A stretch of DNA of 55,299 nt from Candidatus Gastranaerophilales bacterium (lineage in GTDB: Bacteria > Cyanobacteriota > Vampirovibrionia > Gastranaerophilales > Gastranaerophilaceae): the NCBI GenBank assembly GCA_944326465.1, contig CALVEB010000014.1, positions 1-55,299 of the forward strand, read 5' to 3'. The notes beneath the pieces are model-generated. The model saw only the letters and a list, made by a program, of their open reading frames with translations. It was not told where the DNA came from and made no database searches. Position 1 is the stretch's first letter. Each line of letters begins with the position of its first letter. Made by a program: the position numbers and the translations under genes. Below are positions 1 to 55,299 of the stretch, in pieces.

Positions 1-191
1 CGAACAGTTTCTGTAAGTTTCTTTTCCCACAAATCCTTAGCCGTAGACCATGCTTTTTCATTGTGGTTCTGGATAAGGCCAGGTAATGTGAGCGCGGCCA
101 CGATGCCGATGACGGTCAACGTGATGAGCACCTCGGCGAGGGTAAATGCTCTTAAATTCTTACTTTGTGACCTATTAAATACAATGCACAT
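1..191 (-). CDS. Prepilin-like protein, N-terminal part (cut by window edge)
   Basis: Reading the minus strand from the ATG at 191 gives a 14-residue leader, then a type IV prepilin/pseudopilin signature (RAFTLAEVLITLTVIGIVAA), then LIQNHNEKAW. The FTLAE stretch is the prepilin-peptidase cleavage and methylation site; the hydrophobic helix anchors the protein in the inner membrane until assembly. The frame is open to the window edge, so the C-terminal domain is not seen. Near-identical residues after the helix (ending KKLTETVR) recur in the interrupted prepilin at 11710-12987, so the two are paralogues. It is transcribed divergently from the XRE regulator at 260. Confidence 0.85.
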   Translation of the reverse strand, partial: MCIVFNRSQSKNLRAFTLAEVLITLTVIGIVAALTLPGLIQNHNEKAWSTAKDLWEKKLTETV

Positions 192-214
192 AATATTTCT
201 CCTTATATTTGTCG

Positions 215-237
215 CTGATAGCGACAGTCGCTGTCAG
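215..237. promoter_or_regulatory. Near-perfect palindromic operator between prepilin and XRE gene
   Basis: CTGATAGCGAC, one central base, then GTCGCTGTCAG: two 11-bp arms with one mismatch. It lies between the prepilin start (191, minus) and the regulator start (260, plus). A 23-bp dyad of this quality between divergent genes, one encoding an HTH protein, is most simply the operator of that protein. The assignment is inference. Confidence 0.6.
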
Positions 238-259
238 TAACATAGCATAAAATATTCTT

Positions 260-517
260 ATGTGCAAGGATTTTCAAAAAGAACTGGGAAAAAATATAAG
301 ACAAATACGTCTAACAAAACACATTACACAGGAAGCATTATCACTGGAATCAAGCATTTCGCGCTCACATATCGCCATGATAGAGGCAGGGAAACGCGAT
401 ATTACTGTTAGTGCATTATTCAAAATTTCCCGTGCTCTCAATGTAACGATGAATGAAATTTTCTCATTTGACGACACAGAAAAATTTCTATTTGATATTG
501 AAAAAATATATGAATAA
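260..517 (+). CDS. Small XRE-family HTH transcriptional regulator
   Basis: An 85-aa protein that is essentially one lambda-repressor-like HTH domain (about residues 8-65; recognition region ITQEALSLESSISRSHIAMI, then EAGKRDITV). There is no sensing domain. No Shine-Dalgarno is visible; a TAAAAT hexamer lies 6 nt upstream of the ATG, so the mRNA may be leaderless. It faces a prepilin gene across the dyad at 215-237, which it probably binds. The last ~59 bp of the gene plus 14 bp of downstream sequence are repeated exactly at 1629-1701, beyond the Abi gene. A second small XRE gene (13193) stands in the same orientation to a second prepilin gene. Confidence 0.85.
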   Translation: MCKDFQKELGKNIRQIRLTKHITQEALSLESSISRSHIAMIEAGKRDITVSALFKISRALNVTMNEIFSFDDTEKFLFDIEKIYE

Positions 518-531
518 AAAACATTTCAAAA
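459..531. repeat. 73-bp direct repeat, copy 1 (3' end of XRE gene)
   Basis: Identical over 73 bp to 1629-1701. It covers the end of the regulator gene, its stop codon and 14 bp beyond. The spacing between copies is exactly 1170 bp, and the Abi_2 gene is the only gene in between. Confidence 0.9.
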
Positions 532-586
532 TGAAGGGAGTCCACACTAACGTAATACTCTTAAAACAAAAATATTAATTTAATCA

Positions 587-1459
587 CTATAAGTAATAAT
601 TCACAGGGAAACCCATTTTAGTTATATCAATATTTGGATATTTTACAAATAAATCTTTCAGCTGCTGTTTAAAGTTATTGAAAGGATGATGTTTCATTAA
701 TAGTGCAATAACAAAACAGGCAGAATAAACACTATCGTTATTTACTTGATTTTCATGCCACTGCGGTATTTTTTGTGGTTCTGCAAATTTGATTTTTAAT
801 TGTCTGTTCCATAATCTTGAATGATGAGCGCAAATATTTCTTATTGTTGCAAGAACATGTATCCAATTAGTTAAAACAGGTGATGTAAAATAGTCAGGAG
901 TTAATAAATTAGCAATTTGTTTTACATCTTTAAAATTTAATCCGCTGAGAATTTTGGATAAATCTCCCATTGACAAAACTTCTGAAATCATCCAGAATGG
1001 CGGTAAGTCAGGCTCAAAATATTTTTCATAATAATACTTTATAAAAGTATCTTTTTTCAAACCTCTTTCATTCTCTAATATTTCCAGTGTTTTTTCATAG
1101 TCCCGTCGACTTTTGTAATTTTTAACATCATAAAACCAATGCGAACCATAATTTGAGCACATATATAAACAGATTTTAGCCCGCAATGCGATTTCTATAA
1201 CACGAATATTTTCAAATATTATTGATTTTAAATCTTTATCAAAGTTATATAAATTTACTATATCTTCAAAAATAGTATTTTTCTTAAATTTATCATCTAT
1301 TTGAAAGTATTTCATGTATGCTGATAATCGATAATACGTAATATTACTAAGAATATTTTTAGCAAAATCTACGTTATTTATAATCAATCCTCTTGATTTT
1401 AATAAGTCAATTTGTTTATCGACATTCAATGACGGTTTGTTAAATTTTATCTTTTCCAC
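587..1459 (-). CDS. Abi_2 family (AbiD/AbiF-like) abortive infection protein
   Basis: A 290-aa protein with the Abi_2 layout: N-terminal helices with ITYYRLSAYMKYF (about 40-52), a middle region around FENIRVIEIALRAKI, and a C-terminal HEPN RNase motif R-x4-H in RNICAH (R207 to H212), followed by SRLWNR. Characterised family members act in phage abortive infection, and the HEPN motif suggests RNA cleavage. The gene sits alone between two 73-bp direct repeats that duplicate the end of the upstream XRE gene, which suggests acquisition by recombination at that site. No companion antitoxin-like gene lies inside the repeat unit; the XRE gene just outside may serve, but that is unproven. Confidence 0.85.
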   Translation of the reverse strand: MEKIKFNKPSLNVDKQIDLLKSRGLIINNVDFAKNILSNITYYRLSAYMKYFQIDDKFKKNTIFEDIVNLYNFDKDLKSIIFENIRVIEIALRAKICLYMCSNYGSHWFYDVKNYKSRRDYEKTLEILENERGLKKDTFIKYYYEKYFEPDLPPFWMISEVLSMGDLSKILSGLNFKDVKQIANLLTPDYFTSPVLTNWIHVLATIRNICAHHSRLWNRQLKIKFAEPQKIPQWHENQVNNDSVYSACFVIALLMKHHPFNNFKQQLKDLFVKYPNIDITKMGFPVNYYL

Positions 1460-1628
1460 ACATACCCTCTCATTAATTACAAAAAAGACCTGCTGATTTG
1501 AGCATTGTTAAGAGGCTTAGCAGGTACTATCAATAATATTATATCATATTATTAAAGGAATTTCAAGATGTTTGTAATATTTCTTATTTTTCCAATAATA
1601 AAATATATTTTTTACCTATATAAATATC

Positions 1629-1701
1629 TTTTCTCATTTGACGACACAGAAAAATTTCTATTTGATATTGAAAAAATATATGAATAAAAAACATTTCAAA
1701 A
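1629..1701. repeat. 73-bp direct repeat, copy 2
   Basis: Exact copy of 459-531, consisting of the last codons, stop and 3' flank of the XRE gene without the rest of the gene. With copy 1 it brackets a 1170-bp unit containing only the Abi_2 gene. It could be an att-like scar or the product of a homology-driven duplication. Confidence 0.9.
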
Positions 1702-1707
1702 ACGATA

Positions 1708-1734
1708 AAGAACGCCGCTTTAGTAAGCGTTCTT
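1708..1734. terminator. Hairpin downstream of the direct repeat
   Basis: AAGAACGC and GCGTTCTT form a perfect 8-bp stem around an 11-nt loop. It lies just after the second repeat copy, so it may be the original terminator of the XRE gene, displaced by the inserted unit. There is no strong T-run on the plus strand, so the role is uncertain. Confidence 0.4.
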
Positions 1735-1772
1735 AAAAATCTTCCTATTAATACTATTTTCGCTCAAGTACT

Positions 1773-1803
1773 AAAAAAGCCCTCTAAAATAGAGAGCTTT
1801 TTC
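1773..1803 (-). terminator. Terminator of fabF
   Basis: Complementary arms (AAAAAGC..CTCTA and TAGAG..GCTTTTT) form an A/T-flanked hairpin 22 bp past the fabF stop codon. It is a rho-independent terminator on the minus strand. Confidence 0.75.
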
Positions 1804-1824
1804 ATATTAATAAGGTAAACAATG

Positions 1825-3078
1825 CTAAACAACTTCTTTAATTACAATTGTTGCGTTCTGACCGCCAAATCCGAATGAATTTGACAGTGCAACGTGGACA
1901 TCTGCTTTTCTTGCCTTATGTGGAACATAATCAAGATCAGCAACTGCCTCATCCTGATTATCAAGGTTGATAGTCGGAGGTACAATTTTTTCATTAATTG
2001 TCTTAACGCATGCAATAGCTTCAACTGCACCGGTTGCACCGAGCATGTGACCGTGCATTGATTTTGTTGAAGACACCAACAAATGCGGATTGTGCTGTTT
2101 ATCGCCGAAAATACCTTCAATAGCTTTTGATTCCGCGATATCACCCAGACCGGTACTTGTACCGTGCGCATTGATATACTGAACTTCTTCCGGCTTCATA
2201 CCTGCATCTTTGAGTGCAAGTTCCATTGATTTAGTTGCGCCTTTACCTTCCGGACAAGGAGCAACAACATCATACGCATCAGCTGATTGACCGTAACCTA
2301 CGATTTCCGCATAAATTTTTGCACCGCGTTTTTTAGCGTGTTCGTATTCTTCAAGAACAAGTACTGCAGAGCCTTCTGACATAACAAAACCATCTCTGTC
2401 TTTATCATAAGGACGAGATGCTTTAGTCGGCTCGTCGTTGCGTTTTGAAAGTGTACGTGCGCTTGAAAATGCACCGATACCAACGTCGCAAATGGTCGCC
2501 TCAGCACCGCCTGCAACAACAATATCTGCATCGCCATACTGAATTGATCTGAACGCATCGCCTACAGAATGTGTACCTGTTGCACACGCTGAAACTACGA
2601 CTTTGTTCAAGCCTTTAAATCCGTATTTGATAGAAATTCTGCCGGACGGCATGTTTACAATCATCATAGGGATAGTAAACGGTGAACATTTGTTCGGGCC
2701 TTTTTCAAGTATTCTGACATGGTTTTCTTCAAAAGTGATAAAACCGCCGGCTGCCGAACTTACTATAACACCGACTCTATACGGATCTATGTCTTTTAAA
2801 TCTTCCAGTCCTGCATCTTTAATAGCTTCATCTGCCGCTACAAGTGCAAACTGAACAAATCTGTCTGTTTTTTTAGCATCTTTTGGATCCATGTATTCTT
2901 CCGGATTAAAGTTTTTAACTTCACCGGAAATTTTTACTACATGCTTACTTATATCTATTAATTCCGAAGTGCTAATCCCGCTTTTTCCTTCCACAAGCGA
3001 AGACCAAAATTTATCAACACCGACTCCAAACGGTGTAACAGCCCCCATGCCTGTGATTACTACTCTTCTTTTTGTCAT
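1825..3078 (-). CDS. fabF: 3-oxoacyl-[acyl-carrier-protein] synthase II
   Basis: A 417-aa condensing enzyme that extends acyl-ACP by decarboxylative condensation with malonyl-ACP in type II fatty acid synthesis. The thiolase-fold catalytic triad is visible: C165 (VVSACATGTHS), H305 (NAHGTSTGLGD) and H342 (KSMHGHMLGATG). The length is normal for FabF. A Shine-Dalgarno (AAAGG) precedes the ATG. It is the last gene of a fabG-acpP-fabF cluster on the minus strand, with a terminator right after it. Confidence 0.97.
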   Translation of the reverse strand: MTKRRVVITGMGAVTPFGVGVDKFWSSLVEGKSGISTSELIDISKHVVKISGEVKNFNPEEYMDPKDAKKTDRFVQFALVAADEAIKDAGLEDLKDIDPYRVGVIVSSAAGGFITFEENHVRILEKGPNKCSPFTIPMMIVNMPSGRISIKYGFKGLNKVVVSACATGTHSVGDAFRSIQYGDADIVVAGGAEATICDVGIGAFSSARTLSKRNDEPTKASRPYDKDRDGFVMSEGSAVLVLEEYEHAKKRGAKIYAEIVGYGQSADAYDVVAPCPEGKGATKSMELALKDAGMKPEEVQYINAHGTSTGLGDIAESKAIEGIFGDKQHNPHLLVSSTKSMHGHMLGATGAVEAIACVKTINEKIVPPTINLDNQDEAVADLDYVPHKARKADVHVALSNSFGFGGQNATIVIKEVV

Positions 3079-3216
3079 CTTTTTACCTTTATACCTTGTG
3101 ATAAATATACGAGGGAGAAAATACTATTCAATTTTCACCCTCGCAACATTTATAAAAGATTCTAAAACAGTTTGTTGCGCTTACCATGCCTTACCGGCAC
3201 AGACGGCATCGATTAA

Positions 3217-3447
3217 CTATTTGTGAGAATCGATGTAGTTAACTGCATCTTGAACAGTTTGAATTTTTTCAGCTTCTTCATCAGGGATTTCGCAGCCGAA
3301 TTCTTCTTCAAAAGCCATAACTAATTCTACTGTATCTAATGAGTCAGCACCCAAATCAGCGGTGAAACTTGCTTCAGGAGTAACTAAAGCTTCATCAACG
3401 CTTAATTGGTCTACAACTACTTTTTTAACTTTTTCTAATGTACTCAT
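3217..3447 (-). CDS. acpP: Acyl carrier protein
   Basis: A 76-aa acidic protein with the phosphopantetheine attachment site [10 protein letters not shown] (Ser36). It carries growing acyl chains between the fatty-acid synthase enzymes in the cytoplasm. A GAGG-type ribosome-binding site precedes the ATG. It lies between fabG and fabF, a very common arrangement. Confidence 0.97.
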
Positions 3448-3564
3448 CTTTTTTTCCTCATAATTATTGTATTACTACACTATTTCAAAAACATTATAAA
3501 TGCTTCAAAGTTTTTTTGCAAGAAATTTACAAATACTTAAAAGTAATGTAAAAAAATCTTTACT

Positions 3565-4290
3565 TTATATAATTAAGCCGCCGTCAACTTCCAGCACCTG
3601 ACCTGTGACGTAATCAGCGTCAACTGCCAAAAATTTAACAACCTTAGCGATATCTTCCGGTTCACCGAGGCGTTTTAGCGGAATAAAATCGGTAAACTTA
3701 GAAGTATCCAGATCTTTTGTCATATCAGTATTAATAAATCCCGGTGCAACTGCATTAACTCTTATTCCGCGGGAACCGAGTTCTTTAGCAAGGGTTTTTG
3801 TTAGACCGATTAATCCGGCTTTTGCAGCGGAATAATTAGCCTGACCCGCATTGCCGGAAACACCTACAACACTTGCCATATTAACAATTGCCCCGCTTCT
3901 TTGTTTCATCATAACCTTAACAACCGGTTGAGAAACAAAAAATGCACTTGATAAATTCGTATTAATAACTGCATTCCAATTTTCTTCTGACATTCTCATA
4001 AATAAACCGTCGCGGGTAATACCTGCGTTGTTCACGAGAACATCAATTCTGCCGTATTTCTCAACAATTTCAGCAATGCTTTTGTCAACTTCTTCTTTGT
4101 TAGAAACATCAAATTTATAAGCTGCAGCCTCAACGCCCAGCGCCTTAATTTCCTGAACAGTTTTTTCAGCGGCTTCAGCATTGCCGGCATAGTTAACTAT
4201 AATATCATAACCTGCTTTTGCAAGTTCCAGCGCGCAAGCCTTACCGATTCCGCGGGATGCGCCGGTTACTAATGCTAATTTTTCTGACAT
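3565..4290 (-). CDS. fabG: 3-oxoacyl-[acyl-carrier-protein] reductase
   Basis: A 241-aa short-chain dehydrogenase that reduces 3-ketoacyl-ACP with NADPH. The TGASRGIG cofactor loop lies near the N-terminus (about 9-16), NNAG at about 87-90, and the catalytic Ser140, Tyr153 and Lys157 (YSAAK) are intact. The C-terminal EVDGGLII is typical of FabG. A good AAGGAG site precedes the ATG. First gene of the fab cluster. The ~235 bp upstream, up to the terminator at 4497, hold no convincing gene. Confidence 0.96.
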   Translation of the reverse strand: MSEKLALVTGASRGIGKACALELAKAGYDIIVNYAGNAEAAEKTVQEIKALGVEAAAYKFDVSNKEEVDKSIAEIVEKYGRIDVLVNNAGITRDGLFMRMSEENWNAVINTNLSSAFFVSQPVVKVMMKQRSGAIVNMASVVGVSGNAGQANYSAAKAGLIGLTKTLAKELGSRGIRVNAVAPGFINTDMTKDLDTSKFTDFIPLKRLGEPEDIAKVVKFLAVDADYVTGQVLEVDGGLII

Positions 4291-4496
4291 ATATAAATCT
4301 CCTTATACAATCTCTCTTCAATGTTGAAATAATATCATAAAGATAAATTTTTCTCACCTTCAGGATAAAGATTGTTATAATTGTTAATAAAGAAAATCCG
4401 CCTGCAAAAGTCAGACGCAAGTCTGAATTAAACAAATTTCCGGCTATTTTTATAACTCTTAGTTCTAGATTTTTCCCTTGCCTGCTATCTTAAATT

Positions 4497-4523
4497 AAAA
4501 AGCCCCTCAATGAGGAGCTTTTT
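4497..4523 (-). terminator. Rho-independent terminator
   Basis: AAAAAGC-CCCTCA and TGAGG-AGCTTTTT arms form a hairpin immediately after the 178-aa gene that ends at 4526 on the minus strand. Confidence 0.8.
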
Positions 4524-4525
4524 AA

Positions 4526-5062
4526 TTAATCGTCATCTTCATCTTTTTTTTCAGACTTTACTTCCGGTTTTTCGGATGCAGGTTTTTCTGCGGCCGGTTT
4601 TTCAGGAGCCGGTTTAACTTCTTCTTTTTTGTCTGTTTTCGGAGCCGCTGCTTTTTTAGGTTCTTTAGCCGGTTCTTCCTCTTTCAGGTATACAACAGGT
4701 TTTGCATCGTGTTTTTCAAACAATTTGTTCAATCTTTTTGCATTATTCATACCAAAACCTACAACAGAGGCCACGGCACCCACTGCACCAAAAAGGACGA
4801 CTGATAAACCTTTTAACAATACATTAGCTTTTTTTGAGGCAAGACCACCTAATAACATTGCGCCTGCCGTAATTGCACAAGACGCAATTCCGTTGGCTGT
4901 ACGTTTGTTTTCTTCTTTTTTGTAATCAGCAATAAATTCATCTGCTTTGTTTTCAGGTACAGAATAGTGAGCGACTATATCTTTCCCGAAAAATTTATTT
5001 TTTGCATCTACCTGAACTCTGCCGCCGTCAAGTGGTTTTACTACTTCTACTGATAATGCCAT
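4526..5062 (-). CDS. Hypothetical membrane protein with Lys/Pro/Glu-rich tail
   Basis: A 178-aa protein of unknown function. The N-terminus (MALSVEVVKPLDGGRVQV) matches that of the next gene (5087-5482), so the two are tandem paralogues. Two hydrophobic Gly/Ala-rich segments (roughly residues 60-105) suggest membrane insertion, followed by a long low-complexity tail of KPAAEKPASEKP type ending in DEDDD. I choose the ATG at 5062 over one 21 bp upstream because GGAGGT sits 9 nt before it, while the upstream ATG overlaps that ribosome-binding site. Probably co-transcribed with 5087-5482, 24 bp away. Confidence 0.75.
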   Translation of the reverse strand: MALSVEVVKPLDGGRVQVDAKNKFFGKDIVAHYSVPENKADEFIADYKKEENKRTANGIASCAITAGAMLLGGLASKKANVLLKGLSVVLFGAVGAVASVVGFGMNNAKRLNKLFEKHDAKPVVYLKEEEPAKEPKKAAAPKTDKKEEVKPAPEKPAAEKPASEKPEVKSEKKDEDDD

Positions 5063-5086
5063 TTTAAACTGACCTCCATTCACTTT

Positions 5087-5482
5087 TTATTTAATATCCT
5101 CAGGCTTTTGACCTGTTACTTCTTCTACATTGTAATTTTTCATATTTATTTGTTCTAACTTGTTGTTAAAACTCTTATCAGCTTTTTTGCTGCCCAAGAA
5201 TGCTAACAACCCGACGCCGACACCGGATAATACCTTGCCGAGTGTACCGAACTTCAATACCGCCCCGACAAGCAAACCAATACCGGCACTTAAAAAGTAT
5301 GTCATTATATTCTGGAATTTACGGTTAGTGTTAAGAGAATTTCTCTGCGCAATAAATTGATCTGCCTTTTCCTGCGGGGCAACATAATAGCGCTCAACAG
5401 GATGTTTTTCAGTACCTGATTTTTCCTGTATCAGTACCCTGTTGTTTTCTAAATTTCTTACTACACTAACACTTAAAGACAT
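5087..5482 (-). CDS. Hypothetical small membrane protein, paralogue of the next gene
   Basis: A 131-aa protein of unknown function. The N-terminal ~45 residues (MSLSVSVVRNLENNRVLI, then ERYYVAPQEKADQFIAQ) resemble the start of the 4526-5062 product. Two hydrophobic segments follow (about 58-95, including SAGIGLLVGAVLKFG and GVGVGLLAFLG). It lacks the charged tail of its paralogue. The pair look like a duplicated two-helix membrane protein with a small cytoplasmic N-terminal domain. Confidence 0.72.
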   Translation of the reverse strand: MSLSVSVVRNLENNRVLIQEKSGTEKHPVERYYVAPQEKADQFIAQRNSLNTNRKFQNIMTYFLSAGIGLLVGAVLKFGTLGKVLSGVGVGLLAFLGSKKADKSFNNKLEQINMKNYNVEEVTGQKPEDIK

Positions 5483-5571
5483 ACTACACCTTATATTACA
5501 TTTTCATAAAAACCAGTACAACTAAAAATTTGCCAATATACAGCCATTTTAGCCAGAAAACGTAACATAAC

Positions 5572-5832
5572 TTAATTAAGGTATTCGTTAAGCTTTCCGC
5601 TTTTGTGGAGTGCTTCTAAATCAGTGTATCCGCCGACATATTTATCGTTAATAATAATCTGCGGCACTGTTGAAATTGAACGATTAAAGCGTTGTGCTAA
5701 CTCTTCACACATTTTGTCAAACGAATCTGACACATCGTGTTCAGAGTATTCCAGATTTAACATTTTGAGTAATTTTTTTGCCTTAATGCAATAAGGGCAT
5801 GTTTGAGATGTGTAAATTTCAATTTTGTTCAT
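5572..5832 (-). CDS. Glutaredoxin
   Basis: An 86-aa thioredoxin-fold protein with a dithiol active site TCPYC (C12, C15), the cis-proline segment TVPQIIINDK and the GGYTDL glutathione-binding turn. It reduces disulfides or glutathionylated proteins using glutathione or an alternative thiol. AGGATAACTT before the ATG supplies the ribosome-binding site. It starts 3 bp after the stop of the upstream Ycf45-like gene, so the two are probably one transcript. Confidence 0.93.
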   Translation of the reverse strand: MNKIEIYTSQTCPYCIKAKKLLKMLNLEYSEHDVSDSFDKMCEELAQRFNRSISTVPQIIINDKYVGGYTDLEALHKSGKLNEYLN

Positions 5833-5835
5833 AAG

Positions 5836-7464
5836 TTATCCTGTCTTTTGCTGATTAAAATCTTTACCGCCAACGATTTTTAAGTGCCGTTGCGCACCTT
5901 CACCAACTGATTTTGAGATTAAGTTGTGCTGCTCGACTAATTCATGCTGCAACTTTCTAATCTGCTGGTTTTGAGGCCGGAGTTCAATATGATCGGCACC
6001 TGCAAGTATTTTGTTAATTGCAGCTTTAGCTTCATCGAGTGCACGTTCTGCCTCATCATAATACCCCTGTAAGGTCTCTACTTCTGTTATATCAAGCGCT
6101 TCTTTTAAAACTTTCTGTATTTGCGCCATAGAATTTGTTTTAATGTAGAAAATTCGCAGTCTGTAATCGTTTGCAGTACTGAGGATTTTTGCACCGCCTT
6201 TTGCAAAGTTTTTGTGCGCGATTACGATATCTGCTTCATCAATATTTCTTGTAATCTCGACATTCAAATCCAGACGCTCAATGATTTTTTCTACAATACT
6301 CCTTGAGACAGCATAAAGATACACTTTTTTAAAGTTTTTAACTTCATCAACGTATTTCTGGCGTGAGAACGAAAATTTTAAACTGTCATCGGGTTTAATT
6401 TTTTCTTCAAGCCTGTGAATTTCTTCAGTTATAGTCGGGTGATTTTTTTCTTCTTGTTTAGGCGGTTCTGCCGGTTTATCATCGTAAGTTTTATCAACTT
6501 TTCTAATTTCGGGTCTTATCGGCCAGCCGCGCAAAATATAATCAACAGCTTCTGCTGTATCTTTATACACAGCGAGAGTATTTCTGTCTAAGATTTCTAT
6601 AACAATATCAAATGTCGGCTGTTTTTCACGTTCAAGAACTGTTTTTTGCGATGCGCGGCGTTTTGCCTCGTCATCACCCAGGGTTACTGATTGAACACCC
6701 CCGACCAAATCAGAAAGTGTCGGGTTTTTAATCAGGTTTTCAAGACTGTTACCGTGCGCGGTAGCGATTAACATAACACCGCGTTCAGCTATTGTTCTTG
6801 CGGCCTGCGCTTCGGCTTCTGTACCTATTTCGTCAACCACAATAACTTCCGGCGTATGGTTCTCAACAGCCTCAATCATAATATCTTTCTGGAATTCCGG
6901 TTGTCTTACCTGCATACGTCTGGCATGGCCTATTGCAGGATGCGGCGTATCCCCGTCGCCTGCTATTTCGTTTGATGTATCAACGACGACAACACGCTTG
7001 CCGAGTTCATCAGCAACCAGACGGGATATTTCTCTTAACTTGGTTGTTTTACCAACCCCCGGCCGCCCGAGAAAGAGAATACTTTTACCCATCATACAAA
7101 TATCTTTTATACAAGCAATTGTCCCCGTAACAACTCTACCGATTCTGCACGTGAGGCCGATAATTTTCCCTTGCCTGTTACGTATTGCACTGATTCTGTG
7201 GAGTGTTCCGGGGATCCCTGAACGATTATCAGATGTAAATTCCTGAACATGACTTGTTATGAATGAAATATCCTCATCAGTAACAGTATCATTGCCGAGG
7301 TATTCTATTTTACCTCCCGAGTGTCTTATCTCAGGCGTTCGCCCGATATCCAGTACAATTTCTATAACATCCTCCAGTTTCTCATAACTCAAGTACTTTT
7401 TTACCCGCTCCGGCAAGATGTTCACAAGTTTGTCGATATCGTTCTGAAATTCAAGATTGCTCAT
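5836..7464 (-). CDS. Ycf45/SpoIIIAA-like AAA ATPase with C-terminal R3H domain
   Basis: A 542-aa protein. Residues about 60-300 form a RecA/AAA-type ATPase with Walker A GRPGVGKTT (133-141), a DTSNEIAGDGD stretch, and Walker B VIVVDEIG (207-214), very close to the R3H-type Ycf45 proteins of cyanobacteria and plastids and to SpoIIIAA. A charged linker (about 325-365) leads to a C-terminal region ending in an R3H-like segment (RPQNQQIRKLQHELVEQHN then GEGAQRHLKIVG), expected to bind single-stranded nucleic acid. The biological role in cyanobacteria is not settled. This gene is one of the better taxonomic hints in the window. Confidence 0.85.
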   Translation of the reverse strand: MSNLEFQNDIDKLVNILPERVKKYLSYEKLEDVIEIVLDIGRTPEIRHSGGKIEYLGNDTVTDEDISFITSHVQEFTSDNRSGIPGTLHRISAIRNRQGKIIGLTCRIGRVVTGTIACIKDICMMGKSILFLGRPGVGKTTKLREISRLVADELGKRVVVVDTSNEIAGDGDTPHPAIGHARRMQVRQPEFQKDIMIEAVENHTPEVIVVDEIGTEAEAQAARTIAERGVMLIATAHGNSLENLIKNPTLSDLVGGVQSVTLGDDEAKRRASQKTVLEREKQPTFDIVIEILDRNTLAVYKDTAEAVDYILRGWPIRPEIRKVDKTYDDKPAEPPKQEEKNHPTITEEIHRLEEKIKPDDSLKFSFSRQKYVDEVKNFKKVYLYAVSRSIVEKIIERLDLNVEITRNIDEADIVIAHKNFAKGGAKILSTANDYRLRIFYIKTNSMAQIQKVLKEALDITEVETLQGYYDEAERALDEAKAAINKILAGADHIELRPQNQQIRKLQHELVEQHNLISKSVGEGAQRHLKIVGGKDFNQQKTG

Positions 7465-7736
7465 GCTTTTTCATCGCCTTTCTTATTTTGATATTCAATT
7501 GTTTATATTCAAAATATGATTATTGGCTGAATTATTTTCTCTCTACTATTATTATACCACTTTTTAAAAAATTTTCATCATTCTAAAGAACTACATCTGT
7601 AGCAAATTTACAAAATTTAACAGACTCCGCAAACAGTTACCGGTAAGAAAAAATTTATATGGTCTATACAAAAACAAATACATAACAGCTATTCGTTTAC
7701 TTCGCAACAAAACATACTATAAAATCCGATTTGTGA

Positions 7737-7742
7737 TATAAT
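7737..7742 (+). promoter_or_regulatory. -10 box placing the 7749 gene on a leaderless mRNA
   Basis: Perfect TATAAT six nt before the ATG at 7749, with no Shine-Dalgarno between. The -35 region is poor. Transcription would begin at or next to the start codon. Confidence 0.5.
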
Positions 7743-7748
7743 TTAAGT

Positions 7749-8657
7749 ATGAAAAAAATATTAATCACAAGTTTACTGCTATTAGCAGGCATAATGCCGG
7801 TAATTGCAGATGATATTACCGAAGATTTTCTGGATATTGCAGCAGATTATTGTATTCAGGGCAACTATTCAGAAGCAATTAATTATGTGGACAAAGCTAT
7901 TGCACACGAACCTGACAATCCCAATTTAATTGCAATAAAAGAAGGAATTTATCGCATCCAGAATCCTAATGCAAAATCATATCTGGCACTCAATAATCCC
8001 GAGGTCAAAGAAGCAGAAGCTTACAAAAAATCAGGAAACAAAACAAAAGAAATAGAAGCGCTTACAACAGGTTACAACGCAAAAAATCCATGGGCGACAT
8101 ATTATCTGGCAGAATATTACCGCGCAAGCAAGCAATATAACACAGCCCTGAATTATTATGACAAAACCCTTGAATTAAAAGCCGGCTTTGCGCAGTGCTA
8201 TCTTGGTATTACATTAACCTTAATGGAAATGCACAACTATGAAGCTGCTCTAAACGCTGTCAGATATTATCTTGACCGCTGCCCTAAATCAGATTTAGGG
8301 TATGCATTACGCGCGGAAATGAATATGCATCTGAAAAATTATGTTGATGCCGAAGCTGATATAATCACCGCACTGTCAATTTCTGATGACATTGAATATA
8401 AACTTCTTGAAGCAGAAATTCTTTACTATCGCGGAAGCTATAAGTCCGCTAAAGAAAAACTTACAGCACTTTCAAGCAGTATAAAAACAGCAGAATTGTA
8501 CAAATATCTGGGACTTTGCGATTATGCACTAAAAGATTACAACAACGCATTACTAAATTTAAATAATTCAATCATCCTCTCTGATGACGACATTGAAGTC
8601 AAAAAAAAGTATAATGAAGTTAAAACTAAATTAACAAACGGAAATACAAATGGCTAG
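7749..8657 (+). CDS. Secreted tetratricopeptide-repeat protein
   Basis: A 302-aa protein with a cleavable signal peptide (MKKILITSLLLLAGIMPVIA then DD) and several TPR helices: EAINYVDKAIAHEPDNPNL, YNTALNYYDKTLELKAGFA, YEAALNAVRYYLDRCPKSD, and a C-terminal pair. TPRs are protein-interaction scaffolds; in this position it is probably periplasmic. It opens a plus-strand group (7749-11143) and overlaps the next gene by 8 bp. The partner is unknown. No ribosome-binding site is seen, see the -10 box at 7737. Confidence 0.8.
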   Translation: MKKILITSLLLLAGIMPVIADDITEDFLDIAADYCIQGNYSEAINYVDKAIAHEPDNPNLIAIKEGIYRIQNPNAKSYLALNNPEVKEAEAYKKSGNKTKEIEALTTGYNAKNPWATYYLAEYYRASKQYNTALNYYDKTLELKAGFAQCYLGITLTLMEMHNYEAALNAVRYYLDRCPKSDLGYALRAEMNMHLKNYVDAEADIITALSISDDIEYKLLEAEILYYRGSYKSAKEKLTALSSSIKTAELYKYLGLCDYALKDYNNALLNLNNSIILSDDDIEVKKKYNEVKTKLTNGNTNG

Positions 8658-9627
8658 AAGAGAACGACACAAAAAAGAGAGTACCGCAACAAGAATAAAA
8701 AACTGGGGCATATCCATAATTCTTGCGATTATAATGTTTTGCGGGCTGCAAAGTTACAGTGCTTCCAGCCTGAAATTTGTTCAGGTAAGTGACGTACATT
8801 TTTCAACGCGCCAGACAAATACAACCTACAAATTGACAGGTGAATCCCCTGAACTTCTTGATGACGCCGTAGAACAGATTAATGCAATTCCAAATGTAAA
8901 TTTTGTAATGTTTACAGGTGATCAGATAGATAAATCTTTTGAAAAAGAATTGTCAGCATTTTTGCCGCATGCGCAAAAACTGGTTTACCCGTGGTATGTT
9001 GCTTTCGGCAACCACGATACCTGTATTGGCGGATATTTAACCCCGAGTGTATATTTAAGTCTGGTCAGCAAATATAATAAGAATTTTAATTTCACAACCC
9101 CGTATTATTCCTTTGTCCCGCAAAAAGGGTACAAAGTCATTGTACTGGATACAATTATACGTGACAGAATTACAGCTAACGGTGAAATTAGTCCGGAACA
9201 GCTTCAATGGCTGGATAATCAGATAAGCAGTTCTCCGAAAGATACTATTCTCATATTTATGCATGTCCCGATAATAGAGCCTTACAGCAGTCCGGGGCAC
9301 AAACTTTTAAATGCAGAGGAAGTTGAAGCGGTTTTGAAAAAATATAAAAATCCTATCGGAGTGTTTCAGGGGCACTATCACGGAGCAAAAATTACGCAAA
9401 AAGACAATATTTTATATGTAAGTTCAGCAGCACTGGTAAGCTATCCAAATGTATTCAGGGTTGTAAATGTCACTAATTACAGAAGAAGAGTTGTTTTTGA
9501 TATAAAAACAAATGAAACCAGACTGCAAAATTTACAAAAACTTGCCAAAATTATGGTATTCGGAACCACAATTTATTCAGGTGAACCACAAGATCAAAAC
9601 GGTATTTATATAATTAAGAAAAAATAA
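8650..9627 (+). CDS. Membrane-anchored calcineurin-type metallophosphoesterase
   Basis: A 325-aa protein with a basic N-terminus and one membrane or signal segment (about 16-36), then a calcineurin-like phosphoesterase domain. The five metal-binding motifs are present in order: SDVHFS, TGDQID, GNHDT, MHVPI and GHYHGA. The active site should face the periplasm and hydrolyse phosphomono- or diesters; the substrate cannot be told from sequence. It overlaps the TPR gene upstream by 8 bp (coupled translation) and lies 14 bp from the MBL-fold gene downstream. Confidence 0.85.
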   Translation: MARRERHKKESTATRIKNWGISIILAIIMFCGLQSYSASSLKFVQVSDVHFSTRQTNTTYKLTGESPELLDDAVEQINAIPNVNFVMFTGDQIDKSFEKELSAFLPHAQKLVYPWYVAFGNHDTCIGGYLTPSVYLSLVSKYNKNFNFTTPYYSFVPQKGYKVIVLDTIIRDRITANGEISPEQLQWLDNQISSSPKDTILIFMHVPIIEPYSSPGHKLLNAEEVEAVLKKYKNPIGVFQGHYHGAKITQKDNILYVSSAALVSYPNVFRVVNVTNYRRRVVFDIKTNETRLQNLQKLAKIMVFGTTIYSGEPQDQNGIYIIKKK

Positions 9628-9641
9628 CAGAGGTTAAAAGT

Positions 9642-10568
9642 ATGAGCGATTTCAAGATTAAATTCAGAGGTGTCAGAGGAAGTTATCCTATAGCAAACGG
9701 GAATTACCTGCAATACGGCGGCAATACATCCTGTGTGGAAGTAAACGTAAACGGACATTTGATTATACTGGATGCCGGAACAGGGCTTATTGATATTGGC
9801 AACGAACTAATGGAAAAATATATCGCGTCAGGGCTGACGACGGAAGAACGTACTCCTATTCAGGCAACTGTTTTAATCTCGCATATACATCAAGATCATA
9901 TTCAGGGCTTTACTTTTTTCAGACCTTTGCATATTCCGACCAGCAGAATTAATGTATTTGGCAACGTAAGTTATGAAGAAACTTTATCTGATGAACTTGC
10001 GCACCTGTTGTTCGGTAAATCATTCCCGCTGGATCTGGGCGACATTGCAGGCAACTTGAATATTCATGATATAACCGATACTGACGGCATAATCCTTCGT
10101 CACGGATGTGAACCTATTATCAAAAGAATTGAAAAAGATGAAGATAAAATTCCTCAGGATGACGATGTTTTAATCACCTGTTACCGTTCATACGCGCATC
10201 CGCAGGAAGGAGTTATAATTTACAAAATAGCTTATAAAGACAAAACTCTTGTATATGCAACAGACAAAGAAAGTTATCTTGGCGGAGATAAAAAGCTTGC
10301 AAACTTTGCACGCGGCTGTGATCTTATAATCCACGATGCGCAATATACAACAGAAGATTACCTGAACAGTTTTGTTCCGAAACAGGGTTACGGCCACTCT
10401 ACATTTGACATGGCAATTGAATGTCAAAAACAGGTTGGAGCAAAAAAACTGGTATTTTTCCATTTTGACCCGACTTATGATGACAACAAGTTAAATATCA
10501 TTAAAGAGCATTATAAAGAGCTTGAAAATGTACAGCTTGCTTATGAAGGTCTTGAAATAGAATTATAA
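9642..10568 (+). CDS. MBL-fold metallohydrolase
   Basis: A 308-aa metallo-beta-lactamase-fold protein without signal peptide. The N-terminal pattern GVRGSYP..NYLQYGGNTSCVEV followed by ILDAGTG and the metal motif SHIHQDHIQGF (HxHxDH) place it in the group related to class II cyclic-nucleotide phosphodiesterases and similar cytoplasmic hydrolases. Later metal ligands are consistent (HDAQYT, YGHST, FFHFDPTYDD). It may hydrolyse a cyclic nucleotide or other phosphodiester, but the substrate is not deducible. AGAGG precedes the ATG. Co-directional with and close to its neighbours. Confidence 0.85.
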   Translation: MSDFKIKFRGVRGSYPIANGNYLQYGGNTSCVEVNVNGHLIILDAGTGLIDIGNELMEKYIASGLTTEERTPIQATVLISHIHQDHIQGFTFFRPLHIPTSRINVFGNVSYEETLSDELAHLLFGKSFPLDLGDIAGNLNIHDITDTDGIILRHGCEPIIKRIEKDEDKIPQDDDVLITCYRSYAHPQEGVIIYKIAYKDKTLVYATDKESYLGGDKKLANFARGCDLIIHDAQYTTEDYLNSFVPKQGYGHSTFDMAIECQKQVGAKKLVFFHFDPTYDDNKLNIIKEHYKELENVQLAYEGLEIEL

Positions 10569-10573
10569 CAAAA

Positions 10574-11143
10574 ATGAAAAAGATTTTAATTTCAGCATTA
10601 ATATTGACGTGTATGGTAACATGCGGCTACCGGAAACCTTATGTATACGAAATAGATGCCTCCAGAAACGGGGCACTGCATAACGACTGGGGTTTAAGGT
10701 ATCTGAATGAAAAATGCTACTATGCTGCAATACAAGAGTTTAAAATTGCGATTAGTCTTAATCCCGACACACAGGCAACCTCAACATATTACAACAATTT
10801 AGGCGAAACTTATATGCTAATCGGGTATCCTGACTGGGCGCAGGATTGTTTTGAGCGTGCCATTACACAATACAGTCTTAATTTCAAATACTATCAAAAT
10901 CTGGCCAAATGTTTTAAGGCCCGTGGTCTTGTTGATATGAAGATTAAAGAATACAGTCAGGAGGGCTCTCCGCTGAACAAGATTATGCTGGGGCTTTTGT
11001 ATGTGGAAAAAGGCGACGCCCGCCGCGGGATTATTATACTGGATGAATTTGCAATGTCAGAACCCGACTTGATAATCACAGTTGCGGTTAAGGCCTATAT
11101 AAAAGAAATGGTTGCACAGATAAACAGCACACAAAATTTATAG
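10574..11143 (+). CDS. Exported TPR-repeat protein, possibly a lipoprotein
   Basis: A 189-aa protein with an N-terminal signal (MKKILISALILTCMVTCG). The cysteine near the end of the hydrophobic stretch could be lipidated, but the lipobox is imperfect. TPR-type helices follow (CYYAAIQEFKIAISLNPDTQ, then YPDWAQDCFERAITQYSLN). It begins 5 bp after the MBL-fold gene and ends the group started at 7749, so this operon encodes two exported TPR proteins around two hydrolases. The function is unknown. Confidence 0.75.
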   Translation: MKKILISALILTCMVTCGYRKPYVYEIDASRNGALHNDWGLRYLNEKCYYAAIQEFKIAISLNPDTQATSTYYNNLGETYMLIGYPDWAQDCFERAITQYSLNFKYYQNLAKCFKARGLVDMKIKEYSQEGSPLNKIMLGLLYVEKGDARRGIIILDEFAMSEPDLIITVAVKAYIKEMVAQINSTQNL

Positions 11144-11163
11144 GCAAGGTGGGTTGGCAAGTC

Positions 11164-11352
11164 CAGCGGACGAAGTCCGCTTTTACGCACCGGATACCCG
11201 AAAAGTTAACGGGCATCCAGTATGTAAAAGTGGACTGTGTCCACCAGGGGGGAAGGTATGTAACGGTTTCCGTTACCCTTTAGCGGGTCTCTTTCCGTCA
11301 TCCCGCAACGTGGATGTATGCGTCCGACAGGCATTGTTACCTTGCGGGATCT
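11164..11352. repeat. Nested palindromic intergenic repeats
   Basis: About 190 bp of stacked inverted repeats. AGCGGAC/GTCCGCT and GTGGAC/GTCCAC hairpins face each other across a larger imperfect inverted repeat (11174-11236). A short palindrome (TAACGGTTTCCGTTA) follows near 11260. ATCCCGCAA and TTGCGGGAT bracket 11302-11352. The same modules, rearranged, recur at 55191-55299, so this is an interspersed family. 11144-11709 otherwise holds no convincing gene; open frames there run through repeats. Confidence 0.75.
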
Positions 11353-11424
11353 CAAAAGAAAACTGTTGAATCAGGAGATGCCACGCTACAATTATTTTAC
11401 TTGTATAATCAATGTTATCAACCT

Positions 11425-11454
11425 CTTACTTTCTTGTGTCGACAAGAAAGTAAG
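11425..11454. repeat. 13-bp perfect stem hairpin repeat
   Basis: CTTACTTTCTTGT and ACAAGAAAGTAAG flank a GTCG loop. It is embedded in GC-richer sequence than the neighbouring genes, which fits a repeat unit and not a terminator: no T-run follows and no gene ends there. Confidence 0.6.
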
Positions 11455-11688
11455 CAAAGAAGCTCTCGACCTTCACCTACGTCGCACAGAGTCTCTAAAT
11501 TCAACCAGAGCGCGCAAACTCGCTACGCTCAGACAATGCGCGCTTTGCCGATGTTTCATTAAGAGCCTCTGGCGCCTCCGGCTAACGGTCGAAGAAAGTT
11601 GTATGTCGCTTGACGCACTGATAAAAAACAGACAACGCTTAAATTTTGCATTGCCTGATTTTATTAACGAACCTATTCCCTTATTCAC

Positions 11689-11718
11689 TTCTAACTAAGG
11701 GCATAGCCTTTAGTTAGA
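11689..11718 (-). terminator. Terminator overlapping the end of the prepilin gene
   Basis: TTCTAACTAAGG and CCTTTAGTTAGAA arms with a 6-nt loop. The right arm includes the stop codon and last codons of the gene ending at 11710, so the hairpin overlaps coding sequence. Confidence 0.6.
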
Positions 11719-12987
11719 AACACATATAGCGCGGAGGTAGCTGTAGTCCTTGTTGTAGTAGCTCCAGCCGCTGTCCGTAGGGTTGAAACCCCGAAGGTAC
11801 GCGCGATTCGCATAGCGCTCCTCACTGGACCAGTAGGTGTAGCCAGTGTATTTGATTGGAGGGTTCTCTTGGTATGCTTCCTTTACTTTGAGGTTAGATT
11901 TGTTTTCTGTTGCTCCTATTGTCACTGCGCTTCCATCGCTTGAGTTTACATATAATTCACTCGCTAATTGTGCTAATTGTGCTCTCGTTGGAAGTTCCAT
12001 GCCTTTATCTTTACATGCTTTTATTGCTCCTGCCCAGTAATTGGTTGAACAATATGAATTCGCTGTACCCTGTTTATCATAAGTTGTATCATTACATGTA
12101 TCTATTGCTATATTCGCAGCAAAATCTGTAGACCAGCACATGTCTCCTATCGGGTTATCACAATTGGAAAGAGATATTTGACCTTTCAATGCTATATCAT
12201 CACCTACTTTATTAGGCCCTTTCTTGCCGTTAACATCCACCATAAATCCTAAGCAGCTTACCTGACTTCCTGTATCTTCTATAGGGTCTGCATAAGCGCA
12301 ATTAGGGTTGTATGCCATAATAACAGTTGTGCCATCCGCTATAACAAATGACATGGTATTAGTTCCCCATTCGGAATTACCTAAGTTCTCTGCTGTTTTT
12401 AAATCAGATGTTTGAACTTCAATAGGTTCAGAATCACTTCCTGTTTGTACTATCTTTGGTGAATAGCACTTATTAATGTCATTGTTATCACAAGTCTTAA
12501 TAACTTTCATGTAGTTTTTGAAAGTATTCATGAAATCTTCTGTAGATTCATGTCCTGTCATGACGCCATCTACGTTCATACGGCGGACTGTTTCTGTGAG
12601 TTTCTTTTCCCAGAGGTCTTGTGCTGTAGACCATGCTTTTTCATTGTGGTTCTGGATAAGACTCGGAAGTGTTAGCGCTGCAACTATTCCTATAACCGCG
12701 AGGGTGATTAATATCTCTGCGAGAGTGAAAGCGATGCGCTTGCCCTCTCCGAGGGGGAGGGCTGAATTTCTTAGTGAGCTTGCGAACTTAGAAATTCGGG
12801 TGGGGGTTGGTTCGTTGGATCAGCACAATAGGCTGGCACCGTATTTCTTTAGCGACCACCAAGAGTGTAAGAGTGGACTTGTCCACCCCCCACCTAGAAT
12901 TTGTAAGCTCACTGTGTTCGCTAACAAATTCTTTTCCTCCCCCTTGGAGAGGAGTTGTACATTGTTTTGTGTTGATTTTACCATCAT
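11710..12987 (-). pseudogene. Prepilin-like gene interrupted in its leader by a MITE-like element
   Basis: The start region is ATG ATG at 12987/12984 behind GGAGAA, giving MMVKSTQNN. The prepilin signature RIAFTLAEILITLAVIGIVA lies at about 12738-12680 in the same frame, but the intervening 12742-12958 is a repeat element with an in-frame TGA at 12822-12820. Downstream, the frame is open to 11710. The mature part has LIQNHNEKAW as in the gene at 1-191, and a C-terminal domain with ELPTRAQLAQLASELYVNS and YWSSEE..RGF, like DUF1566/FGE-type lectin folds of other long pseudopilins. The ATG at 12579 would lose the signal segment. No ATG, GTG or TTG lies in frame between the TGA and FTLAE. It is therefore off or a pseudogene, unless a rare start is used. 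Confidence 0.7.
12742..12958. repeat. MITE-like element inside the prepilin leader
   Basis: About 217 bp bounded by imperfect ~70-bp inverted repeats. Each arm carries CCTCTCC..GGGGGAGG and a GAATTT..AAATTC-type secondary hairpin. The core has ACAAGTCCACTCTTACACTC and CTAAAGAAATACGG. A truncated copy lies at 55052-55191. It encodes no transposase, so it would depend on one in trans. Open frames inside it are by-products of the repeat. Confidence 0.75.
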
Positions 12988-13020
12988 TTATTCTCCTTGC
13001 TTTGTTTGTGTTTTTTAATT

Positions 13021-13092
13021 TCAAATGCACTTAACGACATAACGTCTTATAGTCTTAACGTCTTTCACCGGATATACATTTTTCTTTTTCAT
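13021..13092 (-). CDS. Possible 23-aa small ORF
   Basis: ATG at 13092 lies behind an excellent AAAGGAG site (6 nt spacing) and encodes a basic 23-residue peptide (MKKKNVYPVKDVKTIRRYVV, then three more). The coding part overlaps a GACGTTAAGAC-type repeat also seen near 23280, so it may be fortuitous. It would be the first gene of the transcript that continues into the interrupted prepilin gene. Confidence 0.3.
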   Translation of the reverse strand: MKKKNVYPVKDVKTIRRYVVKCI

Positions 13093-13179
13093 GCCAGCTC
13101 CTTTCTACATGTCAAATATTTTATTCATATATTTATATATATCATTATAAGTCAATACATTTATATGTCAATATGTATT

Positions 13180-13185
13180 TATAAT
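13180..13185 (+). promoter_or_regulatory. -10 box for the XRE gene, leaderless arrangement
   Basis: TATAAT seven nt before the ATG at 13193, with no Shine-Dalgarno. Upstream, TGTCA or AGTCA motifs recur (about 13109, 13150, 13166 and 13189), which may be operator half-sites for the encoded HTH protein. Confidence 0.5.
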
Positions 13186-13192
13186 TTATGTC

Positions 13193-13414
13193 ATGCTAGA
13201 TAAAAAAGAAATATATAAAATAATTGGGAAAAACATACAAAACGCGCGTAAAGCCAAAGGATTGACGCAGGAAGAATTCGCAGAACTTATGGACAAATCA
13301 TGGAGTTATATTGCTAAACTCGAAATTGGCATGCAAAATTTTTCCATTGGCAAGCTGATTGATATAGCAAACTATTTGAATATTGAACTTGAAGAACTTT
13401 TGAAGCTCAGTTAA
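13193..13414 (+). CDS. Small XRE-family HTH transcriptional regulator
   Basis: A 73-aa protein that is only a Cro/CI-type HTH domain (IGKNIQNARKAKGLTQEEFA, then SWSYIAKLEIGMQNFS). It is transcribed away from the prepilin gene ending at 11710, in the same divergent arrangement as the XRE/prepilin pair at 1-517. Recurrence of that arrangement suggests these mini-regulators control the adjacent pilin genes. TATAAT at 13180 implies a leaderless mRNA. The gene ends about 40 bp before a bidirectional terminator shared with ppdK. Confidence 0.85.
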   Translation: MLDKKEIYKIIGKNIQNARKAKGLTQEEFAELMDKSWSYIAKLEIGMQNFSIGKLIDIANYLNIELEELLKLS

Positions 13415-13450
13415 CAAATAAAAGAGAAATAACTTTTAGATTTAAGCAAC

Positions 13451-13485
13451 AAAAAACACGGAAGGAAAGACCCTCCCGTGTTTTT
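13451..13485. terminator. Bidirectional terminator between XRE gene and ppdK
   Basis: AAAACACGG-AAGG and CCT-CCCGTGTTTT arms with A- and T-runs on both sides. It serves two convergent genes. Confidence 0.85.
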
Positions 13486-13500
13486 GCATAATTTTTCAGA

Positions 13501-16161
13501 TTACACAAGTGCAAGCTGGCGTGATTCAACAACTGCCTGTGCTGCTGCAAGTCTTGCTTGCGGAATTCTGAATGGAGAACAAGATACGTAATCCAGTCCT
13601 ATTCTGTGTGCGAATTTAACAGAATCCGGATCTCCGCCGTGTTCACCGCAAATACCGCCGACAAGTGAAGAGTTTACTTTCTTACCCTTTTCCATTGACA
13701 TTTCTATCAATTGGCCTACACCCTTTTGATCTAATGTTTCAAACGGGTTAGCCGGTAAGATTTTTTGTTCTACGTATTTGTTCAAGAACTTACCTTCAGC
13801 ATCGTCACGTGAGTAACCGAATGTCATCTGTGTAAGGTCGTTTGTACCGAATGAGAAGAATTCAGCGTATTCTGCGATTTCATCTGATGTTAATGCGGCA
13901 CGCGGAATTTCAATCATAGTACCGAATTTGTAATCAACTTCGACGCCTTTTTTGATCATAACTTCTCTTGCTACGCGAACAAGAATTTCTTTTGCGACTT
14001 TAAGTTCGTTAACGTGGCCGATCAACGGAACCATTACCCAAGGTTTAACGTTTAATCCTTCTTTCTTCAAATCACAGCAAGCTTCAAATATTGCTCTAAC
14101 TTGCATTTCATTGATTTCAGGATAAGTTAAGCCCAGACGGCATCCGCGTAAGCCCATCATAGGGTTTGCTTCAGAAAGACTTTCTACAACATGTAAAAGT
14201 TCTTCTTTTTCTGATGCGTCTTTGCCTTGTGCTTTAAGAGTTGCGACCTCAGCGATTAAAGATTCTTTATCAGGTAAGAATTCGTGAAGCGGCGGGTCTA
14301 AAAGTCTTACGGTCAAAGGTTTGTCGCCTAAAGCCTTGAACATTGCATAGAAATCTGAATATTGCATAGGCAGTAAGTGTTCCAGAGCTTCTTTTCTTGC
14401 TTCCGGAGTTCCTGCAATAATCATTTTTTGTACCCATGGAAGTCTGTCAGGATCCATGAACATGTGTTCTGTACGGCAAAGACCTACACCTTCAGCACCG
14501 AATTTCTTAGCGTTTTCAATATCTTTAGGAGTATCAGCGTTAGCTTCAACTTTCATTTCTTTAATTTCGTCAACCCAGCTGAAGAACTTGTTCCAGTTGT
14601 CATCAATTTGAGCTTCAACGAGTTTAACAGCGCCTTCCATAACAAGACCTTTACCGCCATCGAGTGAGATTACATCGTTTTTGTGGTAAACAGTGCCGTC
14701 TGCACCGGTTAAAGTTTCATTGTTAAGGTCGATTTTCAAGTCTTCACAACCTGAAACGCAAGGTTTACCCATACCTTTAGCAACAACTGCTGCGTGAGAA
14801 GTTGCGCCGCCTCTGAGGGTCAATACACCTTGAGAAACAGCCATGCCGTGAATATCATCCGGACATGTTTCTACACGGACAAGGATAACTTTTTCACCTG
14901 CTGCACCGCGTTCTGCTGCTTCTTCTGTATCAAATACGATTTTACCTACAGCAGCACCAGGAGATGCGTTTACACCTGAACAAATCTTGTGTGCATCTGC
15001 TAACGCTTTAGCATCAAAGCATGGCAGTAAAATCTGGTTAACTGTATATGGATCAACAAGTTGAATAGCACGTTCTTTTGTAATAATACCTTCTTCGTGC
15101 ATGTCAACAGCGATTTTTACAGCAGCTGCGGCAGTTCTTTTACCGTTACGTGTCTGCAAAATCCACAATTTACCTTTTTCAATTGTAAATTCCATATCCT
15201 GAACATCTTTGTAACCGAGTTCAAGTTTTTTAGCGATATCAACGTACTGTCTGTATAAATCAGGCATTTCGTTTTCCAATTCCGCAATAGGTTTTGGAGT
15301 TCTGATACCTGCAACAACGTCTTCACCTTGAGCATTGGTCAAGTATTCACCGTAGAATTTATTTTCGCCGGTTGCAGGGTTACGGGTGAATGAAACACCT
15401 GTTGCGCAATCGTCACCCATGTTGCCGAATACCATTGTTTGAACGTTAACAGCAGTACCGTAACTGTGATCTATTTTGTTCATGTTTCTGTAAGCAACTG
15501 CACGCGGAATATTCCATGATCTGAATACCGCTTCAATTGCTTCTTCTAACTGAACATAAGGATCTTGCGGGAATTCTTTGCCTGTAACTTCTTTAATAAC
15601 ATTTTTGTAAACAGGAATTAAAGATTTCCAGCCTTCTGCTGAAATTTCAGTATCTTCTTTAACGCCTTCGCGTTCTTTGAGTTTTTCAACTTCTGATTCA
15701 AAGTATTTTTGTCTGTCCATTTCCCATGCTACAGAACCGAACATTGTTAAGAAACGACGATAGCTGTCATAGCAGAATCTAGGGTTATTAGTAAGTCTAA
15801 CCATAGCTTCTACAGTATCATCATTCAAACCTAAGTTGAGGATTGTTTCCATCATACCAGGCATAGAAAGTCTTGCGCCTGAACGAACTGAAACAAGTAA
15901 AGGATTTTGGGTATCACCAAACTTTTTACCTGCCTGCTGTTCAACATCTTTCAAAGCAGCCTTAACTTCATCCATAAGACCATCAGGCATTCTGTTGCCA
16001 TGATTGATGTAGTCCATACAAGTTTCAGTTGTAATAGTTAACCCCGGTGGCACAGGTAACCCTAAATTGGTCATCTCTGCCAAATTTGCGCCTTTTCCGC
16101 CGAGAAGATTACGCATATTAGCGTTGCCCTCTCTGAAAAGCCAAACACGTTTTTCTGTCAT
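13501..16161 (-). CDS. ppdK: Pyruvate, phosphate dikinase
   Basis: An 886-aa PEP-utilising enzyme that interconverts pyruvate, ATP and Pi with PEP, AMP and PPi. The N-terminal ATP-grasp domain begins at VWLFREGNANMRNLLGGKGA. The phosphohistidine swivel motif GGATSHAAVVAKGMG has H456. The C-terminal TIM-barrel ends with catalytic Cys in GGICGEHGGDPDSV. Full length for the family. AAGGAG precedes the ATG. With PPi-dependent phosphofructokinase (20134) and enolase (53032) in the same window it fits a glycolysis that uses PPi and can run in either direction. Confidence 0.97.
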   Translation of the reverse strand: MTEKRVWLFREGNANMRNLLGGKGANLAEMTNLGLPVPPGLTITTETCMDYINHGNRMPDGLMDEVKAALKDVEQQAGKKFGDTQNPLLVSVRSGARLSMPGMMETILNLGLNDDTVEAMVRLTNNPRFCYDSYRRFLTMFGSVAWEMDRQKYFESEVEKLKEREGVKEDTEISAEGWKSLIPVYKNVIKEVTGKEFPQDPYVQLEEAIEAVFRSWNIPRAVAYRNMNKIDHSYGTAVNVQTMVFGNMGDDCATGVSFTRNPATGENKFYGEYLTNAQGEDVVAGIRTPKPIAELENEMPDLYRQYVDIAKKLELGYKDVQDMEFTIEKGKLWILQTRNGKRTAAAAVKIAVDMHEEGIITKERAIQLVDPYTVNQILLPCFDAKALADAHKICSGVNASPGAAVGKIVFDTEEAAERGAAGEKVILVRVETCPDDIHGMAVSQGVLTLRGGATSHAAVVAKGMGKPCVSGCEDLKIDLNNETLTGADGTVYHKNDVISLDGGKGLVMEGAVKLVEAQIDDNWNKFFSWVDEIKEMKVEANADTPKDIENAKKFGAEGVGLCRTEHMFMDPDRLPWVQKMIIAGTPEARKEALEHLLPMQYSDFYAMFKALGDKPLTVRLLDPPLHEFLPDKESLIAEVATLKAQGKDASEKEELLHVVESLSEANPMMGLRGCRLGLTYPEINEMQVRAIFEACCDLKKEGLNVKPWVMVPLIGHVNELKVAKEILVRVAREVMIKKGVEVDYKFGTMIEIPRAALTSDEIAEYAEFFSFGTNDLTQMTFGYSRDDAEGKFLNKYVEQKILPANPFETLDQKGVGQLIEMSMEKGKKVNSSLVGGICGEHGGDPDSVKFAHRIGLDYVSCSPFRIPQARLAAAQAVVESRQLALV

Positions 16162-16309
16162 AGTGTTAATTCTCCTTCTTTTTTAAAATAAACAATAAAT
16201 AAAACACTGTTAACCAGAATATAGCACAAAAATAAAAAAAACAAAAATTATTTTTCACAGAAAATACGTTAATCAATGGATAATTTCTATCCGGCTTAAA
16301 CATAAGCTA

Positions 16310-17095
16310 TTATTGAAAATAATATTCTAATTCGGCATTTGTGTCCAGCTTTTGCGCATCTTGTTTAAATATTTTGGTCAGAATTCCCATTTTAGCCAGA
16401 CGGTATTTCAAACTTACTGCAAGAACGCCCAATCCGTATTTACACGAACGTACAAAATTTATTGAAGATGCCTCTTTAAAATACTTTGTCGGACATGAAA
16501 CTTCGCCTATCTTAAACCCGTAATAAAACAATAAAGCGATCATTTCATTATCAAAAATAAAATCGTTATCACAAGCTTCTAAAGGCAGCTGCTCTAAAAC
16601 TTCACGCGTAAATCCTCTGAACCCCGTATGGTATTCAGAAAGTTTTTCTCCCGTAAAAACATTTTCAAAAGCAGTCAAGAACTTATTTGCGATAAATTTA
16701 TACAGAGGCATTCCGCCTTTAAGTGCAGAATTACCAAGCATACGTGATGCCAGAACAGCGTCATATTCACCGAACGCCATCATTGAAACAATTGCCGGTA
16801 TTAGTTTAGGCGTATATTGGTAATCAGGATGCAGCATTACAACAATATCCGCATTTGCTTTCAGGGCAGCTTTATAACAGGATTTCTGGTTCCCGCCGTA
16901 CCCCTTGTTTTCTTTGTGAACTATGGTAGTAATATTTAACTCTTTTGATACGATTTTTGTATTGTCTTGAGAATTGTCATCCACAAGTATAACTTCATCC
17001 ACAAAATCTTTATAAATCTCATCATAAGTCTGTTTCAGAGTTTTTTCCGCATTGTATGCGGGCATTATTATTACAACCTTTTTTCCGTTAATCAT
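16310..17095 (-). CDS. Family 2 glycosyltransferase (dolichyl/polyprenyl-phosphate sugar synthase-like)
   Basis: A 261-aa GT-A fold enzyme. Motifs: IIMPAYNAEKTL (nucleotide-binding start), VILVDDNSQDNT (conserved Asp-Asp), ADIVVMLHPDYQYTPK (metal-site region) and the acceptor region SEYHTGFRGFTREVLE. The pattern resembles polyprenyl-phosphate mannosyl/glucosyl transferases without C-terminal membrane helices. The likely role is transfer of a sugar from a nucleotide donor to a lipid carrier or glycan at the inner membrane; the sugar cannot be told. The ribosome-binding site is weak (GGGTAAG). It lies downstream of the HPF gene terminator. Confidence 0.85.
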   Translation of the reverse strand: MINGKKVVIIMPAYNAEKTLKQTYDEIYKDFVDEVILVDDNSQDNTKIVSKELNITTIVHKENKGYGGNQKSCYKAALKANADIVVMLHPDYQYTPKLIPAIVSMMAFGEYDAVLASRMLGNSALKGGMPLYKFIANKFLTAFENVFTGEKLSEYHTGFRGFTREVLEQLPLEACDNDFIFDNEMIALLFYYGFKIGEVSCPTKYFKEASSINFVRSCKYGLGVLAVSLKYRLAKMGILTKIFKQDAQKLDTNAELEYYFQ

Positions 17096-17112
17096 TTTTT
17101 CTTACCCGTAAA

Positions 17113-17144
17113 AAAAGTGCTTACGCGGACACGTAAGCACTTTT
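17113..17144 (-). terminator. Terminator of the hibernation-factor gene
   Basis: AAAAGTGCTTACG and CGTAAGCACTTTT form a perfect 13-bp stem 12 bp past the stop at 17157. It separates this gene from the glycosyltransferase. Confidence 0.9.
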
Positions 17145-17156
17145 CACACAATTTAT

Positions 17157-17543
17157 TTATTCTTCGATAGCCTCAACTACAACATCTTCTTCATCAGTTT
17201 CTTCTTGTTCAGAAGCAGAATCTGTTCTGATAGAAGATTTGTCTGAGCCCAGAGTTTTGTCTTTAAACTTCTTCACCTGTCTGTCAAGTTTGTCAGCGAG
17301 CAAATCAATACTTGCATACATAGATTCTGCAGACTCTTCACAGCGAACAACACCTGTATTCATTTTGCAGGAAACTTCTGCAACATGCTTGCCTGAAGCC
17401 GCAGGGTTTTTAATAACTGACAGTACAACATCAATGCCCTGTATCTGGTCGTAGTGGTTAGCTACCTTACCAAATTTCTCCTTAACATAAGCCTTGATAG
17501 CATCGGTAATTTCAATGTTTCTACCGTTAACGTAAATATGCAT
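17157..17543 (-). CDS. hpf: Ribosome hibernation promoting factor (HPF/RaiA family)
   Basis: A 128-aa protein whose first ~100 residues (MHIYVNGRNIEITDAIKAYV, KVANHYDQI, AEVSCKMNTGVVRCEESAESMYASIDLLADKLDRQV) form the S30AE fold that binds the 30S decoding centre and inactivates ribosomes in stationary phase. The tail is acidic, and the dimerisation domain of long HPF is absent. I take the ATG at 17543, 5 nt after GGAGG; the ATG 12 bp upstream overlaps that site. Confidence 0.92.
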   Translation of the reverse strand: MHIYVNGRNIEITDAIKAYVKEKFGKVANHYDQIQGIDVVLSVIKNPAASGKHVAEVSCKMNTGVVRCEESAESMYASIDLLADKLDRQVKKFKDKTLGSDKSSIRTDSASEQEETDEEDVVVEAIEE

Positions 17544-17656
17544 GTGAACCTCCATATAACATACTGCTTTATTATTATAGCATATATTTTTCGATTTGCC
17601 AAGGGTATATTAATTATTGCTAACATAAAAGCAGCTAAATTATACGAAAGAGTCAA

Positions 17657-17878
17657 TTAATCTTCTATAATAAACTGCTGTAATTCAACGTTAGGAGTAC
17701 CGATAACCCTTACCAGTTCTAAAACAGATGCTTTCATCTGACATCTTTGAGAAGAACCGCTGAAGAAATCTTTGTAAAAACATCCTTCGCAGTTGCAGCC
17801 TCTTTTATAACATTCCAAAGCTGTCGGCGTCCACCTTCTGACAGCTACAGCTCTACCCATATCCCTACTTCTGAACAC
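17657..17878 (-). CDS. Cys-rich 73-aa protein of unknown function
   Basis: A small protein with a cysteine cluster: C-x4-C-x-C-x2-C (CYKRGCNCEGC), then a further Cys in QRCQMKAS, and a helical C-terminus (SVLELVRVIGTPNVELQQFI). The spacing suggests a metal or Fe-S site, and the basic N-terminal RAVAVRRW may contact nucleic acid, but I do not recognise a named family. GTG at 17878 has GGAG 9 nt upstream; ATG at 17860 is an alternative start. It is monocistronic. A phased CATG array lies ~230 bp upstream. Confidence 0.65.
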   Translation of the reverse strand: MFRSRDMGRAVAVRRWTPTALECYKRGCNCEGCFYKDFFSGSSQRCQMKASVLELVRVIGTPNVELQQFIIED

Positions 17879-18109
17879 TTATAACTTCTCCAATTAAATT
17901 ATCTTCTAAAACACAGATTCCCGACGCATAAAACCGCCGTTTCATCCTCCCCAAGGGCTTTTTTAAAAACCCTCGATAATTTAATTATAGAAAATAAGGA
18001 TATTTTTTCAAGGGCGAAACATGCGATTGTGAACATTTGTAACATAAGCCTCAAACTACTGTTATTAAAGGCTTTTTAAAGGTCAATACCCCGTAAAACC
18101 CCGTCATTA

Positions 18110-18164
18110 CATGCTTTGAGCATGTTCATACCATGGAATCATGCGTCCTGCATGGTTTTCCATG
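18110..18164. promoter_or_regulatory. Helically phased CATG array
   Basis: Six CATG tetramers start at 18110, 18121, 18132, 18140, 18151 and 18161 (steps 11, 11, 8, 11, 10). They form nested dyads: ACATGC/GCATGT and ACCATGGAA/TTCCATGGT. The array lies in the gene-free stretch 17879-18213, between the 3' end of the dehydrogenase and the start of the 73-aa gene. Sites repeated once per helix turn suggest cooperative protein binding. Confidence 0.4.
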
Positions 18165-18213
18165 GTTTTTACAAGCGTTAAGAATTGTAAATTTTAGGGC
18201 ATCCCTCACTTTT

Positions 18214-19242
18214 TTATAATACGCAGTATTCAGTTCCGCCCTTAATTGTGTCTATTATACCGTCAAATGTTTTTTGTAATATATAATCTACAGATTCTTG
18301 AGTTTCGTAAGCAATATGCGGGGTTATTATTACATTAGGATACTTTATTATCTCTCGTGTAATTTTTACTTCCTCCTGACATTCCAGTGAAATACTGTCA
18401 GGTTCCTTTACAAGTTCCTCACATTTTACGTTATAATTTTCACAACTTAAAACATCCAGTGCCGCGCCTTTTATCTGTTTATCATCAAGTGCAGTTTTCA
18501 AAGCTTTAATATCAACCATCTCACCGCGTGATGTATTTATCAAATATGCATTTTCCTTCATCATTGCAAATTGAGGATATGAAACCATATTTTTATTTAT
18601 TCCTGTATAAGGCAGGTGTAGTGTTACTATATCTGAATTTTGAAGCAAATATTCCAGAGAAACATATTCCACATTGCATCCCTCTTTCAATTCCTGTTTT
18701 TCATTTAAATCATAGGCATAAATCTTCATACCGAAAGCAGCGGCCAATCTGCATACAGCGCCTCCTATCGCACCTGTCCCGACTACTCCCAGTGTCAAAA
18801 CTGATATATCGCGCCCGATAAAACTAATAGAGCCGGCTCTATATTGTTTAGTACAGTCTGCCGCGTATACAATATTTCTTACAAGGGCGAGTATCAGCCC
18901 GAAGGTATACTGAGCTACAGATGTACTGCCATAGTTCATAACGTTTATTATTTTTATATTACGTCTCTCTGCCGCTTTTGTATTAATATGGTCTATTCCG
19001 GTAGAACGCGTAGAAATTATTCGCAAATTCTTAAAACTGTTTATTACATCCTCTGTTAATTCCGAATCAATAAATACGCTGATAATCATTACTCCGTCAA
19101 GATCTTCCTGTGTTAAGCTTTTTATGCTCTCTTCATTCAGACTCTCTTTAAAAAATCTAATATTAAAATTTTGAAAATGGTTATTCCCGAAGAAAGCCTG
19201 CTCGGTGTCACGATAATCAAAAACCAACATATTTATTGACAT
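18214..19242 (-). CDS. D-isomer-specific 2-hydroxyacid dehydrogenase (D-lactate dehydrogenase-like)
   Basis: A 342-aa NAD-dependent enzyme reducing a 2-keto acid such as pyruvate to the D-hydroxy acid. The Rossmann motif VGTGAIGGAVCRLAAAFGMK is followed by YAYDLN (acidic residue selecting NAD), NTSRGEMVDIKALKTAL with catalytic Arg, ALDVL with Glu nearby, and TPHIAYET with catalytic His. Length and order match D-LDH. AGGAG precedes the ATG. A role in fermentative NAD regeneration is plausible. It is divergent from hsp20. Confidence 0.9.
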   Translation of the reverse strand: MSINMLVFDYRDTEQAFFGNNHFQNFNIRFFKESLNEESIKSLTQEDLDGVMIISVFIDSELTEDVINSFKNLRIISTRSTGIDHINTKAAERRNIKIINVMNYGSTSVAQYTFGLILALVRNIVYAADCTKQYRAGSISFIGRDISVLTLGVVGTGAIGGAVCRLAAAFGMKIYAYDLNEKQELKEGCNVEYVSLEYLLQNSDIVTLHLPYTGINKNMVSYPQFAMMKENAYLINTSRGEMVDIKALKTALDDKQIKGAALDVLSCENYNVKCEELVKEPDSISLECQEEVKITREIIKYPNVIITPHIAYETQESVDYILQKTFDGIIDTIKGGTEYCVL

Positions 19243-19400
19243 AAAAACTTCTCCTATTTTAGCAATAAAATTATTTTCAATTCCGGGAAATAATTCTATT
19301 GCACAAAAGTATAATCAGAATGGCAGAATAAATTACACCAAAAGCGAATGGAATACAGGTAAAAAAAAGTTACAGTAAGAATGAGAAAGGAGTTCACCAG

Positions 19401-19883
19401 ATGAAAAACGACCTGATAATAAGAGAACCCGAACTGTACTTTGACAGTATACACAACGAATTAAACAATTTTTTACGCGATACATTTTTTGCACACACAA
19501 TGGCAAACCCGCTTAATGTAAAAAAGGTTTCAACGTGGCGTCCTGCAATAGAAGTCAGCCAGAGCGATAAATGCTATAAGGTAAAAGTTCAGCTTCCCGG
19601 AGTCAAGAAAGATGATATAGAAATCGAACTTGATAACGATTTTCTGACGCTGACCGCGGAAATTCAGGAGGAAAAGGAAGAAAAATCCGAAGAAGAAAAA
19701 AATCTGCGTTATCATACAAGCGAGTTTCGTTACGGCAAATACAAGCGTACAATATCATTTGATCAGCCTGTAGACACAGATAATGCAAAAGCGGAATACA
19801 AAAACGGCTTGCTGACCATAAAAATTCCAAAACGCGAAGAAAAACACCCTGAAACAAAGAAACTAACAATAATCGAAAAATAA
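19401..19883 (+). CDS. Small heat shock protein (Hsp20/alpha-crystallin family)
   Basis: A 160-aa ATP-independent holdase chaperone. The alpha-crystallin domain spans about 45-148: WRPAIEVSQSDKCYKVKVQL, PGVKKDDIEIELDNDFLTL, FRYGKYKRTISFDQPVDTD and the AEYKNGLLTIKIPK motif. AAAGGAG lies 9 nt before the ATG. I looked for a CIRCE inverted repeat upstream and saw none, so HrcA control is not supported. Confidence 0.95.
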   Translation: MKNDLIIREPELYFDSIHNELNNFLRDTFFAHTMANPLNVKKVSTWRPAIEVSQSDKCYKVKVQLPGVKKDDIEIELDNDFLTLTAEIQEEKEEKSEEEKNLRYHTSEFRYGKYKRTISFDQPVDTDNAKAEYKNGLLTIKIPKREEKHPETKKLTIIEK

Positions 19884-19892
19884 CATATAAAT

Positions 19893-20055
19893 TTCGTATC
19901 CTAAAGCCGAATCATCCGTGATATTTTCGGGCGTACAAATTAGCGGCGGGATCCGGACGGCTGTCGTTAGCGAGCGGGGAAGTACGTTGAAAACCTGCGA
20001 GACAGTCGATACAAAAGGCATGGTGCACATAAAAATTGGTGTATCATGCCTTTTT
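19893..20055 (+). ncRNA. Candidate structured RNA downstream of hsp20
   Basis: The segment is much richer in G and C than its surroundings and ends in a rho-independent terminator (20013-20055). Within it, CGGCTGTC pairs with GACAGTCG, enclosing AGCGAGCGGGG and AACCTGCGA; flanking GTATC and GATAC can close a longer stem. The pieces recall the 6S RNA closing region, but the distance between arms is far too short. It could also be only a long 3' UTR of hsp20. Confidence 0.3.
20013..20055 (+). terminator. Rho-independent terminator
   Basis: AAAAGGCATG and CATGCCTTTTT arms with a T-run on the plus strand. It ends transcription from hsp20 or from the candidate RNA. Confidence 0.75.
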
Positions 20056-20090
20056 ATAACTCTGTGAGTCAATTTTTTGGTAAGAAACTA

Positions 20091-20116
20091 AAAGGCCGGC
20101 ATAAATGCCGGCCTTT
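20091..20116 (-). terminator. Terminator of the phosphofructokinase gene
   Basis: AAAGGCCGGCAT and ATGCCGGCCTTT form a perfect 12-bp stem 18 bp beyond the stop codon at 20134 on the minus strand. Confidence 0.88.
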
Positions 20117-20133
20117 CAATCGCGTAAGTTTTA

Positions 20134-21816
20134 TTATACTCCGGCGAGTTCTTTTGCTCTTTCCAACTGTAATGTGCAAGTTGTAATATCACAAACTTCA
20201 CTCGGACCAAAGTATTGAACAGCACCAGGGAACAGGTATCTGTCATTCATAGCCCAATCTTCTCTGCATTCTTCCAATGCCTTGAATACAGGGCCGTCTA
20301 ATCTAACAAGTGCTTTCTGAATTACCGGTTTAAATTCACCGTGGCGTTTTTCCATATTCATCATCATTGTAAGAGGAACACCGCCAGCAACCCATTCTGA
20401 TGCCGGTTTTGTGAGGTTTCTTACTGATGACAAATACCCTGTCAAACCGAAATTAATCAAGGCAAATGCATTAAAGCCAAGTGAATAGCAGTAATCTGCA
20501 TCAAAGTTTGACGGGAATGCACAGCGGCCTTCATATCCGAAGAAGTGTGATTGTGCAGAGAATTTGCCGATATAATCACCCTGTGATTTTAATTCATCAA
20601 GTCTTGTTGTAATCATTTCGATCAACAATTTTTCAGTTTCAATTTTTGATACCTGAACATTGCCGTGCGGGTCTCTGTCTGCAAGTAATTGACCTTTAAT
20701 TAACACAGGCAATGAGTTGTAAACCTTTGCATTTTCAGGGTCAAGTCTATTTTCTACGATATCAAATTTTTCTCTGATAGTTGTTGCATTAACAAAATCC
20801 GGATCGTTTTCCAATGACGCCATAATATCGTTCAGGTTAGCTATCATAGATTTCATTTCAGGAATAAATTCAATCAAGCCTTCCGGAATAATTGCAATAC
20901 CGAAGTTTTTACCGTTATCAGCACGTCTTACAATAATGTCAGCCATGTAGTTGATAATGCTTTCCAGAGACATTTTCTTTTCTTCAACTTCTTCTGAAAT
21001 CAAAGTGATATTAGGCTGTGTTTGCAAAGCAGCTTCGAGAGCAACGTGAGATGCGCTTCTTCCCATAATTTTGATAAAGTGCCAGTATTTTTTAGCTGAA
21101 TTAGCATCGCGTTGAATATTGCCGATTAATTCTGCGTAAGTTTTTGTTGCTGTATCAAAACCGAAAGAAATTTCGATTTGTTCATTTTTCAAGTCGCCGT
21201 CTATTGTTTTCGGGCAGCCGATAACCTGAATACCCGCATTATTTTTTACAAACCATTCTGCAAGCAGTGCAGCATTTGTGTTTGAATCGTCGCCGCCAAT
21301 GATGACAACTGCTGAAATATTTAACTTTTTACATACTGCAAGTGATTTTTGGAACTGTTCTTCTGTTTCCAATTTAGTTCTGCCGGATCCGATAATATCA
21401 AAACCGCCGGTATTTCTGTAAGCGTCAATGAATTCATCGGTGAATTCAACATATTTACCATCAATAATACCTGACGGGCCGCCTAAAAAGCCGTAAAGTT
21501 TGTTTGCAGAATTTGCCTGTTTCAAAGCATCATACAAGCCTGCAATAACATTATGCCCGCCCGGTGCCTGACCGCCTGATAAAATAACACCGACATTTCT
21601 TACTTCTGATACTTTTGACTCATCTGTTGATTTAAATGTTACAACAGGTTTGCCGTAAGTGTTTTTGAATAAAGCTTTAATTTGTTCCTGATCTCTTACA
21701 GACTGAGTAGCAGCCCCTTCTGACAGTTCAAGACTGTTAATTCCTTTTGCAAGGCTGGAAGGTAATTTCGGCTGATACTTTAATCTTTCAATTTGTAATG
21801 GTGAAAGTTTTCTCAT
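20134..21816 (-). CDS. pfp: Diphosphate--fructose-6-phosphate 1-phosphotransferase
   Basis: A 560-aa PPi-dependent phosphofructokinase of the long clade. Motifs: [20 protein letters not shown] (nucleotide/PPi loop), [19 protein letters not shown] (GGDDS with the second Asp typical of PPi enzymes), [11 protein letters not shown] (catalytic Asp and the Lys that excludes ATP) and [19 protein letters not shown]. It catalyses the reversible PPi-driven step between fructose-6-phosphate and fructose-1,6-bisphosphate. AAGGAA precedes the ATG, and a strong terminator follows. Confidence 0.95.
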
Positions 21817-21896
21817 TTTCTCTTCCTTTATATTAAGTAATACTTATTTACAATGTACATAATATCACAAAAAGAGCGTTGCGCCATGTAAATGTC

Positions 21897-21928
21897 AAAA
21901 GGCGGTAAAACATTCGTCTTACCGCCTG
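21897..21928 (-). terminator. Terminator of the 45-aa gene
   Basis: AGGCGGTAA and TTACCGCCT stem with a T-run on the minus strand, 22 bp beyond the stop of the small gene at 21950. Confidence 0.8.
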
Positions 21929-21949
21929 CAAATATCCCAAATCTGACAG

Positions 21950-22087
21950 CTATTCTGCCTTTTCAATTCTTTTTATTAGTGCGTTTATTTTTTCTCTTAT
22001 AAATTCAAACATCATCACTGCTTCATCTTTAAAACTGTATGTCCCCGGCCAGAATGAGTACCTGAACATCAAATAATCTCCATACAT
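21950..22087 (-). CDS. 45-aa small protein of unknown function
   Basis: The ATG at 22087 has AAGGAG with 9-nt spacing. The product is 45 residues: an aromatic N-terminus (MYGDYLMFRYSFWPGTYSFK) then a charged amphipathic helix (FEFIREKINALIKRIEKAE). A dedicated terminator follows the stop. Start signal, codon content and terminator together support a real gene. It lies 105 bp downstream of the second ExbD gene and could be the tail of that operon or separate. I recognise no family. Confidence 0.6.
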   Translation of the reverse strand: MYGDYLMFRYSFWPGTYSFKDEAVMMFEFIREKINALIKRIEKAE

Positions 22088-22191
22088 GTGCTGTTTCTCC
22101 TTATAAACTACAAGTCACATATATGTAATCGGCACATTTATTCTCGGACTTCAATATTTCAGAAAACATTTTACATTTTTTTACAATAGTT

Positions 22192-22584
22192 CTAAATAGA
22201 ATCTATAGAAATACTTTTCACACCTGCATTACGTGCACTGTCCATAACCTTTACAACTGCGCCGTGTGTTGATTCCTCATCAGACCTTATCAAAAGTCCG
22301 TCAGGATAATTGTTAATCTGTGCTCTTATAGCATTTTCTAGATCTTTCGGGGCGACGATCTGATCATCCATGTAAAAAGTATCATCCGCGGCAACCATTA
22401 CAGTCATAATTTTAGAGTCTTTATTTTTGAGCTGTTCTTCGGCAACATTTTCCGGCACAGTCAGGTTTAACCCCTGTTGATCCAGAAGCGGCGCGATTAC
22501 CATCATAATAATCAACAGCACCAGAAATATATCTGTTAAAGGTGTTATATTTATCTCATTAAATGTATCACGGTTACGGCTCAT
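22192..22584 (-). CDS. ExbD/TolR-family proton-channel subunit (second copy)
   Basis: A 130-aa inner-membrane protein with one N-terminal transmembrane helix containing the conserved Asp (NEINITPLTDIFLVLLIIMMVIAP) and a periplasmic domain ending VMDSARNAGVKSISIDSI. It pairs with ExbB/TolQ to convert proton flow into TonB or TolA motion. GAGGGG precedes the ATG. Only 4 bp separate it from the first ExbD gene, and the membrane segment is nearly identical, indicating tandem duplication. Confidence 0.9.
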   Translation of the reverse strand: MSRNRDTFNEINITPLTDIFLVLLIIMMVIAPLLDQQGLNLTVPENVAEEQLKNKDSKIMTVMVAADDTFYMDDQIVAPKDLENAIRAQINNYPDGLLIRSDEESTHGAVVKVMDSARNAGVKSISIDSI

Positions 22585-22588
22585 TTAT

Positions 22589-23056
22589 TTACCCCTCAGT
22601 TTTTTCAGCGTTTTGTTTCAAATCCTTTTGTTCCTTTTTACTCAAAGGTTCACCGGCAACGATCAGTTTTTTATATTCAGCGTCCTGCGCCGCGTTCATT
22701 ATCTTCATTATTTCAGCACTCTTAACGCGTTCATCAGCTTTCACGACAACTTCAGGTTTCTCAAGAGTTTCTTTCAAAGCTATCAGTTCGTCCGTTAAGT
22801 TTTCTTCAGTTACCGGATTACCGTTCAGGTACAAACTGCCTTCTTTTGTCACCGAAACAGTTGCGTTTTTCTGTTCAATTGCCACGCCGCTGTTTATTTC
22901 AGGTACGGTTATTGAACTGTCATTTGATTGGAATGTCGGCGCGACAACCATCATTATAATCAACAGTACCAGAAATATATCTGTTAAAGGTGTTATATTT
23001 ATCTCTGTAAACAGGGCATCTTTACCCTTATTAGTTTTCATTGCCATTTTTTTCAT
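22589..23056 (-). CDS. ExbD/TolR-family proton-channel subunit (first copy)
   Basis: A 155-aa paralogue of the next gene, with the same TEINITPLTDIFLVLLIIMM helix and its critical Asp, a periplasmic domain (SITVPEINSGVAIEQK, EVVVKADERVKSAEIMKIMN), and a Lys/Glu-rich C-terminal tail lacking in the second copy. The ribosome-binding site is weak (CTGAG just before the ATG), and internal Met codons at positions 4 and 6 are alternative starts. Two ExbD subunits with one ExbB suggest a heteromeric motor or two alternative ones. Confidence 0.9.
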   Translation of the reverse strand: MKKMAMKTNKGKDALFTEINITPLTDIFLVLLIIMMVVAPTFQSNDSSITVPEINSGVAIEQKNATVSVTKEGSLYLNGNPVTEENLTDELIALKETLEKPEVVVKADERVKSAEIMKIMNAAQDAEYKKLIVAGEPLSKKEQKDLKQNAEKTEG

Positions 23057-23141
23057 CTCAGCCTACGGTTTTGCATAGGCCGCCTTTTATTTAATTTTTA
23101 TGTACTTTTTACCGATTACCTTTTTACCGGCTTTATTTTGT

Positions 23142-23213
23142 CTACGCACTCGGGTGTTTTTGAAGAAATTTTTCAAATTCCTCGGGATTTATCCCTCGCA
23201 CCTGTTTTTTCAT
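23142..23213 (-). CDS. Possible 23-aa small ORF between ExbB and ExbD genes
   Basis: The ATG at 23213 opens a 23-residue frame (MKKQVRGINPEEFEKFLQKH, then PSA) with a protein-like composition. Its 5' context, CTGAGATGAAAAAA, repeats exactly at the start of the first ExbD gene, suggesting a duplicated start region. The ribosome-binding site is weak. The rest of 23057-23312 holds no gene, only short repeats and a GCCTA/TAGGC hairpin. Confidence 0.3.
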   Translation of the reverse strand: MKKQVRGINPEEFEKFLQKHPSA

Positions 23214-23276
23214 CTCAGTTTTCTTTTTATGTAGTTGTACCTTTATGCTTTGCCCACCCTACAGTAACTTATATGC

Positions 23277-23310
23277 TCTTAACGTCTTAACGTCCTATCG
23301 TCTTAACGTC
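23277..23310. repeat. Short TCTTAACG-type repeats
   Basis: CTTAACGT occurs three times in about 35 bp directly after the ExbB gene. The same motif recurs near 13030-13070, between the second prepilin and its regulator. Nature unknown. Confidence 0.5.
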
Positions 23311-23312
23311 TT

Positions 23313-23960
23313 CTAGAGGGATATATTTGAATTGCTAGGAGTTGTACTTTCGTCGTTAGAGTCAACAAAACTTAAGAATAACAATTTAAGCAATTGGAAA
23401 TCATCTTCATAACGCTTAACGATTGATTGGAAAGAGTTGTAGAACACAACTGCAACAATCGCAACACCAAGACCGAAAGCCGTTGCGATTAAGGCAGAAC
23501 CGATACCCATTGCAACTGCGGCTGATTGGTTACCCTGCATAGCAAGATCCTGAAATGTGTAAAGGATTCTTACAACAGTACCGAACAACCCTAAGAAAGG
23601 TGCTACACCGCCGATTGTACCGAGAATTGTCAAATAAGTTTCAAGTTTTCTTGTAGCAAGTGCTGCCGCAATGTCAAATGAACGTGAAAATCCTGATTTC
23701 TGTTCTGAAAATATTCTGACAGCTTCTTCTGTTACTTCACCGATTACACCGCCGCATTTAATCGCGATATCCTGCGCGCCTTGCAAATTGTTTTTTACAA
23801 GTTCTCTTTGCAGTTTCGGAATTAAAAGCACTACATCTCTTTTGTTTTTACTGTAGTAAGAAAATCTGTTGATGACAACAGCCACAACAAGAATTGAACA
23901 TAACAATATCGGCAGTAATACCGGCCAGTCCAATTTAATTGAGTGTAATAATAAATCCAT
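23313..23960 (-). CDS. ExbB/TolQ/MotA-family proton channel
   Basis: A 215-aa inner-membrane protein with three transmembrane helices: one near the N-terminus (VLLPILLCSILVVAVVINRF) and two in the C-terminal half (LTILGTIGGVAPFLGLFGTV and AIATAFGLGVAIVAVVFYNS region). The family signature GTIGGVAPFLGLFGTVVRI is intact. It forms the pentameric channel around ExbD helices and energises TonB. AGAGG precedes the ATG. It follows the tonB gene with a 50-bp gap. Confidence 0.93.
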   Translation of the reverse strand: MDLLLHSIKLDWPVLLPILLCSILVVAVVINRFSYYSKNKRDVVLLIPKLQRELVKNNLQGAQDIAIKCGGVIGEVTEEAVRIFSEQKSGFSRSFDIAAALATRKLETYLTILGTIGGVAPFLGLFGTVVRILYTFQDLAMQGNQSAAVAMGIGSALIATAFGLGVAIVAVVFYNSFQSIVKRYEDDFQLLKLLFLSFVDSNDESTTPSNSNISL

Positions 23961-24010
23961 AGTCTTTATCCTCTTTTTATGTAATCCATCAATTTTCTAA
24001 TTTATTTTGT

Positions 24011-25198
24011 TTATTGATATCCTGACGCTCCAAATACATTGTAATCGAACGTAAATTGTATATCAATTACATCGCCTTTATACTCAGGCGGCAGCGGCTT
24101 AAACGGCGCCGTAGCCTGCACGGCATGAATAGCGGCCTTATCAGCACTCGGTAGTCCGGAAGACTTGTAAACACTACAAGATCTCAACTGTCCGTCTTTT
24201 GCTATTTTAAACAAAAGTACAACTCGCTTACTTTCATTACCTTTAGGCGGATCCCAATTCATCTTGATACGTCTTTGTAAATCACGCATATAAGGGCCGA
24301 AATCAGGTTCTCTTATTGCATCAATTCCAGGTCTGCCGTTCGGATTACCAGGGCCCGGATTACCTCCGCCTGATCCGCCGCCTCCGCCTTTAGCAAGTTT
24401 AGACCCGCTTGAAGATCCGCCGGTCGGGGCAAGCATAGGAGCAGGAGAAAATCCGCCGCCGCTTCCTCCTGATGATGAACTGCCGCCTCTGGACGACGTT
24501 CCTGAGCCGCTAATAGGACCGGTTGCATAGTGTCCCTGTTTTGTTCCGCCGGAAGGGATAGGAACATTAAACGGTGATGACGGCTTAGTCGTAACTTTAG
24601 GTGTCATCGGTGGTTTTATTGAAGGACGCGCTGTAGGCGGCTGCGGTTTTGCCTGTGTTTTTGCCTGTGGCGCTTTTACCGGCTGCTGTACAGCAGGTTT
24701 TGCCGCCGGCTTTGACGGCTGCTGTGTAACCTGTTTTACCACTTTTTGTATTGGATTTTGTTTTTGCACAGGAGCCTGTTTCGGAGCAGCCTTTTGCGGC
24801 GCAGCAGGCTGTGATGTATTTTGTATTTTTCCCGGAGCCGGAGAAGGCATTGAAACACGTCTTGTCGGATCGTGGTGCCCGCCCGCACGGGAATTCTTGT
24901 CTGAACGATACGGTGTATTCTTATTAATCGGAGTTTCTTCTCTGTCTGTAAGTACAAATTCTATATCCTGTACTTTTGGTTCAGGCTTATTGAAAATAGG
25001 AAGCGTTATACCCAGAAGCAAAAGTATCCACATAATAACATAGCCGACACCAACTGCTGTAGGATGCAGGATAGTCGAAATTATAATTGATTTTTTCAAA
25101 CTTATTTCTTCGTCATCCCTTAAAACAGCAGGTGTTGTATATGTGCTCTTTTCTGTATCATCTTCTTCTGTTATATTATATTTTCCTAAGATAGACAT
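24011..25198 (-). CDS. tonB: TonB-like energy-transducing protein
   Basis: A 395-aa protein: a cytoplasmic N-terminus (~35 residues), one transmembrane anchor (about 36-70), a long Pro/Lys/Gln-rich then Gly/Ser-rich spacer (about 95-290), and a TonB/TolA C-terminal domain (about 300-395: YMRDLQRRIKMNWDPPKGN, VVLLFKIAKDGQLRSCSV, SSGLPSADKAAIHAVQA). The spacer is long enough to cross the periplasm. It transmits ExbB-ExbD energy to outer-membrane partners. No TonB-dependent receptor lies in the window, and TolA is an alternative assignment. Confidence 0.88.
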   Translation of the reverse strand: MSILGKYNITEEDDTEKSTYTTPAVLRDDEEISLKKSIIISTILHPTAVGVGYVIMWILLLLGITLPIFNKPEPKVQDIEFVLTDREETPINKNTPYRSDKNSRAGGHHDPTRRVSMPSPAPGKIQNTSQPAAPQKAAPKQAPVQKQNPIQKVVKQVTQQPSKPAAKPAVQQPVKAPQAKTQAKPQPPTARPSIKPPMTPKVTTKPSSPFNVPIPSGGTKQGHYATGPISGSGTSSRGGSSSSGGSGGGFSPAPMLAPTGGSSSGSKLAKGGGGGSGGGNPGPGNPNGRPGIDAIREPDFGPYMRDLQRRIKMNWDPPKGNESKRVVLLFKIAKDGQLRSCSVYKSSGLPSADKAAIHAVQATAPFKPLPPEYKGDVIDIQFTFDYNVFGASGYQ

Positions 25199-25288
25199 TT
25201 TTTTCCTAACACAAACCCTTTCGGGTTTTTCATCTGTATACTGTAATAATTTTATGCAAAAACAAACATAAAATTATTACCTGTTTTA

Positions 25289-26041
25289 CTAATAATTTTG
25301 GTTATAAGAAGCCGGATTAACTGTAATCGGTTGGGTAAGTTGTAATTCTATAGTCGCATTAACAGGGATATCTACATCATCTCCCTTATCCCATATAGAT
25401 TTAACCAGTCCGCCGCCGGCACCTACTGCAGTACCTAAAGCCGCTCCTTTACCGATATTTCCGCCGGCCAGCGCCCCGAATACAACGCCTGAAAGCGCAC
25501 CGGCACCAGCGCCTACTGAAAGATCTTTACCGTAATCTTTTACAACATCAAACTTTGTTCCGCCAATTAAAACACCGGTATTGTCTTCTGTTTTAATTAC
25601 TGCTGATATAGGGATTTGAATACCGTAAGGTGTCACAATCTGGGTAAATCTTATGTTTAATTTACCGTTCATGCTGCCGTGTTTAGCTTTACTAACTTCA
25701 AGAACAGTACCGCTGACAGAACTTCCGGCCTGCGCAATCAAATTGCCGTTGTAATAAAAATCAGACCCCAGTGCAATTGTTACACTCTGCCCCAAAGCCA
25801 GATTAGCAGAATTCAAAGGTGTTGTAACAACAGCCTTAAAAGTTTCACCCGCCGGAACTGTAACAACACGTCCCTTCAAAGTACCGCTCTGCGGAGCAGA
25901 TGACGGGGTTAATGAATAATTTGTGCTATATGGCGAATTTGTCTGCGGCTGCGGGGTTGTATAACTGTAATTGCTGTCCGCAAATGCTGCCGTTGCTGTT
26001 AATATTATAGCTGTTAATAAAATTCCTACTCTTCTTTGCAT
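25289..26041 (-). CDS. Exported protein with glycine-zipper region
   Basis: A 250-aa protein. The signal peptide is MQRRVGILLTAIILTATAAF, cleaved near ADS. A beta-rich periplasmic domain (GRVVTVPAGETFKAVV, LALGQSVTIALGSDFYYN, ISAVIKTEDN) recalls the TrbI/VirB10-like sheet fold. A Gly-zipper stretch follows (GAGAGALSGVVFGALAGGN, then GTAVGAGGG). I choose ATG 26041, 6 nt after GGGGA; the ATG 12 bp upstream overlaps that site. It lies directly upstream of tonB and downstream of a related gene at 26106, so it probably works at the envelope with the Ton complex. Function unknown. Confidence 0.7.
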   Translation of the reverse strand: MQRRVGILLTAIILTATAAFADSNYSYTTPQPQTNSPYSTNYSLTPSSAPQSGTLKGRVVTVPAGETFKAVVTTPLNSANLALGQSVTIALGSDFYYNGNLIAQAGSSVSGTVLEVSKAKHGSMNGKLNIRFTQIVTPYGIQIPISAVIKTEDNTGVLIGGTKFDVVKDYGKDLSVGAGAGALSGVVFGALAGGNIGKGAALGTAVGAGGGLVKSIWDKGDDVDIPVNATIELQLTQPITVNPASYNQNY

Positions 26042-26105
26042 ATATTTCCCCATATTTTATAATATATTTAACAGTGTAAACTATTTTTTTCAATTTGTCA
26101 ATTTA

Positions 26106-26699
26106 TTAATTTGTCATAGTATGCGTAATCCAAACAGGATCAGTAAGTATAATAAGCTTATTTTCGCCTGCCCTAAGAGTCGTATGAACACCCATTTGCC
26201 GTTCCCGTCCCGGTCTTAATTGCAATGTCAGAGCATAATATCTGGTCTGATAATGCGGCATCCTTACATACTTTTCCGGCGGTGACATTTCACCGCCCAA
26301 AATATTGTTATTATTGGAATAAATATATCCGCGCACCGGTACTTCAAACCCGTCCGGATAAACCATTTTTACAATTCTAATTTTCATAGACCCGTTTGTG
26401 CCGATAACAGGTTCGTGCAAATCTTCAACACGGCCGTAAAACACAGTATCTTTCGGGATTACATTAACTTCTTCCATATACATGTCATTAGTGGCTATGA
26501 ACACTGTTTTAAAGCCTTCGGGACAATTTTGTGTAGACACTTCCGCTGTACTCATTACCGGAATAAATGTACCGGTATCCAGTTGAATACCGTCATAATC
26601 TCTAATTTCAAACTGAATATTAGGCAGCGGCTCATCTTCGGCCGGAAATGCCGGACAAATGGTTAAAATTAATGCCAGTATGAACAAAATCTTCTTCAT
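26106..26699 (-). CDS. Exported protein related to the next gene; first gene of the ton cluster
   Basis: A 197-aa protein with a signal peptide (MKKILFILALILTICPAFPA) and a periplasmic beta domain (FIPVMSTAEVSTQNC, VIPKDTVFYGRVEDL, SMKIRIVKMVYPDGFEVPVR) with the same pattern as the 25289-26041 product: a storage or stability region, then PDG..VPV. It has no glycine zipper. It is first in the minus-strand series leading to tonB-exbB-exbD. The start codon sits 6 nt downstream of a -10 box, so translation is probably leaderless. Confidence 0.7.
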   Translation of the reverse strand: MKKILFILALILTICPAFPAEDEPLPNIQFEIRDYDGIQLDTGTFIPVMSTAEVSTQNCPEGFKTVFIATNDMYMEEVNVIPKDTVFYGRVEDLHEPVIGTNGSMKIRIVKMVYPDGFEVPVRGYIYSNNNNILGGEMSPPEKYVRMPHYQTRYYALTLQLRPGRERQMGVHTTLRAGENKLIILTDPVWITHTMTN

Positions 26700-26705
26700 A
26701 CCTAT

Positions 26706-26733
26706 ATTATAACATTTTTTTCTAAATATGCAA
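26706..26733 (-). promoter_or_regulatory. Promoter of the ton cluster (leaderless)
   Basis: On the minus strand TTGCAT, 16 nt, TATAAT, then 6 nt to the ATG at 26699. Both hexamers are near consensus, and transcription would start at the initiation codon. Confidence 0.65.
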
Positions 26734-26784
26734 TTTTTTATAAGTCAATAAGATGCAAAGATATTTTCAGCCGGCATTTTCAAT

Positions 26785-26811
26785 AAAAAAAAGCCGTTTT
26801 GGAGAACGGCT
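26785..26811 (-). terminator. Terminator of a possible small transcript
   Basis: AGCCGTT and AACGGCT stem followed on the minus strand by eight T. No annotated gene ends here: prs has its own terminator at 26907-26932, so this points to a separate short minus-strand RNA (about 26785-26900). Confidence 0.7.
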
Positions 26812-26828
26812 ACCAGACTTGGGGAGGA

Positions 26829-26854
26829 TTATGAAAAAACAAAGTTTTCCATAA
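26829..26854. other. Two overlapping antisense 7-codon ORFs with ribosome-binding sites
   Basis: Plus strand: GGGGAGG, then ATG at 26831 encoding MKKQSFP and stop. Minus strand: GGAG, then ATG at 26852 encoding MENFVFS and stop. Each start has a good Shine-Dalgarno. Both may be chance, or one could be a mini-ORF in a short RNA whose terminator is at 26785-26811. Confidence 0.25.
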
Positions 26855-26906
26855 CTTTATATCTCCTGTATCGTCTGAAAATTTTCTAAACTTTATCAAA
26901 TTACAA

Positions 26907-26932
26907 AAATCTCCTCCAAATGGAGGAGATTT
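26907..26932 (-). terminator. Terminator of prs
   Basis: AAATCTCCTCCA and TGGAGGAGATTT form a 12-bp stem 20 bp past the prs stop, with a T-run on the minus strand. Confidence 0.85.
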
Positions 26933-26952
26933 GCCTTTTTCATACTTCTTTG

Positions 26953-27963
26953 CTAAACCTGAATATCTTTTTCAAATCCGAATAAGGAGCTTACGGATTC
27001 ATCATCGTGTATTCTTGAAATAGCCTGTCCCAAAAGCGGGGCAACAGATAATTGTTTGATATTAGGCGGCATTTTAGTCATATCAAGCGGTATTGTATTA
27101 GTTACAATACATTCCTTAATTGGCGCATTGCCGAGCCTTTCAACAGCCGGCCCTGAAAATACAGGGTGAACAGCACATACATAAACATCTTTTGCCCCTT
27201 CTTTGATAAGAAGTTTTGATGCTTCGCAGATTGTACCGGCTGTATCAATTAAATCGTCAAACAGAATACAAACTTTATTTTTTACATCACCGATTACATG
27301 GCTTGCGATAGCTTCGTTGTGCTTGTCACGACGTTTATCAATAATAGCAAGCGTTGTACCGATTTCTTTTGCCAGATGTCTGGTTCTTTGAACACCGCCT
27401 GTATCAGGGCTTACTGCAACCATATCATCAGGGTCAATACCAAGTTTTTTGATATAGTTTACGATAATTGGCATTGCAAAAATATGATCAACAAGAATAT
27501 TGAAAAATCCTTGAATTTGACCTGTGTGCAAATCCATTGCAAGAACTCTGTCTGTGCCTGCTGTCGTTAATAAATCAGCAACGAGTTTTGCCGTAATAGC
27601 TTCACGTCCGGATGTTTTTCTATCCTGTCTTGCGTATCCGTAATAAGGAATTACTGCAGTAATTGTCTTTGCGCTTGCACGTTTGAACGCATCAATAATA
27701 ATAAGCAATTCCATTAAGTTTTCATTAACAGGGTTGCACAACGGCTGAATAATAAACACATCATCGCCGCGCACGCTTTCTTTAACCTGAACATAAATTT
27801 CCCCGTCAGCAAAATTTTTGACTACCATAGGCCCGATTGTTGTACCAAGATAATCTGCAATTTCCTGTGCTAATTTCGGGTTAGAACGTCCGGCAAAAAG
27901 TTTTATGTCATGTGTCGGATTAATTGTTCGTTCTAACTGTTCAAGAGGCATTTCCAAAACCAT
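26953..27963 (-). CDS. prs: Ribose-phosphate pyrophosphokinase
   Basis: A 336-aa cytoplasmic enzyme that makes PRPP from ribose-5-phosphate and ATP for nucleotide and amino-acid synthesis. Motifs: IKLFAGRSNPKLAQEIADYL at the start, the flexible PYYGYARQDRK loop, VAVSPDTGGVQR, and the PRPP-binding loop CILFDDLIDTAGTI. I choose ATG 27963 because AAGGA lies 10 nt upstream and homology begins after it; an ATG 63 bp further upstream would add a hydrophobic, atypical extension. Confidence 0.96.
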   Translation of the reverse strand: MVLEMPLEQLERTINPTHDIKLFAGRSNPKLAQEIADYLGTTIGPMVVKNFADGEIYVQVKESVRGDDVFIIQPLCNPVNENLMELLIIIDAFKRASAKTITAVIPYYGYARQDRKTSGREAITAKLVADLLTTAGTDRVLAMDLHTGQIQGFFNILVDHIFAMPIIVNYIKKLGIDPDDMVAVSPDTGGVQRTRHLAKEIGTTLAIIDKRRDKHNEAIASHVIGDVKNKVCILFDDLIDTAGTICEASKLLIKEGAKDVYVCAVHPVFSGPAVERLGNAPIKECIVTNTIPLDMTKMPPNIKQLSVAPLLGQAISRIHDDESVSSLFGFEKDIQV

Positions 27964-28145
27964 TTTATATATTTCCTTTTCTTGTATTGCATGGGATATT
28001 ATAAAACTTAGGGCTTTTATCCACAAGTTTTTTTTAAGTAATATTACATTTCTTTTACGATAGAAATTAAAATCAAGGAAAAATATTTTTTGCTATTGCG
28101 GATACTATTTCTTAATAATTTGATAAATACTGCCGTTTTTGTTAA

Positions 28146-28151
28146 TATAAT
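28146..28151 (+). promoter_or_regulatory. -10 box, leaderless arrangement for the DUF4127 gene
   Basis: TATAAT five nt before the ATG at 28157, and no Shine-Dalgarno. TTGATA lies 20 nt upstream of it, which is longer than ideal. 28027-28145 contains no gene. Confidence 0.45.
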
Positions 28152-28156
28152 TTATT

Positions 28157-29512
28157 ATGAAGATTGGATTTATACCGATAGATAACCGGCCTGTATGCTA
28201 TAGTTTACCTGAAATTACAGCAAAAATTGATTCTGATATTGAACTTTTTTTGCCGGAGCGCAAATGGCTCGGAGATCTAACGAAATATGCAGATACAGAA
28301 AAACTTTTTGAGTGGCTTAAAAATCTTCCGCCTCTGGATGCTATAATTGTCCCGCTTGATACTGTTGCTTACGGCGGACTTATCTCTTCAAGAAGATGTC
28401 CGGACTCCTTTGAAAAAATTAAAAAGCGTGTTGAAGATTTAAAAGAGATTTTAAAAAATAACGGTGCAAAAATTTATGCATTTTCAAGCATAATGCGGAT
28501 TTCTAATAACAATATCAATGAGGAAGAAAAAGAATACTGGTCAAAATACGGTAAAAAGATTTTTGATTACTCATACCAAACCCACAAACTCGGTTGTGAA
28601 AGCTGTATTGCGAATTTAATACCTGCAGAAATTCTGGATAATTATATGGCTGGCCGCCGCCGTAATTTTGAGATAAATAAACTATATCTTGAGTATCAAA
28701 AAGAAGGATTATTTAAAGTTCTTGTGTTTTCGAAAGACGATTGCGCGGAATACGGTTTTAATGTTCAGGAGGCAAAAGCGCTGGAAAAAATGGGCGGGTT
28801 TGTAAAAACAGGTGCGGATGAAATACCTCTGACTCTGCTTGCCCGTGCAGTCAGTGATTTTCAGCAAAAAAAATTAAAAGTTGCGTCTGTTTTTCTTGAA
28901 CCAAAACATAAAGACTTAATCTCAAATTATGAAGATGTTTCTATAGAAAAATCAGTTTGCGGACAACTGGAACTTGCGGGCTGTGAAGTCGTTAATGAGG
29001 ATGCTGCGGATATTCTTTTGTATGTCAATAATTTTGAAGAACATCAGGGCGAAATTGTCATGAAAATCTCGACTAAACCTTTCGACGGTGAATGGGTAAA
29101 GCCTGAAAAACCTTATATGCTTGCTGATGTTCGTTATGCGAACGGAGCGGATAATGCATTTGTTCGAAAAGTTTTTGAAAAAGGTTTTGACGGGAATTTT
29201 TACGGCTATTCAGCGTGGAATACTTCGGCCAACACTCTGGGAAGCCTTATATGTGCGGCAGTCATAAAATATTTTGCAAAAAAATATAATGAAAAAGCCT
29301 TTAAATTGTTGCAGGAAATACGTTTTTTAGATGATTGGGCATATCAGGCCAACGTAAGGCAAGAGCTTGAAAAACCTGACATTAATGAACTTAAATACAA
29401 AATGAAAGCGTTTGAAAATATTATCGCGGAGCAGCTTGATATAAATATTAATACGAATTATAATTTTCCATGGCGCAGACTTTTTGAGGTTGAAGTGAAT
29501 GAGCTTAATTGA
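28157..29512 (+). CDS. DUF4127 family protein
   Basis: A 451-aa cytoplasmic protein of the DUF4127 type: MKIGFIPIDNRPVCY at the start, IIVPLDTVAYGGLISSR at about 75-92, a mid-protein TGADEIPLTLLARAV, and YSAWNTSANTLGSLICAA near residue 355. These conserved blocks look like an enzyme active site, but no reaction is established to my knowledge. The stop overlaps the start of the MntP-like gene by 14 bp, so the two are translationally linked. Confidence 0.8.
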   Translation: MKIGFIPIDNRPVCYSLPEITAKIDSDIELFLPERKWLGDLTKYADTEKLFEWLKNLPPLDAIIVPLDTVAYGGLISSRRCPDSFEKIKKRVEDLKEILKNNGAKIYAFSSIMRISNNNINEEEKEYWSKYGKKIFDYSYQTHKLGCESCIANLIPAEILDNYMAGRRRNFEINKLYLEYQKEGLFKVLVFSKDDCAEYGFNVQEAKALEKMGGFVKTGADEIPLTLLARAVSDFQQKKLKVASVFLEPKHKDLISNYEDVSIEKSVCGQLELAGCEVVNEDAADILLYVNNFEEHQGEIVMKISTKPFDGEWVKPEKPYMLADVRYANGADNAFVRKVFEKGFDGNFYGYSAWNTSANTLGSLICAAVIKYFAKKYNEKAFKLLQEIRFLDDWAYQANVRQELEKPDINELKYKMKAFENIIAEQLDININTNYNFPWRRLFEVEVNELN

Positions 29513-30038
29513 TATAATTTTACTGACTGTAGCATTGGGTATTGACTGCTGTGTAGTTTCGTTTTCGCAGGGACTGATTTTCAAATCGCAGCGGGTTAAA
29601 AATTCATTATACTTAGCACTTACAATGGGGTTATTTCAGGGGCTGATGCCATGTATAGGTTATACCGGCGCTGATGTAATCCATAAATATGTAGCACCGT
29701 TTAGCAGTCTGATTGTCTTTGCAATTTTTTTGATACTCGGGATAAAGTTTATAGCAGAAGCCTTTCAGCCAAAAGAGGAAGAAATATGCTGTATAGGGTT
29801 AAAATGTTTAATGGGAATGGGAGTTGCGACAAGTATTGATGCGCTTGTTGCCGGCGGCAGCTTGAATTTCAGCCGTACATCTCTGATTGAGCCGGCAATG
29901 ATAATAGGTTTTGTATCGTTTGTGATGTCACTTGCAGGTTTTTGGAGCGGCAATATAATAAAGAATTTCCCATCGCGTTATCTGGAGATAACCGGCGGGG
30001 TTATACTGATATTGCTGGCAATTAAAGCTATTTTATAA
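29499..30038 (+). CDS. Manganese efflux pump MntP-like (DUF204)
   Basis: A 179-aa integral membrane protein with about six hydrophobic helices in two repeats. The repeats start with LTVALGIDCCVVSFSQGL and MGVATSIDALVAGGSLNFSR, each carrying a conserved Asp as in MntP. It would export Mn2+ across the inner membrane. No riboswitch is seen upstream because it overlaps the DUF4127 gene. It is the last ordinary chromosomal gene before the accessory island. Confidence 0.8.
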   Translation: MSLIDIILLTVALGIDCCVVSFSQGLIFKSQRVKNSLYLALTMGLFQGLMPCIGYTGADVIHKYVAPFSSLIVFAIFLILGIKFIAEAFQPKEEEICCIGLKCLMGMGVATSIDALVAGGSLNFSRTSLIEPAMIIGFVSFVMSLAGFWSGNIIKNFPSRYLEITGGVILILLAIKAIL

Positions 30039-30341
30039 ATTGACAGTAATTTTTGCACTTATTTTTATATCCGATTTTCAAATCATCAGCCTACTTGAAG
30101 TAAATCCGCCCGCTCTGCTGGTTGATTACGTTTTTATGGGAACACTTCAAGAAATTCCAACCTACATTAGACAAATGTAAAAGAACACATGGTTTGATTA
30201 TTTCCTACCCCTCAAATCCGCAACACAAGCCGATTGCCCGAAATAATCGCACCATCTGCCCTACGCAAAATACTCACTACTTCTATAATGGTTTTGTAAA
30301 ATAGAGATTAAATAAACTTTAGGATTAAGATTTATATAAAA
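30039..30341. other. Gene-free island boundary with possible gene remnant
   Basis: No convincing gene. One plus-strand frame from 30040 to 30179 reads like a degraded protein end (SLLEVNPPALLVDYVFMGTL, then QEIPTYIRQM and stop) without a ribosome-binding site. ATTTTTGCACTT at 30049-30060 is identical to 50890-50901, the first site of the repeat array at the other end of the island, and may mark the left edge of the element. Confidence 0.35.
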
Positions 30342-31448
30342 TTAATCAAATAATTTTTTGCATTTCTCCTGAATTTCCAATGCAATATCTTTTGCCAATT
30401 TTTCACTTAGTCCTATATTTTTTGCAACAGTTAAAATATCATCTAAAGATGGATTTTTCCCTTCGCCATTTATTGTTGTTGCATGTTCCCCGTTAAATGA
30501 AGAACTATAAGTTAAATCGTATGCGGGAGATAAATACCATTCCTTTTTATTATCGTCATAAAGATAAGAAAAATTCTTTGAATGATCATCGCGATTGTGA
30601 GCAAATACGTTAAAACACATTAACCTGAATAATTGTTCAATGTCTTCATAGTTTCTTGTAAGTTCAAGCGTAAGTTTCATTAATAAATTATAATCAAGAT
30701 TAGGAAGCCTGTGACTTGTTTCCAATAACCCGCTTACTGATACCATATGCACTTTTTTATTATTTTCCCTATCAAATCTTTTTATGCCAAAATAACCCGA
30801 ACAAATTTCTGATGGAAAAAGCTTTGTTTTTGTCATATTAATTCCGCAGTCTTTTGCACATAGTGAATATTGATATTCTTTTTCACCAATATTTTTAGGA
30901 TCAGTTGATGACGGAAATTTAATTATCCAATCTTCATTATTTATTGAAGTTAAAATCTTTGGTCTTGCACCGCCTGACGAACCTCCTAATTGAAAAAGTT
31001 CATCTAAATTATCTGAATTCTGTGATTCTAAAATTTTTGAGCATTCCTGTGCGAGAATATCAAAGTCAGAAACGTTATTTTCTGTTTCAAATTTATGTTC
31101 GGGTTTATATGTTAAAGCGCCCATACCAGTTTCCTGAACAACCGCAAGCCGATTGAGATTGTCAATTTCAGCGGGATTTATTTTGTTTTTCAAAAATAAC
31201 CTATTAACAAGTAATCTCCCCCAACCATCAGGCAAACTATCATTAAAAACACCAAACAACCCATCAAAAGGTTCGTATTTTGGGATAAAAACCTTCTTAA
31301 TTAATGGTAAACTAAAAGGAGATATGCTAAACCCGTTATTTAACCAGTCGGAATCGTATTCGAATGCGACCACTCTTTCGGGCGTTTTAGCAAGAGTACC
31401 AACTAAAATATCATTATAAAAGACTTTTAAATATTTATAGTTGTCCAT
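30342..31448 (-). CDS. hipA: HipA-like serine/threonine kinase toxin
   Basis: A 368-aa protein with the HipA N1 domain (VGTLAKTPERVVAFEYDSDW, ISPFSLPL) and kinase core: the GGSSGGARPK loop at 155-164 (autophosphorylation/P-loop region), IIKFP, catalytic HNRDDHSKNF (Asp287), and the metal-binding AYDLTYS near 311-317. HipA toxins phosphorylate aminoacyl-tRNA synthetases or related targets and induce growth arrest. It is somewhat shorter than the E. coli protein (about 440 aa). The start overlaps the end of hipB by 14 bp, the usual antitoxin-first order. Confidence 0.92.
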   Translation of the reverse strand: MDNYKYLKVFYNDILVGTLAKTPERVVAFEYDSDWLNNGFSISPFSLPLIKKVFIPKYEPFDGLFGVFNDSLPDGWGRLLVNRLFLKNKINPAEIDNLNRLAVVQETGMGALTYKPEHKFETENNVSDFDILAQECSKILESQNSDNLDELFQLGGSSGGARPKILTSINNEDWIIKFPSSTDPKNIGEKEYQYSLCAKDCGINMTKTKLFPSEICSGYFGIKRFDRENNKKVHMVSVSGLLETSHRLPNLDYNLLMKLTLELTRNYEDIEQLFRLMCFNVFAHNRDDHSKNFSYLYDDNKKEWYLSPAYDLTYSSSFNGEHATTINGEGKNPSLDDILTVAKNIGLSEKLAKDIALEIQEKCKKLFD

Positions 31449-31719
31449 TTATAACCTCATCAATAGAATTGTATGTTTTTTGCGTAAACAAGTTTTCAAA
31501 ATCTTTTTCTAAATTAAGAACAATCAGAATTTTTATCAATGAAGTCAGTGAAATTTCATATTTAGATTCAAACCTTTTGATAGAACCCAGACTAACACCT
31601 GATTTTGCAGCAAGTTGAACTTGTGAAATTTTAAGCATTCTTCTCTGTTGCTTAATTTTCTCAACAAATTCATTTGCAATATCATTGGGAGTTCTTGGGT
31701 TAAAAATAAACTCATTCAT
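31435..31719 (-). CDS. hipB: HipB-like HTH antitoxin
   Basis: A 94-aa protein with an XRE HTH (VEKIKQQRRMLKISQVQLAA, KSGVSLGSIKRFESK). It is expected to neutralise the HipA kinase and repress its own operon. I prefer the ATG at 31719 over the upstream one at 31755 because the latter lies inside the promoter. No Shine-Dalgarno is seen and the -10 box is 9 nt upstream, so the mRNA has almost no leader. Confidence 0.88.
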   Translation of the reverse strand: MNEFIFNPRTPNDIANEFVEKIKQQRRMLKISQVQLAAKSGVSLGSIKRFESKYEISLTSLIKILIVLNLEKDFENLFTQKTYNSIDEVINGQL

Positions 31720-31728
31720 AGATAATAT

Positions 31729-31775
31729 ATTATACCATTTTTGCCAAAAAGTCAATATATAGACAATATATTATC
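31729..31775 (-). promoter_or_regulatory. hipBA promoter and probable HipB operator
   Basis: Minus strand: TTGACT (31750-31755), 15 nt, TATAAT (31729-31734). Overlapping it, GTC-N8-GAC and two ATAATATATT-like repeats form AT-rich dyads suited to HipB binding. Confidence 0.6.
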
Positions 31776-31795
31776 CCAAATGTTATTTAAAATGT

Positions 31796-31830
31796 AAAAA
31801 TACAACATTAGAATGATATGTTGTATTTTT
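31796..31830. terminator. Hairpin between hipBA and the recombinase gene
   Basis: AAAAATACAACAT and ATGTTGTATTTTT form a 13-bp stem with A/T tails. No plus-strand gene ends here, so it may block transcription running out of the hipBA promoter region or into the island. Confidence 0.6.
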
Positions 31831-31956
31831 TGAGATTGTGGGTAAATGGAAGAGGGGTAAATAGAGTGGGTGCTTGTGTTCTATTTTGTTGCGAGGCATT
31901 ATTTTTGCTGTCTTTTAGGGCATTAATGTTGTGGCTCAAAACCTTGAAGACAACTT

Positions 31957-32496
31957 ATGAACATCGTCGAACCGATAAAAAGCATAGAAGATATACAAAA
32001 TATTAAAAGAGTTTTATCAAAGAAACCACGCAATGCTCTGCTTTTCAGCTTTGGAATAAACAGCGGACTAAGAATTGCCGATATCCTCTCACTCGACGTC
32101 AAAGACGTAAAAGGAAAAGACTATATAGAGCTTCGAGAAAAGAAAACCAATAAATATAAGAAATTTCCAATTAACGAAAACTTGAAAGTTGAAATTGAAG
32201 AATTCGTAAAAGACAAACCCGACGAAAGACCTTTATTTTATACACAAAAAGGATATAGATTGGATAGAGCTCAAGCCTACCGAATAATAAACAAAGCCGC
32301 CCGAATGGTAGGAATTAAAGGCAGAATCGGAACACATACCCTAAGAAAAACCTTCGGCTACCACTTCTACCAACAATACGACGATATAGTAATGCTACAA
32401 AAGATTTTTAACCACTCTTCCCCCTCCATCACCCTCCAATACATCGGCATCGAACAAGAAGACATCGATGAAGTTTATAGGAATTTTTATTTATAA
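31957..32496 (+). CDS. Tyrosine recombinase, catalytic domain only
   Basis: A 179-aa XerC/D-type recombinase that contains the catalytic domain but no core-binding domain. Active-site residues can be followed: Arg in NSGLRIADILSL, Lys in EKKTNKYKKF, HTLRKTFGYH (HxxR), His in FNHSSPSITL and the nucleophile Tyr in LQYIGI. It may be a truncated integrase, or a type that needs another DNA-binding subunit. It sits at the left of the island, where an integrase is expected. No strong Shine-Dalgarno. Confidence 0.85.
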   Translation: MNIVEPIKSIEDIQNIKRVLSKKPRNALLFSFGINSGLRIADILSLDVKDVKGKDYIELREKKTNKYKKFPINENLKVEIEEFVKDKPDERPLFYTQKGYRLDRAQAYRIINKAARMVGIKGRIGTHTLRKTFGYHFYQQYDDIVMLQKIFNHSSPSITLQYIGIEQEDIDEVYRNFYL

Positions 32497-32596
32497 TGGT
32501 TATTAATACCCATGTTTGCTGAGATTGAACCACATTTCTTATTTTGATTGTTTGTGTTAGTATCTATTATAGGAGAATTATAATCAATAGGTCCAT

Positions 32597-34009
32597 ATGG
32601 AAAATATAGGCAGATGTCAAATTTTTACACCTGAAGAAAAAGTTGCTACATTGCTTAATGCAATTGGCTATAAGCATGATTTATACGGGAAACCGTTTCT
32701 CGAAAATTCTTGTGGAGAAGGAGCCGTATTAAGCATGGCCGTGGAAAGATACATACGGGACTGCTTAGAACAAAAATTACCATTAGAGTCTATAAAAAGT
32801 GGTCTAGAAAAAGATATTTGGGGATTTGAAATTGATAAGGACCGATACCAAAAGTGTATTGATAATTTAAATATTTTGGTAAGTAAATACAATATTTCAA
32901 ATGTTAAATGGAAAATATTAAAAACTGATTTTTTAAAGTATGCTTTTAACAATAAATTTCAATTTATTGCGGGAAATCCACCCTATCTTAACTATAGGGA
33001 TTTATCTATAGAAGTAAGAAATTATGTGAAAAATAATTTTACAACCTGCAAAAAAGGTAAATTTGATTATTGTTATGCATTTATAGAAAAGAGTATTAAT
33101 TGTTTAGAGGACAACGGAAAACTAGCTTATTTAATACCTACAAGCATATTTAAAAATGTTTATGCTGAAAATCTGAGAACATATATGCTTCCACATATAT
33201 CAAAAATTATAGATTTCAAAACAGAAAAAGTCTTTGAAAAGGCATTAGTAGCAACATCTATTTTAATTTGCGAAAAGAATATAAAAGAAAAATCTATAGA
33301 ATATACAAATAAAGATACTAGATTAAAAAGAAAAATAAAAAAAAGTGATTTGCACGGGAAATGGATATTTTCAAAAGTTCCAATAGAAAATAAAGATAAA
33401 AATTTTATCCGATTTGGAGACTTATTCCATGCTTCTATTTCCATTGCAACATTATTAAACAAAGCTTTTATTGTAGATGAAAACCCACAAACTAGTAAAA
33501 TTGAAAAACAAATATTGAAACCAGCTAAGAGTCCAAGAAACTTAGCTTATTCAAAAAATGAAAATATTATATTTCCATATTTTTATAATAAAAATAAACT
33601 TGAAAAATACTCGGAGGAAGATTTTAATAAAAATTATCCTAATGCTGCAACACACTTAAGCAAATATAAAGATGATTTAGATAGGAGAAATAGTGATACT
33701 TCCGCAAAATGGTTTGAATATGGGAGAAGCCAAGCTTTGGCACATTTGAATCAGAAAAAACTATTAATGTCCACGGTTGTGACTGATAGCATAAAAGTAT
33801 ATGAATTAAAAAAAGAGGATATTCCATATGCTGGAATATATATTATTTCAAAAAATGGGACTCCCTTGGGCAAGGCACAAGAAATATTGCAAAGCAAAAA
33901 TTTTTTAGAATACGTGAATAATATTGGAATTCAAGCAAGTGGAACTTCATTAAGAATTACAGCGAAAGATGTAAATAATTATGAATTTTGCATGGAGGAA
34001 ATGTTATGA
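32597..34009 (+). CDS. N6-adenine DNA methyltransferase (type II/TaqI-like)
   Basis: A 470-aa class I methyltransferase. The first conserved block IFTPEEKVATLLNAIG then LENSCGEGAVLSMAVE supplies the SAM-binding motif I. The catalytic motif IV is NPPY (AGNPPYLNYRDL), the adenine-specific form. The C-terminal half (about 260-470) resembles a target-recognition domain (FRFGDLF..., GRSQALAHLNQKKLL). It would modify a specific DNA sequence as the protective arm of a restriction system. The stop codon overlaps the next start in an ATGA arrangement, so all four genes to 37472 are translationally coupled. Confidence 0.88.
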   Translation: MENIGRCQIFTPEEKVATLLNAIGYKHDLYGKPFLENSCGEGAVLSMAVERYIRDCLEQKLPLESIKSGLEKDIWGFEIDKDRYQKCIDNLNILVSKYNISNVKWKILKTDFLKYAFNNKFQFIAGNPPYLNYRDLSIEVRNYVKNNFTTCKKGKFDYCYAFIEKSINCLEDNGKLAYLIPTSIFKNVYAENLRTYMLPHISKIIDFKTEKVFEKALVATSILICEKNIKEKSIEYTNKDTRLKRKIKKSDLHGKWIFSKVPIENKDKNFIRFGDLFHASISIATLLNKAFIVDENPQTSKIEKQILKPAKSPRNLAYSKNENIIFPYFYNKNKLEKYSEEDFNKNYPNAATHLSKYKDDLDRRNSDTSAKWFEYGRSQALAHLNQKKLLMSTVVTDSIKVYELKKEDIPYAGIYIISKNGTPLGKAQEILQSKNFLEYVNNIGIQASGTSLRITAKDVNNYEFCMEEML

Positions 34010-36291
34010 AAATTCCTTTTAACGTAGATGCTTACACCGCAAGGCTAATTGGTAGAGAAAATGTTGCAAAAATAGACGGTGCTATTTTAGAACTTGTAAA
34101 AAATGCCTATGATGCAGATGCAAATATTTGCGTGTTATATTACGAAAAAACATCTAATACATTTTATATAATGGATAATGGTTATGGCATGGATAATGAT
34201 GCTATCATTTCCAACTGGATGACGATAGGATATTCTTCTAAAAAAAATGATTACCAATTAAAATCTGGTAGAATACAAACTGGAGCAAAAGGGATTGGAA
34301 GATTTGCCCTAGATCGTATTGGTGATATTTGTAATATGATATCAAAAACTTCAGCTTCTTCTATAGAATGGTATGTGGATTGGAGAGATTTCAACATTGG
34401 GAAAAAAATAACAGAAGTTGGAGCAGAGATATATGATAGCAAAAGAAGCTTTGATCAATTTATATCAGAAATAAAAAATAATAATTTAAAGGATCTTGTA
34501 AAAAAACACTTCGTAACTTGTGGCACAATATTTAAATTATCATTTTTACACGATGAATGGGATGAAACATTAATTACACAAATAAAAAATGGACTATCAA
34601 CATTAATACCTCCTGAAATGGAAAATATATTTAAAATATATGTATTTTCAGAAGAGAGCAATTTAGAAGATGCTCAGATCGTTGTTAATGATGGTTTATA
34701 TTCTCATGATTATAAAATAGATTTTAAAGTAAATGAAAATGGGAACGTAAACATAAAAATATTTAGAGAAGAATTTGATTTTGGCTTAAAATTGGATGAA
34801 ATAATACAACAAACAGCATTTACTAATGATGACAAAAAATATTTTTTAGGAAAACCTATAGAAAAAAATATTCAAATAAATGAAGCCATTTCTGGATTAA
34901 ATATAGCCAACATCGGACCTTTTTATGGTTGTTTTTATTTTTCTAAATTATCAATGTCGAAACAAGATAAAGAAATATATTACTATAAAGATATAACTGG
35001 TCGAAAGAGTACTATAGGTACTTTTGGTGGCATCAAGATATATAGAGATAATTTTAGAGTACGTCCTTATGGTGAACCAAATACTACAGCTTTTGATTGG
35101 CTATTACTTTCCAATCGTTATAGAAAGTCTCCAGCTGCACCATCTCATCCAACTGGTTCCTGGCGTGTCAATTCAGATCAAATGTTGGGATCTGTTCATA
35201 TATCAAGATTAAATATAAATCTTCCAGACCAATCCAACAGAGAAGGGATTGTTGAAACAAAAGAGTTTAAACTCTTGAGAGATTTTTTAATATATATAAT
35301 ACGAGAAATGGAACGTGATAGACAATATGTAGCTCGCATCCTAAAAAAATATTATGACGATTCTCATTATGATGAATTATATGAAAATGAAATAAAAAAT
35401 AAAGCCAAGCAAGCAAAAAACAAAAAATCAAAGAATCCTATAAACAACCCTTCAACTTCTGTTGATGCTGATGAAAATAGTAATAAGCCGAAAGTTGATG
35501 CTGAAATAGCAGGAAGAGTAATAGATAATAAAAATGATAAAATTAAAATACTAGAAGAAGAAAACCATATGCTAAGGGCATTAGCTACCACTGGAATAGT
35601 TACAAATACTTATGTTCATGAAATAAAAGAAGCAACCAGTAGATTGAGAACAAAAATTATAACAATAAGAAATGCTATTGATAAAAATAAACCAATAGAA
35701 CATATTTCCGAACAGATTAATGAAGCATTGTCAATACAAAATTCACTTAATTCTTGGTTTAAAGTAACAATAGATATGGTAAAAAAAGACAAAAGAGAAA
35801 GGAAATTTATACCTTTAAAACTTTCTTTAGGTAATATATTAGAATCATGGGAAACTGTTTTACAAACTAAACATATAAATATAATTGCTGAAATAGAAGA
35901 TATTAAATTTAAATGTTTTTTATATGATATAGAAAGCATCATAGGTAACCTAATTGCTAACAGTATAAAAAGTTTTGAAAATGCAAGAGTAAATAAACCT
36001 GAAATTTATATAAAAATAAAATCACAAGAAAATTCCATTAGTTTAGACTATTCTGATAATGGTAAAGGCTTAGACTCTAAATATAAACAAGATCCTAACT
36101 TGATATTAGAAGCACTAGAAACAAGTTCCAGGAACTCACAAGGAGAACTTATCGGAACAGGTATGGGAATGTGGATAATTAATAAAACCATCAATGAATA
36201 TAATGGGGCAATAGATTTATCGGGGAACATTATAGCTAAAGATGGATTTTTTGCGTTAATAAAATTAGAAGGGGATGTTAAGCATGACTAA
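34006..36291 (+). CDS. Double-HATPase protein: Hsp90/MORC-like ATPase fused to histidine-kinase core
   Basis: A 761-aa protein. Residues ~20-140 are a GHKL ATPase of Hsp90/MutL/MORC type: ILELVKNAYDADA (N33, D36), IMDNGYGMD, GAKGIGRFALDRIGD. A middle region (~150-470) is unassigned. A Lys/Asn-rich linker (~470-505) and coiled coil precede a DHp-like helix with H-box-like VHEIKEATSRL (His about 537). A second HATPase_c follows (~640-755): NLIANSIKSFENA, DYSDNGKGLD, GTGMGMWIINKTI. It looks like a cytoplasmic sensor kinase built on a MORC-like ATPase. I use ATG 34006 (GGAGG 7 nt upstream), overlapping the methylase stop. The following gene encodes a REC domain, the natural phosphoacceptor. Confidence 0.82.
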   Translation: MKIPFNVDAYTARLIGRENVAKIDGAILELVKNAYDADANICVLYYEKTSNTFYIMDNGYGMDNDAIISNWMTIGYSSKKNDYQLKSGRIQTGAKGIGRFALDRIGDICNMISKTSASSIEWYVDWRDFNIGKKITEVGAEIYDSKRSFDQFISEIKNNNLKDLVKKHFVTCGTIFKLSFLHDEWDETLITQIKNGLSTLIPPEMENIFKIYVFSEESNLEDAQIVVNDGLYSHDYKIDFKVNENGNVNIKIFREEFDFGLKLDEIIQQTAFTNDDKKYFLGKPIEKNIQINEAISGLNIANIGPFYGCFYFSKLSMSKQDKEIYYYKDITGRKSTIGTFGGIKIYRDNFRVRPYGEPNTTAFDWLLLSNRYRKSPAAPSHPTGSWRVNSDQMLGSVHISRLNINLPDQSNREGIVETKEFKLLRDFLIYIIREMERDRQYVARILKKYYDDSHYDELYENEIKNKAKQAKNKKSKNPINNPSTSVDADENSNKPKVDAEIAGRVIDNKNDKIKILEEENHMLRALATTGIVTNTYVHEIKEATSRLRTKIITIRNAIDKNKPIEHISEQINEALSIQNSLNSWFKVTIDMVKKDKRERKFIPLKLSLGNILESWETVLQTKHINIIAEIEDIKFKCFLYDIESIIGNLIANSIKSFENARVNKPEIYIKIKSQENSISLDYSDNGKGLDSKYKQDPNLILEALETSSRNSQGELIGTGMGMWIINKTINEYNGAIDLSGNIIAKDGFFALIKLEGDVKHD

Positions 36292-36910
36292 TCAGGAAGA
36301 GTATATTGTAGGATATTTAGATGATAATACTGATTACAAAGACTTAAAAGAAAATCTGGAAGACTTTGTAAATTTGATACCTATTGAAAATTGTACTACC
36401 TTAAATGATATATTAGATTGGGTTATACATAATCAAGTACAATGCCTTTTGGTTGATCATAAATTGGTAAATAAATATGATTTTGTTGGAACGGATGTTA
36501 TTACCTTTTTCAATAAAAAAATTCCAGATTTACCATGTGTAATTGTTACTAGTTTTAAAAATGATTCCATCGCAGAAGATTTGGTTATTGAATTATTAAT
36601 AAAAGATCGAGATGACTTGCCAGGAGAAGATTTAAAATATACCGAATTTGGCAATTCATTGGCTCAAGCTTGTAGAACATTTAGAAAAAGATTGGAACAA
36701 CGCAAACAAGAATTTACAGTTCTATATCAGAAAAAACAAGAAACTGATATTACCACTGATGAAGAAGAAAATTTATGCCAGTTATACAATCTTTTAAAAG
36801 CATATGGAGAAATTGATATTATTCCAACAGAATTATTAACTTCACAAATGTCTATAAAAATAAATTCTTTAATTGAAAAACTAGATAAAATTATAAAAAA
36901 GGAATGCTAA
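36284..36910 (+). CDS. REC-domain (response-regulator-like) protein
   Basis: A 208-aa protein. The N-terminal ~115 residues fit a receiver domain: GYLDDNTDY (acidic pair), phosphoacceptor Asp in CLLVDHKL (about residue 57), Thr in CVIVTSFKND (about 87) and a Lys in LIKDRDD (about 106). The C-terminal ~90 residues are helical (ACRTFRKRLEQRKQEFTVLY, LLKAYGEIDIIPTELLTSQ) with no HTH I can recognise. It overlaps the kinase gene by 8 bp and lies 1 bp before the HNH gene. It may therefore relay the kinase signal to the nuclease and not to a promoter; that link is inference. Confidence 0.75.
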   Translation: MTNQEEYIVGYLDDNTDYKDLKENLEDFVNLIPIENCTTLNDILDWVIHNQVQCLLVDHKLVNKYDFVGTDVITFFNKKIPDLPCVIVTSFKNDSIAEDLVIELLIKDRDDLPGEDLKYTEFGNSLAQACRTFRKRLEQRKQEFTVLYQKKQETDITTDEEENLCQLYNLLKAYGEIDIIPTELLTSQMSIKINSLIEKLDKIIKKEC

Positions 36911-36911
36911 A

Positions 36912-37472
36912 ATGAATAATAGAGTTCATGGAAGTAAAAAAATAAGAAGAAGATCTAACATAGAAGAAAAAAACAATTATAGAGAATACTATCCAGAATT
37001 AAAAGAAGATTTTCAAGGCATATGTGGATATTGTGGGAAGTATTATAAAATATCAAGAGCTATGTTTGAGCCTGATCATTTTGTACCTAAAAAATATTCA
37101 AAAACTAGAATTAACGATTATAACAATCTTGTTTTTTCTTGTTTTACCTGTAATCGTAAAAAAGGCGGAAAATGGCCTACAGAAGATCCATTGGTATGTC
37201 ATAATGAAGATTGTGGTTTTATTGATCCGACATCAGAAGAGTTTGATGAGCACTTAAGTAGAGATGAAAACGGGAATATAGTTCCAAAAACTAATTTAGG
37301 TGTGTATATGGCCAATGTTTTTCAGTTCCAATCTAGACCTATCAAAGAAATCCATCAAGCTATGGTACTTTATGAAAAAATAAATAATATTGATGAAAAT
37401 GCAAGTATTCCTAAATCTCTTTATATGGAGCTGGAGGAACTTTGTGATTTATTTTTTGATAAGCATGAATAA
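36912..37472 (+). CDS. HNH endonuclease
   Basis: A 186-aa protein with a complete zinc-type HNH site: C-x2-C in GICGYCGKYY, MFEPDHFVPKKYS (His of the DH pair), NDYNNLVFSCFTCNRKKGG (Asn and second C-x2-C). The N-terminus is basic (VHGSKKIRRRSN). HNH enzymes of this size commonly cut DNA in restriction or phage-defence systems. AAGGA precedes the ATG. As the last gene of the methylase-kinase-REC operon it is the likely effector. The gene-free 37473-37679 is AT-rich, with nothing else recognised. Confidence 0.88.
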   Translation: MNNRVHGSKKIRRRSNIEEKNNYREYYPELKEDFQGICGYCGKYYKISRAMFEPDHFVPKKYSKTRINDYNNLVFSCFTCNRKKGGKWPTEDPLVCHNEDCGFIDPTSEEFDEHLSRDENGNIVPKTNLGVYMANVFQFQSRPIKEIHQAMVLYEKINNIDENASIPKSLYMELEELCDLFFDKHE

Positions 37473-37679
37473 AGTTTTTATAATTTTATAATAATTATAT
37501 TACCATCCATTACATAGTTATAGAGCAAACAAATAAAGATGGAAAATATTGAGATATATTTGTGGCATTAATTATAACAATTTTGCACTATTATTTGTTT
37601 CTTTAATCAAATAAATAATACTATTTGTATCTTTTGATGAAAACACGAAGAATGATTGGAATTAGATTTTAGAATAGTA

Positions 37680-38786
37680 TTAGTATACAAATATGCCATC
37701 ATACTTTTCGATACAATCTTTATAAAGTTCAAATTGTTGTTTAAATTCAGGGTATTTTTTTATATTTAAGTTTATTGGTAATTGTTCATTATTTAACCAA
37801 TCAAGATTTTGTTGTAGCCAGTTTAATGCTTTATCTGAAGAACATTCACTTAAATAATACATTAATGCAATATCTCTAATGTAAAATTCATACTGTGTAT
37901 TTTCAAATACTTTAACAAGAAGTTCTTTTTTGTTTTTTATCTCTTTTATAAAAAGAATAATATAGTTACCTATAGTTCCTCTATCTATTCCTTCATCTTC
38001 ATTTATTACAGATAATATCTTGTATAATATATTTTCATCGACAATATCGTTAAATTTTTTTGTTAGCCATCTTTTAATAGATTGCTTTATTTCATTATCT
38101 TTATGCCAAAATACATCTCCCTGATGCCCTATTGCTATAGATAAATAATAAACTATCATTTTTAGAACAAATCTATCTTTGCAAATTGCTAAATACGATA
38201 TTATTGTATTCCAGAATAATTGAGAATCTCTATAATACAAGAATAGAGTTTTTAAAGCACTACAAGCATCTTCTGAGTTTTCAGAATATAAAGTATCCAA
38301 TCTCATTTCTGAATCAATTCTATTTTTATTATTTCTACAATAATTTGAACATTCATTTACAAAATTTTTAAAATTTGTTTCGTTTAAGATTTTATTACAA
38401 GGTATATTATAAGTATTAAATTCTTCTTGTTGTTCTATGTATTCAGAGATATTAACCCAATATAATATTCTTGTTTTAGGATTATAAACAATTCCAATTG
38501 TAGGCAATATATGTTTTTTCCAGTATTCAAAATGATTTTTGTCTCCTTTGATAAAAGCTTGATTTGTATTAAAATACGACTCTCCTGATTTTATTTGAAC
38601 TTTTATTTCAATGCCCGAAGGTCTATATTCATCATTATGCAACTCACAAAACTCTATATTCGCATCATGCCCAAGATCATCTACGGTTGATATTTCGCGA
38701 AATATTGATCCATTATCTTCCACTAGTGTTCTAACTACGTTGATTCCCTTTTTCTCTGTTATTGTATTTTTAGTTCTGCGTGTCAT
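37680..38786 (-). CDS. DUF4365-domain protein, probable nuclease
   Basis: A 368-aa protein. The N-terminal ~125 residues match the DUF4365 pattern: INVVRTLVEDNGSIFREI, the acidic GHDANIEFCEL, and GIEIKVQIKSGESYF, a D..E-x-Q-x-K series typical of PD-(D/E)XK nuclease folds. The remaining ~240 residues are helical repeats (YRDSQLFWNTIISYLAICKD, IRDIALMYYLSECSSDK). It is transcribed divergently from hsdM and convergently with the HNH gene, so it is an independent unit inside the defence cluster. The role is probably antiviral, by context. Confidence 0.75.
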   Translation of the reverse strand: MTRRTKNTITEKKGINVVRTLVEDNGSIFREISTVDDLGHDANIEFCELHNDEYRPSGIEIKVQIKSGESYFNTNQAFIKGDKNHFEYWKKHILPTIGIVYNPKTRILYWVNISEYIEQQEEFNTYNIPCNKILNETNFKNFVNECSNYCRNNKNRIDSEMRLDTLYSENSEDACSALKTLFLYYRDSQLFWNTIISYLAICKDRFVLKMIVYYLSIAIGHQGDVFWHKDNEIKQSIKRWLTKKFNDIVDENILYKILSVINEDEGIDRGTIGNYIILFIKEIKNKKELLVKVFENTQYEFYIRDIALMYYLSECSSDKALNWLQQNLDWLNNEQLPINLNIKKYPEFKQQFELYKDCIEKYDGIFVY

Positions 38787-38874
38787 AAGGAAATTATATT
38801 ACAAACATCTTAGACTATTTTGCCTTACTATTACAATAATTAATAAACATGCAAGATAAAAACTTCTATGGTAC

Positions 38875-38880
38875 TATAAT
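38875..38880 (+). promoter_or_regulatory. -10 box of the type I restriction-modification operon
   Basis: TATAAT 31 nt before the hsdM start, followed by purine-rich GAGGGAGAGAGGG, which serves as ribosome-binding site for the TTG start. The -35 element is not clear. Confidence 0.45.
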
Positions 38881-38911
38881 TTTAGGGATATGAGGGAGAG
38901 AGGGTTAGATT

Positions 38912-41479
38912 TTGAATAAGCAAGAATTAGCTGCAAGAATTTGGGAATCAGCAAATAAAATGCGTTCTAAAATTGAAGCAAATGAATATAAAGATTATAT
39001 TTTAGGCTTTATTTTTTATAAGTATTTGTCTGACAAAGAATTGGATTTTTTAAAAAGTCAAGGTGCTACTGACGATGAGATAAGAACGCTATTAAAAGAA
39101 GATGGTGACCTAACTGAGCATATTCGTACTAACATTGGTTATTTTATATCCTACAACGATTTGTTTTCAACTTGGCTTGAAATGGGAAAAGATTTTGATG
39201 TATCAAATGTCAGGGATGCTCTTTCTGCATTCAGTAGATTAATTAATGATAATCATAAAAAAGTATTTGACGGAATTTTTAATACTCTTGAAACTGGGTT
39301 AAGTAAATTAGGAGATAGTGCAGCTTCACAAACTAAAGCTATTAGCGATTTATTATACCTAATCAAGGATATCCCTATGAGCGGTAAACAAAGCTATGAT
39401 GTTCTTGGTTTTATATATGAATATTTGATTAGTAATTTTGCAGCCAATGCTGGAAAAAAAGCTGGGGAATTTTACACGCCTCATGAAGTTTCTTTACTAA
39501 TGAGTGAAATTATCGCAAACCATTTGAGAAATAAAGAAGAAATACAAATATATGACCCTACAAGTGGTTCCGGTTCTTTGCTTATTAATATAGGTCGTTC
39601 AATAGCAAAATATAACAATAATCAAGATGCAATAAAATACTACGCACAAGAGTTAAAACAAAACACTTATAACTTAACTCGTATGAATTTGGTGATGAGG
39701 AATATTTCACCGGATAATATTGTAACTCGCAATGGCGATACCTTAGAAGAAGATTGGCCATATTTTGAAGAAAATGACCCTGCCGGTACATATATTCCAT
39801 TGTATGTTGATGCTGTTGTATCCAATCCCCCATATTCGCAAAATTGGGATCCCGCAAACAAGGATAATGATCCAAGATATACAAGATATGGTATAGCACC
39901 AAAGACAAAAGCTGATTATGCGTTTTTGCTTCATGATTTATATCACCTTAAACCTGATGGCATTATGACAATTGTTTTGCCTCATGGAGTATTGTTCCGC
40001 GGTGGTGAGGAATTAACTATAAGAAAAAATCTTATAGAGCAAAATAATATAGTTGCAATTATTGGTTTGCCTCCTAATATTTTCTTTGGAACTGGTATTC
40101 CAACAATTATTATGATTCTTCAGCAAAAACGAAAGGACAATGATGTTTTAATTGTAGATGCATCAAAGGGTTATATAAAAGAAGGTAAAAACAACAAACT
40201 TCGTGCATGTGATATTAAGAAAATTGTTGATGCTGTTGTTGGCAGAGCAGCCATTCCAAAATTTTCAAAGCTTGTTTCAAAACAAGAAATCCAGGATAAC
40301 GAGTATAACTTAAATATACCTAGGTATGTTGATTCTTCTGAAAAATCAGAAAGTTGGGATATTTATGCTTCTATGTTTGGAGGTATCCCGAAGTCTGAAG
40401 TATTAGAATTACAAAAATACTGGGATGCTTATCCGTCATTAATGTCTACACTTTTTAAAAATATCAATGAAGAATATTATGAAATGGCTGTTGATAACAT
40501 AAAAGATGCTATTAAAAACAATACTGATGTAAACAAATTTATTACTGAATATAATTTGTCATTCTCCGGTTTTGACAAATACTTAGAACAAGAACTTATA
40601 AATAATATGTCAAATATTAATGTAGCAATGGAAGAAGAAATTATAAATTTTGAAATTCAAAAACGTTTAAAATACCCTGACCTTATAAATAAATACGAAG
40701 CATATCAGCTATTAGATGATGCTTGGACAACTAAAATTGCAGTTGATTTGGAAATTCTAAATACAGAGGGCTTTGAAGCTTCAAAACAAGTTGATCCTTT
40801 GATGGAAACAAAAAAGAAAAATAATAAAGAGGTTGAAGTACAAGTAGGATGGAAAGGGCATATTATTCCGTTTGAATTGGTACAACAAACCTTATTAAAA
40901 GATGATACAAAAAAACTCAAAGAAAAAGAAGAGCTACTATCTGAAATTATCGAACAGTATGCGGAATGTTTAGATTCTATTTCAGAAGATGACAAAGATT
41001 CAGAGGCAATAAATGAAGATGGCACAGCTTTTGTTGCTGCAGAAGTAAAGAAAATGGCGAAAGATATAGATAAAAAAGATGCTTCTGAATTTGAGTTAAT
41101 CATATTAAAAGTAAATGAACTGCTTGCTAAAGAAAAGACTTTAAAAGCTGAAATTAAAAAAGATTCTGACTTATTGCATGACAAAACAAAGACAACTATT
41201 GAAAATTTATTAGATGAACAAGTGTATGATTTATTAAAGTTAAAATGGATAAAACCAATAACTGACGGAATAAATTCTTTGCCAATAGGGGTTATAACAG
41301 AGTTATCAAATAAAATTCAGAAATTATCTGAAAAATATTCTACAACATTAACTGATTTAGATACAGAAATAAACGAAACAGAAAAGATGTTAGCATCGTT
41401 TATAGATGAATTAACCGGGAATGAATATGATATAAAAGGCCTCAAGGAATGGCAACTGCTTTTAGGAGGGGAAGATTAA
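38912..41479 (+). CDS. hsdM: Type I restriction-modification methyltransferase subunit
   Basis: An 855-aa HsdM. The N-terminal helical domain is LAARIWESANKMRSKIEANE, then YKDYILGFIFYKYLSD. The methylase core has GEFYTPHEVSLLMSEI, SAM motif DPTSGSGSLLINIG and catalytic NPPYSQNW. It has a long C-terminal extension (~residues 540-855) rich in coiled coil, making it longer than the ~520-aa E. coli type. It methylates adenine in the HsdS-selected sequence. The start codon is TTG (38912), supported by a GAGAGGG site 7-8 nt upstream. The stop overlaps the hsdS start by one base (TAATG). Confidence 0.95.
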   Translation: MNKQELAARIWESANKMRSKIEANEYKDYILGFIFYKYLSDKELDFLKSQGATDDEIRTLLKEDGDLTEHIRTNIGYFISYNDLFSTWLEMGKDFDVSNVRDALSAFSRLINDNHKKVFDGIFNTLETGLSKLGDSAASQTKAISDLLYLIKDIPMSGKQSYDVLGFIYEYLISNFAANAGKKAGEFYTPHEVSLLMSEIIANHLRNKEEIQIYDPTSGSGSLLINIGRSIAKYNNNQDAIKYYAQELKQNTYNLTRMNLVMRNISPDNIVTRNGDTLEEDWPYFEENDPAGTYIPLYVDAVVSNPPYSQNWDPANKDNDPRYTRYGIAPKTKADYAFLLHDLYHLKPDGIMTIVLPHGVLFRGGEELTIRKNLIEQNNIVAIIGLPPNIFFGTGIPTIIMILQQKRKDNDVLIVDASKGYIKEGKNNKLRACDIKKIVDAVVGRAAIPKFSKLVSKQEIQDNEYNLNIPRYVDSSEKSESWDIYASMFGGIPKSEVLELQKYWDAYPSLMSTLFKNINEEYYEMAVDNIKDAIKNNTDVNKFITEYNLSFSGFDKYLEQELINNMSNINVAMEEEIINFEIQKRLKYPDLINKYEAYQLLDDAWTTKIAVDLEILNTEGFEASKQVDPLMETKKKNNKEVEVQVGWKGHIIPFELVQQTLLKDDTKKLKEKEELLSEIIEQYAECLDSISEDDKDSEAINEDGTAFVAAEVKKMAKDIDKKDASEFELIILKVNELLAKEKTLKAEIKKDSDLLHDKTKTTIENLLDEQVYDLLKLKWIKPITDGINSLPIGVITELSNKIQKLSEKYSTTLTDLDTEINETEKMLASFIDELTGNEYDIKGLKEWQLLLGGED

Positions 41480-42711
41480 TGCCTGAAAGAGAGCAAAAAC
41501 CACAAATACGATTTAAAGGATTTTCTGATGTTTGGGAACAAAATAAGGTTTCTGATGTAATTGAAGATTATATAGAAAAAACTGTTGCACAAAATCAATA
41601 TCCTGTTTTAACGTCATCTCAACAGCAAGGTATTGTTCTTCAATCAGAATATTTTGCTGATAGACAAGTTACTACAAATAATAATGTTGGTTATTACGTT
41701 TTACCAAAAGGATATTTCACCTATCGTAGTAGAAGTGATACCGATATATTTGTTTTTAACAGAAATAATATTATAGATAAAGGAATTATAAGCTACTACT
41801 ATCCAGTATTTAAATCTAAAAATTCTGATTCAAATTTTTTATTAAGAAGATTGAATTACGGAATAAAAAGACAGCTTTCTATGGCTGCAGAAGTTACTGG
41901 ACAGAAGGTTTTAGCTCACAATAAATTTAAAACAATACAAATAAATATACCTAAGTACCAAGAACAAATAAAAATAGGTACTTTATTTGAGCACATAGAC
42001 AGTCTTATCACACTTTATCAGCGTAAGTATGAAAAACTGAAAAATGTAAAAAAATCTATGTTAGAAAAAATGTTTCCCAAAAACAAGAATAAAAATCCAG
42101 AGATAAGATTTAAGGGATTTTCTGCCCCTTGGGAAGAACATAAACTCTCAAGTGTTGCTACTATGCATGCAAGAATTGGTTGGCAAAATCTTAGGACTTC
42201 GGAATTTTTAGATAGTGGAAATTATTATTTAATAACAGGAACGGATTTTATTGATGGGAAAATAGATCTGAAAACATGCCATTTTGTTGAAAAAGAACGA
42301 TATGACCAAGATAAAAATATTCAAATAAAAAATGGAAGTATCCTTATTACAAAAGATGGAACTCTTGGAAAAGTAGCATATGTAGAGGGTTTGGATAAAC
42401 CAGCAACATTAAATGCCGGAGTCTTTAATGTTGTTATTATCGATAAGAATATGGAAAATAAATATTTATTCCAATACTTGAAAGCCCCGTTTTTAATGGA
42501 TTATGTAGTAAAAAGAGCAACCGGTGGAACAATAAAACATTTAAACCAAAATATCCTTGTCGACTTTCCAGTTATTCATCCGTCATATGAAGAACAAACT
42601 AAAATTGGCGTATTTTTTAGCAAGTTAGACGATCTTATCGCTCTTCATCAACGCAAGTTAAAAATGCTCCAAAATATAAAGAAATCTTGTCTGGAAAAAA
42701 TGTTTGTATAA
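41479..42711 (+). CDS. hsdS: Type I restriction-modification specificity subunit
   Basis: A 410-aa HsdS with two target-recognition domains, each opened by a conserved repeat (PQIRFKGFSDVWEQ at the start, PEIRFKGFSAPWEEHKL near 210) and closed by a coiled helix (RKYEKLKNVKKSMLEKMFPK; RKLKMLQNIKKSCLEKMF). The internal repeats are usual for HsdS and allow domain swapping. It selects the bipartite DNA target for HsdM and HsdR. The ATG at 41479 follows AGGAGGGG and shares its A with the hsdM stop; an in-frame ATG 30 bp upstream lacks such support. Confidence 0.94.
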   Translation: MPEREQKPQIRFKGFSDVWEQNKVSDVIEDYIEKTVAQNQYPVLTSSQQQGIVLQSEYFADRQVTTNNNVGYYVLPKGYFTYRSRSDTDIFVFNRNNIIDKGIISYYYPVFKSKNSDSNFLLRRLNYGIKRQLSMAAEVTGQKVLAHNKFKTIQINIPKYQEQIKIGTLFEHIDSLITLYQRKYEKLKNVKKSMLEKMFPKNKNKNPEIRFKGFSAPWEEHKLSSVATMHARIGWQNLRTSEFLDSGNYYLITGTDFIDGKIDLKTCHFVEKERYDQDKNIQIKNGSILITKDGTLGKVAYVEGLDKPATLNAGVFNVVIIDKNMENKYLFQYLKAPFLMDYVVKRATGGTIKHLNQNILVDFPVIHPSYEEQTKIGVFFSKLDDLIALHQRKLKMLQNIKKSCLEKMFV

Positions 42712-42737
42712 TAAAAAATAATTAAGGAAACAATATA

Positions 42738-45700
42738 ATGACATTTAAGAATGAAGCTGAATTTGAAAATAAATTAATAGGTGTATTAACCAAGCACGGT
42801 TGGGAATCTGATATTATAAAATATCCGACTGAAAATGATTTATTGGAAAATTGGGCAAAAATTCTCTATGAAAATAATAGAAGTGTAGATAGACTGGGTG
42901 ATTTTCCTTTAACTGAAAGTGAAATGCAACAGATTATTGAACAAATAAAAACACTTAAATCTCCTTTAAAATTGAATGGCTTTATAAATGGTAAGACAAT
43001 ATCTATAACAAGAGATAATCCTGATGATAAATTACATTTTGGTAAAGAAATCAGCTTGAAAATATATGATAGACAAGAAATTGCAGCAGGGCAAAGTAGA
43101 TATCAAATTGTGAAGCAACCAAAATTTAAACCATTAGAAAAAATGTTGCCGGAACGCAGAGGCGATTTAATGCTCTTAATTAACGGTATGCCTGTTATAC
43201 ATATAGAATTAAAGAGAAGTGGGGTTCATGTTTCTCAAGCATGTAATCAAATCCAGAAATATTCTAAAGAAGGCGTATTTACAGGATTATTTTCTTTAAT
43301 ACAAATATTTGTAGCTATGAATCCTGATGAAACTTTGTATTTTGCAAATCCAGGACATTATGACAAATTTAATAAAGATTATTATTTTCATTGGGCCGAT
43401 TTCAATAATGAACCGATAAATGATTGGTCGCAAATCGCATCTTCGTTGTTATCAATTCCAATGGCACATGAGCTAATTGGATACTATACCGTAGCAGATG
43501 ATGCAGATGGCATTTTGAAAGTTATGCGAAGCTACCAATTCTATGCATCAAGTAAAATCTCAGATAAAGTCAAGAATACAAAATGGGATTCAGAAAATCA
43601 ATTAGGTGGTTATATATGGCATACCACAGGTTCCGGCAAAACAATGACATCTTTTAAATCGGCACAATTGATTGCTAATTCAAAAGATGCTGATAAAGTT
43701 GTATTTTTAATGGATAGGATTGAATTGTGTGTTCAATCATTAAAAGAGTATCGTGCATTTGCTGATGAATGCGATGAGGTTCAGGAGACAGAAAATACAA
43801 ATGAGCTTGTCTCAAAATTAAAAAGCGATGATACAAAAGATACTTTAATAGTTACCTCTATTCAAAAGATGAGTAATATAACACAGGATATGCAAGGGCT
43901 AAAAGCTCATGATTTAGAAACAATACAATCTAAAAGAATTGTCTTTATCATTGATGAATGTCACCGTGATACCTTTGGCGAAATGTTGATTACAATTAAA
44001 CAAACATTCCCTAAGGCTATATTCTTTGGCTTTACCGGCACTCCCATTATGGATGAAAACAGTAAAAAAGATTTAACCAATGCTGCTGTATTTGGGGATG
44101 AATTACATAGATACAGTATTGCCGATGGTATTAGAGATGGAAATGTTCTTGGCTTTGATCCTGATAAGATTATGACATATAAGGATAAAGATTTAAGAAA
44201 AATTGTTGCTTTAGAACAAGCAAAATGCAAAACAGAAGAAGAAGCTATTGCCGATCCTAAAAAAAGTGAAATTTATTATGAATTTATGAATAATGTTCCA
44301 ATGGCAGGAGATTATGACAAAGCTGGTAAATATAAAAAAGGAATAGAAGATTACATCCCTACCGTTCAATATCAAACAGATATTCATCAAGACAACGTAA
44401 TAAAGGATATATTAGATAATTGGACAAGGTTAAGTCACGGTGGGAAATTCCACGCAATATTTGCAACAAGTGGGATACCCGAAGCTATAGAATATTATAG
44501 AAAATTTAGAAAACTAAAACCGGAACTAAAAATAACAGCACTATTTGATCCTTCTATAGACAATGAAAGTTATTTTGCACTTGATAAAGAAGATGGAATT
44601 GTAGAAATGTTAAAAGACTACAATGATATGTATGGTACAACATTTACTATTCCAACTTATGATTTATTTAAAAAAGATGTTTCAGCAAGACTTGCACATA
44701 AAAAACCATACTTAGGAATACATAAAGAACCTGAAAAACAGTTACACATGCTTATAGTTGTAAACCAAATGCTCACAGGTTTTGACTCAAAATGGGTTAA
44801 TACGCTTTATATGGATAAACTTATGGAATATGCTGATATAATACAGGCATTTTCAAGAACAAATAGATTATTTGGAAACGAAAAACCATTTGGTAATATT
44901 AGATATTACCGCAAGCCTCACACAATGGAAAGAAATATAAATCGTGCAGTTAAATTGTATTCCGGAGACAAACCAATTGGCTTGTTTGTTAATAAGATTG
45001 TATATAATGTTGCAAAAATGAACGAAATATTTCGTGATATATCTGACTTATTTAATAATGCTGGAGTCCCTAACTTTGATAAATTGCCGGAAGAAAAACC
45101 CGTAAGAGGTAAATTTGCTTCGTTATTTAAAAAACTAACAGAACATTTAGAAGCTGCAAGAATACAGGGCTTTGTTTGGAATAAAACCACTTATACCAAT
45201 AAAAAAGATAACGGAAAAATAGAAATCGTTGAAATTAATTTCACAGAAAAAGACTACTTAATTCTTGCACAAAGGTACAAAGAACTTCCTAGAGGAGGAA
45301 ATGGTGGCGCAGGCGACGTTCCTTATGAAATAGATGGATATTTAACTGAAATTGACACAGGAGTTATAGATGCCAATTATATGAATTCTCGCTTTGAGAA
45401 GTACTTGCGCAATTTAAAACAAGAAAATATTTCACCGGAAGAATTAGAGTCAACAAAACAAGAATTGCATAAATCCTTTGCTACATTATCTCAAGAAGAA
45501 CAAAAATATGCTAAATCATTTTTGCTTGATATTGAAAGTGGCGCAGCCACAATGGAAGAAGGCAAAACTTTTAAAGATTATGTAAATGAATATATGTCAA
45601 ATGCAAAAAATGATAGGATACATAAAATGGCAACCGCCCTTGGTCTTGACGAATCCAAATTAAGAGGAATGATGGATGCTGGTCTTAATGAATCAAACTT

Positions 45701-45869
45701 GAATTCATATGGAAGGTTTAATGATTTAAAACAATCCATTAATATTGATATTGCAAAGGAATTTTTCAAAAAATCAGAAGGCAAAGAATTATCCCCGTTA
45801 ATGATAAACGTAAAAGCAAACGAATTACTCAAACGTTTTATATTAGATGGTGGATTTGATATTGAATAA
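42738..45869 (+). CDS. hsdR: Type I restriction enzyme, endonuclease/translocase subunit
   Basis: A 1043-aa HsdR. The N-terminal PD-(D/E)XK nuclease is visible as RRGDLMLLINGMPVIHIELK. The SF2 translocase has Walker A HTTGSGKTMTS, the DEAH-type IIDECHRD, FFGFTGTPI, and a later helicase domain (VVNQMLTGFDSKWVNTLYMD, IQAFSRTNRL). A helical C-terminus binds the methylase. Full length. It translocates DNA and cuts unmodified targets. AAGGAAAC precedes the ATG, 26 bp after hsdS, so hsdMSR is one operon. Confidence 0.96.
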   Translation: MTFKNEAEFENKLIGVLTKHGWESDIIKYPTENDLLENWAKILYENNRSVDRLGDFPLTESEMQQIIEQIKTLKSPLKLNGFINGKTISITRDNPDDKLHFGKEISLKIYDRQEIAAGQSRYQIVKQPKFKPLEKMLPERRGDLMLLINGMPVIHIELKRSGVHVSQACNQIQKYSKEGVFTGLFSLIQIFVAMNPDETLYFANPGHYDKFNKDYYFHWADFNNEPINDWSQIASSLLSIPMAHELIGYYTVADDADGILKVMRSYQFYASSKISDKVKNTKWDSENQLGGYIWHTTGSGKTMTSFKSAQLIANSKDADKVVFLMDRIELCVQSLKEYRAFADECDEVQETENTNELVSKLKSDDTKDTLIVTSIQKMSNITQDMQGLKAHDLETIQSKRIVFIIDECHRDTFGEMLITIKQTFPKAIFFGFTGTPIMDENSKKDLTNAAVFGDELHRYSIADGIRDGNVLGFDPDKIMTYKDKDLRKIVALEQAKCKTEEEAIADPKKSEIYYEFMNNVPMAGDYDKAGKYKKGIEDYIPTVQYQTDIHQDNVIKDILDNWTRLSHGGKFHAIFATSGIPEAIEYYRKFRKLKPELKITALFDPSIDNESYFALDKEDGIVEMLKDYNDMYGTTFTIPTYDLFKKDVSARLAHKKPYLGIHKEPEKQLHMLIVVNQMLTGFDSKWVNTLYMDKLMEYADIIQAFSRTNRLFGNEKPFGNIRYYRKPHTMERNINRAVKLYSGDKPIGLFVNKIVYNVAKMNEIFRDISDLFNNAGVPNFDKLPEEKPVRGKFASLFKKLTEHLEAARIQGFVWNKTTYTNKKDNGKIEIVEINFTEKDYLILAQRYKELPRGGNGGAGDVPYEIDGYLTEIDTGVIDANYMNSRFEKYLRNLKQENISPEELESTKQELHKSFATLSQEEQKYAKSFLLDIESGAATMEEGKTFKDYVNEYMSNAKNDRIHKMATALGLDESKLRGMMDAGLNESNLNSYGRFNDLKQSINIDIAKEFFKKSEGKELSPLMINVKANELLKRFILDGGFDIE

Positions 45870-45938
45870 CCATAAGACTTGATTTAATTTTAACTTCGAG
45901 TGATGAATACGACACCTGAAAAGAAAAGGAGGTCGTAG

Positions 45939-46274
45939 ATGGAAAAAATCGGATTAAACATTACACAAAAAGAATTTAAGCAATTAAGCAAATGGGCAGA
46001 AAATGTTTATAACACAGTCGTTGTTATAGATTATTTTGTTGCAAGCCAACCGGAAATTGAAGAATGCTACAATCTTGCACCGGTAGTAAAGCATTTGAGA
46101 TACGATGCAGATTTATTGAATGCGTTCTTCATTGACCACGAAAAAGAACTTGAAAATAAACAACATTTAAATCTTATTCAAATGCTGTTCAAAAGGTGTT
46201 CAAAAAATATTTGTGTCGAAATGATACGATTTGAGACAAATACAGTTGATGTTTCTTGTCAAAAGAGCGATTAA
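45939..46274 (+). CDS. Hypothetical protein, 111 aa
   Basis: Unknown protein behind a strong GGAGGT site, 69 bp after hsdR. It is largely helical by composition (QKEFKQLSKWAENVYNTVVV; HLRYDADLLNAFFIDHEKEL) with no membrane segment or motif I recognise. It is probably part of the accessory cargo transcribed after hsdR. With the 68-aa gene downstream it may be a two-gene unit. Confidence 0.6.
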   Translation: MEKIGLNITQKEFKQLSKWAENVYNTVVVIDYFVASQPEIEECYNLAPVVKHLRYDADLLNAFFIDHEKELENKQHLNLIQMLFKRCSKNICVEMIRFETNTVDVSCQKSD

Positions 46275-46299
46275 TTGTGTAGCTTGAAAGGAACATAAT

Positions 46300-46506
46300 A
46301 TGACTAAAAAATTAGACTTATTATTCGGAACAAAAATTTTAAACCGCCAAACAAATGAAATTGGATTGCTAATCAAAACTTGGAAAAACGAATTTGCAGA
46401 TGGAAGCATTTGGTTTGCAACCTGTGTTGATGCAAAAGGAAAGCGTTATCATATCGAACTTGATGAAATAGTGCCGATGGAAGACGTTAATGATTCTGAA
46501 GAATAG
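46300..46506 (+). CDS. Hypothetical protein, 68 aa
   Basis: Small acidic protein with beta-strand character (LDLLFGTKILNRQTNEIGLL, IWFATCVDAKGKRYHIELDE) resembling a small SH3-like barrel. AGGAA precedes the ATG. It lies 25 bp after the 111-aa gene and converges on the membrane protein gene at 46567. I do not recognise a family. Confidence 0.55.
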   Translation: MTKKLDLLFGTKILNRQTNEIGLLIKTWKNEFADGSIWFATCVDAKGKRYHIELDEIVPMEDVNDSEE

Positions 46507-46566
46507 AACTTACCAGAGAAACTTTAGAAGAAACTCCACCTATAAATTTTAAATTTTGACATCTCA

Positions 46567-47397
46567 TTAATATTCTTGTCTGTTAATAGAATTTTCAACG
46601 TAACTTTGCATTGATTTAGCAACATGCTCTTTATTTGCTTTTATTGTTTCTTCCCATTTCGTTTTATTTTTGGTTTTGCAATGCAAGCATTTCATAATAT
46701 CAAGATATTCAGCTTGCAAATTTGTTGTATTTTGAAATATGGCATTTATCCAATTTACTGTTACATTATTTTGTTGTTTAAATTGCTCATCTAATTCCTT
46801 GACGGTTTTTTCGTATTCGATATAAGCACTGCACTGTGATGCAATAGGCCTCTGCCCCACGGGAATATTGCAAGAAGTACAAGGATGGATTTTAGAATGT
46901 ATTTTTAATGCCAACATTTCTGCTTTCAAACTGGAACATTCCATATAGCTTGATGCTATTATAATTGATTTTTGTACTAAATTATATATGGATTGAATTT
47001 GCTCAACCATTTTTGCTTCTTTTGAGTTTTTTAAGAAAGGCGCATATCGCGTAAAATTGACATTCATAATTATATTGTTAATTGTATTTGCGTAATTTTC
47101 AACAGCTTTTGTTGCATATTTTAAGTTAGAGTTTCCGTTAAGATTAGCAATTAGTTGTTTTATCTGTTCAAAATTTAAATCTACAAAAATACCTGTAAAA
47201 AATAAATTATTGAAAAATTCTTCGCGTTCATGCAAATAATTAACGAATGCAGTATAAATTGCCAAAAAAGCACCGGTCAGAATGGCAATTAAAATATTGG
47301 ATATCGTAGGATGTGCTGAACGAACAATATAAAACACAATTATGGAAAGAAAAAATATTACACTTAAACTTATACACATTTTTCTATGAATATTCAT
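46567..47397 (-). CDS. Two-helix membrane protein of unknown function
   Basis: A 276-aa protein. Two N-terminal transmembrane helices (ISLSVIFFLSIIVFYIV, and ISNILIAILTGAFLAIYTAF) are followed by a ~200-residue cytoplasmic helical domain. That domain has two Cys pairs (PCTSCNIPVG and CLHCKTK), possibly a zinc site. The layout, a short membrane hairpin with a soluble sensor or effector domain, is common in membrane-acting defence effectors, but no family match is claimed. AGAGG precedes the ATG. It faces the hsd operon and follows the transposition module on the same strand. Confidence 0.6.
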   Translation of the reverse strand: MNIHRKMCISLSVIFFLSIIVFYIVRSAHPTISNILIAILTGAFLAIYTAFVNYLHEREEFFNNLFFTGIFVDLNFEQIKQLIANLNGNSNLKYATKAVENYANTINNIIMNVNFTRYAPFLKNSKEAKMVEQIQSIYNLVQKSIIIASSYMECSSLKAEMLALKIHSKIHPCTSCNIPVGQRPIASQCSAYIEYEKTVKELDEQFKQQNNVTVNWINAIFQNTTNLQAEYLDIMKCLHCKTKNKTKWEETIKANKEHVAKSMQSYVENSINRQEY

Positions 47398-47404
47398 AAC
47401 AAAC

Positions 47405-47435
47405 CTCTTTTTTATGATAGTAGCATAAAAAAGAG
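47405..47435 (-). terminator. Terminator of the transposition module
   Basis: CTCTTTTTTATG and CATAAAAAAGAG form a 12-bp stem just past the stop at 47443. It also lies directly upstream of the membrane protein gene. Confidence 0.7.
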
Positions 47436-47442
47436 TGTCGTA

Positions 47443-47850
47443 TTACTCCATCCCCAAGACTTCTCTTTCGATTTTGCGGACTTGTTCGGGGGTGAGAAAG
47501 TTTTGTTGTTTTGGTTTGGATGGAGCAATAGAAGCCTCGTATTCTTTGAGCAGAGGGATGTTTTTTAGGATGTTCATGAATGAATAAATTTCGGATTGGT
47601 TTGTGTGCGAATTTTTATCCAAATCGTTGTTCAATTTTCGCATCATTTTCCTTGCAAGTTCAAGCAATTCTTGGCTGAACGCGTCTTTTTCGTACTCGTA
47701 TTCAAACTTCCGTTTGTTCCAGTCGTATTTCTTTTTCCAATAAAACAAAGTCCTGCGGGACAAATCAAGTTCTATTCCAATTTCGCCAAGTGTTTTATTT
47801 TCTTGCACATAAAGCTTTTGAGCCTGTTTTAATTTATTAAATTTTGCCAT
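47443..47850 (-). CDS. Terminase small subunit-like HTH protein
   Basis: A 135-aa protein opening with an HTH of the type found in phage terminase small subunits and transposon helper proteins (LKQAQKLYVQENKTLGEIGI, DLSRRTLFYWKKKYDWNKRK), followed by helices and PEQVRKIEREVLGM. In Mu-like phages such proteins belong to packaging, but no large terminase, portal or structural gene is nearby. It may have been recruited as a DNA-binding helper of the transposition module. Its start abuts the stop of the upstream gene. Confidence 0.65.
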   Translation of the reverse strand: MAKFNKLKQAQKLYVQENKTLGEIGIELDLSRRTLFYWKKKYDWNKRKFEYEYEKDAFSQELLELARKMMRKLNNDLDKNSHTNQSEIYSFMNILKNIPLLKEYEASIAPSKPKQQNFLTPEQVRKIEREVLGME

Positions 47851-48411
47851 TTATATATTCTCCTCAAAGATTATTCTGTTAATACTAAATTTGTTTTTGT
47901 CTGTCAGTCGTCGCACTTGAAAGTCGCAGTCGGTCTTTGCAAGTTTTTCACGTTTACAGTATTTTAAAATCTGGTTCAAGAGTGCGAGCGAATTTTTTAA
48001 TCGTCTTTCGCCCATTCCGCGCCGTTTGCAAATCGTGTAAAACCTTTTAATGTCCTCGGTGCAAATCTCTCGGACTTTTTTGTTTCCTAAAATCGGGATT
48101 ACATTTGTTCTCAAAATCGAGGTGTAAGTTTTTATTGTATTGGGTTTACAGAAGTTCGTAGCATAGTCTTTCATAAAGATTTCTGAAACAGTTTTAAAAG
48201 TCATGTTTTTATTTTCGGCTTCAGAACTTGTAAAAACGGCAAACTCGACCTTATTTTCAAAATATTGATATTTGTAAATTCCGGTTTCGAGTGATAATTT
48301 ACCGTCAGCAATAAGTTTTTCAAGTTCCAACCCAACGTCGCATTCGGCAATCATCTCAATTTCATCAAGGGCAAATTCTTTTAAATATTTTGCTAATTTT
48401 TCGATGTTCAT
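47851..48411 (-). CDS. Orphan core-binding-domain protein (tyrosine recombinase N-terminal half)
   Basis: A 186-aa protein. Residues ~72-165 look like the SAM-like core-binding domain of tyrosine recombinases (TVSEIFMKDYATNFCKPNTI, KTYTSILRTNVIPILGNKKV, then REICTEDIKRFY). The first ~70 residues resemble the arm-type or Arg-rich N-terminal portion (KLSLETGIYKYQYF). No catalytic Arg/His/Tyr domain follows: the protein stops at FEENI. It overlaps the ATPase gene by 4 bp. It may bind element ends as an accessory factor, or be a split recombinase. Confidence 0.65.
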   Translation of the reverse strand: MNIEKLAKYLKEFALDEIEMIAECDVGLELEKLIADGKLSLETGIYKYQYFENKVEFAVFTSSEAENKNMTFKTVSEIFMKDYATNFCKPNTIKTYTSILRTNVIPILGNKKVREICTEDIKRFYTICKRRGMGERRLKNSLALLNQILKYCKREKLAKTDCDFQVRRLTDKNKFSINRIIFEENI

Positions 48412-49088
48412 ATAATTTGTCTAATCACCTCCGAGTTTATTTCTGTCAAGTTGTTTTCTTTAGCTAAGGTTTCAAGTTTGTTTATAAGTTGAACAATTTG
48501 CCTGAAGCGGTTGTATTTTTGGTGGATATATTCAATCGCATCGGCAGAAATTGGCACTTGTGAAAGTTCGTTTACAATCTGAGCGGTATCATTTACACCA
48601 AAAGTTTCAAATTTCAAAACCTCAGAAAACCTGTCATAAAGGTGCTTGTATCGTTCGAGTTTCCTGTGTGCCAAACCCATTCCAATCATAATAATTGGAC
48701 AATCTGTCTCGTCGTGTAAATCCCTAAGGATTTCGACAGTTTTAAAATTGTTCATCAAGTAGTCGATTTCATCAATAAAAATCACTTTAGGGTTGGCTTT
48801 GAGTTTTTTAACTACAAGTTTGAAGTTGTCCGAGGTCAAATATCTCGGCAACTCGTCCATTTCTTTTATCAGCCCGTCAAGCAGCCATCTACCCGTCATT
48901 AGATTTGAAGCTCTAAGATAAATTCCATCATACTTGCACGCAAGCCACAGAGCAGTTTGAGTTTTGCCGAGTCCCGGTTCACCATACACAAGTCCCATTT
49001 TAGGAATGTTTTTGGGTTTGTTGACCAGATTTTCCACAAGTCCGATAAAATTTTTGACGTTGTTCGTCCTTACAAAAGTCTTATTCAT
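48408..49088 (-). CDS. MuB/TniB-like AAA ATPase (transposition activator)
   Basis: A 226-aa AAA+ ATPase. Walker A GEPGLGKTQTALWLA, Walker B VIFIDEIDYLM, and sensor region IIMIGMGLAHRKLER are present. It fits MuB, TniB and TnsC-type regulators, which coat target DNA and deliver it to a DDE transposase. I choose the ATG at 49088, which overlaps the transposase stop (ATGAATAA); AAGGAG lies 13 nt upstream. The gene order transposase then ATPase is the Mu and Tn5053/Tn7-type order. Confidence 0.85.
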   Translation of the reverse strand: MNKTFVRTNNVKNFIGLVENLVNKPKNIPKMGLVYGEPGLGKTQTALWLACKYDGIYLRASNLMTGRWLLDGLIKEMDELPRYLTSDNFKLVVKKLKANPKVIFIDEIDYLMNNFKTVEILRDLHDETDCPIIMIGMGLAHRKLERYKHLYDRFSEVLKFETFGVNDTAQIVNELSQVPISADAIEYIHQKYNRFRQIVQLINKLETLAKENNLTEINSEVIRQII

Positions 49089-50781
49089 AAAGTAGCCTAT
49101 ACTCCTTTGTCTGTTTAAATTCTGCAATCCAAGGGTTGTTTGGATCATGTTTGATTAAGTATTCATATTTTTGTGAGTTGTTTTTAAAAATAGTTTGAAC
49201 GGCTTTTGAACTCTCTTTGAACGAGGTTTGAACAGGTGGTGAAATTTCTTCATCCATTTTAGTTTCAAGATATTTTATTTCTTCGGTCGAAAAGTAGTTT
49301 TTGACTGCATTTACGGTTTTCTTTTTGAGTTGTTTTTGCCGAACGATTTTTTGCTTGTAGTCCTCGTAGTCTTTGACATCGCCCAATAATTTCGCCATCG
49401 GGTGGGTTTCGGTTACACGCTCAGCGGTACATAAAAATTCACCTTTCGGGGTAAAAACTTTGATTTTTGTGAGGTCAAAGAGATTGTATTTGATTAGCAC
49501 TTTGTTTTTGAACCCGTAAAGTCGTTCGTCAAAATAGTCGCAACCCAAAAACCTGACTCCGTTTCGCTGAATTGTTTTAACCTCGGTCGCAAGCATCAAA
49601 TCGTCAAGGGTGTCAGGGTTTATATTTTGGCGTTTTCTATCATCCAAAACCTCTGCGATTGTTTTGTTTGGGGCATTGGGGCAGGTTTGGGAGTTTTTGA
49701 AGTTCAGCCACATATCAATCATTTTTATTGTTTCTTCTATGGTCGGCACATAATCGTTGTGCCAAGCAGAATGCAGTTTTTCGTTTCGCATCAGGTAAGC
49801 CGGTTTGTTTGCAATATTGCTTCCGACGTAGCTTTGCATAAGCTTTTCAAAGCCTTCTTGAAATTCTTTGAAAAATCGCTCGATGACTTTTGCTCTGGCA
49901 TTATAAGGTCGGGCGAAAACCGTTTCAATCCCAAGTTTTGAATAAAGGCCTTGAAACCCAAGTTCGTTAAAACCCTTGTCTTTGGTGAAATATTTCGCCC
50001 TAAAAGCTCTGCCGTTATCCTGATAAATGATTTTCGGCACCATATCGAGGTTTATTATTGCGTTTCGAAGGGCGGATGCGATGCACTGTGTGTTTTCTTC
50101 AAGCATAATCTCATAACCTACAAGTGCAGTCGATTTCCAATCCAAAAAGCCGACTAAAGTCGCACGACTTGGCTTACCTGTAAACGGGTTTATCACCTGA
50201 AACGCCAATTTATGCCCATCAGCTACAAGAATATCGCCGACTTTGAGCAAGCTTGCGTCGCGTTTGATATAAGGCTCAACCTTATCGGACAAGGCTTTTT
50301 CGCCGTCTCTGGCAAGCACCCATTTGTCGTAATTGTTCGCCTTAAACCATTTTGCGTACCGGCGAAACGTCGCATCGGCAGGGATAAAATCCTGTCCCTG
50401 CTCTTTCAATTTGTATTTAGTGAGGGTGGTGGCTTTGCCGATAGAAATACGATTTGGGTGCAAAAGCAGGCTCATAAAGATTTTTATTTCTTCGTCAGTC
50501 AAAGAGGTTCTGAACTCACCGATTTTGGAATATCTGTATTGTGGGAGAAGTTTTTCGTAGTCTTCGGAACCGTCAAGCATTGCGTTCCAACGATGAAGCG
50601 AACCACGGGAGACTTTGCCCAAAACCTGACGCAAATGCGAATCCGTCGTGTTGTGCAATTTAACAAAATCATAATCGGCTTGGATTTTGATATTCGATTT
50701 TCGGCGAAACTCAAGCCATTTGTGGACTAAATCGAGCCTTGCAAGTGCGATTTGCTTTGCTTTTTCTGGTACGTATGTCAT
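49081..50781 (-). CDS. Mu/TniA-like DDE transposase
   Basis: A 566-aa protein. The N-terminal ~160 residues contain helical DNA-binding segments (LHRWNAMLDG; FRRYAKWFKANNYDKW). An RNase H-fold integrase core follows with DILVADGHKLAF (first Asp), KIIYQDNGRAF (second Asp) and KVIERFFKEF (Glu). A Mu-transposase C-terminal beta domain spans about 390-470 (GVRFLGCDYFDERLYGFKNK). It would cut and join element ends. AAGGATT precedes the ATG. The repeat array at 50894-51017 lies just upstream, as expected for an element end or operator. Confidence 0.88.
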   Translation of the reverse strand: MTYVPEKAKQIALARLDLVHKWLEFRRKSNIKIQADYDFVKLHNTTDSHLRQVLGKVSRGSLHRWNAMLDGSEDYEKLLPQYRYSKIGEFRTSLTDEEIKIFMSLLLHPNRISIGKATTLTKYKLKEQGQDFIPADATFRRYAKWFKANNYDKWVLARDGEKALSDKVEPYIKRDASLLKVGDILVADGHKLAFQVINPFTGKPSRATLVGFLDWKSTALVGYEIMLEENTQCIASALRNAIINLDMVPKIIYQDNGRAFRAKYFTKDKGFNELGFQGLYSKLGIETVFARPYNARAKVIERFFKEFQEGFEKLMQSYVGSNIANKPAYLMRNEKLHSAWHNDYVPTIEETIKMIDMWLNFKNSQTCPNAPNKTIAEVLDDRKRQNINPDTLDDLMLATEVKTIQRNGVRFLGCDYFDERLYGFKNKVLIKYNLFDLTKIKVFTPKGEFLCTAERVTETHPMAKLLGDVKDYEDYKQKIVRQKQLKKKTVNAVKNYFSTEEIKYLETKMDEEISPPVQTSFKESSKAVQTIFKNNSQKYEYLIKHDPNNPWIAEFKQTKEYRLLYE

Positions 50782-50893
50782 ATTTAAAAATCCTTACACA
50801 CACATTAATCGCTCTTGTTGAGGGAAATATCAAGTCCTAAGTCTCAATCTCAGAGACATTTCGACACATCTTAATTTGTGAGACAAATTATTT

Positions 50894-51017
50894 TTGCACT
50901 TTCTTGCACTGTTTTGCACTCGGAGAGAGGTTGATATGGTGGGGTGTTTGGGCGATTTGAAATAAAAAATTTTGAAACTTGGTGCAAAAGAGTGCAAGAA
51001 TGGAGACAAAAGTGCAA
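50894..51017. repeat. Phased TTGCACT array, probable transposase or repressor binding sites
   Basis: Three TTGCACT copies start at 50894, 50904 and 50914 (exactly 10 bp apart). After a 60-bp gap, three inverted copies lie at 50981 (one mismatch), 50991 and 51011. Site spacing equals one helix turn, so bound proteins line one face. The position upstream of the transposase gene suggests a transposon end, an operator, or both. Confidence 0.7.
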
Positions 51018-51177
51018 AAATTGCCCCACAAATCTCAACACTAAAAAATCACCTCTATGGGCGACAGTGTGGGCGGTTAGTTTATATTGACTGCCATTCA
51101 AAAGTCTCTAATACATTACAACTTCATTACAAATAATTCAGAATACAAACTGGACATTAAAATACATCCCAACCAAT

Positions 51178-51210
51178 AAAAAAGAGATAGATTTTTTCTA
51201 TCTCTTTTTT
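51178..51210. terminator. Terminator after tRNA-Met
   Basis: AAAAAAGAGATAG and CTATCTCTTTTTT form a 13-bp stem with A and T tails 3 bp from the 3' end of the tRNA gene. It would work in both directions. Confidence 0.88.
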
Positions 51211-51212
51211 AT

Positions 51213-51286
51213 TAGCAAGGGAGAGATTCGAACTCTCGACCTCACGGGTATGAGCCGTGCGCTCTCACCAACTGAGCTACCTTGCC
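51213..51286 (-). tRNA. tRNA-Met (anticodon CAU)
   Basis: A 74-nt cloverleaf on the minus strand. Acceptor GGCAAGG pairs with CCTTGCT (one G-T pair), the D-arm is GCTCAGTTGGTGAGAGC, anticodon stem CACGG/CCGTG encloses CTCATAC with CAT, and the T-arm is GAGAGTTCGAATCTC. No CCA is encoded. CAU could also belong to an Ile tRNA needing lysidine. A terminator follows. A duplicated 5' flank lies at 51381. Confidence 0.93.
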
Positions 51287-51421
51287 ACATTCATTCATTT
51301 TTATTAAATTTTCACCGGCTCAGTTGGCTCGAGCGTTGCTCTCACATATATGAAATTTTGTTCGCTTCGCTCACGGGAGCACCTTGCCACATTCTTTCAC
51401 TTTTATTAAATTTTCACCGGC
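51279..51421. repeat. Duplicated tRNA 5' flank (two 41-bp copies, 102 bp apart)
   Basis: 51279-51319 and 51381-51421 differ at two positions. Both start with the tRNA 5' end (ACCTTGCC on the plus strand) and run into ATTAAATTTTCACCGGC. Between them, GCTCAGTTGG and CGAGCGTTGCTCTC recall tRNA arm sequences in scrambled order. This looks like a duplication with tRNA fragments, not a second working tRNA. Confidence 0.65.
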
Positions 51422-51521
51422 AATCCTGCAAGACATTGCCGACAATTTTTATACTCGCATAAAAAAAATTAAATTTCAAGCACTTTTTTCTTTTTTGTTC
51501 TACAAATTAATTTATTTCCAT

Positions 51522-51552
51522 TTGACTATTATGTTATTTTTTAGTTTATAAT
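51522..51552 (+). promoter_or_regulatory. Probable promoter of the MATE gene
   Basis: TTGACT (51522-51527) and TATAAT (51547-51552) with 19-bp spacing, 35 bp before the start codon. The spacing is a little long. 51422-51521 holds nothing else I recognise. Confidence 0.45.
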
Positions 51553-51587
51553 ACAGTATAGGCACCCCAAATCATAAGGATTAACCA

Positions 51588-52955
51588 ATGATTACCGACA
51601 TGACACAAGGAAATCCGCTCAAACATATTCTTCTGTTTTCTATTCCTTTACTTATAGGGAATATTTTTCAGCAGCTTTACAATATTGCCGACCTTGTTAT
51701 TGTCGGAAGGACTCTTGGCGTGGAACCATTTGCCGCTGTCGGCGCTGTCGCACCTTTATTCTTTCTTATTACATTTATTATTGTCGGACTCACTAACGGG
51801 TTTGCTGTTATTACAGGTCAAAGATACGGCGCTAAAGACATTCAGGGAGTTAAAGATTCATTTATTGTCTCAACTATTCTTAGCACTTTTACTACTATTA
51901 TATTCTCCGTTGTATTTACATTATTCATAAACCCGATCTTACACTGGATGAATGTTCCCGAAAATATCTATCATAACGCTTTCTGGTATGTAGAAATAAT
52001 TGTTTTAGGCCTGATTGTCACCACATGGTACAATATGTTATCAAGCATTATCAGGGCTCTTGGGGATAGTAAAACCCCATTGTACTTTTTGATTGCGGCC
52101 TCGGTTTTAAATATTATTCTGGCATTGGTTTTTATACAAATTTTTCATCTCGGTGTCCCGGGTTCCGCTATTGCCGTAATACTGTCACAAGCAGTGTCCG
52201 TTATTTTGTGTCTGTTTTTTATCAAATATAAATTTCCTATTCTACATATAAAAAGAAATGAGTGGCGGATTAAATTTGACAAAGCCTTTTATGATTCAGC
52301 ATACTCACATCTGCGCGTCGGAGTGCCGATGGCAATACAGTTTTCGATAATTGGTATCGGTATTATAATTATCCAGAGTGTTTGTAACACTTTTGGCTCA
52401 GATGTCATTGCCGCTGTTACTGCCGCTCTCAGAATAGAACAAATCGCAACCCTGCCGATGATGTCGTTTGGCGTTGCACTTGCTGCTTATGTCGCACAAA
52501 ATTTCGGCGCGAGAAAGTTCAAAAGAATCAGACTCGGCATTATAAAAACTTCAACAATAAATATTATTTTAAGCATTGTAATGGCTTTTGTGATGCGCTT
52601 CTGGGGAACAAATATTATCGCCGCATTTATGGGCACCACAACAAACGAAATCATTAATATAGCGCATCAATATCTTTTAATAAGCACTATTTTCTATTTT
52701 TTCTTAGGTCAGATTTTCATATACAGAAACGCCCTGCAAGGTATGGGCGAAACCTTATTTCCGCTGCTGGCCTGCGTTGCAGAACTCGTTGTAAGATCAT
52801 TTGCGGCCGTGTATCTGGCTGTAAAATTCGGTTATATTGGTATGTTCTATTCAGGCCCGATAGCATGGATAAGTGCATCTACAATACTTTTCTCAGGCTA
52901 TCTCGGAAGTATTAAACACATCATCTTCAAGGTAAAAGAAAAACTACATACTTAG
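51588..52955 (+). CDS. MATE family efflux transporter
   Basis: A 455-aa inner-membrane protein with about 12 hydrophobic helices in two MATE halves. The N-terminal block (GNPLKHILLFSIPLLIGNIF, then QQLYNIADLVIVGRTLG) and second-half equivalent (VGVPMAIQFSIIGIGIIIIQ, ALRIEQIATLPMMSFGVALA) are characteristic. It exports drugs or metabolites in exchange for Na+ or H+; the substrate is unknown. AAGGATTAACC before the ATG is the ribosome-binding site. First gene to the right of the island and tRNA. Confidence 0.92.
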   Translation: MITDMTQGNPLKHILLFSIPLLIGNIFQQLYNIADLVIVGRTLGVEPFAAVGAVAPLFFLITFIIVGLTNGFAVITGQRYGAKDIQGVKDSFIVSTILSTFTTIIFSVVFTLFINPILHWMNVPENIYHNAFWYVEIIVLGLIVTTWYNMLSSIIRALGDSKTPLYFLIAASVLNIILALVFIQIFHLGVPGSAIAVILSQAVSVILCLFFIKYKFPILHIKRNEWRIKFDKAFYDSAYSHLRVGVPMAIQFSIIGIGIIIIQSVCNTFGSDVIAAVTAALRIEQIATLPMMSFGVALAAYVAQNFGARKFKRIRLGIIKTSTINIILSIVMAFVMRFWGTNIIAAFMGTTTNEIINIAHQYLLISTIFYFFLGQIFIYRNALQGMGETLFPLLACVAELVVRSFAAVYLAVKFGYIGMFYSGPIAWISASTILFSGYLGSIKHIIFKVKEKLHT

Positions 52956-53004
52956 GTTACTTGCAAAGATAAAAATTTTATGGCAAAATTCACTTTGTTA
53001 ATGA

Positions 53005-54336
<1,332 letters not shown>

Positions 54337-54366
54337 ATATAAGATAAGATAAAATAAAACAAAAGC

Positions 54367-54406
54367 GAATTATACTACGCTAATATGCGAAGTATAATTC
54401 ACTTTT
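54367..54406 (+). terminator. Terminator of enolase gene
   Basis: GAATTATACT and AGTATAATTC stem, followed by ACTTTTT on the plus strand. Confidence 0.8.
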
Positions 54407-54416
54407 TATACAGGGC

Positions 54417-54445
54417 TTGCATTATTGTAAAACATACGCTATAAT
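54417..54445 (+). promoter_or_regulatory. Strong sigma-70-type promoter
   Basis: TTGCAT, 17 nt, TATAAT, ending 29 nt before the ATG at 54475. GAGGA lies 8 nt upstream of that ATG. It drives the tandem-repeat gene. Confidence 0.75.
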
Positions 54446-54474
54446 ATATGTATGGATACACGTGAGGATTCTTA

Positions 54475-55146
54475 ATGGCTGAAACAGCAGGAAAAAGATT
54501 TAATCGTATGATACATAGATGGTGGCTTGAGTTAGACAATGCTTGCCACGTTAACCCTAATTTGTATAGATGGTGGCTTGATCTAGTTAATGCTTGCCAT
54601 GTTAATCCTAATTTGTACAGATGGTGGCTTTATCTAGACAATGCTTGCCATGTTAATCCTATTTTGTATAGATGGTGGCTTGATCTAGTTTATGTAGGTC
54701 GGCTTTACCAAGCCGACAATTCTAAACGTAGGGTGCGTCGTTTGACGCACCAATTCGGGACTGAATGGCAAAACTATATAAATCTGATTTTATTAAAGGA
54801 TAATGATAAATGGAGAAGGAATAATATTACTTTTGTAACGAACTTATTCCCTTATTCCCCTGTCTTGGATTTGCTCCACGCTCACGGAGACTCGCCTGAG
54901 GAGCGTTGCTCCAGTCGGCTCGTTCCGTTCGCTATCCGGACTCGCTTCGCTCCGTCCGTCCGCAAATCCGCTATTCCCTTATTCCCTTTGCCTAAATGGC
55001 AAAGTGCCCAAAACCCTTGTTCCATAAGGCTTTCAGCAGGGGGGGGGGGGGACAAGTCCACTCTTACACTCTTGGGGGGCGCTAAAGAAATACGGTGCCC
55101 GCCTAATGTGTGGATCCAACGAACCAACCCCCACCCGAATTTCTAA
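54475..55146 (+). CDS. Small protein with 17-residue tandem repeats; frame runs on into repeat DNA
   Basis: After 14 residues (MAETAGKRFNRMIH) the protein has three full 17-residue repeats of the type RWWLDLVNACHVNPNLY and a partial fourth (RWWLDLVY). A near-consensus promoter (54417-54445) and GAGGA site support expression. From about residue 75 the frame enters palindromic repeats and, from 55052, the MITE-like fragment, giving low-quality sequence to the stop. The genuine part is therefore probably the first 70-80 residues, and the natural stop may have been lost to repeat insertion. The Trp-Trp, Cys and His residues per repeat could form a small metal or carbohydrate site; no family recognised. 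Confidence 0.5.
   Translation: MAETAGKRFNRMIHRWWLELDNACHVNPNLYRWWLDLVNACHVNPNLYRWWLYLDNACHVNPILYRWWLDLVYVGRLYQADNSKRRVRRLTHQFGTEWQNYINLILLKDNDKWRRNNITFVTNLFPYSPVLDLLHAHGDSPEERCSSRLVPFAIRTRFAPSVRKSAIPLFPLPKWQSAQNPCSIRLSAGGGGDKSTLTLLGGAKEIRCPPNVWIQRTNPHPNF
54517..54693 (+). repeat. 51-bp tandem repeat (3.5 copies)
   Basis: Units start at 54517, 54568, 54619 and 54670 (last one 24 bp). The period is a multiple of three, so copy-number change keeps the frame. Units differ at a few positions, mostly third-base or conservative. Confidence 0.9.
54698..54751. repeat. Two perfect 8-bp-stem hairpins
   Basis: GTCGGCTT/AAGCCGAC with TACC loop (54698-54717), then GGTGCGTC/GACGCACC with GTTT loop (54732-54751). 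They resemble dispersed intergenic palindromes and mark the point where the tandem-repeat gene runs into repeat DNA. Confidence 0.7.
54840..55038. other. GC-rich repeat-like stretch without a gene
   Basis: Pyrimidine-rich sequence with repeated CGCTCACGGAGACTCGC-, CTCGCTTCGCTCCGTCCGTC- and CTTATTCCCTT-type motifs (the last twice). The composition is unlike the neighbouring genes. I see no gene here apart from the run-on frame. Confidence 0.5.
55039..55051. repeat. 13-G homopolymer
   Basis: Thirteen consecutive G at the truncated edge of the MITE-like fragment. The other copy of the element has a run of six at this place. Runs this long slip during replication and also cause assembly errors. 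Confidence 0.8.
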
Positions 55147-55191
55147 GTTCGCAGGCTCACTAAGAAATTCAGCCCTCCCCCTCGGAGAGGG
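55052..55191. repeat. Truncated copy of the MITE-like element
   Basis: Matches the reverse complement of about 12742-12893, including ACAAGTCCACTCTTACACTC, AAAGAAATACGG, GAACCAACCCCCACCCGAA and the CCCTCCCC..GGAGAGGG arm. One inverted-repeat arm is missing, replaced by the poly-G run. Confidence 0.8.
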
Positions 55192-55299
55192 TGGACACAG
55201 TCCACTTTTACACACTGGACATCCGCGAAAATCCAACAGGCCTTTTTCTACGTCATCCCGCAACGGTAAAGAATGCGTCAGACGGGCATTGTTACCTTG
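55191..55299. repeat. Second copy of the 11.2-kb palindromic repeats
   Basis: GTGGAC/GTCCAC hairpin with CTTTTACA and CTGGA matches 11205-11248 in reverse, followed by ATCCCGCAACG and ATGCGTC..ACGGGCATTGTTACCTTG as at 11302-11345. The window ends inside the repeat. Confidence 0.75.

What the first reader, a model, noticed from the sequence alone, without database searches (positions are those of the whole stretch)
459..1701. Abi_2 gene bracketed by 73-bp perfect repeats of the neighbouring regulator's 3' end
The 1170-bp unit contains only the Abi_2 gene. Duplicating the end of the target gene preserves the regulator, as integrating elements do at tRNA or gene ends, but no integrase is present. 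The repeats could also let the gene be lost or amplified by recombination.
Basis: seen in the sequence. Interest (0 to 1): 0.6.

Follow-up and report, generated by a model that had tools for sequence, protein, structure and literature searches.

The report
AbiF toxin-antitoxin cassette between gene-end repeats
A small bacterial self-poison-and-antidote gene pair (an AbiF toxin and the RNA that neutralises it) recently landed behind a regulator gene in a gut bacterium, and its arrival copied the last 73 bases of that gene to the far side; the pair is of a known kind, and the repeats look like a trace of insertion that also makes the pair easy to lose.

Summary
But the 1170-bp unit does not contain only Abi_2. 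An abiF RNA (Rfam RF03085, 55.3 bits) with its own promoter precedes the gene, so the unit is an AbiF toxin with its RNA antitoxin. The host is a Candidatus Gastranaerophilales species. A congener (G003) has the empty site: one copy of the repeat, regulator end joined to the fabF side. A second congener (G002) keeps an orphan abiF RNA in the same interval, without toxin and without a second repeat. The two repeats are identical to each other but differ from G003 at 7 of 73 positions, so the duplication (or its last gene conversion) is younger than the species split. No integrase, transposon ends or further copies of the repeat exist, and four close AbiF relatives have no such repeats. Best reading: a horizontally exchanged, non-autonomous toxin-antitoxin cassette with an insertion-associated duplication; a remnant of an integrase element remains possible. 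In passing: many phages, including Acinetobacter phage Acj61, carry solitary abiF RNAs without AbiF, possible antitoxin decoys.

The parts
260..517 (+). HTH_3 (Cro/C1-type) regulator gene whose 3' end is duplicated; convergent with abiF
   Evidence: PF01381 E 7.6e-15; orthologues next to a pilin-like gene in G002, G031, G015, G012
459..531 (+). repeat copy R1: last 59 bp of the regulator including the stop, plus 14 bp
   Evidence: 100% identical to 1629-1701
532..1628 (.). inserted segment, 1097 bp, 26% GC; absent from the empty site in G003
587..1459 (-). AbiF (Abi_2/AbiD-F family) toxin, 290 aa, GTG start, R207-x4-H212 (RNICAH) HEPN-type motif invariant in 9 homologues
   Evidence: PF07751, PADLOC AbiD E 2.2e-72, motif, PDB 8vz6 'Abi family protein' E 3.7e-41
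1488..1524 (-). abiF RNA (RF03085), the presumed RNA antitoxin; its stem followed by U6 may also act as terminator
   Evidence: cmscan 55.3 bits, gathering 37
1538..1566 (-). promoter of abiF RNA and abiF, TTGAAA-17-TATAAT with TG before the second hexamer, conserved in G002, G197, G177
   Evidence: best promoter-like site of the region, 11 of 12; alignment
1602..1628 (.). unmatched stretch between the conserved cassette (602-1603) and R2; the stretch 532-586 on the other side is unmatched too
1629..1701 (+). repeat copy R2: orphan 3' end of the regulator, contiguous with the original downstream DNA and fabF
   Evidence: 91% identical to G003 through the junction into fabF

Best explanation
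Shown: a compact AbiF toxin plus abiF-RNA cassette was inserted behind an HTH regulator, and 73 bp of the regulator's end now flank it as perfect direct repeats. Inferred from the family: the RNA, made from its own promoter, binds and neutralises AbiF, and read-through gives toxin; loss or disturbance of the RNA frees the HEPN-type toxin and halts the cell, which gives phage defence and makes the cassette hard to lose. Inferred for the insertion: a non-site-specific recombination event (one-sided homologous or template-switch joining of donor DNA with overlapping ends) placed the cassette and duplicated the 73 bp. The repeats have no mobility function of their own, but they allow RecA- or slippage-mediated deletion that would restore the G003-type site. 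Any event that keeps the regulator whole must copy at least to its stop codon, so the repeat ending just beyond the stop is not by itself a sign of an integrase.
For: Perfect repeat and intact regulator. AbiF and abiF RNA identified. Empty site in G003. R1=R2, while R differs from G003 by 6 mismatches and 1 gap and from G002 by about 15; the chance of no difference in 73 bp at 90% identity is 4.6e-4. Sporadic distribution, 18 of 288 family genomes, with 85-86% relatives in other genera, points to horizontal exchange. No integrase at the regulator in G002, G003, G031, G015, G012. R occurs only twice in this genome and as one close copy each in G003 and G002; other family hits are short and partial. 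No long direct repeats around the 71-86% AbiF relatives: nothing of 16 bp or more brackets the gene there.
Against: The anatomy (gene 3' end duplicated, gene kept whole) is what integrase elements leave, and in G133 a 71% relative sits directly beside an integrase. G002 has an abiF RNA in the same regulator-fabF interval, which suggests the cassette may have been at this locus before the duplication arose. The joining mechanism leaves no diagnostic sequence. Toxicity and RNA neutralisation were not tested here.
Confidence: 0.5

Rival explanations
1. The 73-bp repeats are attL and attR of an integrase element (or a mini-element moved in trans) that inserted at the regulator's 3' end; only the terminal AbiF cargo is left, or only it was ever mobile.
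For: Gene-end duplication with intact gene; seven tyrosine-recombinase hits in this genome, one at 32005-32445 of the window; in G133 a 71% relative is terminal cargo directly beside a 466-aa integrase, with the 3' part of another integrase on the other side.
Against: No integrase at this site in five relatives with the regulator; repeat not reused elsewhere; no long inverted core in R (best 6 nt); the 85-86% relatives have no repeats; the element would have lost everything except 1.1 kb.
Confidence: 0.25
2. The cassette was already at this locus in the ancestor (orphan RNA in G002 being its relic), and R2 was added later by partial recombination with an empty (regulator-fabF) allele of the same species.
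For: G002 carries promoter and RNA at 92% identity in the same interval, about the divergence of the neighbouring fab genes (90%), without R2; R2 and its right flank match G003's empty allele.
Against: The fab region groups G000 with empty G003 and puts G002 outside, so a loss in G003 is also needed; an independent arrival in G002 is equally possible.
Confidence: 0.17
3. An assembly chimera of two strains, one with and one without abiF.
For: The genome is in 52 contigs and the window starts 458 bp from R1, at a contig end inside a pilin-like gene that shares an exact 35-bp stretch with another locus; no reads could be checked.
Against: The repeat is internal; 73 is not a usual assembler word length (general knowledge); the right flank continues normally into fabF.
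Confidence: 0.08

Closest known systems
AbiF-RCd22 of Clostridioides difficile phi027/phiC2 (PMC12373285)
   Same: Abi_2 protein with conserved Arg and His needed for toxicity there (R-x4-H here); upstream RNA with RF03085 motif, own sigma-70-type promoter, terminator, and co-directional toxin gene
   Different: One abiF motif instead of two; chromosomal, not in a prophage lysis module; the phiC2 copy is only 32.6% identical to this protein; activity untested
abiF RNA, Rfam RF03085
   Same: Full-length 37-position match, 55.3 bits
   Different: none seen
PDB 8vz6, 'Abi family protein'
   Same: Sequence match over 284 residues, E 3.7e-41
   Different: Structures not compared here
Integrase elements in gene 3' ends (ICEs, prophages, satellites)
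   Same: Direct repeat of the target gene end; target gene kept whole
   Different: No integrase, no recurrent site, 1.1 kb only
Small variable segments flanked by direct repeats (PMC2884548, about 10% of such segments)
   Same: Short segment between direct repeats, deletable by recombination
   Different: Here a relative with a single repeat copy is available for comparison, and the cargo is a toxin-antitoxin pair

Membership tests
AbiF/Abi_2 with abiF RNA (type III-like toxin-antitoxin) | Abi_2 domain over most of the protein | tested here: met
   PF07751 profile 1-184 of 184
AbiF/Abi_2 with abiF RNA (type III-like toxin-antitoxin) | R-x4-H HEPN-type catalytic motif | tested here: met
   RNICAH, R207 and H212 invariant in 9 homologues
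AbiF/Abi_2 with abiF RNA (type III-like toxin-antitoxin) | abiF RNA upstream of the toxin, same strand | tested here: met
   RF03085 at 1524-1488(-), above gathering
AbiF/Abi_2 with abiF RNA (type III-like toxin-antitoxin) | Protein toxic, RNA binds and neutralises it | not testable with these tools
   Shown for the C. difficile member only (PMC12373285)
Classical type III toxin-antitoxin (ToxIN-like) | Antitoxin RNA made of tandem repeats cut by the toxin | tested here: not met
   A single abiF motif and no tandem repeat units in the RNA region; cleavage not testable
Integrase-mediated element | Direct repeats of target gene end, gene restored | tested here: met
Integrase-mediated element | Own integrase | tested here: not met
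   No other gene in 532-1628
Integrase-mediated element | Site used by other elements in relatives | tested here: not met
   Integrase positions in G002, G003, G031, G015, G012 do not fall at the regulator; R not reused in the family
Integrase-mediated element | Excised circle | not testable with these tools
   No reads
Transposon or MITE | Terminal inverted repeats and short target duplication | tested here: not met
   No inverted pair joins the two ends of 532-1628; duplication of 73 bp is long

The most novel reading that the evidence does not exclude
The 1.17-kb unit is a minimal mobile toxin-antitoxin cassette without integrase that moves as attL-AbiF/RNA-attR through gene-end repeats, served by a recombinase in trans, with toxin addiction selecting against its loss.
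Probability: 0.1. Interest if true: 0.6.

Novelty: new member of a known kind. Interest (0 to 1): 0.38.

Why it matters
It extends experimentally described AbiF toxin and abiF RNA systems to Gastranaerophilales (Melainabacteria-like gut bacteria), gives one locus in three related species in three states (full cassette with repeats, empty, orphan antitoxin RNA), and shows how a defence cassette can sit in a deletable configuration. Following the RNA also turned up solitary abiF RNAs in phages, which would make RNA-based counter-defence against AbiF directly testable.

Tried and rejected
Transposon with terminal inverted repeats: none found. tRNA attachment site: no tRNA nearby. Repeat as a recurrent attachment site: not found in 288 genomes beyond the regulator itself nor in viral contigs. 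Exact abiF RNA of this window in viral contigs: none, and no close AbiF relative there. AbiF relic next to the orphan RNA in G002: none by tblastn. Functional link between that orphan RNA and the neighbouring ADP-ribosyltransferase: rejected, since G001 and G004 carry the enzyme (74-77% identical) but show no abiF RNA. Acquisition from a G002-like donor by flanking homology: both flanks of the insert in G000 are closer to G003 than to G002.

Full report
OBSERVATION. The two 73-bp copies are at 459-531 and 1629-1701, identical, 1170 bp apart. The first is the end of an 85-aa HTH_3 protein gene, 260-517. The second is an orphan copy continuous with the DNA leading to fabF. In 835 kb of the same genome (44 kb of it masked) it is the only exact direct repeat of 60 bp or more, spaced over 300 bp, with sharp ends on both sides.

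WHAT THE UNIT CONTAINS. The gene at 587-1459(-) is an Abi_2 protein (E 9.5e-51; AbiD in PADLOC; PDB 8vz6 by sequence) with an R-x4-H motif invariant among nine homologues. Promoter, RNA and gene are conserved as a block, about 602-1603, with 83-84% DNA identity in two other genera. In C. difficile the corresponding RNA neutralises AbiF by direct binding, and the conserved Arg and His are needed for toxicity (PMC12373285). The unit is therefore read as a toxin-antitoxin cassette; activity here is inferred.

WHERE IT IS FOUND. Relatives in public records are Candidatus Gastranaerophilales. AbiF-like proteins occur in 18 of 288 family genomes, abiF RNA above cut-off in 8.

THE LOCUS IN RELATIVES. 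Of the congeners, two carry a close orthologue of the regulator next to fabF. G003 has the empty site: one repeat copy, regulator end running straight into the fabF side at 91% identity; its regulator is truncated at the 5' end and the pilin-like gene is gone. G002 has regulator, three other genes (DUF6613/pilin-like, HTH, ADP-ribosyltransferase), then an orphan abiF RNA with promoter, then fabF; no AbiF and no second repeat. The interval is thus variable. Trees of the adjacent fab genes and of 4670-7620 join G000 with G003; 7740-11130 joins G000 with G002, so the region is mosaic.

AGE. R1 and R2 do not differ; R differs from G003 by 6 mismatches and 1 gap. At 90% identity, no difference in 73 bp has probability 4.6e-4. 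The duplication, or its last gene conversion, is younger than the split from G003.

HOW IT GOT THERE. Against an integrase element: no integrase inside, none at the regulator in five relatives, repeat not reused, no repeats around the 71-86% relatives. For it: the anatomy, and G133, where a 71% relative lies between an integrase and the 3' part of another. Transformation-type joining with one homologous end is known in other bacteria (homology-facilitated illegitimate recombination; de Vries and Wackernagel 2002 and related work, cited in PMC2884548 and PMC3784515, the originals not read here). I prefer such a non-site-specific event, with modest confidence. Partial allele exchange between carriers and non-carriers, suggested by G002, is a close variant. 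The preservation of the regulator does not by itself favour an integrase, because events that break the regulator may not survive.

CONSEQUENCE. Recombination between R1 and R2 would remove toxin and antitoxin together and give the G003 organisation. Toxin-antitoxin addiction would work against this. Neither was measured.

SIDE FINDING. The abiF RNA core occurs in 39 IMG/VR contigs; 26 of 29 that were scanned exceed Rfam's cut-off (this corrects the count of 18 of 19 in the notebook, which should read 17 of 19). No AbiF was found in any of the 39 loci with a profile that detects 30%-identity AbiFs; for about a third of them the locus is the whole contig, for the rest only the stretch fetched around the match. 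Among GenBank phages, Acinetobacter phage Acj61 (58.0 bits) and Roseobacter phage CRP-143 (50.8 bits) carry it in gaps between genes, near a tRNA cluster and just before the capsid gene respectively, and neither organism appears among the phage records with an AbiF match. This suggests phage-borne antitoxin decoys; function is untested and prior description could not be excluded, since the original abiF RNA paper was not held.

Noticed in passing
L198-L236 (IMG/VR); L243 4001-4037 (phage Acj61); L244 3995-4032 (phage CRP-143): Solitary abiF RNAs in phage genomes without any AbiF gene found, often beside tRNA or permuted tmRNA genes or structural genes; candidate antitoxin decoys against AbiF.
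   Followed up: partly
L045 9162-9198 (-): Orphan abiF RNA with intact promoter in congener G002, at the same regulator-fabF interval, toxin absent.
   Followed up: yes
L060 1501-1537 (+), gene 1568-2341: In G097 an abiF RNA sits directly upstream of a uracil-DNA-glycosylase superfamily gene, in the place where abiF would be.
   Followed up: partly
L062 1502, L065 1502 (L239 7850, L240 651): abiF-like RNA below the Rfam cut-off (32.4 bits) directly before phage-type genes in G269 and G235.
   Followed up: partly
L168 15744-17143: In the same genome a hicAB toxin-antitoxin pair lies between a full and a truncated copy of a HigA-like gene (93% identical, spacing 1169) beside metG; G003 has metG, a short RelE/HigB-like gene and the HigA-like gene there instead.
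   Followed up: partly
window 11670-12740: Part of a family with dozens of copies in this genome and in G002 (about 70-79% DNA identity); the pilin-like gene at the contig start (3-191) shares a 35-bp exact match near it.
   Followed up: no
window 30342-36291: HipBA-like pair, 179-aa tyrosine recombinase, DNA methyltransferase-like gene and a histidine-kinase-like ATPase in a row; looks like a defence or mobile island (functions judged by eye).
   Followed up: no
G000:C6 about 12230-13450 (L161): CRISPR-like array with repeat ATTATAACATATTTTAATTTAAAAGTAAATCAAAAC, about 65 bp period.
   Followed up: no
window 3-517; L047, L048, L049: The HTH regulator is paired divergently with a pilin-like gene in several genera, but the pair sits in different chromosomal neighbourhoods.
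   Followed up: no
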